Source: Frateuria flava
GTDB lineage: Bacteria; Pseudomonadota; Gammaproteobacteria; Xanthomonadales; Rhodanobacteraceae
Reading direction: 5' to 3'
DNA: 64,000 nt
Assembly (NCBI RefSeq): GCF_017837635.1
Contig: NZ_JAGJRS010000009.1
Location: forward strand, 1-64,000
The notes beneath the pieces were generated by a model. That model did no database searches and had not been told where the DNA came from. It worked only from the letters and a program-made list of their open reading frames with translations. The first letter of the stretch is position 1, and the number at the start of each line of letters is the position of its first letter. The position numbers and the translations under genes were made by a program. Shown here one piece after another: positions 1 through 64,000 of this stretch.

Positions 1-1629
1 CGCCACACTGCGCGCCCACATGTACGCCAGCGCCACGTAACCGGCGTAGTAGAGGTAGTCCACCGCCGCCGCGCCGAGCTCTTCCGGGTTGGCCTGCGCG
101 CGCTCGGCGACCGCCATCGTAAGCGCCTGCCATTCCCTGGCCGCCTTCGACAGCGGGGCGATGAATTCGCCCAGCGCCGCGTCGCCGGCGTGCTGCTGGC
201 AGAAGCCGCCGATCTCCTCCAGGAAGTGGCGGAAGCCGGTCCCCTTGAGCTGCATGATCTTGCGGCCCAGCAGGTCCATCGCCTGGATGCCGGTGGTGCC
301 CTCGTACAGCGTGATGATGCGGGCGTCGCGCACGAATTGCTCCACGCCGTTCTCGGCGATGTAGCCGTGCCCGCCGTAGACCTGCACGGCCTCCTTGACG
401 CTCTCCTGCGCCAGCTCGGTGAGCACGCCCTTGACGATGGGGATCAGGAACGCCACCAGCTCGCCGGCCTTCGCCCGCGCGGCCTCGTCGGCGGCGCGCT
501 CCTCGACGTCCAGCTGCAGCGCGGCGTACAGCATCAGCGCGCGGCCGCCCTCGACGATGGCGCGCTGGGTCAGCAGCATGCGGCGCACGTCCGGATGCAC
601 CACCAGCGGGTCGGCCGGCTTGTCGGGGTAGGCCGGGCCGCTCAGCGCACGGCCCTGCAGGCGCTCGCGCGCATAGTTGAGGCTGTTCTGCAATCCGCGC
701 TCGGCCAGGCCGATGCCCTGCACGCCGACCGCCAGGCGCGCCGCGTTCATCATCGTGAACATCCCGAACAGCCCCTTGTGCGGCTGGCCGATCAGCCAGC
801 CTTCGGCGCCGTCGAAATTCATCACGCAGGTGGGTGAGCCGTGGATGCCCATCTTGTGCTCGATCGCACCGGCGGCGACCGCGTTGCGCTCGCCCATGGA
901 ACCGTCGCGCGCGACCTTGAACTTCGGCACCACGAACAGCGAGATGCCGCGGCTGCCGGCCGGCGCGTCGGGCAGGCGGGCGAGCACCAGATGCACGATG
1001 TTCTCGGTGAGGTCGTGTTCGCCGGCGGTGATGAAGATCTTGGTGCCGGTGAGGCGGTAGCTGCCGTCGGCGCCCGGTTCGGCGCGGGTCTTGAGCAGAC
1101 CCAGATCGGAGCCGGCCTGCGGCTCGGTCAGGCACATGCTGCCGCACCAGCGGCCCTCGACCATGGGCTTGAGGAACACTTCCTTTTGCCAGTCGTCGCC
1201 GTGCAGCTGCAGCGCGTGCGCTGCGCCCTGGCTGAGCAGCGGGTAGTTGCCCCAGGCGAGGTTGGCCGAGTCGAGCATTTCCTTCATCGCCACGCCGACG
1301 ACTTCCGGCAGCGCCTGGCCGCCCATCGCTTCGGGCATGGTCAGGCCGGCCCAGCCGCCCTCGACGTAGGTGCGGTAGGCCTCCTTGAAGCCCTTCGGCG
1401 TGGTGACGGTGGCGGTGGCCTTGTCGAAGTGGCAACCCTCGGCGTCGCCCGAAGCGTTGAGCGGGGCGAGCACCTGTTCGTTAAAGCGCGCGGCTTCTTC
1501 CAACACCGCATCGAGCAGGTCGCGGGTGTGGCCCTCGCCGCCGGCGAGCGGCGTCAGCGTGGCCTCCGCGCGGAACAGGTCGTGCAGCACGAAGCGCATG
1601 TCGTCGAGCGGGGCCTTGTACATCGTCAT
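1..1629 (-). CDS. Acyl-CoA dehydrogenase, C-terminus cut by window edge
   Basis: FAD-dependent acyl-CoA dehydrogenase that would catalyse the first, alpha-beta desaturation step of fatty acid beta-oxidation. The 543 visible codons begin MTMYKAPLDDMRFVLHD, show the FAD/substrate motif LTEPQAGSDLG and KIFITAG in the middle, and the helical-domain motif YEGTTGIQAMDLLGRKIM, which is where the catalytic glutamate of this large (about 590-600 aa) bacterial subfamily sits. It continues past base 1, so roughly 50 C-terminal residues are missing. ATG at 1629 is preceded by GAGGA; a second in-frame ATG at 1623 (MYKAPL) is equally usual in the family. Function is known at family level; chain-length preference cannot be read from sequence. 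Confidence 0.93.
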   Translation of the reverse strand, partial: MTMYKAPLDDMRFVLHDLFRAEATLTPLAGGEGHTRDLLDAVLEEAARFNEQVLAPLNASGDAEGCHFDKATATVTTPKGFKEAYRTYVEGGWAGLTMPEAMGGQALPEVVGVAMKEMLDSANLAWGNYPLLSQGAAHALQLHGDDWQKEVFLKPMVEGRWCGSMCLTEPQAGSDLGLLKTRAEPGADGSYRLTGTKIFITAGEHDLTENIVHLVLARLPDAPAGSRGISLFVVPKFKVARDGSMGERNAVAAGAIEHKMGIHGSPTCVMNFDGAEGWLIGQPHKGLFGMFTMMNAARLAVGVQGIGLAERGLQNSLNYARERLQGRALSGPAYPDKPADPLVVHPDVRRMLLTQRAIVEGGRALMLYAALQLDVEERAADEAARAKAGELVAFLIPIVKGVLTELAQESVKEAVQVYGGHGYIAENGVEQFVRDARIITLYEGTTGIQAMDLLGRKIMQLKGTGFRHFLEEIGGFCQQHAGDAALGEFIAPLSKAAREWQALTMAVAERAQANPEELGAAAVDYLYYAGYVALAYMWARSVA

Positions 1630-1654
1630 CGGTCATTCCTCGGATCAAGCGTTG

Positions 1655-1672
1655 GGCGGGCTTCGGCCCGCC
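1655..1672. repeat. GC hairpin with TTCG loop
   Basis: Seven-base-pair perfect GC stem with a TTCG tetraloop lies between the lipoprotein stop and the acyl-CoA dehydrogenase start. No T-run follows on either strand, so it is not a classic intrinsic terminator, though it could stabilise the 3' end of the lipoprotein mRNA. Confidence 0.4.
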
Positions 1673-1696
1673 ATGGCGGTGTGTGCGGGCGCGCAG

Positions 1697-2176
1697 TCAG
1701 CGCCAGGTGTTGGCGATACCGGGCACCGGCGAGAGCCAGTCCTTGCCGGAGAAGTCGAAATCCCGCGGCGACTTCTCCTGTTCGGGTTTGGCCCGCACGC
1801 TGCCGGAGAGCGTGTAAGGCAGGGCGCCGGCACTGCCCCTGGCGGCGCTGGCGGCCAAGGCTTTGCTCATGGCCGATGTGGGCAGCACGTCGATCTGCAC
1901 CGAGTCGCCGGCGAAGGCGGGGATGTCGCGTTCGAAGTTCCCATGCACGCGCACCGGCACGCTGTCGGCCATCGCCAGTTGCGCGTCCAGGGCGGTGAAA
2001 TCCATGCCGGCGTAGCTGTTGTTCTGGATGCGCACGGTCAGCCGCCAGGCGCCGCCGGGCGCAAGCTCCAGCTGCTGGATGCTCACGGTGGGCGGGAACA
2101 CGCTCTTGCGGGGCGGGCCGCAGGCGATCAGGGCGAGGGCCAGCGACAGCGGGACGATCCAGCGCAGGAAACGCAT
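1697..2176 (-). CDS. Small lipoprotein with LEA14/WHy-like domain
   Basis: 159-aa protein starting MRFLRWIVPLSLALALIAC: a lipoprotein signal peptide whose lipobox places the lipidated cysteine at about residue 20. The rest (SIQQLELAPGGAWRLTVRIQ, then NNSYAGMDF and an alternating beta pattern) resembles the LEA type 2/WHy beta-sandwich of bacterial envelope lipoproteins; this is a fold-level guess. The frame stays open upstream to 2332, but the signal peptide fixes the start at 2176. It is encoded upstream of the acyl-CoA dehydrogenase on the same strand, 67 nt away, so co-transcription is possible. Exact role unknown. Confidence 0.8.
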   Translation of the reverse strand: MRFLRWIVPLSLALALIACGPPRKSVFPPTVSIQQLELAPGGAWRLTVRIQNNSYAGMDFTALDAQLAMADSVPVRVHGNFERDIPAFAGDSVQIDVLPTSAMSKALAASAARGSAGALPYTLSGSVRAKPEQEKSPRDFDFSGKDWLSPVPGIANTWR

Positions 2177-2330
2177 CGTGGGATTCTCCAAACGATCGTT
2201 CGAATTCCTGATTCTAACCATAGCCGGCCGGTCCGCGTCAGCCGCACGGCGGACGCGACGGTTGGCGTGGTTTCGCGGTGCGCGGCGAACGGGCATCATC
2301 AGCGTCTTTCGCCCCAAGGGTTCCCCACGC

Positions 2331-2798
2331 ATGTCACGCCGCTACGTCGCACGCCGCTCCCCCATCCACGGCAATGGCGTGTTCGCCACCGCACCGATCA
2401 GGAAGGGCGAGGAGATCGTCGAGTACAAGGGCACACTGATGACTCACGCCGAGGCCGACGACATGTATGGCGACGGCGGCGAGACCGGGCACACGTTCCT
2501 GTTCACGCTCAACGACGACTACATCATTGACGCCAACCGCAAGGGCAATACCGCGCGCTGGATCAACCACAGCTGTGCGCCCAACTGCCGCGCGGTGGTG
2601 GAGGAAAGCGAAAGCGGCGATCCGCGCAAGGACCGCGTGCTGATCGAGGCGATCCGCAACATCAAGCCGGGCGAGGAGCTGACCTACGACTACGGCATCG
2701 TGCTGGACGTGCCCTACACCGCGCGGCTGAAGAAGCTTTGGCAGTGCCTGTGCGGCTCGCCTGATTGCACCGGGACGCTGCTCAAGCCCAAGCGCTGA
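2331..2798 (+). CDS. SET domain protein-lysine methyltransferase
   Basis: 155-aa stand-alone SET domain, predicted to transfer a methyl group from S-adenosylmethionine to a protein lysine. Key signatures are present: GNGVFATAPIRKGEEI at the N-terminus (SET-N), RWINHSCAPNC in the middle (AdoMet-binding NHxCxPN), ELTYDYG near the end, and a short post-SET-like cysteine cluster CLCGSPDC (residues about 140-150). The open frame extends upstream to 2019, but homology begins at MSRRYVARRSPIHG. SET proteins of this size occur sporadically in Proteobacteria and Chlamydiae; the substrate is not predictable here. Divergent from the lipoprotein gene, with 154 nt between the two starts for both promoters. 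Confidence 0.9.
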   Translation: MSRRYVARRSPIHGNGVFATAPIRKGEEIVEYKGTLMTHAEADDMYGDGGETGHTFLFTLNDDYIIDANRKGNTARWINHSCAPNCRAVVEESESGDPRKDRVLIEAIRNIKPGEELTYDYGIVLDVPYTARLKKLWQCLCGSPDCTGTLLKPKR

Positions 2799-2816
2799 TC
2801 CGCGCTTGTCGCAGCG

Positions 2817-2870
2817 CACTTGTGGGCGATGCTCTTTCGCCACGGCCACCAAAAGCATCGCCCACAAGTG
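2817..2870. repeat. 17-bp perfect inverted repeat
   Basis: Arms 2817-2833 and 2854-2870 are perfectly complementary (CACTTGTGGGCGATGCT and its complement) around a 20-nt loop, directly after the SET gene. No T-run follows. It looks like a REP-type intergenic palindrome, similar in flavour to the GTGGGCGATG palindromes of pseudomonads and xanthomonads. Confidence 0.75.
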
Positions 2871-2971
2871 AGCTCCTGCACCTGCGGCACTAACGCCCGG
2901 ATGACATGCTCAAGACGCCTTGCGCATGCACCAGACGTCATGCTCCCCCGCTTCGTCTGCAGGAGACCACC

Positions 2972-3520
2972 ATGACGCCATCGAAGAAGCTCAGCGGCCG
3001 CGCCATCGCCGTGCTCGCCACCGACGGGTTCGAATATTCCGAACTGACCGAGCCCAAGCGCCTGCTCGAGGAAGCCGGCGCCGACGTGCAGGTCGTCGCC
3101 CCCGGCGACGCCAAAGAGATCAAGGGCTGGAAGGGCGGCGACTGGGCCGGCAGCGTGCCGGTGGACATGAAGCTGGAGGATGTCGATGCTTCCGACTTCG
3201 ACGCGCTGGTGCTGCCCGGCGGCGTGATCAACCCCGACAAGCTGCGCACGCAGCCGGCCGCGGTGGAACTGGTGCAGGCGTTCGCCAAGGCCGGCAAGAC
3301 CGTCGCGGCGATCTGCCACGGGCCGTGGACGTTGATCAACGCGGGCCAGGTCGATGGCCGCAAGGTGACCTCATGGCCGTCGCTGAGGCAGGACCTGGAA
3401 AACGCCGGCGCGAAGTGGGAGGACCGCGAGGTCGTGCGCGACGGCAACCTGATCACCAGCCGCAAGCCCGACGACATTCCGGCGTTCGCCAAGGCAGTGA
3501 TCGAGGCGCTGGCGGCGTAG
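2972..3520 (+). CDS. DJ-1/PfpI family class I glutamine amidotransferase-like protein
   Basis: 182-aa PfpI/DJ-1 superfamily protein. Family members act as intracellular proteases, deglycases or stress-protective proteins. The nucleophile elbow AAICHGPW puts the reactive cysteine at residue 115, followed by the usual histidine; LPGGVINPDKLR and GFEYSELTEP match the YhbO/YraA/Pfp I branch. The frame is open from 2906, but AGGAGA at 2961-2966 sets the start at 2972 and the homology begins there. No signal peptide, so cytosolic. Likely a single-gene transcript, since both flanks carry palindromic repeats. Enzymatic activity of this branch is debated; I infer a general-stress role. Confidence 0.92.
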   Translation: MTPSKKLSGRAIAVLATDGFEYSELTEPKRLLEEAGADVQVVAPGDAKEIKGWKGGDWAGSVPVDMKLEDVDASDFDALVLPGGVINPDKLRTQPAAVELVQAFAKAGKTVAAICHGPWTLINAGQVDGRKVTSWPSLRQDLENAGAKWEDREVVRDGNLITSRKPDDIPAFAKAVIEALAA

Positions 3521-3539
3521 TGTGATGGCCGAGGCGAGG

Positions 3540-3680
3540 CTTCCCCCATCCGCCCTTCGGGCACCTTCCCCCGTGTGACGGGGGAAGGACCAGGATGAGG
3601 GATGTGGCCGGGACGAGGGATACGTCCAGCGAGCCCTCCCCCGTTCACGGGGGAAACTGCCGACAGGCGGATGGGGGAAG
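3540..3680. repeat. Composite inverted repeat (CTTCCCCCATCCGCC family)
   Basis: The element starts with CTTCCCCCATCCGCC and ends with the exact complement GGCGGATGGGGGAAG. Inside are two smaller hairpins with CTTCCCCC/GGGGGAA arms. Two related copies sit at 30031-30309 and 53491-53636. It lies between convergent genes, so it may serve as a bidirectional 3' structure; it encodes nothing. Confidence 0.75.
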
Positions 3681-3695
3681 GCCTTGCCCCAGCCC

Positions 3696-5735
3696 TCAGT
3701 CCTCCTCCACATGCGGTTTCCACGCCTCGGAAAGCTGCCTCTGCACCGGAGGCGGCACCGGCTCGTAGTGCGACAGGTCCAGGCTGTAGCGCCCCTGTCC
3801 CCCGGTCATCGCCTTGAGTTCGGTCGGGTAGTCGGTCAACTCCGCCAGCGGCGCCTGCGCGCGGATCAATAGTTCGCCCCCACGCTGCGTGTCGGTCCCC
3901 ATGATGCGCGCGCGCTTGGCCGAAAGGCTGCCGGTGACGTCGCCCACGCTGGCCTCGGGGATGGCCACCTCCACATCCACGATCGGCTCCAGCACGATCG
4001 GCCGCGCTTTGCCTACCGCGTCGATGAACGCCTTCCGGCCTGCGCTGACGAACGCCACCTCCTTCGAATCGACCGGGTGGTACTTGCCGTCGTACACGGT
4101 CACGCGCAGGTCCTGCATCGGATAGCCGGCGACCGCGCCGTTCTCCATCGCCTGGCGCACGCCTTTTTCGATGGCCGGCAGGAACTGGTTGGGAATGACG
4201 CCGCCCTTGACCTCGTCGACGAACTCGAAGCCGGCGCCCCGGTCGAGCGGGTCCACGCGCAGGAACACCTCGCCGAACTGCCCGGCGCCGCCGGTCTGCT
4301 TCTTGTGCCGGTGGTGGCCGTCGGCATGCGCGGCAATGGTCTCGCGGTAGGCGATGCGCGGCGGATGCGTGTCCACCTCCACGCCGTAGCGTTCGCGCAT
4401 GCGTTCGAGCATCACCTTCAGGTGCAGCTCCGACAGCCCGCGCACCACCGTTTCGTTGAGCTCCTTGTGATGTTCCATGCGCAGGCACGGGTCTTCCTCG
4501 GCCAGCCGCACCAGCGCCTGCGAGAGCTTCTGCTCCTGGCCCTTGTGCCGGGGCGTGAGTGCCAGGGCGAACATCGGGTGTGGGTAATCCATCGGCGCGA
4601 GGTGGATGCCGTCCTCCTCGTGCGAGTCGTGCAGCACGGCGTCAAAGTGGATCTCCTCCACCTTGGCCACCGCCGCGATGTCGCCCGGGATCGCCTGCTC
4701 GATCTCCACGTGCGCCTTGCCGTTGAGGCGAAACAGGTGGCCCACCTTGAACGGTTTGCGCGAATCATCCACGAACAACGGCGTGTCGCGCCGGATCGTG
4801 CCCTGCCACACGCGGAACACGCCCAGCTTGCCGACGAACGGATCGTTGACGATCTTGAAGACATCCGCGATCACATGCTTCGAAGGGTCGCCATCGACCG
4901 TGATCGCCTCGCCCTGCCCATCGGCGAACGGTGGCGGATTGCCCTCGGCCGGATGGGGCAGCAGGCGTCCGGCCAGCTCCAGGAACTCGGTGACGCCCAC
5001 GCCCGTGCGCGCGCTGACGAAGCAGATCGGCACCAGGTGGCCCTCGCGCAGACATTGTTCGAACGCGTCGTGCAACTGCTCGCGGCTGAGTGCGCCTTCG
5101 CCCTGGTCGAGGTAGGCGCCCATGGTCGCCTCGTTGATCTCGACCACCTGGTCCAGGATCTGCTGGTGCGCCGCAGCCAACGAGGAAAAGTCGGTGGCGC
5201 CGTCGCCGTGGAAGAAGCAGTCCAGCACCTGCGTGCCGCCCTGCGCGGGCAGGTTCACCGGCAGGCATTCCGGGCCGAACTCGTCGCGCAGCGTGTCGAC
5301 CAGCATCGCCAGCCGCGCGCCCTCGGTATCGATCTTGTTCACCACCAGCACGCGCGCAAGCCCACGCTCGCGCGCATGCGCCATCATGCGTCGCGTGCCG
5401 TGCTCGACGCCGTTGCTGGCGTTGACCACGATCGCCACCGTCTCCACCGCCGCGAACGCGGACAGCGTGGCGCCCCGGAAGTCCGCGTAACCGGCGGTGT
5501 CGATCAGGTTGATGTGGCAGCCGTCGCGGTCGATGCTCGCGATCGCGCTGTCGATCGAATGCCCGCGCGCCTTCTCTTGCGCGTCGGTGTCCGACTGGGT
5601 GGTGCCGCGCTCGACCGAGCCGGGCGTCTGGATCACGCCGCCGGCATGCAGCAGGGCTTCGAACAAGGTGGTCTTGCCGCTGCCGGCGTGGCCGGCGAGC
5701 GCAATGTTGCGGATGTTTTCCGTGCTGTGCGACAC
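3696..5735 (-). CDS. Elongation factor G-like GTPase
   Basis: 679-aa paralogue of EF-G with the same domain order: GTPase domain 1 (P-loop GHAGSGKTT, residues about 15-23; NKID box VNKIDTEGA), domain 2, and the C-terminal domains IV/V ending in the GGQGRYSLDLSHYEPVPP region. Canonical EF-G has DTPGH in switch II with a catalytic histidine; here the motif is DTAGYADF, so histidine is tyrosine, as in the FusA2/EF-G-like family. Translocase activity is therefore doubtful, and a specialised ribosome-associated role is more likely. The ORF is open to 5843, but GTG at 5735 has an AGAGGAGGGA ribosome site 8-10 nt upstream and begins VSHSTENIRNIALAGH as in homologues. No ribosomal-protein operon is nearby, supporting a paralogue rather than housekeeping fusA. 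Confidence 0.92.
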   Translation of the reverse strand: MSHSTENIRNIALAGHAGSGKTTLFEALLHAGGVIQTPGSVERGTTQSDTDAQEKARGHSIDSAIASIDRDGCHINLIDTAGYADFRGATLSAFAAVETVAIVVNASNGVEHGTRRMMAHARERGLARVLVVNKIDTEGARLAMLVDTLRDEFGPECLPVNLPAQGGTQVLDCFFHGDGATDFSSLAAAHQQILDQVVEINEATMGAYLDQGEGALSREQLHDAFEQCLREGHLVPICFVSARTGVGVTEFLELAGRLLPHPAEGNPPPFADGQGEAITVDGDPSKHVIADVFKIVNDPFVGKLGVFRVWQGTIRRDTPLFVDDSRKPFKVGHLFRLNGKAHVEIEQAIPGDIAAVAKVEEIHFDAVLHDSHEEDGIHLAPMDYPHPMFALALTPRHKGQEQKLSQALVRLAEEDPCLRMEHHKELNETVVRGLSELHLKVMLERMRERYGVEVDTHPPRIAYRETIAAHADGHHRHKKQTGGAGQFGEVFLRVDPLDRGAGFEFVDEVKGGVIPNQFLPAIEKGVRQAMENGAVAGYPMQDLRVTVYDGKYHPVDSKEVAFVSAGRKAFIDAVGKARPIVLEPIVDVEVAIPEASVGDVTGSLSAKRARIMGTDTQRGGELLIRAQAPLAELTDYPTELKAMTGGQGRYSLDLSHYEPVPPPVQRQLSEAWKPHVEED

Positions 5736-5962
5736 GAGACGTCCCTCCTCTGGCAAGGCGCGGGACTCGCATCGGCATGAACGGCGCCGCACGAGGCCGC
5801 GCTCAGGCGGCTGACGATGGCGGGCCGTCATGGTCGTCCTCAAGCGCGCAAGCGCGGGCGGGGGCGGTCATGGCGGGGTGCGGCGGGTGCCGCTTATCTA
5901 GCCTTGTGCGATCGGACCGCGCGGTCAAGATGCCATGCGACCGGGAACCCCTTGGAAACGTG

Positions 5963-6997
5963 ATGGTCTTGCGAAGGTGGGCATGCGACGGCCCGCTTCC
6001 CGACGCACGGAGCTTTCCCATCGTTTCCCCACCGCAGGTCGAACCCCACCGTTGGCACGCTCCCTCGCCCCGCACCGGTCTGGCGCCGCTGGACGAGGAC
6101 ACGCGCGCGTTGTTGCGCGCCTGGCAGGAGCGGATGCCGCCGCGCGAGCCCTGGCGCTTCCGTCTCGCGCTGGCGCTCATGCTGGTGCTGCACGGGCTGT
6201 TCGGCATCATCGTGTGGTGGGAGATGCAACCACGGCCCGCGCGTGAAATCGTGCGTGTGCGCCCAGGCGAAGCGCTGCAGGTGCGCCTGATCGCGCGTCC
6301 GCGCGCAGCGCTGCCCCCATCACCGCCGGCCCTTCCGAAGCGGACTCCTGCCACGTTGCCGCTCCCTGCCCGCGAACGGCCACGCAGCGATGCGATGACT
6401 GCCAGCCTGCCTGCCGCCCCCAGCGCCGCGACCGCCGTCACGCCCCGGCTTTATGACCGCACCGGCCAACCCCTGTTGCCTGCGGGTCCGGCCACGACCG
6501 CCACGCCAACGCCCGGCTACATCCAGCGCATGCCGCAGGGCGACAGCCAGGTGATGCGCCACGACACGCCGATCAGGTACAAGGCCACGCGTTTCGAGGA
6601 ATATTTCCCGCCGCCGGACGAAACGATCATCGGCCAGGGCGTGCGCCGCGCGATGAGCGCGACCCACACGAACGAACACAAGTCGGTCAGCCTGGGTCAC
6701 GGTATCCACCTCAAGTGCAGGACGTTGTTCGGCATCCCCACGCCTGATTGCACGATGCCGCCGGCGCCCCCCTCGAAGAAAGACGGCGACGAGCGCCTCG
6801 ACATGGCCCCCGCCCCGCTGGCGAAGGAACTGGCACCACCCGCCCGCACGTTGTCCGAATGCATTGCCCTCTATCGCGCTGGCAAGCCGCTGCCCCACGG
6901 CTGCCCGACCGACACGCCGGCTCGCGCCGTCGATGCCGAATGCGGGGAAGCCCGGCAGGCTGGCAAGCCACCACCGGTGCACTGTCCCAAGCCGTGA
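5963..6997 (+). CDS. TonB-like proline-rich inner-membrane protein, paralogue 1
   Basis: About 344 aa. A short cytosolic N-terminus is followed by one membrane segment (residues about 67-87, RLALALMLVLHGLFGIIVWW), then LQVRLIARP, a proline/alanine-rich periplasmic linker, and a conserved C-terminal domain with TRFEEYFPPPDE, HLKCRTLFGIPTPDC and a terminal GKPLPHGC. The layout (anchor, Pro-rich spacer, small C-terminal domain) recalls TonB, but I do not recognise a TonB C-terminal domain. The next gene (7160-9070) is clearly a paralogue, sharing the four-cysteine pattern. The start is uncertain: in-frame ATGs also exist at 5777, 5870 and 5930, and no strong ribosome site decides. Function unknown; envelope location inferred. 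Confidence 0.75.
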   Translation: MVLRRWACDGPLPDARSFPIVSPPQVEPHRWHAPSPRTGLAPLDEDTRALLRAWQERMPPREPWRFRLALALMLVLHGLFGIIVWWEMQPRPAREIVRVRPGEALQVRLIARPRAALPPSPPALPKRTPATLPLPARERPRSDAMTASLPAAPSAATAVTPRLYDRTGQPLLPAGPATTATPTPGYIQRMPQGDSQVMRHDTPIRYKATRFEEYFPPPDETIIGQGVRRAMSATHTNEHKSVSLGHGIHLKCRTLFGIPTPDCTMPPAPPSKKDGDERLDMAPAPLAKELAPPARTLSECIALYRAGKPLPHGCPTDTPARAVDAECGEARQAGKPPPVHCPKP

Positions 6998-7159
6998 CGC
7001 TGCTGCGCCCCATCCACCGGACGCTTGCGAAAGACCGCTGGTGGGCGACCGGTTCCGCGCACCAGCCCGGCACCGCCGCAGCCGCGGGTGAATCCCGCGC
7101 CCGCCGCTGCGTCCGTTCACGGCGCACGGCGTAAGCACCCCGCAAGCTACACTTTCGCC

Positions 7160-9070
7160 ATGCCCCTGCCCCCCGCGGACAAGCCGAGCGACTCGCCCGC
7201 CGACGCGCGCCCGGTGGTCATGCTGCGCTCGCCGCGCGAGGCGGCGGCGCAAGCCCTCGTCTACCGCCGCCGGCGTGCCGAACGGCCGCGCGACCGTGGC
7301 CTGCGCATCGCCGGACTGGCAGGCACGCTGTTGGTGCATCTGATGGTGCTGTTCGGCGCCATCCTGGGTCCCGCCTACGAACTGCCGGAATCGCCACGCG
7401 AAACCGCGCCTTTGCAGGTGCGACTGATCGACAGGCCCGAGCCGCCGCCCCCGCCGCCGGTGCGTGGCACGCCGCCCAAGCGCGTGGGGCCGCGCCATCG
7501 CGGCAACACAAGCACAGCGGCAGCGAAGCAAGCCACACCGGCGCCGCCCAGCGCACCGACACCGACGCCTTCCAGGCCTGACACGCCGGTCATCACCGTG
7601 ACCGCGCCCAAGGCGACCATCGAGATCGCCAAGGCCTCCGCGCCGCCCCCTCCACTCACGCTGCCACGCCCACAGCCGGCGCCGGACCTCGCGCCCGTGC
7701 CGCTGGCCGGGACGCCACCGCAAATCACTCTGGAAACGCCACCCGCGGTGCGCCCGGTGCCGCCGAAGTTCCAGCCCGAACCGGTGCGCAAGCCGCAGGC
7801 CGAAGGCAATCGGCCCATGCCCGCGCCGCCTTCGCTGGCGATGCCCGACATGCCCGCACAGGCGGCCCCGCCGATCGCGGCGCCCAGCATCGCGCTCGAC
7901 CAGGTCGCCCCGACGAAGGCGCTGCCGCCCAGCACCGTGGAGCTGGTCCGCCCGCAACCGCCGGCCGCGCCGGCCATGCCCGCGATCGAAGCGATCCCGC
8001 TGCCGGCACAGGCCGCGCCCACCATCAACCTGGCGCCGCAGGTGAGCGCGCCCACGCCGCTGGTTCCGCGCGAACGCCCGCGCGTGCAGGCGCCCAGCAT
8101 CCAGCTCGCCGAACCCCAGCTCTCGGCCGTTCCGCTGGAGACCACACCGGCGCCCGCCGCGCAGCAACCAGCGGCGCCCACCATCGAGGTGCCCAAGGCC
8201 GCGCCATCCGCAGCCTCGCTCATCCTGGCCCGCCCACAGGTCGCCGCCACGCCGTCGGCCGAGGCCACGCCGGCGCAGGCCGCCGCGCCTGCCGGCGAAA
8301 CGGCCGCCCCGGCCCCGGGCGGCGCAAACGCGCAGGAGACCTCGCCTGCCAGCGCTCCCGATGCGACGCCCCAAGGCAGCGACACCGGCACACCCGGCGC
8401 CCGGGAAGGCGCGCCCGAAACGGCCGACGCCGACGGCGCACCCGCGCCGAGGACCGGCCAGGGCAAGGGGCCGGGCGAGGGCAGACAGGGCAAGACACGG
8501 CCGGGGGCGGCCGAAGGTGCCCGGCAGGGACAGCTGGGCAGCTACATCCAGCTCAAACCGCGCGGAGACACCGAGATCATGGAGCATCGCGCGCCCGACA
8601 TCGGCTATCGGCCCACCCGGTTCGAAGAGGACTGGGCGCCCGAAGGCGAAAGCTCCATCGACACCGCGCTGCGTCATGCGGTCGAGAAGACCACCATCAA
8701 GCACACCTTCCATCTGCCGCGCGGCGTGCGGATCAACTGCAAGGTCAGCCCGCTGTTCCCCATCGCGCTGTTCGGCTGCGGCGGCGACCCGCCCGCGAAG
8801 GCCGCCAAGGATCCGGATCTCTACAAGCGCCTGAACCTGGCGCCGGTGAAATCGCTCGACCCCACCGCATCCAGCAGCGCGGCGAAAGCCACGTCGACCG
8901 CCGTGCCCGCGGCGCCGATCAAGCTGGACAACGCGGCGCAATGCGCCGCTGCGCGCGTCAGCGGCGGTCCGCTGCCGCCCGGCTGCAAGGCTGTCGAGCC
9001 GGCGCCCGCGCCCGCGCGCGCGCCGCCCAGCAGTTCAAGTTCGTGGATACCGGCGAGCGACCAGTTCTGA
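7160..9070 (+). CDS. TonB-like proline-rich inner-membrane protein, paralogue 2
   Basis: 636-aa single-pass protein: cytosolic N-terminus with a basic stretch YRRRRAERPRDRG, membrane segment at about residues 49-72, LQVRLIDRPEPPPPPPV, then about 390 residues of Pro/Ala-rich sequence containing degenerate repeats of the type AP(S/T)I(x)LA(x)PQ, and a C-terminal domain from about residue 460. That domain shares GYRPTRFEEDWAPEGES, RGVRINCKVSPLF and GGPLPPGC with the preceding paralogue; four cysteines are conserved, suggesting two periplasmic disulfides. The linker is long enough to span much of the periplasm. The ORF is open upstream to 7025, but MPLPPADKPS is the first plausible start. Not assignable to a known system; the family looks taxonomically restricted. 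Confidence 0.85.
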   Translation: MPLPPADKPSDSPADARPVVMLRSPREAAAQALVYRRRRAERPRDRGLRIAGLAGTLLVHLMVLFGAILGPAYELPESPRETAPLQVRLIDRPEPPPPPPVRGTPPKRVGPRHRGNTSTAAAKQATPAPPSAPTPTPSRPDTPVITVTAPKATIEIAKASAPPPPLTLPRPQPAPDLAPVPLAGTPPQITLETPPAVRPVPPKFQPEPVRKPQAEGNRPMPAPPSLAMPDMPAQAAPPIAAPSIALDQVAPTKALPPSTVELVRPQPPAAPAMPAIEAIPLPAQAAPTINLAPQVSAPTPLVPRERPRVQAPSIQLAEPQLSAVPLETTPAPAAQQPAAPTIEVPKAAPSAASLILARPQVAATPSAEATPAQAAAPAGETAAPAPGGANAQETSPASAPDATPQGSDTGTPGAREGAPETADADGAPAPRTGQGKGPGEGRQGKTRPGAAEGARQGQLGSYIQLKPRGDTEIMEHRAPDIGYRPTRFEEDWAPEGESSIDTALRHAVEKTTIKHTFHLPRGVRINCKVSPLFPIALFGCGGDPPAKAAKDPDLYKRLNLAPVKSLDPTASSSAAKATSTAVPAAPIKLDNAAQCAAARVSGGPLPPGCKAVEPAPAPARAPPSSSSSWIPASDQF

Positions 9071-9134
9071 CAGCCGCCTGGCGGGGCGATCGTTGTGCCG
9101 TCCGGCGAACTGACTACCCCTTACCGTGCGGTGA

Positions 9135-9470
9135 TCACTCCCGAGCTTTCCTGGGTTTCTTCGGCTTGGGCTCGGGCATGGCACTCGCGGTCGCCAGCAG
9201 CAACGCCTGCAACTGGTCCGAATCGTCCAGCAGCTCGTCCGCGACCGGATAGGGCTTGGCGCCGGGGTAGGGCGGGCGGCGCGGCAAGTTTGCCGTCAGC
9301 TCCGCCGTGGCGTTCGCCGGTTTGACGAACAGGCTGTTGTCGCATGCGAATGCGACCACTTTGTCGTCGAGGTAGATCCCGTACTCGCCGAACATCCGCT
9401 TGAACGTCATGCGTTCGTCCAGCGCGGCCTGTTCGACGACGTATTCGACGAAGGATGAATCGGTTGCCAT
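9135..9470 (-). CDS. TfoX N-terminal domain protein
   Basis: 111-aa protein consisting of one TfoX/Sxy N-terminal domain: MTFKRMFGEYGIYLDDKVVA and DNSLFVKP match the characteristic beta-hairpin core, and a lysine-rich tail (KPKKPRKARE) ends the protein. Full-length TfoX/Sxy controls natural competence with CRP, but short single-domain homologues like this one are common and mostly uncharacterised, so a competence role is only a possibility. It stands alone, convergent with the upstream paralogue gene and followed on its 5' side by the gene at 9585. Confidence 0.88.
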   Translation of the reverse strand: MATDSSFVEYVVEQAALDERMTFKRMFGEYGIYLDDKVVAFACDNSLFVKPANATAELTANLPRRPPYPGAKPYPVADELLDDSDQLQALLLATASAMPEPKPKKPRKARE

Positions 9471-9584
9471 GCATGACCTCGCGAAGCGCCGCCGCCGGGG
9501 TACTGGCGGCGTCCCTTTATCGCACGTTCGTTCCTGTCGTGGCGGGCCCGGCGGCCGTTGCCCCGGTCGGCGAAAAGCTGTGTG

Positions 9585-10757
9585 TCAAGGCGCGCCGGCG
9601 TCGCTGTCGCCATCCGGGGCCAGGTCGCGGGCCATCCGGTCCAGTGTGGCGTAGACCGGGAGTTTCTCGGTGATGTCGTATTCGCCCGCCGTCACGTGGG
9701 CGGCAGCGCGGCGACACGTTTCAGCCACCTGCGCCGGCGTGCCGGCAAGCAGCTTTGCGGCCTCGCCGTCGCCCTGCTGGTGCACCAGCGCCATCTGCCC
9801 GGCGAGGATGCGATCGGCCGCCTGCTTGCCGCTGGAGTTCTGCACCGCAACCAGGAGTGTGGTCTGGTACATCCGGCTGGCATCCAGGAACACGCCATTG
9901 CGGGCGCGTTCTTGCCACATGTCGAAGATGCCCTTGCCGTCGACCGATACGCCGGGCAGCGAATCACAAGTGGATGCCAACGCGGAAAGATAATGCTGGA
10001 GCGTCAATGTGAAGCCAGTAGCTTCCCATCCGGCCTCGACGGCATTCGAATCGATCGCGGGTTCTTTTCCGGCGGTGGACGCGCGTTGGGTGAGCGCGTT
10101 GCGCTTCGCGGCGAAAGATGAGGTGCAACTCGGATAAGGTGGCGCTTCCCCCGCAACACGGTCGCACACCTGGATCGGCATCAATGTCGCCAGCCGCTGC
10201 GACCACAGCGCGGCATCGATCCGCGGAGGCTCCGATTGCGCGGGTTTGCGTTCGGACCATTGCAGTGTGTAGTAGTCGTGCGCGCCCTTGATCACCACGA
10301 TCAGCGTTGTCTCGCCGTGGGCGGGTTTGCTGCCGGGGACCGCTCCGCAGCCGGCTACTGCGGCGTAGGTAGGGTAGTCATCGACGATCGGGGCCTTCAG
10401 TTCGATGCCGTAATAGGAGTCCGGGCACGTCTGCTTGAAGCTTGCCGCGAGGCGGGTTGCGAAATCCCGTGGCGTGACCTGCGGGTAGTCGGCCAGGCCG
10501 GCGGCTCCCGTCAGGCTGACCATCTGCGACCAGTCAGCCAAGGTGTCGCCCTCGCGCACTGCCTCGAACAGGTAGTCGTTCGCATGGGTTTCTTCGTTGA
10601 CCCGAGCGAAGCCTGAGGGCATCGGCCACGCGACAAGCTGGCTGAACACCGGCATGACAGCCACCACGGTGTCCTGGTCGCCGGCACGCGCGCGCGGCGC
10701 GCCTGCCAGAACCGCAGCCAGGGCCATGCCTGTCGCCGTCCATCGTCTGCTTGCCAT
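9585..10757 (-). CDS. Exported protein of unknown function
   Basis: 390 aa. An N-terminal signal peptide (MASRRWTATGMALAAVLAGA, cleavage probably after ARA near residue 25) indicates export to the periplasm or beyond. The mature part has six cysteines spread along it (for example FKQTCPDSYYG, AVAGCGAVPG, STCDSLPG), compatible with three disulfides, and no motif I recognise. Ends in an acidic tail. It sits alone on the minus strand between pyrF and the TfoX-domain gene, with no operon partner. I cannot assign a function. Confidence 0.75.
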   Translation of the reverse strand: MASRRWTATGMALAAVLAGAPRARAGDQDTVVAVMPVFSQLVAWPMPSGFARVNEETHANDYLFEAVREGDTLADWSQMVSLTGAAGLADYPQVTPRDFATRLAASFKQTCPDSYYGIELKAPIVDDYPTYAAVAGCGAVPGSKPAHGETTLIVVIKGAHDYYTLQWSERKPAQSEPPRIDAALWSQRLATLMPIQVCDRVAGEAPPYPSCTSSFAAKRNALTQRASTAGKEPAIDSNAVEAGWEATGFTLTLQHYLSALASTCDSLPGVSVDGKGIFDMWQERARNGVFLDASRMYQTTLLVAVQNSSGKQAADRILAGQMALVHQQGDGEAAKLLAGTPAQVAETCRRAAAHVTAGEYDITEKLPVYATLDRMARDLAPDGDSDAGAP

Positions 10758-10960
10758 GTCCGTTCCTTGTCCCGTGGGCGAGCGGGAAGGATAGGCATTG
10801 CGCAGCGCTGGGCCATCAGCCGCGCGTGCCGCCGGGCGTAGGAGTTTGCCGCGATCGTGGGCAACGGGCGATCGCGTGTGCCGACTCGTCAGCGGTGCAA
10901 ACCTGTCCAGCGGTGTTTGCTTCGCCCTGTTCGCAACGGAACGGGCAGCGGTCGCTCGCC

Positions 10961-11791
10961 TCAGCCGCGGCAGCGGTTGATCTGGTCGCGCAGGGTCTCG
11001 GTGGCTTTGCGGGCGGCGGCGTCGAAGTCATCGCCGCTGCCGGCGTAGAGGATGGCGCGGGAGGAGCTGACCATCAGGCCGGTGCCGTCGGCGGTACGGC
11101 CGTGGCGCAGGACGGCTTCGACGTCGCCGCCCTGGGCGCCGATGCCGGGAACCAGCAGAGGCATGTCGCCGACCAGGGCGCGGACTTGCGCCAGTTGCTC
11201 CGGCCAGGTGGCGCCGGTGACCAGGGCGCAGTTGCCGTTGCCGTTCCAGTCGCGGGCGATGGTGCGGGCCAGGTGTTGGTAGAGCGGGAGGCGATCGCCG
11301 GCAGAGCTCTCGACGATCAGGTCCTGCAGGTCAGCCGCCCCGAGGTTGGAGGTGTGGCAAAGCAGGATCACGCCCTTGTCGACGCGGTCGAGGAACGGCT
11401 GGATCGAGTCGCGGCCCAGATAAGGATTGAGCGTTACCGCATCAGCCTGGTAACGCTCGAAGGCTTCCGTGGCGTAGCGCTGTGCGGTGGAACCAATGTC
11501 GCCGCGCTTGGCATCGAGGATCACCGGGATGCCCGGGTGCGCGTGGTGGATGTGGGCGATCAGGCGTTCGAGGGCGTCTTCGGCGCGCAGGGCGGCGAAG
11601 TGGGCGATCTGGGGTTTGTAGGCGCAGACGAGGTCCGCCGTGGCGTCCACGATGGCGCGGCAGAAGGCGTAGACCGCGTCGGGAGTGTCGCGCAGGTGCG
11701 CGGGGAACTTGGCCGGCTCGGGATCGAGGCCGACGCAGACGAGGGAGTTGTTGCGCTGCCATGCCTGGTGCAGGGACTGCATGAAGTGCAT
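10961..11791 (-). CDS. pyrF: Orotidine 5'-phosphate decarboxylase
   Basis: 276 aa. Catalyses the last step of de novo UMP synthesis, decarboxylating OMP. The catalytic signature [14 protein letters not shown] and the phosphate-binding PGIGAQGGD are present; length and the opening [12 protein letters not shown] place it in the longer, mycobacterial-type (type 2) subfamily rather than the E. coli type. The frame stays open through a repeat to 11923, but GAGGAA six nt before ATG 11791 gives the natural start. Same strand as ettA, 184 nt downstream of it; the gap holds repeat palindromes, so independent transcription is likely. Confidence 0.95.
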
Positions 11792-11831
11792 GGAAGGTTC
11801 CTCGTGGATGTGTATGTTCCGAGGCCAGGGT

Positions 11832-11957
11832 GGTCCCCTCACCTCAATCCTCTCCCCGGAGGGGAGAGGGAGCGAAGGTGGCGCTTCGCGCTGCGCCGAT
11901 TGAATTGAAGCGGGGCCCCTCACCCCAGCCCTCTCCCCGGAGGGGGAAGGGGCGGGT
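11832..11957. repeat. Two palindromes of the CTCTCCCC-GGAGGGGAGAG family
   Basis: Two tandem copies (around 11832-11872 and 11916-11957) of the pattern CCCTCACC..., CTCTCCCCGGAGGGGAGAG. Each can fold into a GC-rich hairpin. The same family recurs near 25987, 33114, 34863, 35715, 43800-43975 and 56066, always between genes. Confidence 0.8.
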
Positions 11958-11975
11958 CTGAGGAGCAGGCGGGCC

Positions 11976-13634
11976 TCAGGCCAACTTCTTGTACTTCACG
12001 CGCTTCGGGCCGGCGTCGTCGCCGAGGCGGCGCTTCTTGTCGGCTTCGTACTCGTTGTAGTTGCCGGGGAAGAACTCCACGTGCGAATCGCCCTCGAAGG
12101 CGATGATGTGCGTGGCGATGCGGTCCAGGAACCAGCGGTCATGGGAGATCACCACCGCGCAGCCGGGGAACTCCAGCAGCGCGTCTTCCAGCGCGCGCAG
12201 GGTTTCCACGTCCAGGTCGTTGGACGGCTCGTCGAGCAGCAGCACGTTGCCGCCCTGCAGCAGGGTCTTGGCCATGTGCAGGCGACCGCGTTCGCCGCCG
12301 GAGAGGCTGCCGACGATCTTCTGCTGGTCGGTACCCTTGAAGTTGAAGCGGCCGATGTAGGCGCGCGACTGGATCTCGAAGTTGCCGATGGTGAGGATGT
12401 CCGAGCCGCCGGACACTTCCTGCCACACGTTGTTCTTGGCATCGAGCGCGTCGCGCGACTGGTCGACGTAGGCGAGCTTGACCGTGTGGCCGAGCTTGAC
12501 CTCGCCCGAATCGGGCTGTTCCTTGCCCATGATCATCTTCATCAGCGTGGACTTGCCCGCGCCGTTGGGGCCCATCACGCCGACGATGGCGCCGGCCGGA
12601 ATCTTGAACGAGAGATCATCGATCAACAGGCGGTCGCCGAAGGACTTGCTGACGTTCTTGAACTCGATGACTTCATTGCCCAGGCGCTCGCCCGGCGGAA
12701 TGAAGATCTCGTTGGTCTCGTTGCGGCGCTGGTACTCGACCGAGTTCAGCTCCTCGAAGCGGTTCAGGCGCGCCTTGCCCTTGGACTGGCGGCCCTTGGC
12801 GGCCGAGCGGATCCACTCCAGCTCCTTCTCGATCGCCTTCTGGCGCGACTTCTCCTGCTGCGCTTCCTGCTTCAGGCGCTGGTCCTTCTGCTCCAGCCAC
12901 TCGGTGTAGTTGCCCTTCCACGGGATGCCCCGGCCGCGGTCGAGCTCGAGGATCCACTCGGCGGCATTGTCCAGGAAGTAGCGGTCATGGGTGACTGCCA
13001 CCACGGTGCCGGGGTAATCCTGCAGGAAGTGCTCCAGCCACTCGACCGACTCGGCGTCCAGATGGTTGGTCGGCTCGTCCAGCAGCAGCATGTCGGGCTT
13101 GGACAGCAGCAGGCGGCATAACGCGACGCGGCGCTTCTCGCCGCCGGAGAGCGGGCCGACCTTGACGTCCCACGGCGGCAGGCGCAGCGCGTCGGCGGCC
13201 ACTTCGAGCTGGCGCTCGAGCGCGTGGGCGTCGTTGGCGGCTAGCAGGTTTTCGAGCTGCTCCTGCTCCTTGGCGAGCGCATCGAAATCCGCGCCTTCCT
13301 CGGCATAGGCCGCATAGACCTCTTCCAGCCGCTTCTGCGCGTCGAGGATCTCGTGCACGCCTTCCTCGACCACCTCGCGCACGGTCTTGTCCGGATCGAG
13401 CTGCGGCTCCTGCGCCAGGTAGCCGACCTTGATACCCGGCTGCGGGCGCGCCTCGCCCTGGAAGTCGGTGTCCACGCCGGCCATGATCTTGAGCACCGTG
13501 GACTTGCCCGCGCCGTTCAGGCCCAGCAGGCCGATCTTGGCGCCGGGGAAGAAGCTGAGCGAGATGTCCTTGATGATCTGGCGCTTCGGGGGAACGATCT
13601 TGCTCACCCCGTTCATGGTGTAGATGTACTGCAT
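11976..13634 (-). CDS. ettA: Energy-dependent translational throttle protein EttA
   Basis: 552-aa ABC-F ATPase that binds the ribosomal E site and gates the first elongation cycle according to the ATP/ADP ratio. Two ABC domains: first with GLNGAGKST (about residue 38) and [16 protein letters not shown], second with GPNGAGKST and [17 protein letters not shown]; Walker B motifs [11 protein letters not shown] and [11 protein letters not shown]. No membrane segments. The linker between domains carries the basic, helical inter-domain region ([20 protein letters not shown]) typical of ABC-F proteins. Length and the [12 protein letters not shown] start match EttA rather than Uup or YheS. Divergent from the DUF817 gene. 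Confidence 0.95.
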
Positions 13635-13790
13635 GCTGCGGCTCCCTTAAGGGCGTCCGCGGGCCGCGGGAGCGGTCCGAGCGGAAAAGGCGGGGAAATG
13701 ACCGCCAATTATCGCCGATCGGGCCTCGTCTTGCCATGCGGCGCGCCGTCCGGGCCCCGACCCTCTGTGTTTTTGCACGGGAGCGGGGCG

Positions 13791-14666
13791 ATGGAGGCGA
13801 TCGGCAGTCGGCGCGGTGCGCGGTCAGGCTTGCGGTGGCTGGACCGGTGGGTCGCGCATCAGGCCTCGCGCCGCGGAAGGTGGGCGGCCTTCGCCTACGA
13901 GTTCCTCTGCTTTGGCCTCAAGCAGGCCGCGGCCTGCCTGTTCGGCGGCCTGATGGTGGCGCTGCTGCTGGCGACCTGGCGCTGGTATCCGGCCGACGCG
14001 CCGCTGGCGCGCTACGACTTCCTCACCCTGGCCGCGCTCGGCATCCAGCTGGCGCTGCTGGCGAGCCGGCTGGAGAGCCCGCGCGAGGCGCGGGTAATCG
14101 CGCTGTTCCACCTGGTCGGCACGCTGATGGAACTGTTCAAGACGGCGGTCGGTTCGTGGGCTTATCCCGAGCCCTCGCTGCTGCGCCTGGGTGGCGTGCC
14201 GCTGTTTTCCGGCTTCATGTACGCCGCGGTGGGCAGCTACATCGCGCGGGCCTGGCGCCTGTTCGACTTCCGCTTCAGCGGGCATCCGGGTTTCGTCCCG
14301 GCGGCCGTGCTGGCGCTGGGGATCTACCTCAACTTCTTCAGCCACCATTACCTGCCGGACGCGCGGGTGCTGCTGTTCGTCGCGCTGGCCTGGCTGTTCC
14401 GGCGCACCTGGGTGCACTACCGCGTCCGCCGCGTGCATCGGCGCATGCCGCTGCTGCTGGGCTTCGTACTGGTGGCGCTGTTCATCTGGCTGGCGGAGAA
14501 CGTGGGCACCTTCAGTCGCGCCTGGCTGTATCCGGCGCAGCGTCACGGCTGGTCGATGGTGCCGCTATCGAAGCTCGGCTCGTGGCTGCTGCTGATGGTG
14601 ATCAGCTACGCGATGGTCTGGGCGCTGCACCGGCGCAGGGGAAGCGCCCGCGGGGATCAGGCCTGA
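13791..14666 (+). CDS. DUF817 family integral membrane protein
   Basis: 291 aa with about seven to eight hydrophobic helices (for example FGGLMVALLLATW near 45, LTLAALGIQLALLASRL near 80, LLGFVLVALFIWLAENV near 225, LLLMVISYAMVWALH at the end). The sequence EFLCFGLKQAAACLFGG and the TLMELFKTAVGSWAYPEPS stretch match the DUF817 family, whose function is unknown. ATG 13791 is preceded by a GGGAGCGGGGCG ribosome site; the open frame upstream runs antisense through ettA and is ignored. The 3' end overlaps the convergent tetR gene by 10 nt. Confidence 0.88.
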   Translation: MEAIGSRRGARSGLRWLDRWVAHQASRRGRWAAFAYEFLCFGLKQAAACLFGGLMVALLLATWRWYPADAPLARYDFLTLAALGIQLALLASRLESPREARVIALFHLVGTLMELFKTAVGSWAYPEPSLLRLGGVPLFSGFMYAAVGSYIARAWRLFDFRFSGHPGFVPAAVLALGIYLNFFSHHYLPDARVLLFVALAWLFRRTWVHYRVRRVHRRMPLLLGFVLVALFIWLAENVGTFSRAWLYPAQRHGWSMVPLSKLGSWLLLMVISYAMVWALHRRRGSARGDQA

Positions 14667-15265
14667 CCGCGCCCGGGCCGCGCCGCCTCGAACAGGGTGC
14701 CGGCGGTGCGGGTGTGCAGCGAGGCGGCGTCGAAACCGTTCGGCAGCAGGCCGGCGATCTCCAGCATGACCGCGCCGTGCAGCGCCGCCCAGATCTGGTG
14801 GCCGAGCAGCGCCGGATCGGCCTCCACCGCGCCCTCGGCCACCAGCACCTCGACGTGGGCGGCGACGGTGCGCCACATGCGCGCATGGGCTTCGCGGTAG
14901 GCCGGATCCTCGCGGCGGGGCTCGGGATACTCGAACATCAGCCGGTAAGTTGCCGTCTCGCGGCGGGCGAAGTCGATGTAGGCATCGCGCACGGCGCGGC
15001 TGCGCGTGCGGCCGTCGCCGGGTGTGTCCAGTGCGCGCTCCAGCGCCTCGGAAAACCGGTGCATGCCGCGCGTGCGCACCGCGGTGACGATCTGCTCCTT
15101 GCTGGCGAAGTAGCGGTAGGGCGTCATCGTGCCGCAACCGAGCTCCGCGGCGATGCGGCGCATGCTGACGGCGGCCGGGCCTTCCTCGACGAACAGCCGG
15201 GCCGCCGCCTGGCAGATGCGCTCGCGGAAGGCCTCCTCGTCCTGTTCGCTGAGCGCCTTGGGCAT
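14657..15265 (-). CDS. TetR family transcriptional regulator
   Basis: 202 aa. Helix-turn-helix at about residues 30-55 ([20 protein letters not shown], then FASKEQIV) is a classic TetR DNA-binding domain; the C-terminal part ([20 protein letters not shown]) resembles the WHG/TetR-like ligand-binding domain. Its start is 1 nt beyond the stop of the upstream hydrolase gene (15267), so the two are one transcription unit, and the regulator probably represses its own operon. A GTACGC-based operator candidate lies at 16372-16391. ATG 15265 chosen because it opens [17 protein letters not shown], the usual distance from the HTH. Confidence 0.93.
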
Positions 15266-15266
15266 G

Positions 15267-16346
15267 TCAGTGCGCGCCGAGCGCCTTGCGGAAGAAGGCC
15301 ATGGCGTTGGCATTGATCCGCTGATGCACCTTTGCGCGGTCCACGCCGGGCGGGTCCTTGCAGATCTCGCCGGCGTCCTTCGCCAGTCGAGTGGAGCAGG
15401 GCGCCAGGAAGACCCAGTGGTCGGCCTTCGCCACCTCGTGCACCTGCGCGAGCGTGCGAACGAGCGGTTTGATGTGCCGCGCGTTTTCCGAGGGCAGCAG
15501 CACGTGGTCGTGCTGGCCGTACCAGAGGTCGACCGGGCGATCGATCGCGCCAGCGCCGGCCTTGTCGAAGACCAGCGACAGCGGCGCCATCACGAAGGCG
15601 GCCTTGACGCGCGGGTCGGCGGTGTCGCCCCAGCGGGTCAGGTCATGCTGGATAGCCGCCAGGTAGGCGGCGGCCTGCTCCGGCGTGAGCTTCTTGGCCG
15701 GACCGCAGGTTTCCATGTCGTCCGGGTGACGCTGGCAATAGCCGATGAAAAGATCGAAGCGCGGCTTGGCGCCCACGACCAGCAGGCCGGTGTAGCCGCC
15801 GGCCGAGAAGCCGGCCACGCCGATGCGCGCCGGGTCGATCAGCGGCTTCCAGCGCGCATCCGCAAGCAACGTGTCGATGACCGCACGCACCGCGATCGCG
15901 CGCCCCACCAGTACCTTCGACGTGGCCGAGCCGCTCTGGTCGTGGAAGTTGTCACCGGGCTGCTCGAAGGTGGCGACCACGAAGCCGTGCCGCGCGAGAT
16001 AGGAGGCCAGGTCGTGGTGGCCCAGATCCGAACCGCCGTGCCCGTGCGAGATGACCACCAGGGGCCAGGCGCCCGCCAGGGCCGGCGCGCCGGGCGTGGC
16101 GGCGACGTCGTAGGGGCCGACGGCCGTCGTGCCATGCGTCGGCGCGGAGGCGGGGTAGAACACGAAGCCCGGCGTATGGCCCTGGTTGACCGGGTCCGGG
16201 AAGCTGATCGGCCGGATGCCCGCGCCCTCGACCGTGGCGGCACACAGCGCCAGCGGGATCGACAGCAGGGCGGCCGCGAGCAGGCGGTACAGGCGGCGTA
16301 CGAGCGCAGGCGTGCGCGCGGCAGGCATGCGGCGGGTCAGGGCCAT
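15267..16346 (-). CDS. Exported alpha/beta hydrolase (PAF acetylhydrolase/dienelactone hydrolase-like)
   Basis: 359 aa with an N-terminal signal peptide ([19 protein letters not shown], residues about 19-37). The fold motifs are clear: oxyanion-loop [13 protein letters not shown], nucleophile elbow [14 protein letters not shown] with the catalytic serine near residue 175, and a late histidine in [10 protein letters not shown]. Family members cleave ester bonds of lipids or xenobiotics; the real substrate is unknown. Leads a two-gene operon with the tetR gene, a common arrangement for substrate-induced hydrolases. Two further cysteine pairs ([25 protein letters not shown]) suggest disulfides in the periplasm. 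Confidence 0.85.
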
Positions 16347-16371
16347 CGGGAGGCTCCATGGATAGCGTGCG

Positions 16372-16391
16372 GCGTACGGTACGCTGTACGC
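16372..16391. promoter_or_regulatory. Candidate TetR operator
   Basis: Positions 16372-16384 form GCGTAC-G-GTACGC, a palindrome with a single central base, immediately followed by a third half-site GTACGC at 16386-16391. It lies 26-45 nt upstream of the hydrolase start, in the promoter region of the hydrolase-tetR operon, which is where an autoregulatory TetR protein would bind. Inferred from symmetry and position only. Confidence 0.5.
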
Positions 16392-16481
16392 AGGCTGGCT
16401 GCAAGCCTCCGCAGTGGCCGGGAACCCCTGCGAGGACTACACTTTTCGGCCGATCCCCCGCTCCCCAACACCGAGGCGAAC

Positions 16482-17750
16482 ATGTTTCCGAAGGATTGCA
16501 CGATCGAAGGTTTCGACCCCGAGCTGGCCAAGGCCATCGCCGATGAAGCGCGCCGCCAGGAGGACCACGTCGAGCTGATCGCCTCGGAGAACTACGCCAG
16601 CCCGCGCGTGATGGAAGCGCAGGGCTCGGTGCTGACCAACAAGTACGCCGAGGGCTATCCGGGCAAGCGCTACTACGGCGGTTGCGAATACGTGGACGTG
16701 GCCGAGCGCCTGGCCATCGAGCGCGTCAAGCAGCTGTTCGGCGCCACCTACGCCAACGTGCAGCCGCATTCGGGCTCGCAGGCCAACCAGGCGGTGTACC
16801 TGGCGCTGCTGCAGCCGGGCGACACGATTCTCGGCATGTCGCTCGCCCACGGTGGCCACCTGACGCACGGCGCGAAGGTCAACATTTCCGGCAAGCTGTT
16901 CAACGCCGTGCAGTACGGCGTGAACGATGCCGGTCTGATCGACTACGACGAGGTCCAGCGCCTCGCCACCGAGCACAAGCCGAAGATGCTGGTCGGCGGC
17001 TTCTCGGCGTACTCGCAGGTGGTCGACTGGCAGCGCATGCGGCAGATCGCCGACTCGGTCGGCGCGATCTTCTTCGTCGACATGGCGCACGTGGCCGGCC
17101 TGGTCGCCGCCGGCGTGTACCCCAGCCCGCTCCCGCACGCGCACGTGATCACCTCGACCACCCACAAGACCCTGCGCGGCCCGCGCGGCGGGATCATCGT
17201 GGCCAATCGCGAGGCGATGGGCGAGGCGGGCGAGGAGATCGAGAAGAAGCTGCAGTCGATCGTCTTCCCGGGCATCCAGGGCGGCCCGCTGATGCACGTG
17301 ATCGCGGCCAAGGCGGTGGCCTTCAAGGAAGCACTCGAACCCGACTTCAAGACCTACCAGCAGCAGGTGGTCAGGAACGCGCAGGCGATGGCGAAGACGA
17401 TCATCGAGCGCGGCTACAAGATCGTCTCCGGCGGCACGCAGAACCACCTGATGCTGGTCGACATGATCGGCAAGGGCGTCACCGGCAAGGACGCCGAAGC
17501 GGCGCTGGGCAAGGCGCACATCACGGTCAACAAGAACGCCGTGCCGAACGACCCGCAGAAACCCTTCGTCACCTCCGGCCTGCGCGTGGGCACCCCGGCC
17601 GTCACCAGCCGCGGCTACAAGGAAGCCGACTGCGTGGACCTGGCCAACTGGCTGTGCGACGTGCTCGACGCGCCGGGCGACGAGGCGGTGATCGCCGCGG
17701 TGCGCGGCAAGGTCGAGGCGCAGTGCAAGAAGTTCCCGGTGTATGGCTGA
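16482..17750 (+). CDS. glyA: Serine hydroxymethyltransferase
   Basis: 422 aa. PLP enzyme interconverting serine and glycine with tetrahydrofolate, the main source of one-carbon units. The PLP lysine lies in [16 protein letters not shown] (about residue 230), and [20 protein letters not shown] and [16 protein letters not shown] are all canonical. Length is standard and the start [12 protein letters not shown] fits homologues. glyA directly upstream of nrdR is the usual order in gammaproteobacteria. Confidence 0.98.
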
Positions 17751-17754
17751 GAAG

Positions 17755-17849
17755 CCGGGAATGGGGAATGGTCAATCGTCAATCGTGAAGGCGGTTCCCG
17801 CGAGCTTGGCTCTTTGCCATTCCCTATTTCCCATTGACGATTCCCCCCA
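17755..17849. repeat. GGGAATGG-type imperfect inverted repeat
   Basis: The glyA-nrdR gap begins with a GGGAATGGGGAATGGTCAAT-type string and ends with its imperfect complement (CATTCCCTATTTCCCATTGA). This low-complexity dispersed palindrome recurs in xanthomonad genomes by general experience. No terminator-type T-run. Confidence 0.6.
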
Positions 17850-18362
17850 ATGCATTGCCCCTTCTGCCAGCACGAAGACACCCGCGTGATCGACTCGCGG
17901 CTGACCGAGGACGGCGCCACCGTGCGCCGTCGTCGCGAGTGCCCGCAATGCGGCGAGCGCTTCAACACGTTCGAGACGGCGGAGCTGAAGCTGCCGGCGA
18001 TCGTCAAGAGCGGCGAGCGGCGCGAGGCGTTCGACGAGCGCAAGCTGCGCACCAGTTTCGAGCGCGCGCTGCAGAAGCGCCCGGTGGCCAGCCACGACGT
18101 CGACCATTCCGTGCGCGAGATCATCAATGACCTGCGCCGCAGTGGCGAGCGCGAGGTGCCCTCGCGCCAGGTCGGCGAGCTGGTGATGCGCGAGCTGAAG
18201 AAGCTCGACCAGGTTGCCTACGTGCGCTTCGCCTCGGTCTATCGCAAGTTCGAGGACGTGCAGGCGTTCCGCGAGGAGATCGAGAAGCTCGAGCGCGACC
18301 TGCCGGGGCTGGACGCCTTGCAGTTGCCGCTGCTGGGCGGCAGCAAGCGGCCTGCCAAATAA
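17850..18362 (+). CDS. nrdR: Transcriptional repressor NrdR
   Basis: 170 aa. Nucleotide-sensing repressor of ribonucleotide reductase genes. N-terminal zinc ribbon (CPFC near residue 3 and CPQC near 32) binds NrdR boxes; the ATP-cone ([20 protein letters not shown] onward, residues about 49-139) reads ATP/d[20 protein letters not shown] is the textbook start. Normally ribD follows directly; here a 5.3-kb opposite-strand operon intervenes. Confidence 0.98.
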
Positions 18363-18373
18363 GCGCGGACCCG

Positions 18374-18438
18374 GTAGGGTGGGCTTTCGCCCACCCGCTT
18401 TGATGCGGGAGAAAGCGGTGGGCTGAAGCCCACCCTAC
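18374..18438. repeat. GTAGGGTGGGC palindrome
   Basis: Nested inverted repeat: outer arms GTAGGGTGGGC and GCCCACCCTAC, inner arms GCTTT/AAAGC, each outer arm itself a small hairpin. Related copies occur at 28295-28360, 29386-29452, 58988-59050 and, decayed, at 50577-50641. It lies between the convergent nrdR and yjfC-like genes and may act as a bidirectional 3' structure. Confidence 0.8.
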
Positions 18439-18450
18439 GCCGCGGACCGG

Positions 18451-19617
18451 TCAGCCGATGATCGCGTGCGGCACGAAGCGCGAGGTGTCCTGGGTGATCA
18501 GGGTGGCGTCTTCGCGCAGGCCGATGCCGGCCGGCTGGTCGGCGATCACCCAGCTGCCGACCAGCGGGTAGTTGCCGTCGAACCCGGGCAGCGGGTGGTA
18601 CGCCTGCAGGATGGCCAGCGGACTGGCGTAGGGGCCGGGCGAGTGGATGGTCTGGCCCTCGGCCGTGACGATGTCGATGTTGGCACCCTCGCGCGAGAAC
18701 AGCGGCTTGCGCACCCAGCCGGCGGGCGTCTCGACCCCGGCTTCGGCGTAGCGGCTGGGCAGCAGGTTGGGGTGGCCGCGATGGCGCTCCCACAGCAGCG
18801 GCAGGATGCCCTTGTTGCTCAGGATCGCCTTCCACGGCGGTTCGACCAGCTGCATCTTGTGGCTGGGCAGCATCGGGCCGAAGCGCTCCTCCATCATGAA
18901 CTCCAGCGGATACAGCTTGAACAGGGTCTGGATGACCTGGTCATCCTGGTCGGTGAACCAGCCCTCGGCACTGATGCCGATGTCTTCGATATCGACGTAG
19001 GCCGTATCGATGCCAACCTGGTGCGCGCAGTCGCGCAGGTAGCTGACGGTGGCGCGATCCTCGGCCGATTCCTTGACCGCAGAGAAATGCAGCCGCTTGC
19101 CGATCGCCTGGGCGCGGGCAAGTCCGGCCAGGCTCTCGCACACCAGTTCCTGGATGCGGTTGTATTGGTCGGCATCGGCGGGCAGCAGGCCGGCCGCGAT
19201 CTGTTGTTCCAGCCACAACCACTGGAAGTAGGCCGCCTCGTACAGCGAGGTGGGCGTGTCGTAATTGAGCTCGTAGAGTTTGGCCGGGCCATGGCCGTCG
19301 TAGGCCAGGTCCATGCGTCCGTACAGGTGCGGCTGCGACTGGCGCCAGGAGCCGACGATCCAGTCCCAGTACGCCTCGGGAATCGCAAGGCGCTGCAGCA
19401 GTTGCTCCGACCGCAGTACCTCGTCCACCAGCGCCATCGCCATTTCGTGCAGTTCACGCGTGGGCTCTTCCAGGTCGTCCTCGATCTGGCGCAGCGTGAA
19501 GTTGTAGTACGCACGCTCGTCCCAGTAGCGCTCGCCGTCGATGGTATGGAAGTGGAAGCCCAGGTTGGCGGCCTGTTCGCGCCAGTCCGGGCGTTCGGCG
19601 ATCGCGATGCGTCGCAT
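18451..19617 (-). CDS. yjfC: Glutathionylspermidine synthase-like ATP-grasp protein
   Basis: 388 aa. ATP-grasp ligase related to the synthetase half of glutathionylspermidine synthetase and to E. coli YjfC/YgiC. The conserved core GRMDLAYDGHGPAKLYELNY (about residues 100-119), then DTPTSLYEAAYFQW, PPWKAILSNKGILPLLWE and the late FSREGANI and SWVIADQPAGIG motifs are as expected. The N-terminal amidase half of E. coli Gsp is absent. Last gene of the operon, 8 nt after the yjfM-like gene. Ligase activity of this subfamily has no agreed substrate; an envelope/peptide-ligation role is inferred from its partners. Confidence 0.92.
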   Translation of the reverse strand: MRRIAIAERPDWREQAANLGFHFHTIDGERYWDERAYYNFTLRQIEDDLEEPTRELHEMAMALVDEVLRSEQLLQRLAIPEAYWDWIVGSWRQSQPHLYGRMDLAYDGHGPAKLYELNYDTPTSLYEAAYFQWLWLEQQIAAGLLPADADQYNRIQELVCESLAGLARAQAIGKRLHFSAVKESAEDRATVSYLRDCAHQVGIDTAYVDIEDIGISAEGWFTDQDDQVIQTLFKLYPLEFMMEERFGPMLPSHKMQLVEPPWKAILSNKGILPLLWERHRGHPNLLPSRYAEAGVETPAGWVRKPLFSREGANIDIVTAEGQTIHSPGPYASPLAILQAYHPLPGFDGNYPLVGSWVIADQPAGIGLREDATLITQDTSRFVPHAIIG

Positions 19618-19625
19618 GCGACAGC

Positions 19626-20207
19626 TCAGCCGCCGTGGCCGAAATGGCCGCCGTGACCGCCCCGGCCAAACGACGAACGCGCCGCGCTGGAGGACCCGAA
19701 GCCCGAGCGCGAGACGGTGATCGCGCGCGTCGGTGCGGTGGCGTGGCCAGCGTTGCCCTTGACGGTCCCTGAGCGACCGGACACGTAGTCGCCGCTGGGC
19801 TTGTAGAAGTCACCGCTGCGGTCACGGTACAGCGGAATGCTGTGTCCGCTGTAACTGTAGGCATAACCGCGATCGTCGTTGCGGCGGGCCGCCGCGTAGC
19901 CGAGCAGGAAGCCCGCCATCGGCGGGACGTAATAGCTGACCACCCCATCGTTGACCACCGGCGAGCAGGCGCCGAACTGCTGGTAGCAGTCATTCCAGTC
20001 GTGGAAGCGCGGCGCGAGTCGCTGGTGCTCGGCCAGCGCTGTCTGGTAAGCAGCCTGGCACTGGGCGGTTGGCACGTCCTTGACGGTCGGGCAGTCATCG
20101 ACCGAGCGCAGCACGGTGCCAGTGGCGGGACCGGTGTCGCAGCCGGCTAGCGCGGCCGGCAGCGTCGCGGCCATCAGGGTCAGGCGCAGGTGGGAGGATC
20201 GCTTCAT
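19626..20207 (-). CDS. yjfM: DUF1190 (YgiB/YjfM) lipoprotein
   Basis: 193 aa. Signal peptide MKRSSHLRLTLMAATLPAAL followed by lipobox AGC gives an outer- or inner-membrane lipoprotein. The DUF1190 core (VDDCPTVKDVPTAQCQAAYQ, HDWNDCYQQFGAC, Tyr/Gly-rich middle) is followed by a Ser/Gly-rich tail rich in Arg and His (FGRGGHGGHFGHGG). ATG 20207 follows a GAGGACC ribosome site; a GTG at 20222 overlapping the previous stop is a weaker alternative. Member of the yjf-like operon. Confidence 0.88.
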   Translation of the reverse strand: MKRSSHLRLTLMAATLPAALAGCDTGPATGTVLRSVDDCPTVKDVPTAQCQAAYQTALAEHQRLAPRFHDWNDCYQQFGACSPVVNDGVVSYYVPPMAGFLLGYAAARRNDDRGYAYSYSGHSIPLYRDRSGDFYKPSGDYVSGRSGTVKGNAGHATAPTRAITVSRSGFGSSSAARSSFGRGGHGGHFGHGG

Positions 20208-20218
20208 CGGCCGGGTCC

Positions 20219-20626
20219 TCACGGGGTCATCGAGGCGGCGTTGATCAGGCCCACGGCGATGGAGATGCCTGCCGCAAAGATGCCCGCCGAGACGGTGTTT
20301 TCCGTGATCTGCCGGGACACGCCACCGACCACGGCGCGCGCGAGCAGGTAGGCGACGATCTGCAACACGGTCGCCACGGCGCCCCAGATGGCTGCATCGG
20401 CCAAGTTTACCGAATGGCTGATGGCGGCGTGCAGCGGCAGCGCGACGCCCACCAGAGTGCCGGCGAACGCGGTCGCGGCGGCGGCGTTGCCTTGCCGGAT
20501 CAACGTGAAGTCGCGATGCGGCGTGATCAGCGCGACCACCACGACCGCCGCGATCAGTACGCCCAGGCCGGTGCCGAAGTAGGCGAGGAAGGCGACGAAA
20601 CTCTCTGCCGTGATGATGTGGTTCAT
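20219..20626 (-). CDS. yjfL: DUF350 (YjfL) membrane protein
   Basis: 135 aa, four membrane helices (about residues 8-34, 48-66, 76-103, 112-132) with the two-repeat DUF350 architecture: AFAGTLVGVALPLHAAISHS and the second-half AGIFAAGISIAVGLINAASM. Function unknown; always found with PspA/DUF1190/GSP-synthase-like genes. It lies 38 nt after the yjfK-like gene and 11 nt before the yjfM-like gene in a tight operon. Confidence 0.9.
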   Translation of the reverse strand: MNHIITAESFVAFLAYFGTGLGVLIAAVVVVALITPHRDFTLIRQGNAAAATAFAGTLVGVALPLHAAISHSVNLADAAIWGAVATVLQIVAYLLARAVVGGVSRQITENTVSAGIFAAGISIAVGLINAASMTP

Positions 20627-20664
20627 GGGGTCATTTCCTTGGCTTGGGTGGCGAGCCGTCCGGC

Positions 20665-21324
20665 TCAGGTGATGTCGAGGTCGGCTTCGCTCAGGTCGAG
20701 GCCGATCGCGTAAGTGACGCAGTACTGGTTGGGGCCAGAATCTTCCGCGGTCACCAACAGCAATTCCTCGCGTTCGAGCTGCGGTACGTCGCGTGCGTAG
20801 ACCATGGCGTAATGCGTGAGGCTGTCGTCGCGCCTGGGCGGCACGCCGCGGTAGAGCACCTCGTCGAACGCCATGGGCGGAATCTTCTGGCCGCCCTCGG
20901 GGCTGGTGACGCGCGACCAGCGTCGCCCGGCGTAGTCGACGGCGTCGGCACCCAGGTGCGGGTGGCTGGCGACGAACTCGCGGAAGGCCGCCAGCGTGGG
21001 TGGATTGACCGTTTCGTGGAAAACGAAGGCCTTGATCGATTCGACGCTCTGGCCGACGGTCATCACCTGCAGGTAGGCGTCGTCTTCCAGGTAGAAACGG
21101 TGCATCACGCAGCCGTCGCCCAGGTCGATGTGGCCGTAGCATTCGATGCCCTGGTCGCCGGCGGGGAGCTCTGCGCTCAGCGCGCGGGGTGCGACCCGGT
21201 ACATCATGCGGTCGAAGTGGACCCGCCCGCCCATACGCAGCCCCAGCGGCATCGACGTGGCCACGCCACTGACCGGTGGCGGCGCGGCGCGGGTGCGGCC
21301 GAACAGCTTGTCGATCAGGCTCAT
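20665..21324 (-). CDS. yjfK: DUF2491 (YjfK) protein
   Basis: 219 aa soluble protein, DUF2491. Recognised by the opening MSLIDKLFGRTRAAPPPVSG, the middle IECYGHIDLGDGCVMHRFYL and EDDAYLQVMT, and the C-terminal LEREELLLVTAEDSGPNQYC. Function unknown; in E. coli yjfK sits in the same order after yjfJ. Its ATG overlaps the stop of the upstream channel gene by 4 nt (ATGA), implying translational coupling to the ion channel. Confidence 0.88.
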   Translation of the reverse strand: MSLIDKLFGRTRAAPPPVSGVATSMPLGLRMGGRVHFDRMMYRVAPRALSAELPAGDQGIECYGHIDLGDGCVMHRFYLEDDAYLQVMTVGQSVESIKAFVFHETVNPPTLAAFREFVASHPHLGADAVDYAGRRWSRVTSPEGGQKIPPMAFDEVLYRGVPPRRDDSLTHYAMVYARDVPQLEREELLLVTAEDSGPNQYCVTYAIGLDLSEADLDIT

Positions 21325-22370
21325 GCCGCCACCGTGCGCAGGCAGTCGAGTACGGCCGGGTCGAGCCGCTGTTGTGCGAGGTAGTAGAGCAGGGCGCCGC
21401 CGGCGACGCGCTGGCTGTCGGGCGGGTTGATCTGCACCGCGGCGGCGGACGGTTCACGGACGCCCAGGAACAGGGCGCCGCACTCCTTCAGGCAGCTCGC
21501 GATCCGGGCGACCGTCGCTGCGGTATCGGCGGGCATGGCGAGGCTGAACTGGGTGGGGCCGGTCTCGGTCGAAAGCAGTTCGCGGGTCAGCGTGGAGCTG
21601 CCGGGATCCTGCGCGGCGCGGGCGATCACCTCGGCGGCCATCGGCCGCGTGCATTCCACCCGCGGGTAATGCGCCTGTACCAGCTGCAGCGCGGCCTCGT
21701 TGTCGAAGTGCGCCACCACGTGTGCGGCCGGCTGGTGCGCCATCACGGCCAGCACCGCGGCCAGCGCCTGATCGTCGCCCGGGGGATGGATGATCACCCG
21801 TTGCGCGCGACCGATCGCGGCGCGGGCATACGTGGGGCTGTCGGCGTAGTTGAGCGCGGCGACGAAACGCATCTGCTCCGGCCGCGGGTTCTCTGCCACC
21901 TCCATCGCCACCAGCACCAGGCCTTCGTCGTCGGTGGCGGTGTCCGACAGCAGCAGTTCGACCAGCCGCTCGGACTCGCGCCCGCGCCAGCCGACGAGCA
22001 CCGTGTGCCCTTCAAGTTCTCGATAGCTCATGCGTCCCACCATGTGGCGCCGCCAGTAGGCGGCCAGCGATGCACTGGTCTTGGTCAGTACCGCAGCGAA
22101 GAAGGCGACGGCGCCAGGCATCAACAGGAAGGCGACGACCAGCCGGCCCATCGTCGTGTGCGGCGACAGGTCGCCGTAGCCGATGGTGGTGGCAGTGGTC
22201 ATGTAGTAGTAGGGGAAGGCCTCGACGGCGGTGAGGGTGCCCTCGCCGGCGAGCGCCAGCAACGCCCAGGTCGCCAGCATGTGCGCGACCAGGGCCAGCA
22301 GCACGGCCAGCCAGCTGAGCCGCCGCACGTGCCGGGCCAGTGCCCGAGACAGGCGCCCGATCGTCCACAT
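21321..22370 (-). CDS. Potassium channel with RCK/TrkA-N domain
   Basis: 349 aa. Two membrane helices flank a pore loop with the K+ selectivity filter TTATTIGYGDLSPHTT (about residues 70-85). From residue about 120 a cytosolic Rossmann domain (GHTVLVGWRGRESERLVELL) resembles TrkA-N/RCK gating domains. Start at 22370 is supported by GGAGGGGAAAC just upstream. Not part of the E. coli yjf operon, but here it sits between the pspA-like and yjfK-like genes and is coupled to the latter; K+ flux is thus likely tied to the membrane-stress function of the cassette. Confidence 0.9.
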   Translation of the reverse strand: MWTIGRLSRALARHVRRLSWLAVLLALVAHMLATWALLALAGEGTLTAVEAFPYYYMTTATTIGYGDLSPHTTMGRLVVAFLLMPGAVAFFAAVLTKTSASLAAYWRRHMVGRMSYRELEGHTVLVGWRGRESERLVELLLSDTATDDEGLVLVAMEVAENPRPEQMRFVAALNYADSPTYARAAIGRAQRVIIHPPGDDQALAAVLAVMAHQPAAHVVAHFDNEAALQLVQAHYPRVECTRPMAAEVIARAAQDPGSSTLTRELLSTETGPTQFSLAMPADTAATVARIASCLKECGALFLGVREPSAAAVQINPPDSQRVAGGALLYYLAQQRLDPAVLDCLRTVAA

Positions 22371-22481
22371 GTTTCCCCTCCGCGTTCCCTGCGGGAGTCC
22401 CCCGGCCACCTTCTGAAGGCAGCGCTGCCGCTTGCGGCGCGATGTCCTGGAAGCCGGGCCCCCTGTTGACCCTGCTCGACG

Positions 22482-23237
22482 TTACGACCGGTTGGACGGC
22501 ACCCGGTCCGGCATCTCGATCTGCCGGACCTCGACCGTCTGGTGGTCGAGCTGCGCCGGTTTCTTGTAGCGGGCGAGGATGGTGTCAGCGCTCGAACCGT
22601 CCTGCAGCAGGCCGGCGTCGGCCAGCTTGCGCTCGAGATCGGCGTCGCCAGTCTGCGACTGGAGTTCTTCGCTGGCCTCCAGCCGCGCCGCGGTCTCGGC
22701 CTGGCGCTGCTTGATGCGCTCGAGCGATTCGAGCGCCGAGCCCATCTTGCTGCCGGTGCCGACCGAGCGTGCCGCGATCGCCACCTGTGCCCGCTGCACC
22801 GAGGCAGTGGCGCGCACGGTGTCGACCTGGCTGCGCAGGCCCTTGAGCTGGGTCTCGGCCTTGCCGATGGTCGCCTTCAAGGTGCCGATCGAGCGCTCCA
22901 GCTGGGCGAGGTTGGCCTGGTCGGTCTGCTGTTCGGCTTCCAGCGGCGCCAGCCGGCCGGCCACCTCGCGCGCCAGCGCTTCGTCGCCCTTGGCCAGCGC
23001 GCCCTCGATGTAGCGCCCGTATTCGGCGATCTTGCCGGCACGCGCGTCCATTTTCTGCTGGGCCAGCTTGCCCTGGGCCATCAGTTTGGTCAGCTCCTCG
23101 CGGGCGCGATTGAGCTCGGTACTGGTGTCGCGGATTTCCTGGTCGAGGATGGTCAGTGCATTGGCGTCGACCACCTTCTGGCCGGACTCGGTGGCCACGC
23201 CACGCAGCAGGGTAAAGAGCTTGGACAGGATGCTCAT
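22482..23237 (-). CDS. yjfJ: PspA/IM30 family protein
   Basis: 251 aa, predicted almost entirely helical and coiled-coil, with the PspA/IM30 ESCRT-III-like pattern (N-terminal amphipathic MSILSKLFTLLRGVATESGQ, then DANALTILDQEIRDTSTELN). Such proteins polymerise on damaged inner membrane and limit proton leakage. Corresponds to YjfJ rather than the classical PspA of the pspABC operon: no pspF, pspB or pspC is present. Second gene of the operon, 7 nt after the DUF2170 gene. Confidence 0.92.
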   Translation of the reverse strand: MSILSKLFTLLRGVATESGQKVVDANALTILDQEIRDTSTELNRAREELTKLMAQGKLAQQKMDARAGKIAEYGRYIEGALAKGDEALAREVAGRLAPLEAEQQTDQANLAQLERSIGTLKATIGKAETQLKGLRSQVDTVRATASVQRAQVAIAARSVGTGSKMGSALESLERIKQRQAETAARLEASEELQSQTGDADLERKLADAGLLQDGSSADTILARYKKPAQLDHQTVEVRQIEMPDRVPSNRS

Positions 23238-23244
23238 GGTCGCC

Positions 23245-23661
23245 TCAGTCGAAATACGGTTTCAGCGCCTGCGCGGCGTCAATGGTGTTCATCGCCAGCG
23301 CCTGCAGTTCTTCCTCGACCTCGTCGAGCGAGGCATTGGCGGACAGTTCGCCGAACACGATGTAGACGTCGCGCCCGTCGATGCTGGTCAGCCCCAGGTT
23401 CGAGAGCGGGTTGATCGGGTTGATGCGCATGCACGCGTCATTGAAACCGTCGCGATCGCGTACCTGTTCTGCAGGCACCAGAATGGTCGAAATGAAGATC
23501 TGGCCCCCCGACGCCGCTACCTGTACCTGCGTGTCGCCGTACGCGTGCATGGTCAGGTTAATCACCGGGTCGGAGGAATCGATCAGTTCGATGCTGACAT
23601 CGTCGCCACCGGCGTGGTGGCTGGCCAGCAGGGCATGCAGGCCGCGGGTATCGTGAGGCAT
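23245..23661 (-). CDS. yjfI: DUF2170 (YjfI) protein
   Basis: 138 aa soluble protein of the DUF2170 family (ASGGQIFISTILVPAEQVRD and NPINPLSNLGLTSIDGRDVY are the recognisable core). First gene of the operon; its promoter must lie in the 113-nt region shared with ribD. Function unknown, but always encoded beside the PspA-like yjfJ, so a co-factor of membrane repair is inferred. Confidence 0.88.
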   Translation of the reverse strand: MPHDTRGLHALLASHHAGGDDVSIELIDSSDPVINLTMHAYGDTQVQVAASGGQIFISTILVPAEQVRDRDGFNDACMRINPINPLSNLGLTSIDGRDVYIVFGELSANASLDEVEEELQALAMNTIDAAQALKPYFD

Positions 23662-23774
23662 GGGCGGGTTCGTCCTTGACCATCGGGTAAACGCAGGCTT
23701 GTACCAAATTTGACGGGGACAGGCCAGCGCCGATGGCCTGGCGTTACCCTTGGTGTTCCAACGCAGGACCGGCC

Positions 23775-24956
23775 ATGCCCTTCTTCACCGCCACCGACCA
23801 TGCCCATATGGCGTTCGCGTTGCGCCTCGCGGAGCGCGGGCTCTGCACCACGCAACCCAATCCGCGCGTGGGCTGCGTGATCGCGCACGGCGAGCGTGTC
23901 GTGGGTACCGGTTGGCACCAGCGGGCAGGCGGGCCACATGCGGAGGTGTTCGCGTTGCGCGAAGCGGGCGATGCTGCGCGGGGCGCCACCGCCTACGTGA
24001 CGCTGGAGCCGTGCGCGCACTTCGGCCGCACGCCACCTTGCGCCGACGCGCTGGTGGCCGCGGGCGTGGCGCGCGTGGTGGTGGCGGCGGACGACCCGTT
24101 TCCCGAAGTGCGCGGGCGCGGCATGGAGAAGCTGCGCGCGGCAGGCATTGCGGCGGTATCCGGCTTGCTGCGCGAGCCCGCACGCGAGCTCAACATCGGG
24201 TTCTTCAGCCGGATCGAACGTGGACGGCCGTGGGTGCGGGTGAAGCTCGCGATGAGCCTAGATGGACGCACCGCGCTGGCCGGCGGGGAATCGAAGTGGA
24301 TTACCGGCGCGGCCGCACGCGCGGACGTGCAGCACTGGCGCGCGCGCAGTTCGGCGATCCTCACCGGCAGTGGCACCGTGCTGGCCGACAACCCCCGCCT
24401 CACCGTGCGTTTGCAGGAAGGCGAAGACGGCTCGCGGTTTTCCGCGGGCATGGCCGGGGCAGGCAACGACTTGGTCTCCGGCGGGATCGCCGGGGGAGCG
24501 GCGGCGGCCTTTTCGCCAGTAACGCCACTGCGCGTGATCCTCGACCGACGGTTGCGCACGCCCGCCGGCAGCCACGTGCTCGACGCGCAGGCGCCGACCC
24601 TGCTCATGCACGCGGCCGACGCGCCCGTGCCACCGCACCTGGCGGGGGTCGATCGCGTATCGCTTCCGGAAGGTCAAGGCGGCCTGGACCTGCACGGCGC
24701 ACTCGCCGAGCTCGCCCGCCGCGACGTCAACGAGCTGCACGTCGAGGCCGGCCCTGCGTTGTGTGGGGCGTTGCTGGCGGCCGGCCTGGTCGACGAACTG
24801 CTGCTCTACATCGCCCCCGTGCTGCTCGGCGATACCGCCCGTCCGCTGCTGGCCCTGCCACCGCTGGCCCAAATGGCCGATCGCTGGCGGCTGCGTACGC
24901 TGGACCGACGGATGGTCGGCGAGGACATCCGCCTGCAATTGCGACCGGAGCGGTAG
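23775..24956 (+). CDS. ribD: Bifunctional pyrimidine deaminase/reductase RibD
   Basis: 393 aa. Performs steps two and three of riboflavin synthesis (deamination, then NADPH reduction of the ribosyl side chain). Deaminase zinc motifs PHAEVFAL and LEPCAHFGRTPPCADAL lie in residues about 50-90; the reductase begins at WVRVKLAMSLDGRTAL. Between RLTVRLQEGED and PLRVILDRRLRTP the protein has about 30 extra Gly/Ala-rich residues that most RibD proteins lack. Start 23775 follows AGGACC. Length is slightly above the 360-380 usual range because of this insert. Confidence 0.95.
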   Translation: MPFFTATDHAHMAFALRLAERGLCTTQPNPRVGCVIAHGERVVGTGWHQRAGGPHAEVFALREAGDAARGATAYVTLEPCAHFGRTPPCADALVAAGVARVVVAADDPFPEVRGRGMEKLRAAGIAAVSGLLREPARELNIGFFSRIERGRPWVRVKLAMSLDGRTALAGGESKWITGAAARADVQHWRARSSAILTGSGTVLADNPRLTVRLQEGEDGSRFSAGMAGAGNDLVSGGIAGGAAAAFSPVTPLRVILDRRLRTPAGSHVLDAQAPTLLMHAADAPVPPHLAGVDRVSLPEGQGGLDLHGALAELARRDVNELHVEAGPALCGALLAAGLVDELLLYIAPVLLGDTARPLLALPPLAQMADRWRLRTLDRRMVGEDIRLQLRPER

Positions 24957-25025
24957 GAACGCATCCTGTGCGTGACCGCCGTGTGGCGATGTACCGCGCG
25001 GTCGCGCACAGGATGCGTTCCTACC
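24952..25025. repeat. 28-bp near-perfect inverted repeat after ribD
   Basis: Arms 24952-24979 and 24998-25025 (both contain GTAGGAACGCATCCTG or its complement) pair over almost their full length and include the ribD stop codon. A long hairpin immediately upstream of the FMN riboswitch could end or separate the ribD transcript, though it has no U-tract and resembles a dispersed REP-like palindrome. Confidence 0.75.
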
Positions 25026-25076
25026 GGGGACGGGGGCGGTGCTAGACTTCGCCCGCCGGCGTGGCCGGCAATCGCG

Positions 25077-25212
25077 TCTTCAGGGCGGGGCGAAATTCCC
25101 CACCGGCGGTAGGTTTCGCAAGAAACGAGCCCGCGAGCGCTTCCGCGCAGCGGAAGGTCAGCAGATCCGGTCCGATGCCGGAGCCGACGGTCACAGTCCG
25201 GATGAAAGAAGA
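25077..25212 (+). ncRNA. FMN riboswitch (RFN element)
   Basis: Conserved blocks of the RFN aptamer appear in order: CTTCAGGGCGGGG, GAAATTCCCCACCGGCGGTA, AGCCCGCGAGCGC, GTCAGCAGATCCGGT, GATGCCGGAGCCGACGGTC and AGTCCGGATGAAAGAAG. The aptamer binds flavin mononucleotide and turns off downstream gene expression. It sits between ribD and ribE, 129 nt ahead of the ribE start, so it controls ribE and what follows but not ribD. Confidence 0.97.
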
Positions 25213-25261
25213 CGCTCGCGCAGGGCTTCCCAGGGCCGTGCGTGGGCTTCATGCCTTGGGG

Positions 25262-25289
25262 CGTTCTCACTTCGGTTTTGCGGAGAACG
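25262..25289 (+). promoter_or_regulatory. Hairpin in riboswitch expression platform
   Basis: CGTTCTC at 25262-25268 pairs with GAGAACG at 25283-25289 between the aptamer and ribE, followed by only TTTC. It is a plausible switching stem (weak terminator or transcription-pausing hairpin) of the FMN riboswitch; whether control is by termination or by ribosome-site masking cannot be decided by eye. Confidence 0.45.
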
Positions 25290-25340
25290 TTTCATGTCCA
25301 AGTTCAATCGCATCGCCACCCCCGGCCGGGAGGTGCGCTG

Positions 25341-25982
25341 ATGTTCACCGGCATCATCCAGACCGTGGGCCGCATCGCACGGCTTGAATCGCGCGGCGGC
25401 GACGTGCGTCTGCACGTCGACACGGCCGACCTCGACCTCACCGACGTGCAGCTGGGCGATTCGATCGCCGTGTCCGGCGTGTGCCTGACGGCGATCAGCC
25501 TGGACGAGCGCGGCTTCGCGGCCGACGTGTCCAACGAGACCCTGTCGCTGACCACGCTGGGTCAGCTCAAGGCCGGCGACCCGGTCAACCTGGAGAAGGC
25601 GCTGCGGCTGGCCGACCGGCTGGGCGGGCACCTGGTGTCCGGCCATGTCGACGGGGTGGGCAAGGTGGTCTCGATCACGCCCGACGCACGTTCGCAGCGC
25701 TGGACGTTCGAGGTGCCGACGGACCTGGCGCGCTACATCGCCGCCAAGGGCTCGATCTGCATCGACGGCACCAGCCTGACCGTCAACGCTGTGGCCGGCA
25801 CGCGATTCGGCGTGAACCTGATCCCGCACACCGTGGCACACACGGCTTTCCACGCCAGGCGCGCGGGCGATGCCGTGAACATCGAGGTGGACGTGATCGC
25901 ACGCTACGTCGAACGGCTGATCGGCAGCGGCGAGGCGCCGCGGCTGGACGAGGCGTTCCTCAAACAGCACGGCTTCGCCTGA
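25341..25982 (+). CDS. ribE: Riboflavin synthase, alpha chain
   Basis: 213 aa. Dismutates two 6,7-dimethyl-8-ribityllumazine molecules to riboflavin. The internal duplication is visible: MFTGIIQTVGRI with LGDSIAVSGVCLTA in the first half and HLVSGHVDGVGKV with KGSICIDGTSLTVN in the second. Start 25341 follows GGGAGGTGCGCTG, immediately downstream of the FMN riboswitch. Confidence 0.97.
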   Translation: MFTGIIQTVGRIARLESRGGDVRLHVDTADLDLTDVQLGDSIAVSGVCLTAISLDERGFAADVSNETLSLTTLGQLKAGDPVNLEKALRLADRLGGHLVSGHVDGVGKVVSITPDARSQRWTFEVPTDLARYIAAKGSICIDGTSLTVNAVAGTRFGVNLIPHTVAHTAFHARRAGDAVNIEVDVIARYVERLIGSGEAPRLDEAFLKQHGFA

Positions 25983-26126
25983 CCTGAAGCCCCTCTCCCC
26001 TCGGGAGAGGGGTTGGGGAGAGGGTTCGGGCGGACTGCGGCATTGAGCTCGCCCGAACCCTCATTCGCCCCTTTGGGCAGCTCCTCCGGAAGGAGAAGCG
26101 ACATAACTAACCCACGGATTCCACGC

Positions 26127-27218
26127 ATGCCCTTCAACACCATCCCCGAGATCCTCGAAGACCTCCGCGCCGGCCGCATGGTCGTGATCCTCGACGACGA
26201 GGACCGCGAGAACGAGGGCGACATCGTCATGGCCGCGCAGATGGTGCGGCCGGAGGACGTCAACTTCATGGTCCGCGAGGCGCGCGGCCTGCTGTGCCTG
26301 ACCCTCACCGAACAGCGCACGCGCCAGTTGGGCCTCAAGCCCATGGTCAGCGACAACACCTCGCCCTACCACACCAACTTCACCGTCTCGATCGAGGCGG
26401 CCGAAGGGGTCACCACCGGCATCTCGGCACACGACCGCGCGCGGACCATCCAGGTGGCGGTCAAGTCCGACGCCAGGCCGCAGGACCTCTCGCAGCCGGG
26501 CCACATCTTCCCGCTCACCGCGCAGCCTGGCGGCGTGCTCACCCGCGCCGGCCACACCGAGGCCGGCTGCGACCTGGCAGCGCTGGCGGGCCTGGAACCT
26601 TCCGCCGTGCTGATCGAGATCCTGCACGAGGACGGATCGATGGCGCGCCGCCCGGAACTGGAAGTCTTTGCGGCCAAACATGGGTTGAAGATAGGCACCA
26701 TCGCCGACCTGATCCGCTACCGGCTGGAAACCGAAAAAACCATCCAGCGCGTGCACGAGGAAGAGGTCGACACCGAATTCGGCCCGTTCCGGCTGGTCGC
26801 CTGGCGTGACGCCATCCGGCATGGCCTTCACTACGCGCTGGTGCGTGGCACGGTGGATGACGGTGCGCCCGTGCTTACCCGCGTGCATGTGCGCAACACC
26901 TTGTCCGACGTGCTCCACCTGAAGCGCGAAGACCTCGGACTGACCGTCACCGCCGCGCTGCGTCGCATCGCCGACGAGGGCCGCGGCGTGCTGCTGGTGC
27001 TCTCCGGCGAGGACACCACTGACGCCTTGCTGGCGCGGCTCAAACGCCAGCCCGTGGCGCTGGAGCCGGAGGATGCGCAACAGCAGGAGTGGCGCCAGCT
27101 CGGCCTGGGCGCGCAGATCCTCACCGACCTGGGCGTCCACAAGCTTTGCGTGATGGGTACGCCACGCAAGCTGGTGGGCCTGGCCGGGTTCGATCTGGAA
27201 GTGGTCGAGTACGTGTGA
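26127..27218 (+). CDS. ribB: 3,4-dihydroxy-2-butanone 4-phosphate synthase with degenerate GTP cyclohydrolase II domain (RibBX type)
   Basis: 363 aa. Residues 1 to about 200 are a complete RibB domain: [39 protein letters not shown] and [12 protein letters not shown] are the acidic and substrate-binding signatures, so it makes the four-carbon unit of riboflavin. The C-terminal half aligns with GTP cyclohydrolase II ([26 protein letters not shown]) but the zinc-binding SLRCDCG motif is missing (here HLKREDLG), as is the catalytic stretch that follows. It therefore should not act on GTP, and a separate ribA is expected elsewhere in the genome. Such RibBX proteins are known from other proteobacteria. 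Confidence 0.93.
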
Positions 27219-27224
27219 GGTGAG

Positions 27225-27325
27225 CATGGCCCTTCGACTCCGGCCCTTCAGGCCTACGCTCAGGGCGAACGGTTCACAGAAAGGCCGTTCATCGTGAGCG
27301 CAGGCCGCAGTCGAAGCGCCGCCGT
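27225..27325. repeat. Dispersed CTTCGACTCC / GCTCAGGGCGAACGG repeat
   Basis: CTTCGACTCCGGCCCTTCAG, CGCTCAGGGCGAACGG and a matching inverted stretch (CCGTTCATCGTGAGCGC, AGTCGAAG) fill the gap between ribB and ldcA. This type of palindrome (CTTCGACTCCGCTCAGG and relatives) recurs between genes in many proteobacteria. Non-coding. Confidence 0.65.
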
Positions 27326-27374
27326 ACAACTCCACATGCCTTAGGATGACGCGCATCCCACCGCCATCAAGCCC

Positions 27375-28298
27375 ATGCCTCACGCCCGCATCCGCCTGAT
27401 CGCCCCCTCCGGTTACGCTCACGACCCCGCCGTCATGGCGCGTGGCGTGGCGCGGCTGCGCGACGTCGGCTGTACCGTCGAGGGCCAGGAAGTGCTGCAA
27501 CGCGCGCAACTGCGTTTCGCCGGCACCGATGCCGAGCGGGCGAGCGACATCAACGTACTGGCCACGCTCGACGAACTGCCGGGCATCGCCCTGGCCACCC
27601 GCGGCGGCTACGGCGCGGCGCGCCTGCTCGGCCAGCTCGACTACGGCGCCTTGCGCGAACGGCTGGCCGGTTCGAGCCTTGCGCTGGTCGGCCACAGCGA
27701 CTTCACCGCGCTGCAGCTGGCGCTGTACGCCAAAAGCGGTGTGCGCAGCTTTGCCGGCCCGTTGCTGGCGGACCTCGGCGCCGAACCGATGCCGACCTTC
27801 ACCTGGGACCACTTCTGGAACACGCTCCGTTCGGACACGAGCGTCGCCACCTGGTCCGGCGCGGGCGACGTCGAACTGGACGTGCAGGGCATCCTGTGGG
27901 GCGGCAACCTGGCGGTGCTGTGCAGCCTGCTCGGTACGCCCTATTTCCCCCGGATCGAAGGCGGCATCCTGTTCGTCGAGGACCTGGGCGAGCCGCCATA
28001 TCGCATCGAGCGGCTGTTCTACCAACTGCAATTGTCCGGCGTGCTCGCCAGGCAGCGCGCGCTGGTCGTGGGCGATTTCCACAACTGCCGCCCGGGGCCG
28101 CGCGACAACGGCTACGGCCTGGATGAGGCCTTCGCGCAACTGGCGCGGATGGCCGGCATCCCGGTGATCCACGGCCTGGCGCACGGCCATGCGTCGCGCC
28201 AGCTCACGCTGCCGTTCGGCGGCAAGGCGCGGTTGCGCGTCGCCGGCGGCGAAGCGCGGCTGGAATGCAACGATTACCCACACCTCCGGACACCGTAG
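27375..28298 (+). CDS. ldcA: LD-carboxypeptidase
   Basis: 307 aa cytosolic serine peptidase (S66) that removes D-Ala from recycled muropeptide L-Ala-D-Glu-mDap-D-Ala. The nucleophile serine is in VGHSDFTALQ (about residue 105), the catalytic glutamate in FVEDLGEPPYRIERLF, and the histidine in HGLAHGHAS near the C-terminus. Its presence between ribB and ribH is atypical; it has no role in flavin synthesis, and spacing (156 nt before, 178 nt after) argues that it has its own promoter. Confidence 0.92.
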   Translation: MPHARIRLIAPSGYAHDPAVMARGVARLRDVGCTVEGQEVLQRAQLRFAGTDAERASDINVLATLDELPGIALATRGGYGAARLLGQLDYGALRERLAGSSLALVGHSDFTALQLALYAKSGVRSFAGPLLADLGAEPMPTFTWDHFWNTLRSDTSVATWSGAGDVELDVQGILWGGNLAVLCSLLGTPYFPRIEGGILFVEDLGEPPYRIERLFYQLQLSGVLARQRALVVGDFHNCRPGPRDNGYGLDEAFAQLARMAGIPVIHGLAHGHASRQLTLPFGGKARLRVAGGEARLECNDYPHLRTP

Positions 28299-28360
28299 GG
28301 TGGGCTTCAGCCCACCATGCCTTTCGCGCCGAATGGCGGTGGGCTGAAGCCCACCCTACG
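28295..28360. repeat. GTAGGGTGGGCTTCAGCCC palindrome
   Basis: Outer arms GTAGGGTGGGC and GCCCACCCTAC, each with a TTCAG- or TGAA-capped hairpin; begins at the ldcA stop codon. Same family as 18374-18438. Confidence 0.8.
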
Positions 28361-28476
28361 CTGGCCATGCACTATCCCGCGAAATGTGTGATCGCATCTC
28401 GCGAACTGTGGGATGTACGCAAAATGCGTAAAATACCCGGCCCCGCAAGGGCTTCCCGTCTGCCCAAGGATTCGCA

Positions 28477-28938
28477 ATGAAGATCATCGAAGGCGACTTC
28501 GCCACGCCCACGGGCCGCTTTGCCATCGTCGCCGGCCGCTTCAACGGCTTCGTCGTCGAACCGCTGGTGGCCGGCGCGCGCGACGCGCTGGTGCGCCATG
28601 GCGTGAAGGACGACGCGATCGACCTGATCCGCGTGCCGGGCGCCTGGGAAATCGCGCTGGCCGCGCACAAGCTGGCCAACGCCGGTCGCTACGCGGCGGT
28701 GATCGCGCTGGGCGCGGTGATCCGCGGTTCCACGCCGCACTTCGACTACGTCGCCGGCGAATGCGCCAAGGGCCTGGCCCAGGCCGCCTACGCTTCCGGC
28801 GTGCCAGTGGCGTTCGGGGTGCTGACCACCGACACCATCGAGCAGGCGATAGAGCGCGCCGGCACCAAGGCCGGCAACAAGGGCGCCGACGCGGCGCTGG
28901 CCGCGCTGGAAATGGCCAACCTGTACGGGAAGCTGTGA
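28477..28938 (+). CDS. ribH: 6,7-dimethyl-8-ribityllumazine synthase
   Basis: 153 aa. Condenses the RibD/RibB products to lumazine. Recognised by [39 protein letters not shown] and [27 protein letters not shown] precedes the ATG. It overlaps nusB by one base (TGATG), a standard arrangement. Confidence 0.97.
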
Positions 28939-29384
28939 TGAGCGCTCCGCAAGGCATCGATCTGGCCGCCCGTTCGCGCGCCCGCCGTCGCGCGCTGCAG
29001 GCGCTGTACGCCTGGCAGCTGTCGGGCAGCCACATGAAGGCGGTGATCGACCAGTTCCGCCACGAGCAGGACATGGAAGTGGCCGACCTCGAATACTTCG
29101 AGGACCTGCTGCACGGCGTGGAATCGCACGTGGGCGAGCTCGACGTGGCGATCAAACCCTACGTCGACCGCGAGGTGGAGCAGATCGACCCGATCGAGCG
29201 CGCCGCGCTGCGCCTGGCCGCCTACGAATTGAAGTATCGCCTCGACGTGCCTTACCGCGTGGTCATCAACGAGGCGATCGAAGTGACCAAGCGCTTCGGC
29301 GCCGACCACGGCCACAGCTACGTCAATGGCGTGCTGGACAAGCTCGCTGGCGAGCTGCGCGCGGCCGAGAAGGGCGCACGCTAG
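28938..29384 (+). CDS. nusB: Transcription antitermination protein NusB
   Basis: 148 aa, all-helical NusB domain (ARSRARRRALQALYAWQLSG at the N-terminus, PYRVVINEAIEVTKRFGADH near the C-terminus). Binds boxA with NusE for rRNA antitermination. Translationally coupled to ribH; the ribH-nusB-thiL-pgpA block is conserved in many gammaproteobacteria. The end HSYVNGVLDKLAGELR matches family length. Confidence 0.97.
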   Translation: MSAPQGIDLAARSRARRRALQALYAWQLSGSHMKAVIDQFRHEQDMEVADLEYFEDLLHGVESHVGELDVAIKPYVDREVEQIDPIERAALRLAAYELKYRLDVPYRVVINEAIEVTKRFGADHGHSYVNGVLDKLAGELRAAEKGAR

Positions 29385-29385
29385 C

Positions 29386-29452
29386 TGCAGGGTGGGCTGC
29401 AGCCCGCCGGCTGGGGTGGCAGGAAGAGCGGTGGCCTGAAGCCCACCCTACG
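29386..29452. repeat. GTGGGCTGCAGCCC palindrome
   Basis: Degraded copy of the GTAGGGTGGGC family between the convergent nusB and NTF2-like genes. Confidence 0.65.
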
Positions 29453-29458
29453 AAAGCC

Positions 29459-29929
29459 CTACGGCGCGCACTTGCCGCTGTTGTCGGCGATGGCTGCGAT
29501 GCGCCACCGCCCATCCACCCGCACCAGGTTGAACACGTCCGTGCCGCAATGGTGCGGCTTGCCATCGAGCAGGAAAGTGTAGGGCGCCCACACCACCGCC
29601 AGGTCCCGGTCGACCAGCACCTGCGGGTGGCCGATGCGCTCCTCGATCTTTTCCTTGCCCGGCTTCACGTGGTCGACGAACTCGCCGAGGGTCAGTTGCA
29701 CCGGCTTGCCCTCGCGCATCAGCGTGGCGGTGCCGGCCGGCAGCACCTGCGCGCGCATCGCCGCCTGGTCGTGCCGGGCCATGGCGTCGAAGAAGGCATG
29801 CACGGGCTTGAGCACGCTGGCGGGCGAGGCTGTGCTGTCGGCCTGCGCCGCTCCGCAGGTGAGCACAAGGGCGGCCAGCAGTGCCGCGCGTTGGACGGCA
29901 TGGCTGCATTGCAGGAGGACAGGGCGCAT
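29459..29929 (-). CDS. Exported NTF2-like (SnoaL/DUF4440-type) protein
   Basis: 156 aa with a signal peptide (AVQRAALLAALVLTCGAAQA, about residues 11-30). The mature region shows the NTF2-like cone pattern (VHAFFDAMARHDQAAMRAQV, then VVWAPYTFLLDGKPHHCGTD and VFNLVRVDGRWRIAAIADNS). Usually a ligand-binding or scaffold module without fixed activity. Start 29929 follows GGGAGACCACCCG; the upstream in-frame ATG at 30127 lies in repeat DNA. It lies between nusB and thiL on the opposite strand. Confidence 0.85.
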   Translation of the reverse strand: MRPVLLQCSHAVQRAALLAALVLTCGAAQADSTASPASVLKPVHAFFDAMARHDQAAMRAQVLPAGTATLMREGKPVQLTLGEFVDHVKPGKEKIEERIGHPQVLVDRDLAVVWAPYTFLLDGKPHHCGTDVFNLVRVDGRWRIAAIADNSGKCAP

Positions 29930-30030
29930 CGGGTGGTCTCCCTTGAAGGCAACCGATTCTAACCAGCCCCGTCGACCGCCGGCGCCGTGCCATCCGGCAC
30001 GGGGCGCATCGGGATATCGCACCCAGGATC

Positions 30031-30309
30031 GCCCCCATTCGCCTGTCGGCACCTTCTCCGCGTTCGCGGGGGAAGGCTCGGAGGCGGAGCTTGCGGCCTG
30101 GACCCTTCCTCCGTGCTCGCGGAGCAAGGATTGGATGCGGGGCTTGCGGCCTGGATCCTTCCTCCGTGCTCGCGGAGCAAGGATTGGATGCGGGGCTTGC
30201 GGCCTCGTCCTTCCTCCGCGTTCGCGGCGGAACGCCTGGATGCGGGGCTTGCGACCTGGATCCTTCCCCCGTTCACGGGGGAAGGTGCCCGCAGGGCGGA
30301 TGGGGGAAG
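30031..30309. repeat. CTTCCCCCATCCGCC-family element with 53-bp tandem repeats
   Basis: The outer ends resemble the composite element at 3540 (start GCCCCCATTCGCCTGTCGGCA, end GGGCGGATGGGGGAAG), but the interior contains four direct copies of a unit of about 53 bp beginning GCTTGCGGCCTGGA at 30089, 30142, 30195 and 30247 (spacings 53, 53, 52). The units have CTCGCGGAG-type hairpins. The 536 nt between the NTF2-like gene and thiL hold this array plus the thiL leader; no gene is seen. Confidence 0.85.
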
Positions 30310-30465
30310 TCTTGCGAGAAGCTCACGCGGAGCCTCGCCTGTTCGCCACACCCGCCTGCCGGACTGTCCCGCAGGCGGGAACGGAGTCCTGACTGCTGTC
30401 CGAGGCTTGCATTCGCGTGCACGCGGATGCTCTGCTTGCATGTTCCCACGCCGACGGTCCCCGCC

Positions 30466-31428
30466 ATGGAATTCCGCCTGATCGACCGCATCCGCGACCG
30501 CACCGCGTTGACGCGCGAGGATGTGCGGCTTGGCATCGGCGACGATGCCGCGGTGCTCGCGGTGCCCGCCGGGCAGCAGCTGGCGGTGGCGATCGATACC
30601 CTGGTCGAGGGCGTGCACTTTCCTCACGGCACTGCGCCGCGGGACATCGGCTGGAAGGCGCTGGCGGTGAACCTGTCGGACCTGGCGGCGATGGGCGCCG
30701 TGCCGGCCTGGGCGCTGCTGGCGCTGACCGTGCCGCACGGCGACGCGGCCATCGTCGACGGCCTCGCCGGCGGCTTCGGGGAGCTGGCGCGCCAGCATGC
30801 CGTGGCGCTGGTCGGCGGCGATACCACTCGCGGCCCGTTCTGCCTGAGCGTCGCGGTGCACGGTTTCGTGCCGCCGGGGCAGGCGATGACCCGCAGCGGC
30901 GCACGTGCGGGTGATGCGCTGTTCGTCACCGGCTCGCTCGGCAGCGCGGCGGGCGGGCTGCAGTTGCTGCAGGGCAGGGTGCCGTTCGATGCGAACAACG
31001 AGGCGCACCGCACCTTGCGTGAGCGGCTGGATCGCCCGACGCCGCGGGTGCGTGCCGGCGTGGCGCTGCGCGGGCATGCCAGCGCCTGCATCGACGTCTC
31101 CGATGGCCTGCTCGCCGACCTGGGCCACATTTGCGCCGCCAGCGGCGTCGGCGCCGCGCTCGACCTCGACGCGCTGCCCCTGTCGACCGCGCTGCACGGC
31201 GTGTTCGGCGGCGATGTCGCGCGCGAACTGGCGCTGACCGGCGGCGACGATTACGAACTGTGCTTCACCGTGCCGCCGGGTTCGGTCGACGCGATGCAGG
31301 CCGCGCTGGCAGCCGTGGGCGCCCACGCCACGCGCATCGGCGCGATGGTCGAGGGCCAGGGAGTGCGCGCGATCGACGGTGCGCCACTGGCCGCCATGCG
31401 CATGGGCTGGGATCATTTCGGCGCCTAG
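30466..31428 (+). CDS. thiL: Thiamine-monophosphate kinase
   Basis: 320 aa. Phosphorylates thiamine monophosphate to the active pyrophosphate. Motifs GIGDDAAVL, VAIDTLVEGVHF, DLAAMGAVPAWALLALT, CIDVSDGLLADLGH and LTGGDDYELCF are all in order. Start 30466 is the MEFRLIDRIRDR of homologues; no strong ribosome site. It is separated from nusB by the NTF2-like gene and a repeat block, so it likely needs its own promoter. Confidence 0.96.
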   Translation: MEFRLIDRIRDRTALTREDVRLGIGDDAAVLAVPAGQQLAVAIDTLVEGVHFPHGTAPRDIGWKALAVNLSDLAAMGAVPAWALLALTVPHGDAAIVDGLAGGFGELARQHAVALVGGDTTRGPFCLSVAVHGFVPPGQAMTRSGARAGDALFVTGSLGSAAGGLQLLQGRVPFDANNEAHRTLRERLDRPTPRVRAGVALRGHASACIDVSDGLLADLGHICAASGVGAALDLDALPLSTALHGVFGGDVARELALTGGDDYELCFTVPPGSVDAMQAALAAVGAHATRIGAMVEGQGVRAIDGAPLAAMRMGWDHFGA

Positions 31429-31466
31429 CGCGAGCCGCGCGCCCGCGCGCAACCCACGGAATCCGC

Positions 31467-31970
31467 ATGACCGACAGGAAGAAACTCACCGCCGACCAGC
31501 GCCGCCGCCTGCTCGCCTTGCCAGCGGGTTGGCTGGCATGCGGGTTGGGCTCGGGCCTGGCGCCCGTGGCGCAGGGCACCTTCGGCTCGCTCGCCGCGAT
31601 CCTGCCCTGGCTCGCGCTGCGCCATCTGGGCGTGCCGCTCTACGCCCTGGTCCTGGTGCTGGCCTTTGCAATGGGCGTGTGGGCCTGCAACGTCGCCGGT
31701 CGCGCGCTCGGCGTCGACGACCACCGCAGCCTGGTGTGGGACGAATTCGTCGGGCAGTGGCTCGCGCTGCTGCCGCTTTTGCTGGTGCCCTCGCCATGGT
31801 GGTTGGTCGCCGTGGGCTTCGGCCTGTTCCGCTTGTTCGACGTGTGGAAGCCCTGGCCGATCGGCTGGCTGGACGGCCACATGAAGGGCGGGCTGGGCGT
31901 GATGATCGACGACGTGGTGGCGGGGCTCTACGCAGCCATCGTGCTGGCGTTGATCGCCATCGCCCTGTAG
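31467..31970 (+). CDS. pgpA: Phosphatidylglycerophosphatase A
   Basis: 167 aa inner-membrane phosphatase of phospholipid synthesis (PGP to PG). Helices at about residues 18-40, 48-70, 92-115 and 138-165; conserved GTFGSLAA, VWDEFVGQWLAL and MIDDVVAGLYAA supply the acidic active-site residues. Start MTDRKKLTADQRRRLLA. Probably co-transcribed with thiL (38-nt gap). Confidence 0.95.
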   Translation: MTDRKKLTADQRRRLLALPAGWLACGLGSGLAPVAQGTFGSLAAILPWLALRHLGVPLYALVLVLAFAMGVWACNVAGRALGVDDHRSLVWDEFVGQWLALLPLLLVPSPWWLVAVGFGLFRLFDVWKPWPIGWLDGHMKGGLGVMIDDVVAGLYAAIVLALIAIAL

Positions 31971-32085
31971 GACCGCACCCTGCGCGCGATCGCGCGGCGC
32001 ATGGTGGTCGTGTACAGGGCGGGCTACTACAGGACATTGAGGTCACGTCGGCGACAATGGCGCTTTCGCCTGGAGGAGACCCGCC

Positions 32086-33054
32086 ATGCTCTACCGCCGC
32101 CTCGGCCGCACCGGCCTGCAACTGTCCGCGCTGTCGTTCGGCGCGTGGGTGACCTTCGGCCGGCAGGTGGGGCGCTCGCAGGCGAGGGAGTTGCTGGCAC
32201 TGGCCTATGACCGGGGCGTCAACTTCTTCGACAACGCCGAGACCTACAACAACGGCGAGGCCGAGCGGCTGATGGGCGACGTGCTGGCGGACCTGCGCTT
32301 TGCACGCGACAGCTATTGCGTGTCGAGCAAAGTGTTCTTCGGTGCCGTGGACGATCCGAAGCCCACCCAGCGCGGGCTCTCGCGCAAGCACGTCATCGAG
32401 GCCTGCCACCAGGCGCTCGAACGGCTGCGGGTCGACCACCTGGACCTCTACTTCTGCCATCGTCCCGATCCGGACACGCCGATCGAGGAAACCGTGGCGG
32501 CGATGGACACGCTGATCCGCCAGGGCAAGGTGCTGTACTGGGGCACCAGCGAGTGGCCGGCCGAGGCGATCGACGAGGCCCACCGCATCGCGCGCGAGAA
32601 CCACTGCTACGCGCCGGTCGTCGAGCAGCCGCAGTACAACCTGCTGCATCGCGAGCGGGTCGAGCGCGAGTACGCGCCGCTGTACGAGCGCTTCGGCATG
32701 GGCACCACGATCTGGTCGCCGCTCGCCTCCGGCCTGCTGGCCGGGCGCTACAACGACGGCATCCCGGATGATTCGCGGCTGGCGCAGCCCGGTTATGAAT
32801 GGCTGCGCGAGACCGTGCTGGGGTCCGGGCGCGAGCGGGTGGAGCGCGTGCGGCACCTGGCACCGATTGCGCAGGAGCTCGGCGTGAGCCAGGCCCAGCT
32901 GGCGCTTGCCTGGTGCCTGGCCAATCCGCACGTGTCCACCGTGCTGCTGGGGGCGAGCCGACGCGAGCAGCTGGAGCAGAACCTGGCGGCGCTGGAGCTG
33001 CTGCCGCGCATCGATGCGGCGATGAAGCGGCGGATCGAGCAGGCGGTGGGGTAG
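32086..33054 (+). CDS. Aldo/keto reductase, Kv-beta-like
   Basis: 322 aa NADPH-dependent oxidoreductase of the Kv-channel beta-subunit-like aldo/keto reductase branch. The catalytic tetrad is visible: Asp and Tyr in FFDNAETYNNGEAE, Lys in CVSSKVFFG, His in DLYFCHRPDPDT. LGASRREQLEQNLAALELLP is the C-terminal cofactor-binding signature. GGAGGAGACCCGCC precedes the ATG. Substrate unknown (generally aldehydes/ketones). Not linked to the potassium channel at 21321. Confidence 0.93.
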   Translation: MLYRRLGRTGLQLSALSFGAWVTFGRQVGRSQARELLALAYDRGVNFFDNAETYNNGEAERLMGDVLADLRFARDSYCVSSKVFFGAVDDPKPTQRGLSRKHVIEACHQALERLRVDHLDLYFCHRPDPDTPIEETVAAMDTLIRQGKVLYWGTSEWPAEAIDEAHRIARENHCYAPVVEQPQYNLLHRERVEREYAPLYERFGMGTTIWSPLASGLLAGRYNDGIPDDSRLAQPGYEWLRETVLGSGRERVERVRHLAPIAQELGVSQAQLALAWCLANPHVSTVLLGASRREQLEQNLAALELLPRIDAAMKRRIEQAVG

Positions 33055-33109
33055 GGCCTTCCGCGTAGCCTGCGGCTCTTTCAACCGCGTCGTCCGGTCT
33101 TGCCGGCAA

Positions 33110-33420
33110 GCCTTGGCCCTCACCCTAACCCTCTCCCCCGCAGGGGAGAGGGAGCTGTGGCTTTCAGGCCATGCCGAAACGCGCGTCCTGGCTCGAGCTC
33201 CTGCACCCTCTTCCCGGAGGGTAGGGGGGGGCGCGGCTTCAGGATATTCCGGGGCGCGTGTCGTGCCTCGAACTCCTGCTCCCTCTCCCCTGCGGGGCCG
33301 GGGCTGCCAGGAGCTTCCCGCATCGGTCCTGTTCCAACGACCCTCTTCGCAAGCCGTGATCCCTCACCCGGGTTCTCCCGCAGGTGAGAGGGGGCAGAAG
33401 CGCCGAACCCTCTCCCGGAT
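33110..33420. repeat. CTCTCCCC-GGGGAGAG repeat cluster
   Basis: Several copies of the CCCTCACCC...CTCTCCCCxxxGGGGAGAGGG palindrome family, partly degenerate (CTCTTCCCGGAGGG, CTCTCCCCTGCGGGG, CTCACCCGGGTTCTCC). They occupy the first 300 nt of the gap after the aldo/keto reductase gene. No ORF with coding character. Confidence 0.8.
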
Positions 33421-33427
33421 CAACCGG

Positions 33428-33479
33428 TGTCCGGCGCCTTGTCCGCCTGTCCGTGCCGGTGTCCGCGGACAGCGGACAC
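33428..33479 (+). promoter_or_regulatory. Cluster of TGTCCG/CGGACA sites (putative activator-binding array)
   Basis: Four direct TGTCCG (starting 33428, 33440, 33448, 33460) and two inverted CGGACA (33466, 33473) within 51 nt. The last ones make a palindrome, GTGTCCGC (33459-33466) and GCGGACAC (33472-33479) around a 5-nt spacer. It ends about 60 nt upstream of the sigma-54 -24 box, the right distance and symmetry for an enhancer bound by a sigma-54 activator dimer. The response regulator at 49239 is the obvious candidate. Inferred from pattern; untested. Confidence 0.6.
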
Positions 33480-33539
33480 GTCCGGCTCGCCTTCGCGCGA
33501 AACCAGCAGCCACGAGGGTTGCGCGCTCCTGACCCGACT

Positions 33540-33555
33540 TGGCACGGCGATTGCT
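33540..33555 (+). promoter_or_regulatory. Sigma-54 (-24/-12) promoter of the ABC array
   Basis: TGGCACG-GCGA-TTGCT (33540-33555) matches the sigma-54 consensus TGGCACG-N4-TTGCA/T at every conserved position, with GG and GC spaced correctly. Expected start of transcription about 12 nt further, some 20 nt before the adaptor ATG at 33590. Confidence 0.85.
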
Positions 33556-33589
33556 GTACCAGCCACAGTCACTAGGTCAGGACCGCCCG

Positions 33590-34861
33590 ATGATCCGCGA
33601 CACCTCCGCTCAAGACCGCCTGGTCGAGGTCAAACCCAACCGCAAGCGCCAGCTGCTTTTCGGCGGCATCGGCCTGGCCGTGCTGGTCGCGCTGGCTTTT
33701 GCGCTGCCCGCCGCGATGCGGCTGTTCTCGGCCGACGCCTCGGTGAGCGCCTCGCGGCTGTCCTTCGGCACCGTCGAGCGTGGCCTGTTCGTGCGCGACA
33801 TCGCGGCCGAGGGCAAGGTGGTGGCGGCGGTCAGCCCGACCATGTACGCCACCTCCGGCGGCGCGGTGACGGTCAAGGTGCACGCGGGCGACACGGTGAA
33901 GAAGGGCCAGGTGCTGGCCGTCATCGACAGCCCCGAGCTGACCAACAAGTTGCTGCAGGAAGAGTCCAACGCCGACGCGATGGAAGTGGAGTACCAGCGC
34001 GCGCAGATCGAGGCGCGCAAGCAGCGCTCCTCGCTGCAGAAGGCCTACGACAACGCGCTGATCGACCAGCAGGCGGCCGAGCGCGACCTGGCCCGCAACG
34101 AGAAGGCCTTCAAGCTCGGCGCCGTCTCGGGCATGGACGTGGACCGCGCCAAGGACACCCTGCAGAAGGCCAAGCTGACCACCCAGCACGCCAAGTCGGA
34201 CCTGGGCATGGACAACGCCAGCCTGAACTTCGACATCAAGTCCAAGAAGCTTGCGCACGAGCGGCAGGAGCTGCTGGTCAAGGACCTCAAGCGCCAGGTG
34301 GACGACCTCAACGTGAAGTCGCCGGTGGATGGCCAGGTCGGCCAGCTGTTCATCGCCGAGCGCGCCACTGTGGCCAAGGACGCCAAGCTGCTCAGCGTGA
34401 TCGACCTCTCCGCGCTCGAAGTGGAGATGCAGGTGCCGGAAAGCTTCGCGCGCGACCTGGGGATCGGCATGAACGGCGAGATCACCGGCAACGGCCATAC
34501 CTGGAAGGGCATCGTCAGCGCCATCTCGCCTGAAGTGGTCAACGGCGAAGTAGCCGCGCGCCTGCGTTTCGACGGTGCCACGCCCAAGCAGCTGCGCCAG
34601 AACCAGCGCCTGTCCGTGCGCATCCTGCTCGACAAGCGCGACAACGTGCTAACCGTGCAGCGCGGGTCGTTCGTCGACGAGTCCGGCGGCAACTACGCCT
34701 ACGTCGTGCACGAGGGCATTGCCGAGAAGAAGCCGATCCGCGTGGGCGCCAGCAGCATCGACAAGATCGAGATCCTGGATGGCCTGAAGGAAGGCGACCG
34801 GATCGTGATCTCCGGCACCGACAACTTCAAGGACGCGGCCAAGGTCGCGATCAGCGACTGA
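33590..34861 (+). CDS. HlyD/MacA-type periplasmic adaptor
   Basis: 423 aa. N-terminal membrane anchor (residues about 22-41) then HlyD-like architecture: half-lipoyl motif TSGGAVTVKVHAGDTVKKGQ, a long helical hairpin (residues about 120-230; LTNKLLQEESNADAMEVEYQ onward), second lipoyl half KSPVDGQVGQLFIAERATV, and a beta-barrel/membrane-proximal region (FVDESGGNYAYVVHEGIAEK). It would link the inner-membrane permease to an outer-membrane TolC-type channel, none of which is encoded nearby. ATG 33590 is the first start downstream of the sigma-54 promoter. First gene of the ABC array and the only adaptor for ten permeases. Confidence 0.93.
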   Translation: MIRDTSAQDRLVEVKPNRKRQLLFGGIGLAVLVALAFALPAAMRLFSADASVSASRLSFGTVERGLFVRDIAAEGKVVAAVSPTMYATSGGAVTVKVHAGDTVKKGQVLAVIDSPELTNKLLQEESNADAMEVEYQRAQIEARKQRSSLQKAYDNALIDQQAAERDLARNEKAFKLGAVSGMDVDRAKDTLQKAKLTTQHAKSDLGMDNASLNFDIKSKKLAHERQELLVKDLKRQVDDLNVKSPVDGQVGQLFIAERATVAKDAKLLSVIDLSALEVEMQVPESFARDLGIGMNGEITGNGHTWKGIVSAISPEVVNGEVAARLRFDGATPKQLRQNQRLSVRILLDKRDNVLTVQRGSFVDESGGNYAYVVHEGIAEKKPIRVGASSIDKIEILDGLKEGDRIVISGTDNFKDAAKVAISD

Positions 34862-34862
34862 C

Positions 34863-34975
34863 GATCACTCCCTCCCCTGCTTGCAGGGGAGGGTTGGGGA
34901 GGGGCGCTCTTCGCTTCGCCCGGGCCACCCCCTCCCAGCCTCCCCCTGCCAGCAGGGGGAGGAGCAAACCCTCAC
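34863..34975. repeat. CTCCCCTGC-GCAGGGGAGG palindromes
   Basis: Two CCCTCCCC-type hairpins between the adaptor and ATPase genes (TCCCCTGCTTGCAGGGGA; CCTGCCAGCAGGGGG). They are part of the same repeat family and may reduce read-through or protect mRNA segments inside the operon. Confidence 0.65.
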
Positions 34976-34995
34976 CACCACCGAAGGACGTAACC

Positions 34996-35709
34996 ATGCT
35001 CAAGATGACCCACCTGTCCAAGGTCTACCGCACCGAAGTGGTGGAGACCTATGCGCTGCGTGACTTCAACATCAACGTGAAGGAAGGCGAGTTCGTCGCC
35101 GTGACCGGCCCGTCCGGTTCGGGCAAGACCACCTTCCTCACCATCGCCGGCCTGCTGGAGACCTTCACCGGTGGCCATTACCACCTGGACGGCATCGAGG
35201 TGAGCCAGCTCAACGACAACGCCCGCTCGAAGATCCGCAACGAGAAGATCGGCTTCATTTTCCAGGCGTTCAACCTGATTCCCGACCTCAACGTCTACGA
35301 CAACGTCGAGGTCCCGCTGCGCTACCGCGGCATGAAGGCGGCCGAGCGCAAGCAGCGCATCATGGACGCGCTCGAGCGCGTGGGCCTGGCCTCGCGCGCC
35401 AAGCACTACCCGGCCGAGCTCTCCGGCGGCCAGCAGCAGCGCGTGGCGATCGCCCGCGCGCTGGCCGGCAGCCCGCGCCTGCTGCTGGCGGACGAGCCGA
35501 CCGGCAACCTGGACACCCAGATGGCCCGCGGCGTGATGGAACTGCTGGAGGAGATCCACCGCGAGGGCGCCACCATCGTCATGGTCACGCATGACCCGGA
35601 ACTGGCCGCCCGCGCCCAGCGCAACGTGCACATCATCGACGGCCAGGTGGTCGACCTGGCCGAAGAGCCGCGCTTCCACGCGCACAACGCGCGCGTCGCC
35701 GACGCCTGA
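34996..35709 (+). CDS. ABC transporter ATP-binding protein (LolD/MacB-N type)
   Basis: 237 aa ATPase. Walker [10 protein letters not shown] (about residue 40), Q-loop in [16 protein letters not shown], signature [16 protein letters not shown], Walker [13 protein letters not shown] and H-loop VTHDPE are intact. Sequence belongs to the MacB/LolD/FtsE group that energises FtsX-fold permeases. It is a stand-alone domain; the permeases here have no fused ATPase. It is the sole ATPase in the 16-kb array, so all five permease pairs probably share it. Confidence 0.95.
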
Positions 35710-35714
35710 CGTTG

Positions 35715-35765
35715 CTCCAGGCCCTCTCCCCCGGCCCTGCCGGGAGAGAGGTGGGAGAGGGTTGG
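35715..35765. repeat. CTCTCCC-GGGAGAG palindrome
   Basis: Copy of the dispersed hairpin family right after the ATPase stop. The remaining 130 nt before the first permease show more low-complexity CCCTCCCC sequence and no gene. Confidence 0.65.
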
Positions 35766-35893
35766 CCTTTGGTTTGTGCTCTGCAGCCGTGGAAGGCCGA
35801 GCAAGAGCCTCCCCCTCCCCCTAGCCTTCTGCCCCGCCTTCGCCGGGGAAGAGGGAGCAGGTGCGGCAACTCCACCTATCCGGAACCCCCGAC

Positions 35894-37201
35894 ATGTTCG
35901 CCTACTACTTCCAGCTTGGCCTGCGCAGTCTTCGCCGCAACCCGCTGTTGACCGCGTTGATGGTGATGGCGATCGGTTTCGGCGTGGCCGCCTCGATGAT
36001 CACCTATTCGGTGTTCCGGGCGACCTCGAACAACCCGATCCCGCAGAAGTCCGACCAGCTCTACGCCGTGCAGATCGCCAACTGGAAGGCGGAAGACCTG
36101 GACCAGGGCGAACCGCCGCCGGCGCTGACCTACACCGACGCCATGGCTTTCATGCAGGCGCACAAGGCCAAGCGCCAGACCGCGCTGTACCCGATCGCCC
36201 CGTCAGTGATTCCGGCCGACGCCAGCCGACTGCCGATCGAGGAGAACAGCTACGCCTGGTACGGCGATGCCTTCGCCATGTTCGACATCCCCTTCCTCTA
36301 CGGCGGCCCGTGGACGCAGGCGCAGGACGACGCGCGCGCGGCGGTGGTGGTGATCGGCAAGAAGCTCAACGACAAGCTCTTCAATGGCAAGGACAGCGTC
36401 GGCAAGACGATCAACCTGGACGGCCACGACTACCGCATCACCGGCGTGATCGGCGAATGGGATCCGCAGCCGCTGTTCTTCGACCCGGTCAACACCGGTG
36501 GCTTCGGCGATCCGATCGGCCTGTTCATTCCGTTCACCCGCGCGATCGACCTGCAGATGACCACCGCGGGCAACAACAACTGCAACGAAACCCCGGGGAC
36601 CGGCTGGGACAACTGGCTGCATTCGGAGTGCATCTGGATCGAGTACTGGGCCGAGCTTCCGACCCAGGCCGACGCCGATGCCTACAAGCGCTGGCTCACC
36701 GGCTATGCCGCCGAGCAGCAGCGTGCCGGTCGCTTCAAGTGGGCGCCGAACGTGCGCCTGCGCAACGTCACCGAATGGCTGGACTTCCAGAAAGTCGTCC
36801 CGCCAGAGTCGAAGATCTCGCTGCTGGTGTCGCTGGGCTTCCTGCTGATCTGCCTGGTCAACACCATCGGCCTGCTGCTGGCCAAGTTCATGCGCCGTTC
36901 GCCGGAAATTGGTGTGCGCCGTGCGCTGGGCGCCTCGCGCCGCGAGATCTATGCGCAGTTCCTGATCGAGGCGGGCACCGTGGGCCTGACTGGCGGCGTG
37001 CTGGGCCTGCTGTTGACAGGCCTGGGCGTGCTGGGCGTGGGCTGGGTGTTCGATGAACAGATCGCCCGCCTGGCCACGCTGGATGTATCGCTGATCGCGT
37101 TGACCATCGTCGCCGCCGTGCTGGCCACCCTGCTGGCCGCGTTCTATCCCACCTGGCGGGCCGCGCAGGTCCAGCCGGCCTGGCAATTGAAGTCCAACTG
37201 A
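35894..37201 (+). CDS. MacB/FtsX-like permease A1
   Basis: 435 aa. FtsX-fold topology: membrane helix 1 (about residues 17-38), a large periplasmic MacB-PCD-like domain (about 45-305), then helices at about 309-332, 357-386 and 399-421. The stretch [20 protein letters not shown] after helix 2 is the coupling-helix signature facing the ATPase. C230 and C246 in the periplasmic domain (GNNNC... HSEC) are likely a disulfide. Ends ...AWQLKSN. Closest to A2 (shared DPIPQKS-like loop, [29 protein letters not shown]). Paired with B1, 12 nt downstream. Confidence 0.93.
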
Positions 37202-37213
37202 GGAGGCGATGAC

Positions 37214-38446
37214 ATGTTGCAGATCAAGCCCATTCTCGCCGCCCTCAAGCGCCACAAGGCCGGCACCGTCCTGATCGCGTTGCAGATCGCGCTGACCCTG
37301 GCGATCGTGTGCAACGCGCTGTTCATCATCCAGCAGCGCACCGAGCATCTCTCGCGCCCGACCGGCATGACCGAAACCAACCTGCTGACCGTGGCCAACC
37401 GCTGGGTCGGCGCAGACGACAAGGCCACCCCGTCGTTGGGCAAGACCGACCTGGAGGCGCTGCGCCGCATGCCGGGCGTGGTGGACGCGACCCTGACCAA
37501 CTCCTACCCGCTGCGCGGTGGTGGCTGGTCGACCAGCGTCAATACCACGCCGGAGGCGAAGAAGGAGATGGCGCACACCACCCTCTACTTCACCGACGAC
37601 CATGCACTGGCGGCGATGGGGGCCAAGTTGGTCGCCGGTCGCAACTTCCGCCCGAGCGAGATCGAGTGGGTCGATGCGAAGGAGTTCCAGACCACGCCGG
37701 TGGTGATCGTGACCAAGGCGCTGGCGGACAAGCTGTATCCGGACGGCAGCGCGTTGGGCAAGGTGCTGTACCACTCCGGCCACACCAAGCCGAGCACCAT
37801 CATCGGCATCGTCGAGCGCCTGCAGGTGCCCTGGACCGGCACCTGGGCCAGCAACTTCGCCGAGAACACGATCCTGATTCCGCGGCTGCTGACCGGCAAC
37901 TTCGGCAGCTACCTGGTGCGCACCCAGCCCGGGCAGCTGGAGCGTTTGACCAAGGCCGTACCGAAGCTGCTGATCCAGACCAACCGCATGCGCGTGATCC
38001 CGGAGGAGCGCGGCGTGCGCACCTTCGCGCAGGTGCGCGAGCAGGCCTACAAGAGCGATCGCGGCATGGCGATCCTGATGGGCGTGGTGTGTGCCGTGCT
38101 GCTGGCGATCACCGCCGCGGGCATTGTCGGTCTGACCAGCTTCTGGGTGGGCCAGCGGCGCAAGCAGATCGGCGTGCGCCGTGCGCTGGGCGCGACCAAG
38201 CACGACATCCTTTCCTACTTCCTCACCGAGAACCTGCTGATCGGCGCCGGTGGCGTGATCGTCGGTGCGGCACTGGCGATCGGCATGAACCTGTGGCTGG
38301 TCAGCCACTTCGAGATGGAGCGGCTGTCGCTGCTGTACGTGGCCGCCGGCGTGATCGCGCTGCTGTTGCTGGGGCAGGGCGCAGTGTTGGCTCCGGCGAT
38401 GAAGGCCTCGCGCGTGCCGCCGGTGGAGGCGACGCGGTCGGTTTGA
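37214..38446 (+). CDS. MacB/FtsX-like permease B1
   Basis: 410 aa, partner of A1. Topology: helix 1 about 14-36 (VLIALQIALTLAIVCNALFI), periplasmic domain to about 285, helices about 286-312, 338-363 and 375-396, ending RVPPVEATRSV. The B-type signature before helix 2 is YKSDRGMAILMG, and the coupling motif is [20 protein letters not shown]. No cysteine pair in the periplasmic part. With A1 it would make the heterodimer that one ATPase dimer drives. Nearest relative is B2. Confidence 0.93.
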   Translation: MLQIKPILAALKRHKAGTVLIALQIALTLAIVCNALFIIQQRTEHLSRPTGMTETNLLTVANRWVGADDKATPSLGKTDLEALRRMPGVVDATLTNSYPLRGGGWSTSVNTTPEAKKEMAHTTLYFTDDHALAAMGAKLVAGRNFRPSEIEWVDAKEFQTTPVVIVTKALADKLYPDGSALGKVLYHSGHTKPSTIIGIVERLQVPWTGTWASNFAENTILIPRLLTGNFGSYLVRTQPGQLERLTKAVPKLLIQTNRMRVIPEERGVRTFAQVREQAYKSDRGMAILMGVVCAVLLAITAAGIVGLTSFWVGQRRKQIGVRRALGATKHDILSYFLTENLLIGAGGVIVGAALAIGMNLWLVSHFEMERLSLLYVAAGVIALLLLGQGAVLAPAMKASRVPPVEATRSV

Positions 38447-38612
38447 TTGCCGTCTGGATGTCCTCACAGGAAGAAGACAGGCACGAAGCGTGATACCGCC
38501 CGGCAGGTCGATCGAAGGCCGGGCATCGGCCAGGCGAGCGTGGAACGCGCGCCTGGCCCCACCTCACCCGAACCTCGTCCGCGGGCGGAAGCGGGCACAC
38601 ACTGGATGCCGG

Positions 38613-39926
38613 ATGTTTCTCCATTACCTCCAACTGGGCCTGGCAAGTCTTCGGCGCAACCCGCTGCTGACTGCGCTGATGGTGATGTCCATCGGCGTCG
38701 GCGTGGCCGCGTCGATGGTCACCTACGCCGTGTTCCGGGTGGTCTCCAGCGATCCGATCCCGCAGAAGTCCTCGCGCCTGTTCGTGCCGCAGCTGGACAA
38801 CCGCGGGCCGCGCTACAACCGCAACGGCGAGCCGCCGGACGCGCTCACCTACACCGATGCGATGGCCCTGATGCAGGCCCGTCGCGCGCCGCGCCAGACC
38901 ATGCTCTACCAGGTCGGCCTGTCGGTGATGCCGCAGCAACCGGGCCGGCTGCCGTTCAAGGCGCTGGGCTACGCCACCTTCGCCGATTTCTTCCCGATGT
39001 TCGAGGTGCCTTTCCTGTACGGCCGGGGCTGGAACGCCGACGGCGACGACGCACGCGCACCGGTGGTGGTGATCGGGCGCCAGCTCAACCAGCGCCTGTT
39101 CGGTGGGGCGGACAGCGTGGGACGCACGGTCGTGATGGACGACCAGGCGTACCGCGTCGCCGGCGTCATCGACGACTGGAACCCCCAGCCACGCTTCTTC
39201 GACATGTTCAGCAGCAACGGCTACGCCGATCCACCGCAGATTTTCGTGCCCTTCAATTTCGCCGTCGCCGCCGGTATCGAGACCTATGGCAACAACAGTT
39301 GCGGCAGCGGTGGCAAGCGCGGCTCGGACCGCGAAAGCTGGCTGCGCGGCGAATGCGTGTGGGTCAGCCCGTGGGTGGAGCTGGACGATGCCGCCCAGGT
39401 GCAGGGCTACCGCAGCTTCCTGGAAGGCTACGCCCGTCGGCTGCGCGAGGCCGGCCGGTTCGGCTGGGCGCCGAACGTGCGCCTGCGCGACGTGCGCCAG
39501 TGGCTCGACTATCGCGGTGCCGTGCCGCCCGAAAGCCGGATCGCACTGGCCGTGGCCATCGGCTTCTTCATCATCTGCCTGGTCAACACGATCGGCCTGC
39601 TGCTGGCCAAGTTCCTCCGCCGCGCGCCGGAGATCGGCGTGCGCCGCGCGCTGGGCGCCTCGCGACGGCACATCTACCTCCAGTTCCTGGCCGAGGCCGG
39701 CATGGTGGGACTGGCCGGTGGCGCGCTGGGCGTGCTGCTCACCGGCGTGGGCATGTTCGGCATCGGGCTGGTGTTCCAGCCGCAGATCGCCTGCCTGGCG
39801 CATCTGGACCTGCGGCTGGTCGCGCTTTCGCTGGCGGTCGCCATCGCCGCGACGGTGCTGGCGGCGTTCTACCCGACGTGGCGTGCTGCCCAGGTGCAGC
39901 CGGCCTGGCAACTGAAGTCCAACTGA
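38613..39926 (+). CDS. MacB/FtsX-like permease A2
   Basis: 437 aa, A-type. Nearly collinear with A1: [60 protein letters not shown] and the C-terminal AWQLKSN are shared, so A1 and A2 are a recent duplicate pair. Cysteines C230 and C248 conserve the periplasmic pair. Start 38613 is chosen because [20 protein letters not shown] aligns with A1; the frame is open upstream to 38490 in a 166-nt gap without other features. Confidence 0.92.
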   Translation: MFLHYLQLGLASLRRNPLLTALMVMSIGVGVAASMVTYAVFRVVSSDPIPQKSSRLFVPQLDNRGPRYNRNGEPPDALTYTDAMALMQARRAPRQTMLYQVGLSVMPQQPGRLPFKALGYATFADFFPMFEVPFLYGRGWNADGDDARAPVVVIGRQLNQRLFGGADSVGRTVVMDDQAYRVAGVIDDWNPQPRFFDMFSSNGYADPPQIFVPFNFAVAAGIETYGNNSCGSGGKRGSDRESWLRGECVWVSPWVELDDAAQVQGYRSFLEGYARRLREAGRFGWAPNVRLRDVRQWLDYRGAVPPESRIALAVAIGFFIICLVNTIGLLLAKFLRRAPEIGVRRALGASRRHIYLQFLAEAGMVGLAGGALGVLLTGVGMFGIGLVFQPQIACLAHLDLRLVALSLAVAIAATVLAAFYPTWRAAQVQPAWQLKSN

Positions 39927-39934
39927 GGCACGCC

Positions 39935-41170
39935 ATGGACATGCAGGTCGGACCCATTCTCTCCGCACTACGGCGCCACAAGGCCGGGGCCGTGCTGATC
40001 GCGTTGCAGATCGCGCTGACCCTGGCGATCCTGTGCAACGCCCTGTTCATCGTGCACCAGCGCCTGTCGCACCTGTCCGAGCCGACCGGCCTGGACGAGG
40101 CAAACATTTTCGTGATCCAGAACGAATGGGTGGGCAAGGCCTCCTACGCGCAACTGGACGCCGAAGCCCGTGCGGACCTGGAAGTGTTGCGCCGGTTGCC
40201 CGGGGTGGCCGACGTCACCACCAGCAATTCCTATCCGCTGCGCGGCGCTGGCTGGGACGACGGCATCCGCCTGCACCCCGACCAGCTCACCGATACGACC
40301 GGTGCGACGGTGTATTTCGCGGACGAGCATTTCGTGCGGACGCTGGGCCTGAAGCTGGTCGCCGGGCGAGATTTCCGCGCCGGGGATATCGGGGTCATGG
40401 CTGCGCAGGATCGCCTCGATCCGTCGCAGGTGATCGTCACCCGGGCCCTGGCAGACACCTTGTTCCATGGCGACACAGCGGTCGGCCGCACCCTCTACCT
40501 GGCGGGCAGCCCGGCCACCATCGTCGGCGTGGTCGACAGGTTGCAGGCGCAGAGCGTGGCGCGCTGGGCCGCGGATTTCGCGCATCGGGTGGTGATCGTG
40601 CCGCGGCGGCTGACCAGTACCCTGGGCACCTACTACATCGTGCGCACGCACCCGGGCCAGCTTGCCGCGGCGATGCGCGCGGCGCCCGCGGCGCTGGTCG
40701 CCCGCAATCCGCGCCGCATGTTCGACCCCCGGATGGGGGTGCTGAGCTTCGCCCAGGTGCGCGAGCGTGCCTACGAGAGCGACCGCGGCATGGCCACGCT
40801 GATGGGCGTGATCAGCGCGGTGCTGCTGGCGATCACCGCCGCCGGCATCGTGGGCGTGACCAGTTTCCGCGTCGGCCAGCGGCGGCGGCAGATCGGCGTC
40901 CGGCGGGCGCTGGGCGCCACCCGTCATGACATCGTCCGTTACTTCCTGGTCGAGAACCTGCTGGTCAGTGGCAGCGGGATCCTGCTCGGCGTGCTGCTGG
41001 CGCTGGCCATGAACCTGTGGCTGATCCTGCGCTTCGGCATGCAGGGCCTGTCACCGGCCTACCTCGCCGCGGGCGTGGCGGTTCTGCTCCTGCTAGGGCA
41101 GGCCGCGGCGCTGGCACCCGCCCTGCGCGCCTCGCGCGTGCCACCGGTGGAGGCGACCCGTGCCGGTTGA
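39935..41170 (+). CDS. MacB/FtsX-like permease B2
   Basis: 411 aa, partner of A2 (8-nt gap). MDMQVGPILSALRRHKAGAV, LIALQIALTLAILCNALFIV in helix 1, B-type motif YESDRGMATLMG, coupling motif [20 protein letters not shown] and C-terminus RVPPVEATRAG. Like B1 it lacks periplasmic cysteines. High similarity to B1 across the whole length, fitting duplication of an A-B unit rather than of single genes. Confidence 0.92.
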   Translation: MDMQVGPILSALRRHKAGAVLIALQIALTLAILCNALFIVHQRLSHLSEPTGLDEANIFVIQNEWVGKASYAQLDAEARADLEVLRRLPGVADVTTSNSYPLRGAGWDDGIRLHPDQLTDTTGATVYFADEHFVRTLGLKLVAGRDFRAGDIGVMAAQDRLDPSQVIVTRALADTLFHGDTAVGRTLYLAGSPATIVGVVDRLQAQSVARWAADFAHRVVIVPRRLTSTLGTYYIVRTHPGQLAAAMRAAPAALVARNPRRMFDPRMGVLSFAQVRERAYESDRGMATLMGVISAVLLAITAAGIVGVTSFRVGQRRRQIGVRRALGATRHDIVRYFLVENLLVSGSGILLGVLLALAMNLWLILRFGMQGLSPAYLAAGVAVLLLLGQAAALAPALRASRVPPVEATRAG

Positions 41171-41259
41171 GCTGCCACCGCCCGCGGCCGGCCGCCGCCC
41201 CTTCTTCAGCACCCGCATGCCGCGGCGGCGGCGGTGCCTGCACTCCTGGAGCGCCTAGC

Positions 41260-42561
41260 ATGTTCGGCTACTACCTCGACCTCGCACTGCGCAGCCTCAG
41301 GCGCAACAAGGCGCTCACCGCGCTGATGGTGCTGGCCATCGCGCTGGGCATCGGTGCGTGCATGACCACGCTGACCGTGCTGCACGTGCTGTCGGGCGAC
41401 CCGCTGCCGGGAAAGAGCGCGCAGCTGTATTACCCGCAGCTCGACCCGCGGGACATGGACGGCTACCAGCCCGGAGAGGACCCGCCGGTGCAGGTGACCT
41501 GGACCGACGGCATGAACCTGCTGCGTGCCGGGCGTGCCGACCGCCAGGCGCTGATGACCGGCGGTGCGGTGCCGTTGCAGCCGGCGCAGTCCTCGATCGA
41601 GCCGTTCTTCGAGAACGCGCGCTACACCAGCGCCGACTTCTTCCCGATGTTCGAAGTGCCGATCCTCTACGGCCGCCCGTGGACGGCCGCCGACGATGAA
41701 GCGCACGCGCGTGTCGCGCTGATCTCGCGCAAGCTCAATGACAAGCTCTTCCAGGGCCGTGACAGCACCGGCGAGACGCTGCGCATGAACGACGTGGCCT
41801 TCCGCATCGTCGGCGTGCTGGACAGCTGGCGGATGACGCCGCATTTCTACGACCTCAACAACGGCAGCTACGCCGAGGACGAGGGCGTCTACCTGCCGCT
41901 GACCACCGCATACGAGCTCAAGCTCGGCCGCAACGGGTCGACCGACTGCTGGGGCAAGGGCTCCGACCCCGACCACATGGACACCGCCCCTTGCGTGTGG
42001 CTGCAGTACTGGGTGCAGCTGGATACGCCGGCCAAGGCCGCCGCCTACAAGCAGTTCCTGATCCACTACTCGCAGGAGCAGAAGGCGCTGGGCCGTTTTC
42101 AGCGCCCGCCGAACGTGCGCCTGCCCGACGTGATGGGCTGGCTGGACTACAACAAGGTCGTGCCGGGCGACGTGCGGCTGCAGGCGTGGCTCGCGCTGGG
42201 CTTCCTGCTGGTCTGCCTGGTCAACACGGTGGGGCTGATGCTGGCCAAGTTCCTGCGCCGCAGCGCCGAACTGGGCGTGCGCCGCGCACTGGGCGCCTCG
42301 CGCCGCGAGGTGTTCATGCAACTGCTGGTCGAGTCGGGCGTGATCGGGCTCACCGGCGGTATCGCCGGCCTGTTGCTGTCGCTGGTGGGGTTGTGGCTGG
42401 TGCGCAAGCAGCCGTCCGATTACGCCGCACTCGCCCACCTGGACCTGCCGATGCTGCTGGCCACCTTCCTGCTGGCGGTCGGCGCCTCGCTGCTGGCCGG
42501 CCTGCTGCCCGCCTGGCGTGCCTGCCAGGTCACTCCCGCGCTGCAGCTGAAGAGCAACTAG
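41260..42561 (+). CDS. MacB/FtsX-like permease A3
   Basis: 433 aa, A-type of the second lineage: MFGYYLDLALRSLRRNKALT, then SGDPLPGKSAQLYYPQLDP, which A1/A2 lack. C230 and C245 (STDC... TAPC) keep the periplasmic pair. Coupling stretch [20 protein letters not shown], end ...QLKSN. Start 41260 follows CTGGAG about 9 nt upstream and aligns with A4 and A5. Confidence 0.93.
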   Translation: MFGYYLDLALRSLRRNKALTALMVLAIALGIGACMTTLTVLHVLSGDPLPGKSAQLYYPQLDPRDMDGYQPGEDPPVQVTWTDGMNLLRAGRADRQALMTGGAVPLQPAQSSIEPFFENARYTSADFFPMFEVPILYGRPWTAADDEAHARVALISRKLNDKLFQGRDSTGETLRMNDVAFRIVGVLDSWRMTPHFYDLNNGSYAEDEGVYLPLTTAYELKLGRNGSTDCWGKGSDPDHMDTAPCVWLQYWVQLDTPAKAAAYKQFLIHYSQEQKALGRFQRPPNVRLPDVMGWLDYNKVVPGDVRLQAWLALGFLLVCLVNTVGLMLAKFLRRSAELGVRRALGASRREVFMQLLVESGVIGLTGGIAGLLLSLVGLWLVRKQPSDYAALAHLDLPMLLATFLLAVGASLLAGLLPAWRACQVTPALQLKSN

Positions 42562-42571
42562 GAGCCTGGCC

Positions 42572-43795
42572 ATGGACATCCTTCCGATCCTTTCCACGCT
42601 GCGCCGGCACAAGATCACGGCGTTGCTGCTGGTGCTGGAGATCGCGCTGACCTGCGCGATCGTCTGCAACGCGGTGTTCCTGATCAACCAGCGGCTCGAG
42701 CGCATGAAGATGGCCAGCGGCGTGGCCGAGCACGAGCTGGTCCAAATCCAGGCCTTCGGCATCGGCGACACCGCCGACGCCAAGGCGCACGCGCAGGAAG
42801 ACCTCACCGCGTTGCGGCAGATCCCGGGGGTGAAGTCGGTGGCGCTGGTCAACCAGGTGCCGTTCACCAACAGCTCCTGGAACACCAGCGTCAAGCTCGA
42901 TCCCAAGCAGAACCAGGCCACCCTCAACGCCACGCAGTACTTCGGCGAGAACCTGCTGCAGACCTTCGGCACCCGCCTGGTGGCCGGGCGCGACTTCGCG
43001 CCGGACGAGTACCTGGACATGCGCCTGGTGGCGCGCGACGAGAAGCTCGCCAAGAAGGTCGTCTCCGTGATCATCACCCGCGACCTGGGCCAGAAGTTGT
43101 GGCCGGGCCAGTCGGCGCTGGGCAAGACCCTCTACCTGGGCGGCGACCCGATGCGCGTGGTGGGCGTGGTGGCGGGCCTGATCCGTCCGTCGCTGTTCGG
43201 TGGCGACGCCACGGCGCAGTGGTCGATGGTGTTCCCGCTGCGGATGGATTCGGACAACGCCAGCCGCTACGTGATCCGCACCGCGCCGCAGGACCGTGAG
43301 CGCGTGCTGGCGGCCGCCGCGGCCACGCTGCGCAAGAACGACCCGCACCGGATCATCCTGGAGAAAAAGACGCTCGATGACATTCGCGCCGATTTCTTCC
43401 AGGACGACCGCGCCATGGCCGGCCTGCTCGCCGGCGTGTGCATCGCGCTGCTGGTGGTCACCGCGCTGGGCATCGTCGGCCTGGGCAGTTTCTGGGTCGC
43501 CCAGCGGCGGCGCACCATCGGTGTGCGCCGTGCATTGGGCGCCACCCGCGGCAGCATCCTGCGCTACTTCCAGACCGAGAACTTCCTGCTGGCGACCATC
43601 GGCATCGCGCTGGGCATGGTGCTGGCCTACGGCATCAACCTGTTCCTGATGCTGCATTACGAGCTGCCGCGGTTGCCTGCCTATTACTTCCCTATCGGCG
43701 CGATCGCGCTGTGGCTGATCGGGCAGGTGGCGGTGCTGGGACCGGCCATGCGCGCCGCGGCGGTGCCGCCCGTAGTGGCTACGCGAAGCGTTTGA
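42572..43795 (+). CDS. MacB/FtsX-like permease B3
   Basis: 407 aa, partner of A3 (10-nt gap). B-type of the second lineage: helix 1 VLEIALTCAIVCNAVFLINQ, pre-helix-2 motif FQDDRAMAGLLAG, coupling motif [20 protein letters not shown], then YFQTENFLLATIGIALGMVL and RAAAVPPVVATRSV. These same blocks recur in B4 and B5 but differ from B1/B2, so two B-lineages track the two A-lineages. Confidence 0.93.
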   Translation: MDILPILSTLRRHKITALLLVLEIALTCAIVCNAVFLINQRLERMKMASGVAEHELVQIQAFGIGDTADAKAHAQEDLTALRQIPGVKSVALVNQVPFTNSSWNTSVKLDPKQNQATLNATQYFGENLLQTFGTRLVAGRDFAPDEYLDMRLVARDEKLAKKVVSVIITRDLGQKLWPGQSALGKTLYLGGDPMRVVGVVAGLIRPSLFGGDATAQWSMVFPLRMDSDNASRYVIRTAPQDRERVLAAAAATLRKNDPHRIILEKKTLDDIRADFFQDDRAMAGLLAGVCIALLVVTALGIVGLGSFWVAQRRRTIGVRRALGATRGSILRYFQTENFLLATIGIALGMVLAYGINLFLMLHYELPRLPAYYFPIGAIALWLIGQVAVLGPAMRAAAVPPVVATRSV

Positions 43796-43799
43796 TCTG

Positions 43800-43975
43800 G
43801 CTGCCTCTCTTCTCAGGGGAGAGGGATGGGGTCGGGGGCGCGCAGGGACGTCTGTTTTTACGAGGCAAAGCTGATGATGGCATTGGGAACGAATATTCAG
43901 GGACGGCGGCAGCCCTCGCTCTGCCCGACTCCTCACCCCAGCCCTGTCCCCGGCGGGGAGAGGGCGCACAGGACG
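43800..43975. repeat. CTCTCCCC-type hairpins between modules 3 and 4
   Basis: Two palindrome copies (CTCTCTTCTCAGGGGAGAGG around 43803; CTGTCCCCGGCGGGGAGAGG around 43943) within the 194-nt gap. No coding sequence or obvious promoter is seen there. Confidence 0.65.
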
Positions 43976-43989
43976 GAGGCACGCGTCTG

Positions 43990-45309
43990 ATGTTTGGCTA
44001 TTACTTCGACCTGGCGATGCGCAGCCTCAAGCGCAACAAGGTTCTCACTGGGCTGATGGTGCTGGCGATCGCTGTCGGTATCGGCGCCAGCATGACCACG
44101 CTGACGGTGATGTACCTGCTCTCGGGCGATCCGTTGCCCGGCAAGAGCGCCCGGATCTACTACCCGCAGCTGGATCCGGAAACCGGCGCCGACGTGCGCA
44201 AGAACCCCGCGGATCTCCTGGACTACATCTCCGCGCACGACCTCTGGCAGTCGGGCAAGGCCGACCGACAGACGATGGTCGTGTTCGGTTCGATCAAGTT
44301 GCAGCCGGGCCTCGCCGGGCAATCCCCGTTCATGGCCGACACGCTGGCCACGACCTCGGACTTCTTCCCGATGTTCGACGTGCCGTTCCGTTACGGCGGC
44401 GCGTGGAATGCCGCCGACGAGGCGCGCGGGGTGCGTCAGGTGGTGATCTCCGACGTGCTCAACCAGCGGCTGTTCGGCGGCGCCAACAGCGTGGGTCGTA
44501 CGATCGTGCTCAACGGTACCGGCGTACAGGTGGTCGGCGTGCTCGACCATTGGCGGCCGCGGCCGCTGTTCTACATGCTGGTGGGTGCGCGCTATTCGGG
44601 CGGCGACACCGGCGGCTATTACGTGCGGCCGCAGGACGTGTTCCTGCCGATGCCGACCGCGCTGGACATCAACGCGGGCAACTTCGGCTGGTTCAGTTGC
44701 TGGGGCAAGCCCGACCGCATGGACCTGCGCAACGCGCCGTGCGAATCGGTGGGCCTGTGGGTGCAGTTGGACACCGCCGCCAAGGCCGCCGCCTATCGCC
44801 GCTATCTGGATGCCTACGATGCGCAGCAGCGCGCCCTCGGCCGTCTCAGCCATCCGGCCAACACGCGGATGATGTCGTTGCACGAGTGGATGGCCTACCA
44901 GAACGCGGTGCCCAGCGACGTCAAGCTGCAGACCTGGCTGGCGTTCGGTTTCCTTTTGGTGTGCCTGTTCAACACGGTCGGCCTGTTGCTGGCCAAGTTC
45001 CTGCGTCGCAGCGGCGAGATCGGTGTGCGCCGGGCGTTGGGTGCCACGCGTGGCGCGATCTTCGCCCAATGCCTGGCCGAGGCGGGTGTGATCGGCCTGC
45101 TCGGCGGCGTGGGTGGATTGCTGCTGACCTTGCTGGGGCTGTGGCTGGTACGCCAGCAGCCGGTGGCGTACGCCGACGTGGTGGCGCTGAACGTGCCGAT
45201 GCTGCTGCTCACGATCCTGCTCGCGGTCGCCGCGTCGCTGCTGGCCGGCGCGTTCCCGGCCCTGCGCGCCAGCCGCGTGCCGCCGGCGCTGCAACTGAAG
45301 ACGCTTTAG
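43990..45309 (+). CDS. MacB/FtsX-like permease A4
   Basis: 439 aa, A-type second lineage: MFGYYFDLAMRSLKRNKVLT, SGDPLPGKSARIYYPQLDP, coupling stretch [21 protein letters not shown]237 and C251 (WFSC... NAPC) preserve the predicted disulfide at slightly shifted positions. The C-terminus is LQLKTL instead of LKSN. Start ATG 43990 directly abuts the repeat-containing gap; TGATG at the end of it gives no clear ribosome site. Confidence 0.92.
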   Translation: MFGYYFDLAMRSLKRNKVLTGLMVLAIAVGIGASMTTLTVMYLLSGDPLPGKSARIYYPQLDPETGADVRKNPADLLDYISAHDLWQSGKADRQTMVVFGSIKLQPGLAGQSPFMADTLATTSDFFPMFDVPFRYGGAWNAADEARGVRQVVISDVLNQRLFGGANSVGRTIVLNGTGVQVVGVLDHWRPRPLFYMLVGARYSGGDTGGYYVRPQDVFLPMPTALDINAGNFGWFSCWGKPDRMDLRNAPCESVGLWVQLDTAAKAAAYRRYLDAYDAQQRALGRLSHPANTRMMSLHEWMAYQNAVPSDVKLQTWLAFGFLLVCLFNTVGLLLAKFLRRSGEIGVRRALGATRGAIFAQCLAEAGVIGLLGGVGGLLLTLLGLWLVRQQPVAYADVVALNVPMLLLTILLAVAASLLAGAFPALRASRVPPALQLKTL

Positions 45310-45368
45310 CCGCGCCGTCCGCGCGAGAGCACGGAACGCACAAACCTCAGAGATCCGGGATCCCACAC

Positions 45369-46574
45369 ATGCAAATCCGACCCATCCTCGCCGCCTTGCG
45401 CCGCCATCGCGTGGCTGCGTTCCTGATCGGCATGGAGATCGCCCTGGCCTGCGCGATCCTCTGCAACGCGCTGTTTCTGATCTCCGCCCGCATCGACACC
45501 ATGCAGGTGAGCAGCGGCGTCGATGAAGACCGGCTGGTGGTGGTTTCGCTCGACGGCGTCGACGACAACGCCGCTGCCGACCTCGCCGCGCGGCTGCGTT
45601 CGGGACTGGCGGGGATCGCCGGCGTGCAGTCGGTGGCGGTCACCAATGCGGTGCCGTTCGGGCAGCAGGCGGGCGAAGCCGGCTTCCGCCTGCGCGCGGA
45701 CGACCCGCACTACGACAACCAGGGGCACTTCTACGTGGGCGGCCCGGCGCTGCCCTCGACGCTGGGCCTGCAGCTTGCGGAAGGCCGCTGGTTCACGCCG
45801 GACGAGTTCGGTCCGATCAGCGAGTTCCTGCCCAGGTCGCCTTCGATCATGCTCGACAGCGAATACGCCAGGACGCTGTGGCCGGGCGAGAGCCCGCTGG
45901 GCAAGACCGTCTACGCGATCGACAAGGCCTTCCGCGTGGTGGGCACCTACCGCTCGCTGCTGCGGCCCAATCCCAACCCCGGCCACACGCACAACACCCT
46001 GTTGCTCGCCGGCATCCCCGGCAAGGGCCTGGCCAGCGTCTACGTACTGCGCACCGCGCCGGGCAAGGCCGACCAGGTGTTGCAGGCGGCGCGCGCACTG
46101 GTGGCGCGGGTCGCGCCTGCCGTGGTGGTGAACCAGGACTACACCGACACCATCAGCGGTTTGCGCCGGTCCTACTTCGCTGCCGACCGCGCCATGGCCG
46201 GCATGCTGGTCGGCGTGATCGCGGCGCTGCTCCTGGTCACCGCGCTGGGCATCGTGGGGCTGGCCAGTTTCTGGGTCCAGCAACGGCGCAAGCAGATCGG
46301 CGTGCGCCGCGCGCTGGGCGCCACCCGCGGCGACATCCTGCGCTACTTCCAGACCGAGAATTTCCTGATCGTCAGCTTCGGCATCGCGCTGGGCATGGTG
46401 CTGGCTTTCGGGCTCAACCTGGTGTTGATGAGCCGCTACGAACTGCCGCGTCTGCCGCTGTTCTACCTGCCAGCCGGCGCACTGCTGCTGTGGGTACTGG
46501 GCCAGCTGGCGGTGCTGGCGCCGGCCCTGCGCGCCGCGGCGGTGCCGCCGGTGGTGGCCACGCGCTCGGTTTGA
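45369..46574 (+). CDS. MacB/FtsX-like permease B4
   Basis: 401 aa, partner of A4 but separated by 59 nt, the largest gap within a pair. Helix 1 MEIALACAILCNALFLISAR, pre-helix-2 FAADRAMAGMLVG, coupling [20 protein letters not shown], and YFQTENFLIVSFGIALGMVL as in B3. Its periplasmic region is the shortest of the B-types (GQQAGEAGFRLRADDPHYDN), so this is the part most likely to differ in partner or substrate contact. Confidence 0.92.
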   Translation: MQIRPILAALRRHRVAAFLIGMEIALACAILCNALFLISARIDTMQVSSGVDEDRLVVVSLDGVDDNAAADLAARLRSGLAGIAGVQSVAVTNAVPFGQQAGEAGFRLRADDPHYDNQGHFYVGGPALPSTLGLQLAEGRWFTPDEFGPISEFLPRSPSIMLDSEYARTLWPGESPLGKTVYAIDKAFRVVGTYRSLLRPNPNPGHTHNTLLLAGIPGKGLASVYVLRTAPGKADQVLQAARALVARVAPAVVVNQDYTDTISGLRRSYFAADRAMAGMLVGVIAALLLVTALGIVGLASFWVQQRRKQIGVRRALGATRGDILRYFQTENFLIVSFGIALGMVLAFGLNLVLMSRYELPRLPLFYLPAGALLLWVLGQLAVLAPALRAAAVPPVVATRSV

Positions 46575-46611
46575 GTTCGCCGCAACGTTCGATTCGCCAG
46601 GAGCACACGGA

Positions 46612-47916
46612 ATGTTCGCCTACTACCTCGACCTCGCCCTGCGCAGCCTCCGGCGCAGCCCTGTGCTCACCGGCATGATGGTGCTGGCGATCGGGTTGGG
46701 CATCGGTGCCAGCATGACCATGCTGACGGTGTTGCACGTCATGACGCGCGATCCGTTGCCGGAGCTGAGTGCGCAGCTCTACTACCCGCACCTGGACCCG
46801 TTGCCGGCGAACTACCCCGCTCGCAGCGAGTGGGGCGATCCGAGCGACAACTTCACCTGGCCGGACGCGATGGCGCTGCTCGAGGCCCATCGCGCGGACC
46901 AGCAGGCCGCGATGGCTGGGGGCAGGGTGCTGGCGTGGCCGGTGCAGGCCGGCCGCATGCCGTTCCGGATCGGTGGCCGCTACGCCACCGCCGGCTTCTT
47001 CGACCTGTTCGGACTGCGCTTCGAGCAGGGCCGGGGATGGACCGCGGCGGACGATGAGGCGCGTGCGCGGCTGGTGGTGCTCAGCCACGCGCTGGCCATG
47101 CAGCTGTTCGGGCGGACAGACGTGGTGGGACGTACGGTGCGGCTGGGCGACGCGCGGTTCCAGGTGGGCGGGGTCACCGCCGACTGGGCGCCGCAGCCGC
47201 AGTTCTATGCCGACGCCTCCGGCCGAGGCAATTACGGCGAATCGGACCGCTTCTTCCTGCCGCTGGCCACGGCGCTGGACCTGGACCTGAGCGTGAGCGG
47301 CAACCAGGCGAGCTGGAAGGAGGGCGGCAAGACCAGCGGCAACTACACCTGGCTGCAGGTGTGGGTGCGGCTGAAGAATGCCGCGCAGGCGCGCGCCTAT
47401 CGCCAGTTCCTGATCGACTATTCCGCCAGCCAGCAAAAGCTGGGGCGGTTCGAGCGCCCGCCGGCAAACGCCGCGCTGTATCCGATGATGGACTGGCTTG
47501 CGCACCAGAAGCTGGTGCCCAACGACCTACGCCTGCAGTTGTGGCTGGCGCTGGGCTTCCTGGTCGTGTGCCTGGTCAACATCGTGGCCTTGTTGCTGGC
47601 CAAGTTCCTGCGGCGCAGCGGCGAGGTCAGCGTGCGCCGCGCGCTGGGGGCGAGGCGGCGCGACATCTTCCTGCAGTTCGGCGTCGAGTCGGCACTGGTG
47701 GGCAGCCTCGGCGGACTGCTGGGCGTGGCGATCGCGCAGGCTGGGCTGTGGAGCGTCCGCCAGCGTCCGGACAGCTACGCACACGTCGCCCGCATGGATC
47801 TTTCCATGCTGGCGCTGACCGTGCTGCTGGCAATCGCCGGCAGCCTGCTGGCCGGGATGCTGCCGGCCTGGCGCGCCAGCCGCGTCGCGCCTGCCCTGCA
47901 ACTGAAGGCCCAGTGA
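46612..47916 (+). CDS. MacB/FtsX-like permease A5
   Basis: 434 aa, A-type second lineage (MFAYYLDLALRSLRRSPVLT; DPLPELSAQLYYPHLDP; coupling KFLRRSGEVSVRRALGARRR). Unlike A1-A4 it has no cysteine pair in the periplasmic domain: the region reads SGNQASWKEGGKTSGNYTWL. Its partner B5 has gained two cysteines instead. It ends ALQLKAQ. The most diverged A paralogue. Confidence 0.92.
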   Translation: MFAYYLDLALRSLRRSPVLTGMMVLAIGLGIGASMTMLTVLHVMTRDPLPELSAQLYYPHLDPLPANYPARSEWGDPSDNFTWPDAMALLEAHRADQQAAMAGGRVLAWPVQAGRMPFRIGGRYATAGFFDLFGLRFEQGRGWTAADDEARARLVVLSHALAMQLFGRTDVVGRTVRLGDARFQVGGVTADWAPQPQFYADASGRGNYGESDRFFLPLATALDLDLSVSGNQASWKEGGKTSGNYTWLQVWVRLKNAAQARAYRQFLIDYSASQQKLGRFERPPANAALYPMMDWLAHQKLVPNDLRLQLWLALGFLVVCLVNIVALLLAKFLRRSGEVSVRRALGARRRDIFLQFGVESALVGSLGGLLGVAIAQAGLWSVRQRPDSYAHVARMDLSMLALTVLLAIAGSLLAGMLPAWRASRVAPALQLKAQ

Positions 47917-47926
47917 GGAACACGCC

Positions 47927-49156
47927 ATGGCTTTGCGCCCGATCCTTTCCAGCCTTCGCCACCACAAGCTCACCGCCGGCCTGTTGGTCCTGCAGGTCGC
48001 CCTGACGCTGGCGATCGTCGCCAATGCGGCCTTCATGGTGGCCCAGCGCCTGCAGCGCATCCACACGCCCAGCGGGCTGGCCGAGCAGCAGCTCTCGCTG
48101 ATCCGGGTGGAAGGCACCGCCAAGGACGAAAATCACGAGGCACGCCACGCGGCCGACCTCGATACGCTGCGCCGGATTCCCGGAGTGCAGGCGGCCGTCG
48201 CGGTGGGCTGGGCGCTGCCCTTCAGCAGCAGCGTGAACAGCTACGGCGTCTGCCCCAACGAGGAGGCGCTCAAGCGCGCGATGGCCGCGAGCAGCCTGGA
48301 CCACAGCGGTTGCCTGTCGATCGACACCTACAGCGGTAGCCAGGGTTTTCTCCAGGCGCTGGGTCTGCGGGTGATCGCGGGCCGCGATTTCACCCCCGAC
48401 GAGTACGTCACCGGCGACGTGCCCGCGATCATGCTCACGCGCGCGGCCGCAAGAAAATTCTTCGGCGACAAGGACCCGCTTGGCCAGGTGGTCTTCGCCG
48501 GCAAGCACAGCAGTCGCGTGGTCGGCATCGTCAGCGATGTCGTGCGGCCCATGTTGCGCGGCGACGGCAGCGATGGCGAGGTCATGCTCTGGCCGCAACT
48601 GCCCGACGACAACGAAACCACCTATCTGCTGCGCAGCGCGCCCGCCGATCGCGACCGGGTGCTTGCCGCTGCCGCCACGGCGCTGCAGGCGCTCGACCCG
48701 GACCGCCTGATTCCCGAGGCGGGCCGGCGGACTTACACGCAGATGCGCGAGGACTACTTCCAGCGCGACACCACCATGATCGGTCTGCTGTTGTCCGCGG
48801 GGCTCGGGCTATTGTTCGTGACCGCGCTCGGCGTGGCGGGCCTGGCCAACTTCTGGGTGCAGCAGCGCACCCGCACCATCGGTATCCGCCGCGCGATCGG
48901 CGCCACCCGGACCGACATCCTGCGCTACTTCCAGGCGGAGAATTTCCTGATCGTGGGCGGTGGCGTGGTGCTGGGCATGGTCCTGGCGCTGATCCTGAAC
49001 CTGTTGCTGATGAGCCGCTACGAACTGCCGCGCCTGCCAGTGTGGTACCTGCCGACCGGCGCGCTGGCGTTGTGGGCGCTGGGCCAGCTCTCGGTACTGG
49101 CACCGGCGCTACGCGCCTCGCGGGTGCCGCCGGTGGTGGCGACGCGGTCGGTGTGA
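47927..49156 (+). CDS. MacB/FtsX-like permease B5
   Basis: 409 aa, partner of A5 (10-nt gap). Helix 1 has IVANAAFMVAQ (the CNA motif of B1-B4 is ANA here). The periplasmic segment carries C109 and C129 (SYGVCPNEE... DHSGCLSID), absent from other B paralogues. Pre-helix-2 region FQRDTTMIGLLLS is also divergent, while coupling QQRTRTIGIRRAIGATRTDI and C-terminal RVPPVVATRSV are kept. Last permease before the regulator genes. Confidence 0.92.
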   Translation: MALRPILSSLRHHKLTAGLLVLQVALTLAIVANAAFMVAQRLQRIHTPSGLAEQQLSLIRVEGTAKDENHEARHAADLDTLRRIPGVQAAVAVGWALPFSSSVNSYGVCPNEEALKRAMAASSLDHSGCLSIDTYSGSQGFLQALGLRVIAGRDFTPDEYVTGDVPAIMLTRAAARKFFGDKDPLGQVVFAGKHSSRVVGIVSDVVRPMLRGDGSDGEVMLWPQLPDDNETTYLLRSAPADRDRVLAAAATALQALDPDRLIPEAGRRTYTQMREDYFQRDTTMIGLLLSAGLGLLFVTALGVAGLANFWVQQRTRTIGIRRAIGATRTDILRYFQAENFLIVGGGVVLGMVLALILNLLLMSRYELPRLPVWYLPTGALALWALGQLSVLAPALRASRVPPVVATRSV

Positions 49157-49186
49157 GGGGCGGTGGCTTCCCCTTTGGCGGACCTG

Positions 49187-49202
49187 TGGCAACCTTTTGG
49201 CA
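49187..49202 (+). promoter_or_regulatory. Candidate sigma-54 promoter of the response regulator
   Basis: TGGCAACCTTTTGGCA (49187-49202) keeps the GG-N10-GC spacing and the TGGCA -24 half of a sigma-54 promoter, but the -12 half is TGGC rather than TTGC. It lies 37 nt upstream of the regulator start and would allow autoactivation. No TGTCCG array is visible upstream. Confidence 0.5.
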
Positions 49203-49238
49203 TGGAGATGCATCCATGCCCACATGTGCAGGAAAAAA

Positions 49239-50579
49239 ATGCGTACCGTCCTGATCATTGACGACAACCCCGCCGTCGGCGAGGCGCTGTCGCTGCTGCT
49301 GTCGCTGCACGACATCCGTCCGCTGATCGCGCTGACGCCCGAGGACGGCCTGGCGATGCTCGATCGCGAGCTGGTCGATGTGGTGATCCAGGACATGAAC
49401 TTCACCGCCGACACCACCTCGGGCGAAGAGGGCGTGGCGCTGTTCCGTGCGATCCGCCAGCGCCACACCGACCTGCCGGTGATCCTGCTGACCGCCTGGA
49501 CGCACCTGGAAACGGCGGTGGAGCTGGTCAAGGCGGGCGCGGCCGACTACGTGGCCAAGCCGTGGGACGACACCAAGCTGCTGGCCACGGTGGAAAACCT
49601 GCTGGAACTTTCCGAATCCACCCGCGAGGTCAACCGTACCCGCCGCGAGCGGCGCCGGCGCCGCGACGTGCTGCGCCAGACCTATGCGCTGGACTCGCTC
49701 GTGTTTGCCTCCGACGCGATGGCGCAGACGCTGGAACTGGCCTGCCAGGTGGCCCGCTCGCATGTGCCGGTGCTGATCACCGGCCCCAACGGCGCGGGCA
49801 AGGAGCGCATCGCCTGCATCGTGCATGCGAACTCGCCGGTGCGGAATGGGCCGTTCGTGGCGGTCAACTGCGGCGCGTTGCCGGGCGAACTGATCGAGGC
49901 GGAACTGTTCGGCGCGGACGCCGGCGCCTACACCGGCGCGAACAAGGCGCGCGAGGGCCGCTTCGAACTGGCTGACGGCGGCACGCTGTTCCTGGACGAG
50001 ATCGGCAACCTGCCGCTGCCCGGGCAGGTCAAGCTGCTGCGCGTGCTGGAGACCGGGCAGTTCGAGCGGCTGGGGTCGGGCCGCACGCGACAGGTCAAGG
50101 TCCGCGTGTTGTCGGCCACCAACGCCGACCTGAAGGCGATGGTGCGTGCCGGCACGTTTCGCGAGGACCTTTATTACCGCCTGAACGTGATCGAGGTGAA
50201 CCTGCCGCCGCTGGCCGAGCGCACCGACGACATCGTGCCGCTGGCCGAGCATTTCCTCGACGGCCGTGCCGAGCTTGGCGACGCCGCGCGCGAGGCGCTG
50301 GTCAGCTATCCGTGGCCGGGCAACGTGCGCGAGCTGAAGAACGCGATCGAACGCGCCGCGCTGCTGGCAACCGACGGGGTGGTGACGCCGCCATTGCTCA
50401 ACCTGCCGCAGCACACGCCGGCGGTCGCGCGCAATCTGGACGAGCCCAGTCGGGAAGCGGTCGAGACCGCGCTGCACCGCGCCGACGGCGTGGTCAGCCG
50501 GGCCGCGCAATCGCTGGGGCTGTCGCGCCAGGCGCTGTACCGGCGCATGGAGCGTTACGGGCTGGCCACGAATGCCTAG
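49239..50579 (+). CDS. Sigma-54-dependent response regulator (NtrC/AtoC family)
   Basis: 446 aa. Receiver domain (1-120): DD at 8-9, phospho-acceptor D52 in DVVIQDM, conserved T in ILLTAW and K in VAKPWDD. AAA+ domain (about 155-375): Walker A GPNGAGKE, sigma-54 contact loop GAYTGA (usual GAFTGA), Walker [13 protein letters not shown] and R-finger region [14 protein letters not shown]-terminal Fis-type helix-turn-helix ([20 protein letters not shown]). AGGAAAAAA precedes the ATG. With the histidine kinase at 51080 it forms a two-component system; the target is very probably the sigma-54 promoter at 33540. Confidence 0.95.
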
Positions 50580-50641
50580 GGTGTGCTTCCGCCCACCGCT
50601 TCGATCGACTTCCGGGCGGTGGGCCTGAAGCCCGGCCGACG
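50577..50641. repeat. Decayed GTAGGGTGGGC palindrome
   Basis: GGGTGTGCTTCCGCCCACC... GGTGGGCCTGAAGCCCGGCC can form a hairpin with several mismatches, directly after the regulator stop. Same family as 18374. Confidence 0.55.
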
Positions 50642-50721
50642 GCGCCTGGGCGTGCATTTTGGCGGTTGCCGGTATCACAGGGGCGAGGGATGATCGACGC
50701 AAAGTCCCCAAGGAGAGAACC

Positions 50722-51057
50722 ATGCGTATCCAGGTCATTGTGCTCGCCTCGCTGCTGGCCGCCGCTGCAGCCCACGCCCAGTCGGCGCCCTCCGCCACCG
50801 GCGCCAGCGACCGCTGGACTGCGCCGGCGCCGGCCTCCACGGTGAGCTACCGCGATGCCAATGCATTGCCCGGAACGGACGCGAAGGCCTCCCCGTTCAA
50901 GTTCAAGGAACGCGGCAATCACGATCCGCGGCTGCCGGGCAACGCGGCGCAGACGCATTCGGGCAAGGCTGGGGTAGGCACCATGGGCAACATGGACGCC
51001 AACGGCCGTCCGTCGGTCAGTTGCCCGCAAACCCCCATGGACCCTGCATGCCACTGA
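50722..51057 (+). CDS. Small exported protein between regulator and kinase
   Basis: 111 aa. Signal peptide (MRIQVIVLASLLAAAAAHAQ, cleavage after AHA near residue 19), then a low-complexity mature part rich in Ala, Pro, Gly and Lys (SPFKFKERGNHDPRLPGN) with two cysteines near the end (VSCPQTPMDPAC). AAGGAGAGAACC precedes the ATG. No known domain. It lies between the response regulator (143 nt) and the histidine kinase (22 nt), so it could be an envelope sensor accessory or merely a co-transcribed neighbour; I cannot decide. Confidence 0.7.
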   Translation: MRIQVIVLASLLAAAAAHAQSAPSATGASDRWTAPAPASTVSYRDANALPGTDAKASPFKFKERGNHDPRLPGNAAQTHSGKAGVGTMGNMDANGRPSVSCPQTPMDPACH

Positions 51058-51079
51058 TCCGCCCGGTCCGGAGCCGCGC

Positions 51080-52456
51080 ATGCAACTCAGATCGCTGCAG
51101 GCCCGGCTGACCGGACTGCTGATGCTGGCGAGCCTCAGTGGCGCGCTGGTCTACGCCGGCCTGACCCAATGGCCATTGCCGCAGGTGCTGGCGTGGCTGC
51201 GCCACGATCCACGGCTGGGCGTTCACCTGCCCACCTGGCCCGGCATCTCCGGCGGCCTGCTCGGCACCTTGCTGGTGCTGCTGCCGCTGGCGTTCTGGCT
51301 GGGCGGGCAGGTGATGGCGCCGATCCGCCGCCTGTTGCGCGCACTCGAGGGTGCGGTGGCGAGTTACCGGGACGGCGACTTCAGCTTCTCCATCGCCGCC
51401 GACCGGCGCGACGAACTGGGTGCGCTGATCCGCATGCACAACGCGCTGGGCCAGACCCTGCGCGAGCAACGCCAGCACCTGGTGCAGCGCGAGCTGCTGC
51501 TCGACACCGTGGTGCAGCACACACCCGTGTCGCTGGTGCTGGCCAACACCCAGGGGCGCATCGCCTACGCCAACATCGCCGCGCGGCACCTGTTCAACGA
51601 AGGACGCAGCCTCAACGGGCTGGACTTCGGCGAGCTGCTGCTCAATGTACCCGAGGCGCTGCGGCGCGCGGTGGAGAGCGGCGAGGATGCCTTGCTCAGC
51701 GTGCCGATGGACGGCACCGACGAAACCTTTCATCTGTCCCAGCGCCTGTTCCGGTTGCAGGGGCGGCCGCACAAGCTCTATTCGCTGCGCCGCATGACGC
51801 GTGAGCTGTCGCGGCAGGAAGTGGCGACGTGGAAGCGGGTGATCCGCGTGATCAGCCACGAGCTCAACAACTCGCTGGCGCCGATTTCCTCGCTGGCGCA
51901 TTCGGGTGCGGAACTGGCCCGGCGCGGCGACCTGGCGCGGCTGCCCGGCGTGTTCGCCACCATCGGCGAGCGCGCGCGCCACCTGCATGGCTTCATCGCC
52001 GGCTACGCCAGCTTCGCCAAGCTGCCCACCCCGCAACCGCAGGCGATCGACTGGCAGGCCTTCCTGGACAGCCTGGCGCTGCATTGCCGTTTCCGGTTGG
52101 CCGGATCGGTGCCGACCGAGCCGGGCTGGTTCGACAAGGCGCAGGTCGAACAGGTATTGATCAACCTGATCAAGAACGCGCACGAGGCCGGAGGTCCGGA
52201 CGACGGCGTCACGCTTTCGCTGGCGCTGATCGGCCACGACTGGCGCATCGAAGTGGCCGACCGCGGCCCCGGCATGAGCGAGACGGTCCTGGCACAGGCG
52301 CTGTTGCCGTTCTACTCGACCAAGCGTTCCGGCACTGGCCTGGGACTGGCGCTGGCGCGCGAGATCACCGAGGCGCACGGCGGGCGCATCACGCTGGCCA
52401 ACCGCGAGGAAGGCGGCCTGCGGGTGAGCCTGCTGCTGCCGGCAAGAAATCCGTAG
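51080..52456 (+). CDS. Membrane-bound sensor histidine kinase (HAMP-PAS)
   Basis: 458 aa. Two membrane helices (about 10-28 and 56-76) enclose a short periplasmic loop of about 28 residues (QWPLPQVLAWLRHDPRLGVH); HAMP (about 78-130), a PAS domain (about 138-230), H-box VISHELNNSLAPISSLA with the phosphorylated histidine near 256, and HATPase with N-box INLIKNAHEAG, DRGPGM and SGTGLGLALARE. Layout resembles NtrY-type kinases. Partner of the regulator at 49239; the small periplasmic loop suggests that the signal comes from the membrane or a partner protein. Confidence 0.94.
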   Translation: MQLRSLQARLTGLLMLASLSGALVYAGLTQWPLPQVLAWLRHDPRLGVHLPTWPGISGGLLGTLLVLLPLAFWLGGQVMAPIRRLLRALEGAVASYRDGDFSFSIAADRRDELGALIRMHNALGQTLREQRQHLVQRELLLDTVVQHTPVSLVLANTQGRIAYANIAARHLFNEGRSLNGLDFGELLLNVPEALRRAVESGEDALLSVPMDGTDETFHLSQRLFRLQGRPHKLYSLRRMTRELSRQEVATWKRVIRVISHELNNSLAPISSLAHSGAELARRGDLARLPGVFATIGERARHLHGFIAGYASFAKLPTPQPQAIDWQAFLDSLALHCRFRLAGSVPTEPGWFDKAQVEQVLINLIKNAHEAGGPDDGVTLSLALIGHDWRIEVADRGPGMSETVLAQALLPFYSTKRSGTGLGLALAREITEAHGGRITLANREEGGLRVSLLLPARNP

Positions 52457-52541
52457 GAGCGCGCCTGTGGCCGCCGGCCCGCGGGCACGCGCCTGCAGGC
52501 ATCCCGCGCCTATACTGGTCGCTCAACCACAGGAGGGGGCC

Positions 52542-53483
52542 ATGGGCAGCTGGATAATCGGCGTGGTGTTGGTGTTGCTGGTGGTCATCGTGATCGCCAA
52601 GCTGGTGCGGATCGTGCCGCAGGGGTACGAATGGACCGTGGAGACCTTCGGTCGCTACACGCGCACGCTCAGCCCGGGCCTGCATTTTCTGGTGCCGTTC
52701 TACCAGGCCGTCGGCGCCAGGATGAACATGATGGAGCAGGTGCTGGACGTACCCTCGCAGGACGTCATCACCAAGGACAACGCGGTGGTGCGCGTGGACG
52801 GCGTGGTGTTCTACCAGGTGCTGGACGCGGCCAAGGCGGCCTACGAGGTGGCCAACCTGGAGCAGGCGTCGTTGGCGCTGGTGATGACCAACATCCGCAC
52901 GGTGCTGGGCTCGATGGATCTGGACGAGTCCCTGAGCAAGCGCGACACCATCAACGCGCAGCTGCTGCGCGTGGTCGACGAGGCCACCCACCCGTGGGGC
53001 GTCAAAGTCAACCGCATCGAGATCAAGGACATCGCGCCGCCGCGCGACCTGGTCGATGCCATGGCCAAGCAGATGAAGGCCGAGCGCGAGAAACGCTCCA
53101 ACATCCTGGAAGCCGAGGGCTTCAAGCAGGCGGCGATCCTCAAGGCCGACGGCGAGAAGCAGAGCGCGATCCTGGCGGCCGAGGGCAAGAAGGAAGCGGC
53201 CTTCCGCGAGGCCGAGGCGCGCATTCGCCTGGCCGAGGCCGAAGCCGAGGCGACCCGGATGGTGTCCGAGGCGATCGCCAGCGGCAACATCAACGCGCTC
53301 AACTACTTCGTCGCCAACAAGTACGTCGAGGCGCTGAAGGAAATCGCGCATTCGCCCAACCAGAAGATGCTGCTGCTGCCGATGGAGGCCACCGGCATCA
53401 TCGGTTCGCTGGCGGGCATCGCCGAGCTGGCGAAGGAGTCGTTGTCGCAGCAGGGGGCGAAGGCGGTACCACCGCCGCGCTGA
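52542..53483 (+). CDS. Stomatin-like SPFH/band-7 protein
   Basis: 313 aa. One N-terminal membrane helix (about 3-22), then a band-7/SPFH domain (VRIVPQGYEWTVETFGRYTR; VITKDNAVVRVDGVVFYQVL) and a long Ala/Glu-rich coiled coil (AEREKRSNILEAEGFKQAAI) ending in a short tail. Slipin/QmcA type, forming membrane-associated oligomers. AGGAGGGGGCC precedes the ATG. Followed by nfeD, the usual partner in stomatin operons. Confidence 0.94.
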   Translation: MGSWIIGVVLVLLVVIVIAKLVRIVPQGYEWTVETFGRYTRTLSPGLHFLVPFYQAVGARMNMMEQVLDVPSQDVITKDNAVVRVDGVVFYQVLDAAKAAYEVANLEQASLALVMTNIRTVLGSMDLDESLSKRDTINAQLLRVVDEATHPWGVKVNRIEIKDIAPPRDLVDAMAKQMKAEREKRSNILEAEGFKQAAILKADGEKQSAILAAEGKKEAAFREAEARIRLAEAEAEATRMVSEAIASGNINALNYFVANKYVEALKEIAHSPNQKMLLLPMEATGIIGSLAGIAELAKESLSQQGAKAVPPPR

Positions 53484-53490
53484 GGCGGAG

Positions 53491-53636
53491 CTTCCCCCAT
53501 CCGCCTGTCGGCACCTTCCCTAGTGAACCGGGGGAAGGACCCGGATGCGGGGTCGGAGGTGTGCTCCTCCCTTGCGCAACATGACCGATCCTTCCCCCAT
53601 TTCACGGGGGAAGGTACCCAAAGGGCGGATGGGGCA
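53491..53636. repeat. Composite inverted repeat (CTTCCCCCATCCGCC family)
   Basis: CTTCCCCCATCCGCCTGTCG at the start and AAGGGCGGATGGGG at the end, with two internal CTTCCCCCA/CGGGGGAAGG hairpins. Third copy of the element at 3540. It fills the stomatin-nfeD gap. Confidence 0.75.
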
Positions 53637-53710
53637 ACCTTGCCGCACGCCACGCGCTTGCCGCCGCTTGTGGCAAGCGACACCATCGCCATACGCAACC
53701 CGGAGTCCGC

Positions 53711-54160
53711 ATGTTCTCCACCCTCGCGATTCATCACCTCTGGTGGCTGCTGGCCCTGCTGCTGATTGCGCTGGAGGTCGGCCTGCCGGGCTACTTCCTG
53801 CTGTGGATCGGCATCGGCGCGGGTGCCACCGGTGTGCTGGCCTGGCTGTTCCCGGGGATGTCGCTGCTGGGGCAGGCGATCGCCTTCGCCGTGCTCGCCT
53901 TCCTCGCCTGCGCGGTCTACGCGCGTGCGATCAAGCCCAGGCTCCGGCGTGGCGACGCCGCCAGCGAGCGGCTCAACCGCCGTGGCGCGCAGATGGTCGG
54001 CCAGCGCTACGTGCTGATCGAGCCGATCGTCAACGGCCGCGGCAAGGCCCGCGTGGGTGATGGCGAATGGCTGGTCAACGGGCCGGACCTGCCGCTCGGT
54101 GCCACCGTCGAGGTGCTCAGCGTCGACGGCAACACCCTGCAGGTACGACCGGCCGCATGA
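53711..54160 (+). CDS. NfeD family membrane protein
   Basis: 149 aa. Two to three hydrophobic helices (about 8-30, 32-50, 52-72) and a C-terminal OB-fold (QMVGQRYVLIEPIVNGRGKA, then RVGDGEWLVNGPDLPLGATV). Short NfeD1b form without the protease half. Works with the stomatin-like protein encoded just upstream in membrane-domain organisation; in homologues the pair is always adjacent. Overlaps the ThrE-like gene by 4 nt (ATGA). Confidence 0.92.
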   Translation: MFSTLAIHHLWWLLALLLIALEVGLPGYFLLWIGIGAGATGVLAWLFPGMSLLGQAIAFAVLAFLACAVYARAIKPRLRRGDAASERLNRRGAQMVGQRYVLIEPIVNGRGKARVGDGEWLVNGPDLPLGATVEVLSVDGNTLQVRPAA

Positions 54161-55422
54161 GCGGGCTGATCCCCGGTGCGGCGCAGGCACCGCTGGAAAC
54201 CCGTATCGCCTTTCTGGTGGAGCTGGCACGCCGGCTCCACCAATACGGCACGTCGGCACCGCGCCTGGAGATGGCCATTTCCGCGTCGGCGCAGCGGCTG
54301 GCGCTCATCGCCGATGTCTGGTCCAGCCCCACCGCGATCATCATCTCCTTCGCCGATGCCGGCGCCGAGGAAGGGTTGGCGCAGGTCACGCAGGTGATGC
54401 GGTTGCCTCCCGGCGACATGCACCTGGCGCGCCTGTGCGAGGCCGATGCGATCGCCGACCGTGCCATCGCGGGGGAGCTGGGTCTGCGCGAGGGTTTTCG
54501 CCTGCTGCGCGAACTGGGCCGGCCGGAAACGCGGCGGGCGCAGGCCGGTGTGATCGGCAGCTACGGCCTGTCGGCGGCGAGCGTGGCGGCGCTGTTCCTG
54601 CACAGCTCCTGGGCTGACCTGGTGGTAGCCGGTGCGATCGGTCTGCTGATCGGCCTGATCACCGTGCTTTCGGCCACGCGACCGCGGCTGGCGGCCGCCA
54701 GCGATGCGATCTGCGCGCTGGTGGCCACCGCCGGCGCGATCCTGGTCAGCGCGTTCGTGGTGCCGCTGGCGATCAAGTCGGTGGTGCTGGCTGCGCTGAT
54801 CGTGCTGGTGCCGGGCATGTCGCTGACTACGGCGGTGCGCGAGATCTCCAGCCAGCATCTGACCTCAGGCATGGCGCGCATGGGCGGTTCGATCGCGACC
54901 CTGCTCAAGCTGACCTTCGGTACCGTGGCGGCCAGCCAGTTGTGCGCGGCCTTCGGCGTCACCGCGGGCACGTTCGTGTTGCAACCGTTGCCGCGCTGGA
55001 TGGACTGGCCGTCGCTTTTGGTCGGCGCGTTGGGGTTCGCGATCCTGTTTCGGGCGGCCCGGCGCGACTGGATCGTGGTGATGGTTGCGGTGGCGGTCGG
55101 TTACCTGGCCACGCGCTGGGGCGGCATGTTGTCCCAGGCCGTGCCTGGAGCGCCGTTTGGTGTCTTTCTCGGCGGCTTGTTGCTGGGGGCGATGGCGAAT
55201 TTGTATGCGCGCTATTTGCATCGGCCGGGGGCGGTGGTGCGCGAGCCGGGGATCATTCTGCTGGTGCCGGGCAGCGTGGGGTTCCAGAGCGTGTCCTATC
55301 TGTTCGAGCGCGACACGACGCTGGGGATGGACAGCTTCATCCTGTTGATCACGCTGTTGATTTCGCTGGTGGCGGGGTTGTTGTTCGGGGACCTGCTGGT
55401 TTCGCCGCGGCGGTCGCTCTAG
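54157..55422 (+). CDS. ThrE-type threonine/serine exporter family protein
   Basis: 421 aa. A cytosolic N-terminal region (to about residue 130: AQAPLETRIAFLVELARRLH; REGFRLLRELG) is followed by about ten membrane helices in two blocks, matching the fused ThrE/ThrE_2 (YjjP-YjjB-like) architecture. Members export threonine, serine or organic acids; substrate here is unknown. The ATGA overlap with nfeD makes it part of the stomatin-nfeD transcription unit, so coupled translation is likely. Confidence 0.88.
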   Translation: MSGLIPGAAQAPLETRIAFLVELARRLHQYGTSAPRLEMAISASAQRLALIADVWSSPTAIIISFADAGAEEGLAQVTQVMRLPPGDMHLARLCEADAIADRAIAGELGLREGFRLLRELGRPETRRAQAGVIGSYGLSAASVAALFLHSSWADLVVAGAIGLLIGLITVLSATRPRLAAASDAICALVATAGAILVSAFVVPLAIKSVVLAALIVLVPGMSLTTAVREISSQHLTSGMARMGGSIATLLKLTFGTVAASQLCAAFGVTAGTFVLQPLPRWMDWPSLLVGALGFAILFRAARRDWIVVMVAVAVGYLATRWGGMLSQAVPGAPFGVFLGGLLLGAMANLYARYLHRPGAVVREPGIILLVPGSVGFQSVSYLFERDTTLGMDSFILLITLLISLVAGLLFGDLLVSPRRSL

Positions 55423-55532
55423 CGGTCTTTGGCATGGCGCTTCGGAGGTGGGGGCCTTCGGAGCGAAGCGCTTTGGGGCGCAGAGCTTTAGAGCGCAGAG
55501 CTTTGGAGCTTTCGGACGCCTTTGGCGCCCGA

Positions 55533-55676
55533 GTCACTTTCTCTTGCTTGCCCAAGAGAAAGTAACCAAAGAGAAGGGCACCCCGATGGCGCGCCCTTCG
55601 GGTGCGCGTGCGGGCGGCGGGGTTTTTCGACGGGGCTTCCTGCCCCGACGAAAAACTGGCCGGCGTCCTGCCGGCC
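55533..55676. repeat. Multi-hairpin intergenic element
   Basis: Four successive inverted repeats: GTCACTTTCTCTTG/CAAGAGAAAGTAAC (55533-55566, one mismatch), GCGC...CCCTTCGGG...GCGC (about 55590-55608), GTTTTTCGACGGGGC/GCCCCGACGAAAAAC (55622-55656, one mismatch) and GGCCGGC/GCCGGCC (55658-55676). The flanks GGGCGGCGGG and CCCGCCCGCC (about 55611 and 55697) also pair. This is too regular to be chance and looks like a dispersed structured element; no promoter or ORF supports a coding role. Confidence 0.75.
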
Positions 55677-55763
55677 ACCCTTCGGGCTGATCCGCCACCC
55701 GCCCGCCGCGCCATAGGGGACTTGGGAAGAGCAGCGCGCTTCCTGCGCGCACCTTTCAATGGA

Positions 55764-55931
55764 GCCAGAGCGCAGAGCAGAGCCAGAGCGCAGAGCAGGA
55801 GCCAGAGCGCAGAGCAGGAGCCAGAGCGCAGAGCAGGAGCCAAAGCGCAGAGCAGGAGCCAAAGCGCAGAGCAGGAGCCAAAGCGCAGAGCACGGAGCAG
55901 AGCCAGAGCGCAGAGCAGCCAGAGCGCAGAC
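55764..55931. repeat. 19-bp tandem repeat array
   Basis: About nine copies of GCCAGAGCGCAGAGCAGGA or a GCCAAAG variant, spaced 19 nt in the core (55782, 55801, 55820, 55839, 55858, 55877), 18 at the left end, decaying at the right. A minisatellite-like array with no spacers. Together with the element at 55533 it fills the 718 nt between the ThrE-like gene and yjgA, where no gene is seen. Confidence 0.9.
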
Positions 55932-56065
55932 CCAGAGCCTGAGCCAGAGCGCGGAGTGAGGCGAGCTCGAGTTCGGGGCTGGATTCTGGGCGAAAGCTTC
56001 CGGCGTGAGGCAGGACTGCTTTCGACGCGAAGGGCTTGGAGGAAAGGGCTTGCGGAGAACGGGCT

Positions 56066-56105
56066 CCCTCTCCCCTCCAGGGAGAGGGTTGGGGTGAGGG
56101 GCGGG
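56066..56105. repeat. CTCTCCCC-GGGAGAGG palindrome
   Basis: CCCTCTCCCCTCCAGGGAGAGGGTTGGGGTGAGGG-type hairpin, another copy of the family at 11832. Confidence 0.7.
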
Positions 56106-56140
56106 GCTCGCCTCGGCGTATCAGCCAGGGGGCGGGTGTT

Positions 56141-56704
56141 TCAGTCTTCGACGTCCTCGCCCTCGTCGCCCGCTGCTTCCTGCTGCAGTTCCTTGAGCAA
56201 CTGGAAGATCTCCCGGTAGGCACGCGGCGGCTTGTTCGCCGCGCGTTCGCTGCGCGCCTGGCGAATGAGCGAGCGCAGGTGCTGGCGGTCGACCGAGGGG
56301 TGTTCGGCGATCAGTGGGGCGGCAGCCTCGTCGTCGTCGACCAGGCGATCGCGCAGCGCCTCCAGGCGATGCATGGCCGCGGTTTCCTGGCGCTGGCGTT
56401 CGCGGTTCTCGCCCAGTTCCGCGCGCACGCTGTCGAACACCGCGTCTTCATGGCGGCGCATCTTCTTGGCCAGGAACGCGAGCTGCCGCTTGCGCGCGAT
56501 GTGCGAACTGATCCGGCGCACGTTGGCGATTTCGTCGCGCACGTCCTCGGGCAGGTCGAGCTTGGCCAGGCGGCTGGGCGGAAGCTCGACGAGCTGGTTG
56601 GCGAGCGCCAGCACGGCGAGCGCCTCGCGACGCTGCTGGGTACGGCTGGGACCGTAGTCCTGCTCGTCGAGTTCGGTCTGGTTGCGGCTGCGGCTGGGAC
56701 TCAC
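56141..56704 (-). CDS. yjgA: Ribosome-associated protein YjgA (DarP, DUF615)
   Basis: 187 aa, helical, highly charged. DUF615 core: SRTQQRREALAVLALANQLV, LPEDVRDEIANVRRISSHIA and RQLAFLAKKMRR. Binds the maturing large ribosomal subunit in E. coli. GTG start at 56704 overlaps the stop of the DUF1653 gene (GTGA). Divergent from pmbA, the usual neighbour in gammaproteobacteria. Confidence 0.93.
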   Translation of the reverse strand: MSPSRSRNQTELDEQDYGPSRTQQRREALAVLALANQLVELPPSRLAKLDLPEDVRDEIANVRRISSHIARKRQLAFLAKKMRRHEDAVFDSVRAELGENRERQRQETAAMHRLEALRDRLVDDDEAAAPLIAEHPSVDRQHLRSLIRQARSERAANKPPRAYREIFQLLKELQQEAAGDEGEDVED

Positions 56705-56940
56705 GGGCTTTCCATCGGATCGGGTGGGCTGGGCGTTTCCAGCGCGAAGCGGGGCACGGGCTCGCCGTCGACCGTGACGGTTTCGACGAACATCGCCATC
56801 GGGCGTACCCAGAGGCCGTGTTCGCCGTACAGCGCGCGGTACACGACCAGTTCCTCCAGCGTTTCGCTGTGGCGGGCGATGCCGAGCACCCGGTAGCGCT
56901 GGCCCTTGTAGTGTCGGTAGATGCCGGCGACCGGTGGCAT
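56701..56940 (-). CDS. DUF1653 protein
   Basis: 79 aa. Consists of a single DUF1653 domain (GIYRHYKGQRYRVLGIARHS, then VVYRALYGEHGLWVRPMAMF), a small beta-barrel of unknown function. The frame is open to 57060 across the pmbA start, but MPPVAGIYRHYKG at 56940 is the family start. Its stop is coupled to yjgA by a 4-nt overlap. Confidence 0.87.
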   Translation of the reverse strand: MPPVAGIYRHYKGQRYRVLGIARHSETLEELVVYRALYGEHGLWVRPMAMFVETVTVDGEPVPRFALETPSPPDPMESP

Positions 56941-57031
56941 GCGCGCTCCTTTTGATCGGTCAGGGGCGACCCCATGTCCGGAAGTCGTGCGGTGATTCGC
57001 CGCCCATTCTACCTGCCTGAAGGAACGCCCC

Positions 57032-58384
57032 GTGAGTGCAGCCGTCCTGTCCGCCGACACCAGCCATCAGGAACTCGACCGCCTGGCCGAGCTCGCCGAG
57101 GATGTCATCCGCCGCGCACGCACCGCCGGCGCCAGCGCGGCCGAAGTGGCGGCAAGCATCGACAGCGGCCTGAACGTGAACGTGCGCCTGGGCGAGGTGG
57201 AGACGGTCGAGCATACGCGCGACCGCGGCTTCGGGCTGACCGTGTACTTCGGCCAGCGCAAGGGCACCGCCAGCACCGCCGACCTCCATCCCGCCTCGAT
57301 CCAGGCCACCATCGACCAGGCCTGCGCGATCGCGCGCTTCACCGAGGCCGACCCCGCCGCGGGGCTGGCCGACCCGGCGCGCATGGCGACCCGCTTTCCC
57401 GATCTCGATCTTTGGCACCCGTGGCAGGTCGATACGGCCGAGGCGATCGCGCTGGGCCAGCAGATCGAGGCGGCCGGGCGCGCGCACGCGGGCATCACCA
57501 ATTCCGACGGCGCCGCCGTGCAGGCGGGCCAGACCCTTTCGGTGTATGCCAACTCGCACGGCTTCGTCGGGCGCGAGCGCGCCACGCGCCATGCGCTTTC
57601 GCTGTCGCTGATCGCCGGCGAGGGCGACGGCATGCAGCGCGATTACTGGTACGACTCGGTGCGCGACGCCGACGACTTCATGAGCGCGCAGGCGCTCGGC
57701 GACAAGGCGGCGCAGCGCACGCTGGCGCGGCTGAACTCGCGCAGCCTGGGCACGCGCCAGTGCCCGGTGCTGTTCGTGCCCGAGCTCGCGCGCGGGCTGA
57801 TCGGGCACCTGGTCAGCGCGGTGAGCGGCGGTGCGCTCTACCGGCGTGCCAGCTTCCTGCTCGACCACGCTGGCAAGCGCGTGATGCCCGAGTGGATGAA
57901 CATCGTCGAGCGCCCGTTCCTGCCGCGCGGCATGGGCTCGGGTGCATTCGACGCCGAGGGCGTGGCCACCACCGACAGCGCGCTGGTGGAGAACGGCGTG
58001 CTGGCGCGCTACATCCTGGGCAGCTATTCGGCGCGCAAGCTCGGGCTTGAATCGACCGGCAACGCGGGCGGCATCCACAATCTGCTGGTCGAGCCCGGCC
58101 AGGACGACTTCGACGCGCTGCTCGATCGCATGGGTACCGGGCTGGTGGTGACCGAGGTGATGGGGCAAGGCGTGAGTACGCTCACCGGCGACTATTCCCG
58201 TGGCGCCGCCGGCTTCTGGGTCGAGAACGGGCAGATCGCCTTCCCGGTCGAAGAGATCACCATCGCCGCCAACCTGCGCGACATGTTCGCCGGCATCGTG
58301 GCGATAGGTAACGACGTGGACCGCCGGGCGCAGATCCTGACCGGCTCGATCCTGCTCGACCGGATGACCGTCGGCGGCCAGTAG
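57032..58384 (+). CDS. pmbA: Metalloprotease PmbA (TldE)
   Basis: 450 aa. Non-zinc-bearing TldE subunit that with TldD forms the protease for microcin/leader peptides and CcdA. AEDVIRRARTAGASAAEVAA at the start, RDRGFGLTVYFGQRKGTAST and VYANSHGFVGRERATRH in the middle, IAANLRDMFAGIVAIGNDV at the end are characteristic. GTG start (AAGGAACGCCCC upstream). No tldD in the window. Confidence 0.94.
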   Translation: MSAAVLSADTSHQELDRLAELAEDVIRRARTAGASAAEVAASIDSGLNVNVRLGEVETVEHTRDRGFGLTVYFGQRKGTASTADLHPASIQATIDQACAIARFTEADPAAGLADPARMATRFPDLDLWHPWQVDTAEAIALGQQIEAAGRAHAGITNSDGAAVQAGQTLSVYANSHGFVGRERATRHALSLSLIAGEGDGMQRDYWYDSVRDADDFMSAQALGDKAAQRTLARLNSRSLGTRQCPVLFVPELARGLIGHLVSAVSGGALYRRASFLLDHAGKRVMPEWMNIVERPFLPRGMGSGAFDAEGVATTDSALVENGVLARYILGSYSARKLGLESTGNAGGIHNLLVEPGQDDFDALLDRMGTGLVVTEVMGQGVSTLTGDYSRGAAGFWVENGQIAFPVEEITIAANLRDMFAGIVAIGNDVDRRAQILTGSILLDRMTVGGQ

Positions 58385-58472
58385 CCTTTGGCCTATGGCT
58401 TCGCCGCGCGGCTTTGCTAGCATCGCGGCACCGGCGACAGGCCGGCGTCATCGAAGGAAAGAGGAGCCTGGC

Positions 58473-58934
58473 ATGAGCGTTCCACCCGATTCCGTCGTCC
58501 CGCCCCCGCCGCCTCCGGGCGAGCCGGTCCCGCCGCCGGAGCCGTTCGATTCGGCCGGCATGCCAAGTCACGAAGAGCGCCAGTGGGCGCTGTTCGCGCA
58601 CCTTTCCGCGTTGGTCGGCGGATTGCTCACCGGCGCGTTTGCCGGCCTCGGCTGCTTTATCGGGCCGCTGGTCATCTGGCTGATCAAGAAGGACACGATG
58701 CCCTTTGTCGACGATCAGGCCAAGGAGGCGTTGAACTTCAACATCACGCTGGCCATCGTCGGCGTGGCGCTGTTGCTGCTGACCTTGATCACTTTCGGCT
58801 TCGGCGCCTTGCTGACGGTGCCGATCGGCATCCTGATCGGTATCGCGTGGCTGGTGTTCACGATCATTGCCGCGATCAAGGCGAACGAGGGCGAGCGGTA
58901 CCGTTACCCGTTCACGCTGCGGTTGATTAAGTAA
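58473..58934 (+). CDS. DUF4870 membrane protein
   Basis: 153 aa. A proline-rich N-terminus (PPPPPPGEPVPPPEPFD) precedes three to four membrane helices (about 45-70, 92-118, 118-140) with the DUF4870 pattern HLSALVGGLLTGAFAGLGCF and FVDDQAKEALNFNITLAIVG. Function unknown. GAGGAGCCTGGC precedes ATG 58473. Followed by an intrinsic terminator at 58956, so monocistronic. Confidence 0.9.
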   Translation: MSVPPDSVVPPPPPPGEPVPPPEPFDSAGMPSHEERQWALFAHLSALVGGLLTGAFAGLGCFIGPLVIWLIKKDTMPFVDDQAKEALNFNITLAIVGVALLLLTLITFGFGALLTVPIGILIGIAWLVFTIIAAIKANEGERYRYPFTLRLIK

Positions 58935-58955
58935 GGACGCGGTCGAAGCATGACG

Positions 58956-58984
58956 AAGGCGGGCTCGGTCCCGCCTTTGTTTTT
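58956..58984 (+). terminator. Intrinsic terminator after DUF4870 gene
   Basis: Stem AAGGCGGG (58956-58963) and CCCGCCTT (58970-58977) around a CTCGGT loop, followed by TGTTTTTG. The clearest rho-independent terminator of the window. Confidence 0.85.
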
Positions 58985-58987
58985 GTC

Positions 58988-59050
58988 GAGTGAGTGATGG
59001 GCTGAAGCCCATCCACGGAAGCCCCGCGTAAGGTGGGCTTGAGCCCACCA
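58988..59050. repeat. GATGGGCTGAAGCCCATC / GGTGGGCTTGAGCCCACC palindromes
   Basis: Two adjacent small hairpins of the GTAGGGTGGGC family between convergent genes. Confidence 0.7.
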
Positions 59051-59058
59051 TGTGCCGT

Positions 59059-59994
59059 TCAGTGGGCGCGATGGGCGGCGTAGTGCGCCAGCTCTTCGAG
59101 CAGCACGCCGCGCTCGCCGAACGGCGCGATCGCCTGCAACGCGGTGGCGGTCAATTCCGCAAGCCGCGCACGCGAGGCCGCCAGGCCGATGATCGAGGGG
59201 AAGGTCGGTTTGTCGGCGGCGGCATCCTTGCCGGCAGTCTTGCCGATCACGGCCGATTCGCCCTCCACGTCGAGGATGTCGTCGCGCACCTGGAAGGCCA
59301 GTCCCACCGCGGCGGCGTAACGGTCCAGCGTATCGAGCGCTGCGAGGTCTGCACCGGCGCTGAGTGCGCCCAAGCGCACGGCAGTGCGGATCAGCGCGCC
59401 CGTCTTGCAGGCGTGCATGTGTTCGAGCTCCGCCAGGGTGAGCTTGCGGCCCACGGCCGTCAGGTCCAGCGCCTGGCCGCCGGCCATGCCTTCGGCGCCG
59501 CAGGCGCGACCGAGCACGCGCAGCATCTGAAGTGTGCGAGAGGCATCGGTGCCGGTGTGCGGATCGTGGGCGAGAATCTCGAACGCGAGCGCCTGCAGAG
59601 CGTCGCCGGCGAGGATCGCCATCGCTTCGCCGTAGACGATGTGGCAGGTCGGCCGCCCCCGGCGCAATGCGTCGTCGTCCATGGCCGGCAGGTCGTCGTG
59701 CACCAGCGAGTAGGCGTGGATCAGTTCGACCGCGCAGGCGGGCGCGTCCAGTTCACTGCCGTCCATCCCCAACGCATGGCCGGCGGCGTAGACCAGCAGA
59801 GGCCGCAGCCGCTTGCCGCCGCCCAGCACGGCGTAGCGCATGGCACGGTGCAGCTCCAGCGGCGGCTGCTGTTCGGACGGCAGCACGCGCGCCAATGCGG
59901 CGTCGGCGCGCGCGGTCAGCGCGAGCAGCCGGGGGCCGAGTTGGGGCGGCGCGTCAGGATTCGGATTCGAAGGGTTCGGCGTCGTCGGGCGCAT
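59059..59994 (-). CDS. ispA: Polyprenyl synthetase, probably farnesyl diphosphate synthase
   Basis: 311 aa. trans-Prenyltransferase elongating IPP/DMAPP. First Asp-rich motif [12 protein letters not shown] and second FQVRDDILD are intact; [12 protein letters not shown] and MAGGQALDL are typical of the IspA group. Positions before the first motif fit C15 product length, though this cannot be certain. The start MRPTTPNP overlaps the upstream xseB gene by 41 nt; a later start is possible. xseB-ispA is the classical gammaproteobacterial order; dxs does not follow here. Confidence 0.93.
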
Positions 59995-60211
59995 CGGGAT
60001 CGAGCAGCAGGCGCACGCGCAGCTCGGCCTTGTCCAGGGCCTGCTGGCAGTGACGGTAGAGGCCGATGCCGCGCTCGAAGGAGGCCAGCGATTCGTCCAG
60101 GCTCAGCTCGCCGCCCTCCATGCGCGCCACCAGTTGTTCGAGCTCGTCCAGCGAGTGCTCGAAGTCGGCGACGGACGGGGTTTCCGCGGGGGCGGGGGCG
60201 GGTTTGGCCAT
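59954..60211 (-). CDS. xseB: Exodeoxyribonuclease VII small subunit
   Basis: 85 aa. Coiled-coil small subunit of the single-strand exonuclease. [20 protein letters not shown] and [20 protein letters not shown] are diagnostic. Start at MAKP (60211); an in-frame ATG at 60220 adds only MPP. The C-terminus runs 41 nt into ispA. Confidence 0.95.
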
Positions 60212-60392
60212 GGGCGGCAACGCTAGCGCAGCAGGGGGTTGGAATCAATGTTTTCGCGGCCTGGCGAGGCCGTTCGACGTCGGCGCTTTGCGCCTGCATG
60301 CGGGGAAGGGCTGGCCGGTGAGGGTTCGGGCGGAGCGAAGTGTGGGCGCTCGCGGCTCGCCCTTTCCGGGAAGGAAGGGGGCAGGTTCTGGC

Positions 60393-61697
60393 TCAGCCAG
60401 CCGGTATCCAGTGCGGCTGTGCGCGCACGGCATCGAACAAGGCGGCGCCGTGTGCCGTTTGCCACAGGTCGGCGACCCCCACCAGTTCGTCTTCCACGTA
60501 AAGCAGCGGGCAGGCTTCGCGGCGCCAGGGCGGCAGCGCCACCTGCTGGAACAGGTCGCGCAGTTCGCGCGTATGCCGGTCGCCGGCGGGCTTGATGCGT
60601 TCGCCGCCCCGGCGCAGGCGCACGGTGAGCGGCGCGTCCAGGCGGGTGGCCGGCGTGAGTGCTAACTGGCCACCGTCGGGCAAGGTCAGCGCCGCGCCGT
60701 GCCAGGTCGCCTCCCAGTCCCGATCGACCGGTGTCCGCGGCGCCAGCGCCCACAGCCGGCCTTTCCAGATGTGCAGCTCGGCCCCCGGCCAGCGCACGCA
60801 GGGCTGCTGGCCCGCTCGGGCATGGCATTGGCGCTCGATCTGCCGCCGCTGGGCGGCCGTAGGTGCAGGCAGGCCTTTGGCGTGCAGCCAGTGGTCGAGC
60901 AGGGGCTCGCGCAGGGCGGGTTCGAGGGTGAGCCAGGCCTGCGCATCGAGGCTGTCGCTGGCGGGGTCGTGCACGGCGCCAAAGGCGTTGAGCCAATCCG
61001 CGCGCAAGGCTTCGTCGGCGGCGCGGCAGAGTGCTGCACTGTGCAGGATCGAATCGACCGCGTGGGGCCAATGCCGGCGAAGCCGCGGCAGAATCTCGTG
61101 GCGCAGGTGGTTGCGCGCAAGGGTGGTGTCGCGATTGGACGGATCGTCGACGCAGGGCAGTTCGTGGTCTTCAACGTAGGCGCGCAGCACTTCGCGCGGC
61201 AGCTCCAGCAGCGGGCGCCAGAGCCTGCCGTGGCCGAGCGGGCGCATCGCGCGCATGCCGCCGAGCCCTTGCGGGCCGGCCCCGCGTAGCAGTTTGAGCA
61301 GTACCGTTTCCGCCTGGTCGTCGCGATGGTGGCCGAGCAGCAACCATTCGCCGGGATGCAACGCGGTGGCGAACGCCGCGTAGCGCGCGTGCCGCGCGGC
61401 GGCTTCCAGGCCTTCGCCGCCGTCACGCGCGACCTCGACCCGGCGCACCTCGCAGTCGATATCAAGCGAAGCACAAAAAGCGGCGGCCTCGGCGGCCCAG
61501 GCGCCGCTTTCAGGATGCAGCCGATGGTCCACGTGCAGCGCGCGCAAGCCGCGCGCGCGCGCCGGCGGCAGTGCGGCCAGCGCATGCAGCAGGGCCGTCG
61601 AATCGGGTCCGCCGCTGAAAGCCACGCACAGCGGGCCGTCCGGGTGGCCGTCGAGGGCCTGGCGCAGCGTCTGGGGCAGCGTGCGTGGGCTACTCAC
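60393..61697 (-). CDS. tilS: tRNA(Ile)-lysidine synthase
   Basis: 434 aa. Modifies C34 of AUA-reading tRNA-Ile to lysidine. PP-loop signature VAFSGGPDSTALLHAL (about residue 25), LLGHHRDDQAETVLLKLLRG, VDDPSNRD and HEILPRLR mark the catalytic domain; the C-terminal substrate-binding domain has RLRRGGERIKPAG. Start GTG 61697 overlaps the upstream NYN gene stop by 8 nt; the longer open frame to 61799 is shadow. Confidence 0.95.
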   Translation of the reverse strand: MSSPRTLPQTLRQALDGHPDGPLCVAFSGGPDSTALLHALAALPPARARGLRALHVDHRLHPESGAWAAEAAAFCASLDIDCEVRRVEVARDGGEGLEAAARHARYAAFATALHPGEWLLLGHHRDDQAETVLLKLLRGAGPQGLGGMRAMRPLGHGRLWRPLLELPREVLRAYVEDHELPCVDDPSNRDTTLARNHLRHEILPRLRRHWPHAVDSILHSAALCRAADEALRADWLNAFGAVHDPASDSLDAQAWLTLEPALREPLLDHWLHAKGLPAPTAAQRRQIERQCHARAGQQPCVRWPGAELHIWKGRLWALAPRTPVDRDWEATWHGAALTLPDGGQLALTPATRLDAPLTVRLRRGGERIKPAGDRHTRELRDLFQQVALPPWRREACPLLYVEDELVGVADLWQTAHGAALFDAVRAQPHWIPAG

Positions 61698-62445
61698 GGG
61701 CAGCCGGTTTCTTCTTGTTGTTGCGCACGTAGATGTGCTTGCCGTTGCCGTGCTGGCGGTCCTCGGTCTCGAACAGTCCGATCGCGGCGATGAGGCCACT
61801 CAACTTGCCATAGCCCCAATTGCGCGAGTCGAACTCCGGCGCGCGCTTGCTGACCATGCTGCCGACCGCGCCCAGGCCGGCCCAGCCGGTGTCGTCGGCG
61901 GCATCCTCGATCGCGTTGCGCAGGAGGTTGACCAGTCGGGTGTCCTTGCGCAGCTCCTGGGTCTTCATGCGGGGCGCGAGCTCCGCCGGTTTTTCGTTGT
62001 CGCTGTCCGGTTTGCCGAGCACGTCGGTATAGATGAATCGGTCGCAGGCGGCGACGAACGGCGCGGGCGTCTTGCGCTCACCGAAGCCGTACACGGTCAG
62101 GCCCGATTCGCGGATGCGCGCGGCCAGGCGGGTGAAGTCGCTGTCGCTGGAAACGATGCAAAAGCCGTCGAAGCGACCGGTGTAAAGCAGGTCCATCGCG
62201 TCGATGATCATCGCCGAGTCGGTGGCGTTCTTGCCCTTGGTATAGCCGAATTGCTGGATCGGCTGGATCGACAGGTCCAGCAGCTGGTCCTTCCAGCCGC
62301 GCAGGTGGTTGTCGGTCCAGTCGCCGTAGGCGCGCTTGACGTGGGCGGTGCCGTAGCGGGCCACTTCGGCGAGCAGACCCTCGGCCAGGCCGGGTTGGGC
62401 GTTGTCGGCGTCGATCAGTACGGCGAGTTTGGCGTGGTCGGCCAT
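61690..62445 (-). CDS. NYN domain/OST-HTH (LOTUS) RNA-interacting protein
   Basis: 251 aa. The N-terminal NYN/PIN-like ribonuclease domain (LAVLIDADNAQPG; TDSAMIIDAMDLLYTGRFDG; CIVSSDSDFTRLA) keeps the acidic residues for metal binding. The C-terminal OST-HTH/LOTUS domain (about 165-240; LRNAIEDAADDTGWAGLGAV) binds RNA. Family resembles bacterial homologues of limkain-b1. Translationally coupled to tilS by an 8-nt overlap. Confidence 0.92.
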   Translation of the reverse strand: MADHAKLAVLIDADNAQPGLAEGLLAEVARYGTAHVKRAYGDWTDNHLRGWKDQLLDLSIQPIQQFGYTKGKNATDSAMIIDAMDLLYTGRFDGFCIVSSDSDFTRLAARIRESGLTVYGFGERKTPAPFVAACDRFIYTDVLGKPDSDNEKPAELAPRMKTQELRKDTRLVNLLRNAIEDAADDTGWAGLGAVGSMVSKRAPEFDSRNWGYGKLSGLIAAIGLFETEDRQHGNGKHIYVRNNKKKPAARE

Positions 62446-62472
62446 GGCGGCTCCCGATAGTGGCCTTCGATC

Positions 62473-63699
62473 CTACTGCTGCGGCATGGTCATCGCGCCG
62501 GCGTCGCGCAACGCTTGCTTCAGCCGTGCGATGCCAAGCCAGCCGGAAAACCGCGCAATCTCACGCCCGTGCCGGAATACGTAATAGGTCGGCATGCCCC
62601 AGTCCGGCAGCATGGACCACTCGGCCTGGTTCCAGGCAACGTGCATGGGTAGGTCGCTGAATTCCCGGTTCCAGCCGGCGATGTCTTCGATCCTCTGGGA
62701 GGGTGCAGCCAGCCAGATCGAATGCTGTGCGAACAGGGGCCGCAAGCTTGCGTCGGCCTCGATGGCACGCGCCGCGTCCTCGCTGAAATGGCAGCCGGCG
62801 ATGACGACGATCCTCAGGGGGCCGTCAAGGTGCATGGCCTGGCGGTGCATGCTGCCGGATCGAATGTCGACGCTGAGCGCCGTTGGCACGCCCGCGAAAG
62901 TGGCGTGGTCGGATTTGAACGCAGGCAGCGCCGGCACGCCCATGCCCGGGTGTTGCCGGCGCAGGGCAGCGGCCTGGTCGAACTGGCGGGCGCCGATCTG
63001 CGCCCGGTACAGGTCGATGAAATCCTCGGCCTCGGTCATGCGCCGGCGTTGCATCTCGGCCAGGTCGTCGCGCAACTGCTCGACATGCCCGGCATCGGGC
63101 GCCACATACAGGGTTTGTCGCACCGCCCGCACGAGCAGACGCAGGTCGGGGGCGCTGAGCTCGCGCAACCGGTCGGCGCGCTGGAAGCGGGCGAACAGGC
63201 GATCGTAATCGCGCTTTTCGGCGGCAAACCGCTGTGCGTCGGGGAGCGAGACATGGCTGATCGCGCTCAACCGGTCGAAACGGCGTTCGATGTCGCTTTC
63301 CGGGCAACGATCCGGGATGCAGCCGCGATGCCGGGCGTCCTCTTCGCGCTCCCGGACGCGGCGGGCCTTCTGGGTGGCCGTCAGGCCAATATCGAGACGT
63401 TCGGCCAGCTCCTGCCGCCCGAACAAGGCGAACAGATTCGCAACCTCTGGGCGGCTGAGCCAGGCCTCCGGCTCGCCCAGGTCGATGTCGGCGCCCTGCG
63501 CGCCAAACGTCAAACGCGCCAGGAAGCGGCGGCGCGCCGCCGGTGGCAGCGGAGCGAGCGGCGTGGACGCGATCGGCGTGTCGCGCAGATAGCGCTCCAG
63601 TTCGGCCCGTGAACGGATCGGCGGATTGGCCGCGTGCGAAGGCGCGGCAGCGGCGGCAGAGAGCGCCAGAGTGGCGCGGATGACGAGGGAGAATCGCAA
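62473..63699 (-). CDS. Exported protein with C-terminal thioredoxin-like region
   Basis: 408 aa. Signal peptide (MRFSLVIRATLALSAAAAAP, cleavage after SHA near 23). A helical, Arg-rich middle contains CIPDRC (about residue 130). The C-terminal 150 residues look thioredoxin-like (LRIVVIAGCHFSEDAARAIE; PDWGMPTYYVFRHGREIARF with the cis-proline position MPTYY) but the CxxC is reduced to a single Cys in GCHFS. Possibly a periplasmic redox-related or structural protein; no recognised name. Between the NYN gene and VOC gene, same strand. Confidence 0.75.
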   Translation of the reverse strand: MRFSLVIRATLALSAAAAAPSHAANPPIRSRAELERYLRDTPIASTPLAPLPPAARRRFLARLTFGAQGADIDLGEPEAWLSRPEVANLFALFGRQELAERLDIGLTATQKARRVREREEDARHRGCIPDRCPESDIERRFDRLSAISHVSLPDAQRFAAEKRDYDRLFARFQRADRLRELSAPDLRLLVRAVRQTLYVAPDAGHVEQLRDDLAEMQRRRMTEAEDFIDLYRAQIGARQFDQAAALRRQHPGMGVPALPAFKSDHATFAGVPTALSVDIRSGSMHRQAMHLDGPLRIVVIAGCHFSEDAARAIEADASLRPLFAQHSIWLAAPSQRIEDIAGWNREFSDLPMHVAWNQAEWSMLPDWGMPTYYVFRHGREIARFSGWLGIARLKQALRDAGAMTMPQQ

Positions 63700-63758
63700 G
63701 GACGTGCTTCCTGCAGGGCCTGCCCCGAAGATACCGCCACAGTCATGGTATGGCGCGC

Positions 63759-64000
63759 CTATCGCAGAAAGTTGAGTTCGATATTCAGGCCGCAGGGGTC
63801 GGTGAGGAAGAGCTGAACCTGGTTCAGCTCGTCCACCTCGTCGACCTCGTAGGCCAGTCCGGCCGCGTCCAGGCGGGCGCGGGTGGCGGCGAGGTCGGCG
63901 CAGGCGAAGGCGAGGTGGTTCAGGTGGCCGGTGGGCGCAGGCGAGGCGTCACCCGGAGGGGTGATGGTCAGGTGCAGCACGTCGGTGTCGCCGGCGTAGA
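63759..64000 (-). CDS. VOC (glyoxalase-like) protein, N-terminus cut by window edge
   Basis: C-terminal 80 residues of a vicinal-oxygen-chelate protein: GHLNHLAFACADLAATRARL has the metal-ligand HLAF, and QLFLTDPCGLNIELNFLR contains the final Glu ligand (IELNF). Frame stays open past 64000, so the first half is missing. Substrate cannot be inferred. Confidence 0.88.
   Translation of the reverse strand, partial: YAGDTDVLHLTITPPGDASPAPTGHLNHLAFACADLAATRARLDAAGLAYEVDEVDELNQVQLFLTDPCGLNIELNFLR

Follow-up and report, generated by a model that had tools for sequence, protein, structure and literature searches.

The window analysed here, a 64,000-nucleotide stretch of DNA from Frateuria flava (Rhodanobacteraceae; NZ_JAGJRS010000009.1), carries on its plus strand an operon (33590-52456). 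Its genes encode, in order, one adaptor and one ABC ATPase, then five A/B pairs of half-permeases (ten proteins in all), and last a response regulator of the NtrC type and a histidine kinase. The first gene, with its annotated start at 33590 downstream of the promoter described below, encodes a periplasmic adaptor (membrane fusion protein) of 423 aa (33590-34861) that matches HlyD_D23 and HlyD_3, with RND_mfp over the cut-off; its nearest named matches are in Frateuria terrea and Frateuria sp. STR12 (94% identical protein). It is followed by a 237-aa MacB/LolD/DarD-like ABC ATPase (34996-35709; ABC_tran). The half-permease pairs lie at 35894-38446 (A1, 35894-37201; B1, 37214-38446), 38613-41170 (A2, 38613-39926; B2, 39935-41170; 59 and 56% identical to A1 and B1), 41260-43795 (A3, 41260-42561; B3, 42572-43795), 43990-46574 (A4, 43990-45309; B4, 45369-46574) and 46612-49156 (A5, 46612-47916; B5, 47927-49156), with mutual identities of 39-59% among the A proteins and 37-56% among the B proteins. 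A1, B1, A3 and B3, with MacB_PCD and FtsX domains, pass the Pfam cut-offs, as do the adaptor and the ATPase, and the other six permeases were assigned by similarity to these pairs. A1 and B1, although separate genes, match the two halves of the ADOP model TIGR03434 (149.5 bits over positions 7-401 and 181.6 bits over 411-801, respectively) and both miss its cut-off of 622.3 bits, which applies to one protein with both halves. The DarBCD equivalog cut-offs (DarC, 81.8 of 450 bits; DarD, the best NCBIfam match of the ATPase, 256.5 of 375 bits) and the NCBIfam cut-off for MacB are also missed by the operon's proteins, and it is in the broad sense, by permease domains, adaptor and ABC ATPase, that this is a MacB-type (FtsX/MacB_PCD) ABC exporter.

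The response regulator (49239-50579) combines REC, AAA+ and Fis-type HTH regions, and its Sigma54_activat and HTH_8 domains and the GAYTGA motif at residue 229 bear out the initial annotation, which had described a linked activator with an intact GAYTGA loop and a Fis HTH. The sensor histidine kinase (51080-52456), recognised by its domain match, has an HELNNSL H-box and two predicted transmembrane helices separated by a loop of about 27 residues, a topology that suggests sensing within the membrane, as some kinases do that watch a partner transporter. In three stretches from outside the family that extend beyond the regulator (L364-L366), the kinase gene comes next. In the window the two genes are separated by a 500-bp stretch (50580-51079) in which a plus-strand ORF (50659-51054) gave no significant Pfam match. 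RpoN is encoded in the genome (E 9.4e-70). Elsewhere in the window, a short tandem repeat on the minus strand (55790-55880) consists of five identical 15-mers with 19-bp spacing. A paralogous system (L143; G000 contig 5:65500-85000, here the C5 paralogue) comprises an adaptor, an ATPase, three fused ADOP permeases, two of which exceed the TIGR03434 cut-off, a regulator and a kinase; it has its own sigma-54-type promoter with one TGTCCG half-site in 200 bp and no array.

Promoter and half-site array

A -24/-12 element of the sigma-54 type, TGGCACGGCGATTGCT (TGGCACG-N4-TTGCT), starts at 33540 on the plus strand, and the match to the consensus that had been claimed for it is exact. The promoter proper occupies 33540-33554 (TGGCACG-GCGA-TTGC) and is alone among the matches listed for exact TGGCAC-N5-TTGC in the window, where a looser search is meaningless (83 matches with at most two mismatches vs 91 expected). 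Upstream, TGTCCG half-sites lie on the plus strand at 33428, 33440, 33448 (together 33428-33453) and 33460, with spacings of 12, 8 and 12 nt, and on the minus strand at 33466 and 33473. The fourth and fifth form a perfect palindrome, TGTCCGCGGACA, at 33460-33471, which we propose as the main site of a regulator dimer; the sixth, CGGACA at 33473-33478, is found at the same place in 3 of 54 loci, the window included. From the palindrome to the -24 element runs a spacer of 68 bp (33472-33539).

The six half-sites and their spacings are thus as first described, and their density (six in 51 nt, 33428-33478) exceeds the maximum of four found in 1000 first-order Markov windows. It is the clustering that is unusual, since TGTCCG is not over-represented in the window as a whole (40 seen vs 45.7 expected). 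Exact TGGCAY-N5-TTGC sites number 26 genome-wide, and some of these must be due to chance, as the reversed pattern gives 8. Within 200 bp upstream, the site at 33540 has six half-sites and one on contig C14 has four, and the other 24 have none or one. The intergenic region that precedes the array (33100-33420) looks repeat-like by eye, with several CCCTCTCCC / GGGAGAGGG palindrome-like elements.

Conservation of the switch in relatives

For comparison, 55 loci were fetched by similarity of the adaptor protein only, so that DNA sequence was not a criterion, and 54 were used (L060 was dropped because it matched over 24 residues only). A TGGCAY-N5-TTGC promoter is present in 55 of 55 loci (54 relatives and the window), and the palindrome TGTCCGCGGACA is perfect in all of them except L033, which carries TGTCCGCGGACG. 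Half-sites occur at 4.56 per 250 bp in the adaptor loci vs 0.17 in base shuffles, although the relatives are not independent and this and the other shuffle and Fisher figures given here overstate the certainty. Among the 54 loci with the palindrome, half-sites are found 11-12 nt upstream of it 50 times and 20 nt upstream 23 times. The most constant element is the palindrome at a fixed distance from the -24 element, and the direct half-sites upstream of it vary among relatives.

In the adaptor-fetched set, the gap between palindrome and -24 element falls into two classes, 55-56 bp (4 loci) and 65-68 bp (50 loci), with none between. Over 153 distinct sites, most of them selected by a pattern that limited the gap to 58-85 or 50-79 bp (a limit from which the adaptor-fetched set is free), it is 55-56 bp in 8, 63-69 bp in 144 and 84 bp in one. 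The two classes are about one helical turn (~11 bp) apart. In more distant adaptor loci, seven palindromes start 57-67 nt before the -24 element, and five of these are the exact 12-mer at 64-67 nt (gap 52-55 bp). Such joint conservation and fixed spacing, with an NtrC-type regulator linked to the locus, support the earlier proposal that array and promoter form a regulatory unit ahead of the ABC genes. In the adaptor leaders of relatives, a 5-bp hairpin (e.g., GGCCGC..GCGGCC; L012:9940-10000, L021:273-333) immediately precedes the ribosome-binding site; it has compensatory changes on both sides at 3 of 5 pairs and is broken in none of 22 chosen sequences; no such hairpin was seen by eye at 33555-33589 of the window.

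An element resembling an IHF site (WATCAA-N4-TTR-like, with at most one mismatch) was found in 44 of 77 adaptor promoters vs 2.8 in shuffles, mostly in reverse orientation and about 41 bp before the -24 element. It also occurs in 18 of 41 microprotein promoters (see below; 1.8 in shuffles), here mostly forward and about 29 bp before -24, in 5 of 11 promoters of orphan permeases (0.4), in 6 of 23 other promoters (0.5) and in 16 of 24 distant loci (0.64), 12 of which have it starting 17-18 nt before -24. Such a site is common, though not required, between enhancer and promoter; in the window spacer (33472-33539), where it was looked for, it was not recognisable (best match with four mismatches), nor was it in three of the four near relatives tested.

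The number of half-permease pairs varies, since the distance from array to regulator, in the cases worked out, is as short as about 4.7 kb (G047) and as long as about 26 kb (G029). Among seven divergent 20-kb stretches of the same family that were anchored on the regulator, six contain an adaptor, an ATPase and one A/B pair, and one (L299) contains none of these; stretches from outside the family mostly have one A/B pair, with more A and B hits in L348 (5), L353 (4) and L360 (2). From these gene contents, one pair looks ancestral, with expansions in several lineages.

Other copies of the switch and their targets

A genome search for further palindromes with -24/-12 sites, suggested in the initial annotation, yielded two more units, both before genes for small membrane proteins. 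One, on contig C14 (33542-33668), precedes a 68-aa ORF; the other, on the minus strand of contig C7 (17143-17261), precedes a 50-aa ORF, with a palindrome one base off, a gap of 57 bp and GTGC as its -12 element; 4 of 4 stretches fetched from the same genus contain this unit, likewise with GTGC. The array had been read as the head of a single regulon: it does head a conserved exporter module, but it is accompanied by these two further units. All TGTCCGCGGACA palindromes were also considered as targets, and two of the four in the genome (C1:12808 and C19:27522) were not counted because they are without TGGCAY-N5-TTGC. These two GTGTCCGCGGACAC palindromes (L107 ~2809 and L108 ~4523) are followed by TGACTT-type repeats and are possibly the sites of another regulator.

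Behind the 153 sites lie genes for the adaptor (79), a microprotein family (51), orphan permeases (14), one family of exported proteins (3) and other small transmembrane ORFs (2, those of the two outside-family genomes), with 4 unclear. These counts include 24 sites left unclassified by the script and reassigned by eye to microproteins (8, and 2 more short/long ones), other small transmembrane ORFs (2), adaptor (2; L261 counted twice), permeases (3), the exported-protein family (3) or unclear (4). One unclear site, before a transposase-like gene (L246), is probably due to chance. In L148, L155 and L207 the array precedes a protein of 319-324 aa with a signal-like start, and the first 80 residues of the L155 protein had no Pfam hit.

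The microprotein family

Homologues of the 68-aa ORF are present in 59 of 97 genomes of the family, often several per genome. In most of the microproteins the N-terminus resembles MKFETLMLRSLFAACLLVC, and a single, strongly hydrophobic stretch lies near residues 11-28. Three size classes can be told apart: long forms of 64-73 aa, mostly with a C-x8-C or C-x9-C tail, short forms of 45-51 aa without the tail, and the smallest, of 28-29 aa (eight seen), which end directly after the helix; the N-terminal helix is thus common to all. Two members scanned had no Pfam hit up to E 1 and one stray NCBIfam match (12.6 of 574 bits). Gene callers tend to miss proteins of this size. Five genomes of one genus supply six different 28-aa ORFs, which differ at codon positions 1, 2 and 3 by 37, 33 and 127 changes, with 97 synonymous vs 57 non-synonymous codon changes over 15 pairs, and no conserved continuation follows their stop. 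On account of this pattern, the synonymous excess and the lack of a continuation, we take these predicted ORFs to be genuine genes. For the long forms the apparent sign of selection is weaker (3029/1218/3910 position differences for 31 sequences in register, 2811 synonymous vs 3185 non-synonymous changes in their first 28 codons, and 3635/1657/4297 in an unaligned codon-position tally), and their assignment rests on homology.

Microprotein genes may also stand in tandem behind one array, as long and long (L313), short and short (L314, where two arrays follow each other) or short and long (L316). Two genomes of group g24 (G024 and G042) have long permease arrays, with about 15 kb from array to regulator, and no microprotein match; the coupling of exporter to microprotein is therefore not strict, and there is no simple correspondence with the number of pairs. 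A per-genome tally of ADOP permeases against microproteins was dropped, as about nine candidates at most were scored per genome.

Distribution across genomes

The palindrome and promoter pattern was found in 145 of 197 genomes of the family, covering 22 of 26 genera, and its reversed control in none. In an order-wide sample of 299 genomes, a slightly wider pattern was present in 65 of the 76 family members; of the 223 other genomes, 2 had it. The regulator (match at E<=1e-120) occurs in 177 of the 197 family genomes; of 60 genomes chosen from outside the family, 35 have it, among them 21 of the 21 from another family (f2). Of the 177 genomes with a regulator match, 138 have arrays, vs 7 of the 20 without (counts taken by hand; Fisher p 1.4e-4, weakened by shared ancestry and incomplete assemblies).

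Among 25 distant adaptor loci (6 within the family, 19 outside; the C5 paralogue, with an adaptor 26% identical, was left out), 24 have TGGCAY-N5-NTGC, the exception being L363, and TGTCC/GGACA occurs at 3.62 per 150 bp before these promoters vs 0.32 in shuffles, with at most one copy in 4 of 24. The -12 element is relaxed to NTGC there. The predicted module extends into other families of the order, where the -12 element and the arrangement of sites have drifted, and the strict palindrome and promoter pattern alone would have missed its distant copies. A scan of L304, a stretch not anchored on the regulator, for palindromes gave none.

Discussion

Our results make us highly confident that 33428-33554 comprises the enhancer and the sigma-54 promoter at the head of a two-component regulon that would produce an exporter and microproteins; from sequence, we infer the binding and phosphorylation of the regulator, the dependence on RpoN, the signal and the function of the microproteins. 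The membrane kinase, to judge from its two transmembrane helices and short loop, could sense an envelope signal and phosphorylate the NtrC-type regulator, dimers of which would bind the TGTCCGCGGACA palindrome, with the extra TGTCCG half-sites helping hexamer assembly. The activator would then loop over a spacer of fixed helical phase, which holds an IHF-like site in many relatives and not visibly in the window, and open Esigma54 at 33540. The output would be a MacB/ADOP-type exporter made of one adaptor, one ATPase and several half-permease pairs that can be exchanged, and also, from genes elsewhere that are preceded by copies of this switch, small membrane proteins with a single helix. The regulator, as part of the exporter operon, would probably raise its own level.

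The most serious alternative concerns the small proteins, which might be substrates of the exporter, that is, secreted peptides such as precursors of bacteriocins or pheromones, and not partners in the membrane. A switch common to microproteins and a MacB/Dar-like exporter would fit this reading, as would the cysteine-bearing tail of the long forms and the occurrence of the family in multiple copies, sometimes short and long in tandem. However, in the 28-29 aa forms there is hardly anything besides the conserved helix, so that no secreted product would be left, and it is the N-terminal helix, not the tail, that all forms share; we consider export of these proteins unlikely, if still worth keeping in mind. 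Since there are genes whose product is just the helix, we favour a role for the microproteins within the membrane, as partners of the exporter or of the kinase. A further idea, which we advance tentatively and hold to be somewhat short of probable, is that exchangeable half-permease cassettes are coupled to a family of dedicated transmembrane microproteins, the smallest a bare helix of 28 residues, that act in the membrane as accessory subunits or feedback regulators of permeases or kinase, different copies tuning different pairs.

The linked regulator was assigned to the array by linkage and co-occurrence only. The genome encodes seven proteins that match the sigma-54 activator region, and the array could be read by another of these, with the linked regulator governing something else, an arrangement to which the arrays kept in 7 of 20 genomes without a regulator match would also correspond. 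Yet in 6 of 7 regulator-anchored stretches from the family, and in 19 of 20 from outside it, an adaptor gene is found no more than 20 kb from the regulator (the two without are L299 and L366, a 6.3-kb contig). Moreover, the 11-residue core of the regulator's HTH is nearly unchanged where the motif is TGTCC-based: it is found in 33 of 33 orthologue loci of the family and 23 of 30 outside, six of the other seven differing by one or two residues and one not being found, whereas the C5 paralogue, whose promoter has one half-site, differs at this position (LGITRQSLYRR). Control by another activator is thus quite improbable. As for the half-site repeats being a chance or repeat-element cluster of no regulatory role, the repeat-like region just upstream and the lack of a window-wide enrichment of TGTCCG would fit this reading, but the comparison contradicts it: the array is conserved, with its spacing fixed, in 54 of 55 loci and turns up again ahead of unrelated genes. 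We dismiss it.

The regulon of a phosphorylated activator at the array, as we propose it, has parallels in several known systems. Our search of open-access papers produced none that we recognised as describing the TGTCCG motif or the regulon, and the TGTCCGCGGACA 12-mer occurred in one paper, on CD164 by its title. The qrr genes of Vibrio encode small RNAs, whereas the targets here are protein genes. In the available passages on 61 Vibrio qrr enhancers, loop lengths fall in classes about 11 bp apart, and the LuxO-controlled and synthetic sigma-54 enhancers share with ours tandem activator sites and a tolerance of whole helical turns; the activator and motif are different here, and the loop is shorter (~52-57 or 63-69 bp vs ~80-120 bp; PMC4740811). 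With our two spacing classes, this helical-turn rule reported for sigma-54 enhancers gains another example from nature. Xylella belongs to the same order as the family of the window. The sigma-54 promoter of Xylella fastidiosa glnA has an IHF site, AATCAA-N4-TTG, and upstream activator sites, as do many promoters of our set with their IHF-like element, although it is under NtrC, unlike our operon with its proposed regulator; in the same species, according to the passages available, a weak sigma-54 site is predicted 263 bp before the HlyD-family gene XF2093-94 (PMC3224663). Genome-scale regulons include FtsX-like permeases under predicted sigma-54 control and, in Opitutia, COG1136 antimicrobial-peptide-transport ATPases, and the passages available from that work contain no TGTCCG enhancer, microproteins or Rhodanobacter (0 occurrences; PMC12316311). 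As far as these sources go, the cis-architecture is classical and the control of FtsX-like permeases by sigma-54 has already been predicted (PMC12316311). Apparently new are the link drawn across families between a TGTCCG enhancer and this exporter, the variable number of half-permease pairs and the microprotein family.

With the darobactin exporter DarBCD, MacAB and ADOP, this operon has in common an adaptor, a MacB-type ATPase and MacB_PCD/FtsX permeases, but its permease is split in two genes, corresponding to ADOP halves, and five such pairs stand beside one ATPase. What emerges is a connection, open to direct testing, of one DNA motif and one two-component system with a multi-permease exporter. 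Through the same motif, very small membrane proteins come to light as a family, of which the two members scanned fit no Pfam or NCBIfam model. Small membrane regulators such as MgrB, AcrZ and KdpF are likewise single-helix proteins, about 30-50 aa long and associated with a kinase or transporter; unlike these, the microproteins described here form a multi-copy family with three size classes and one type of enhancer.
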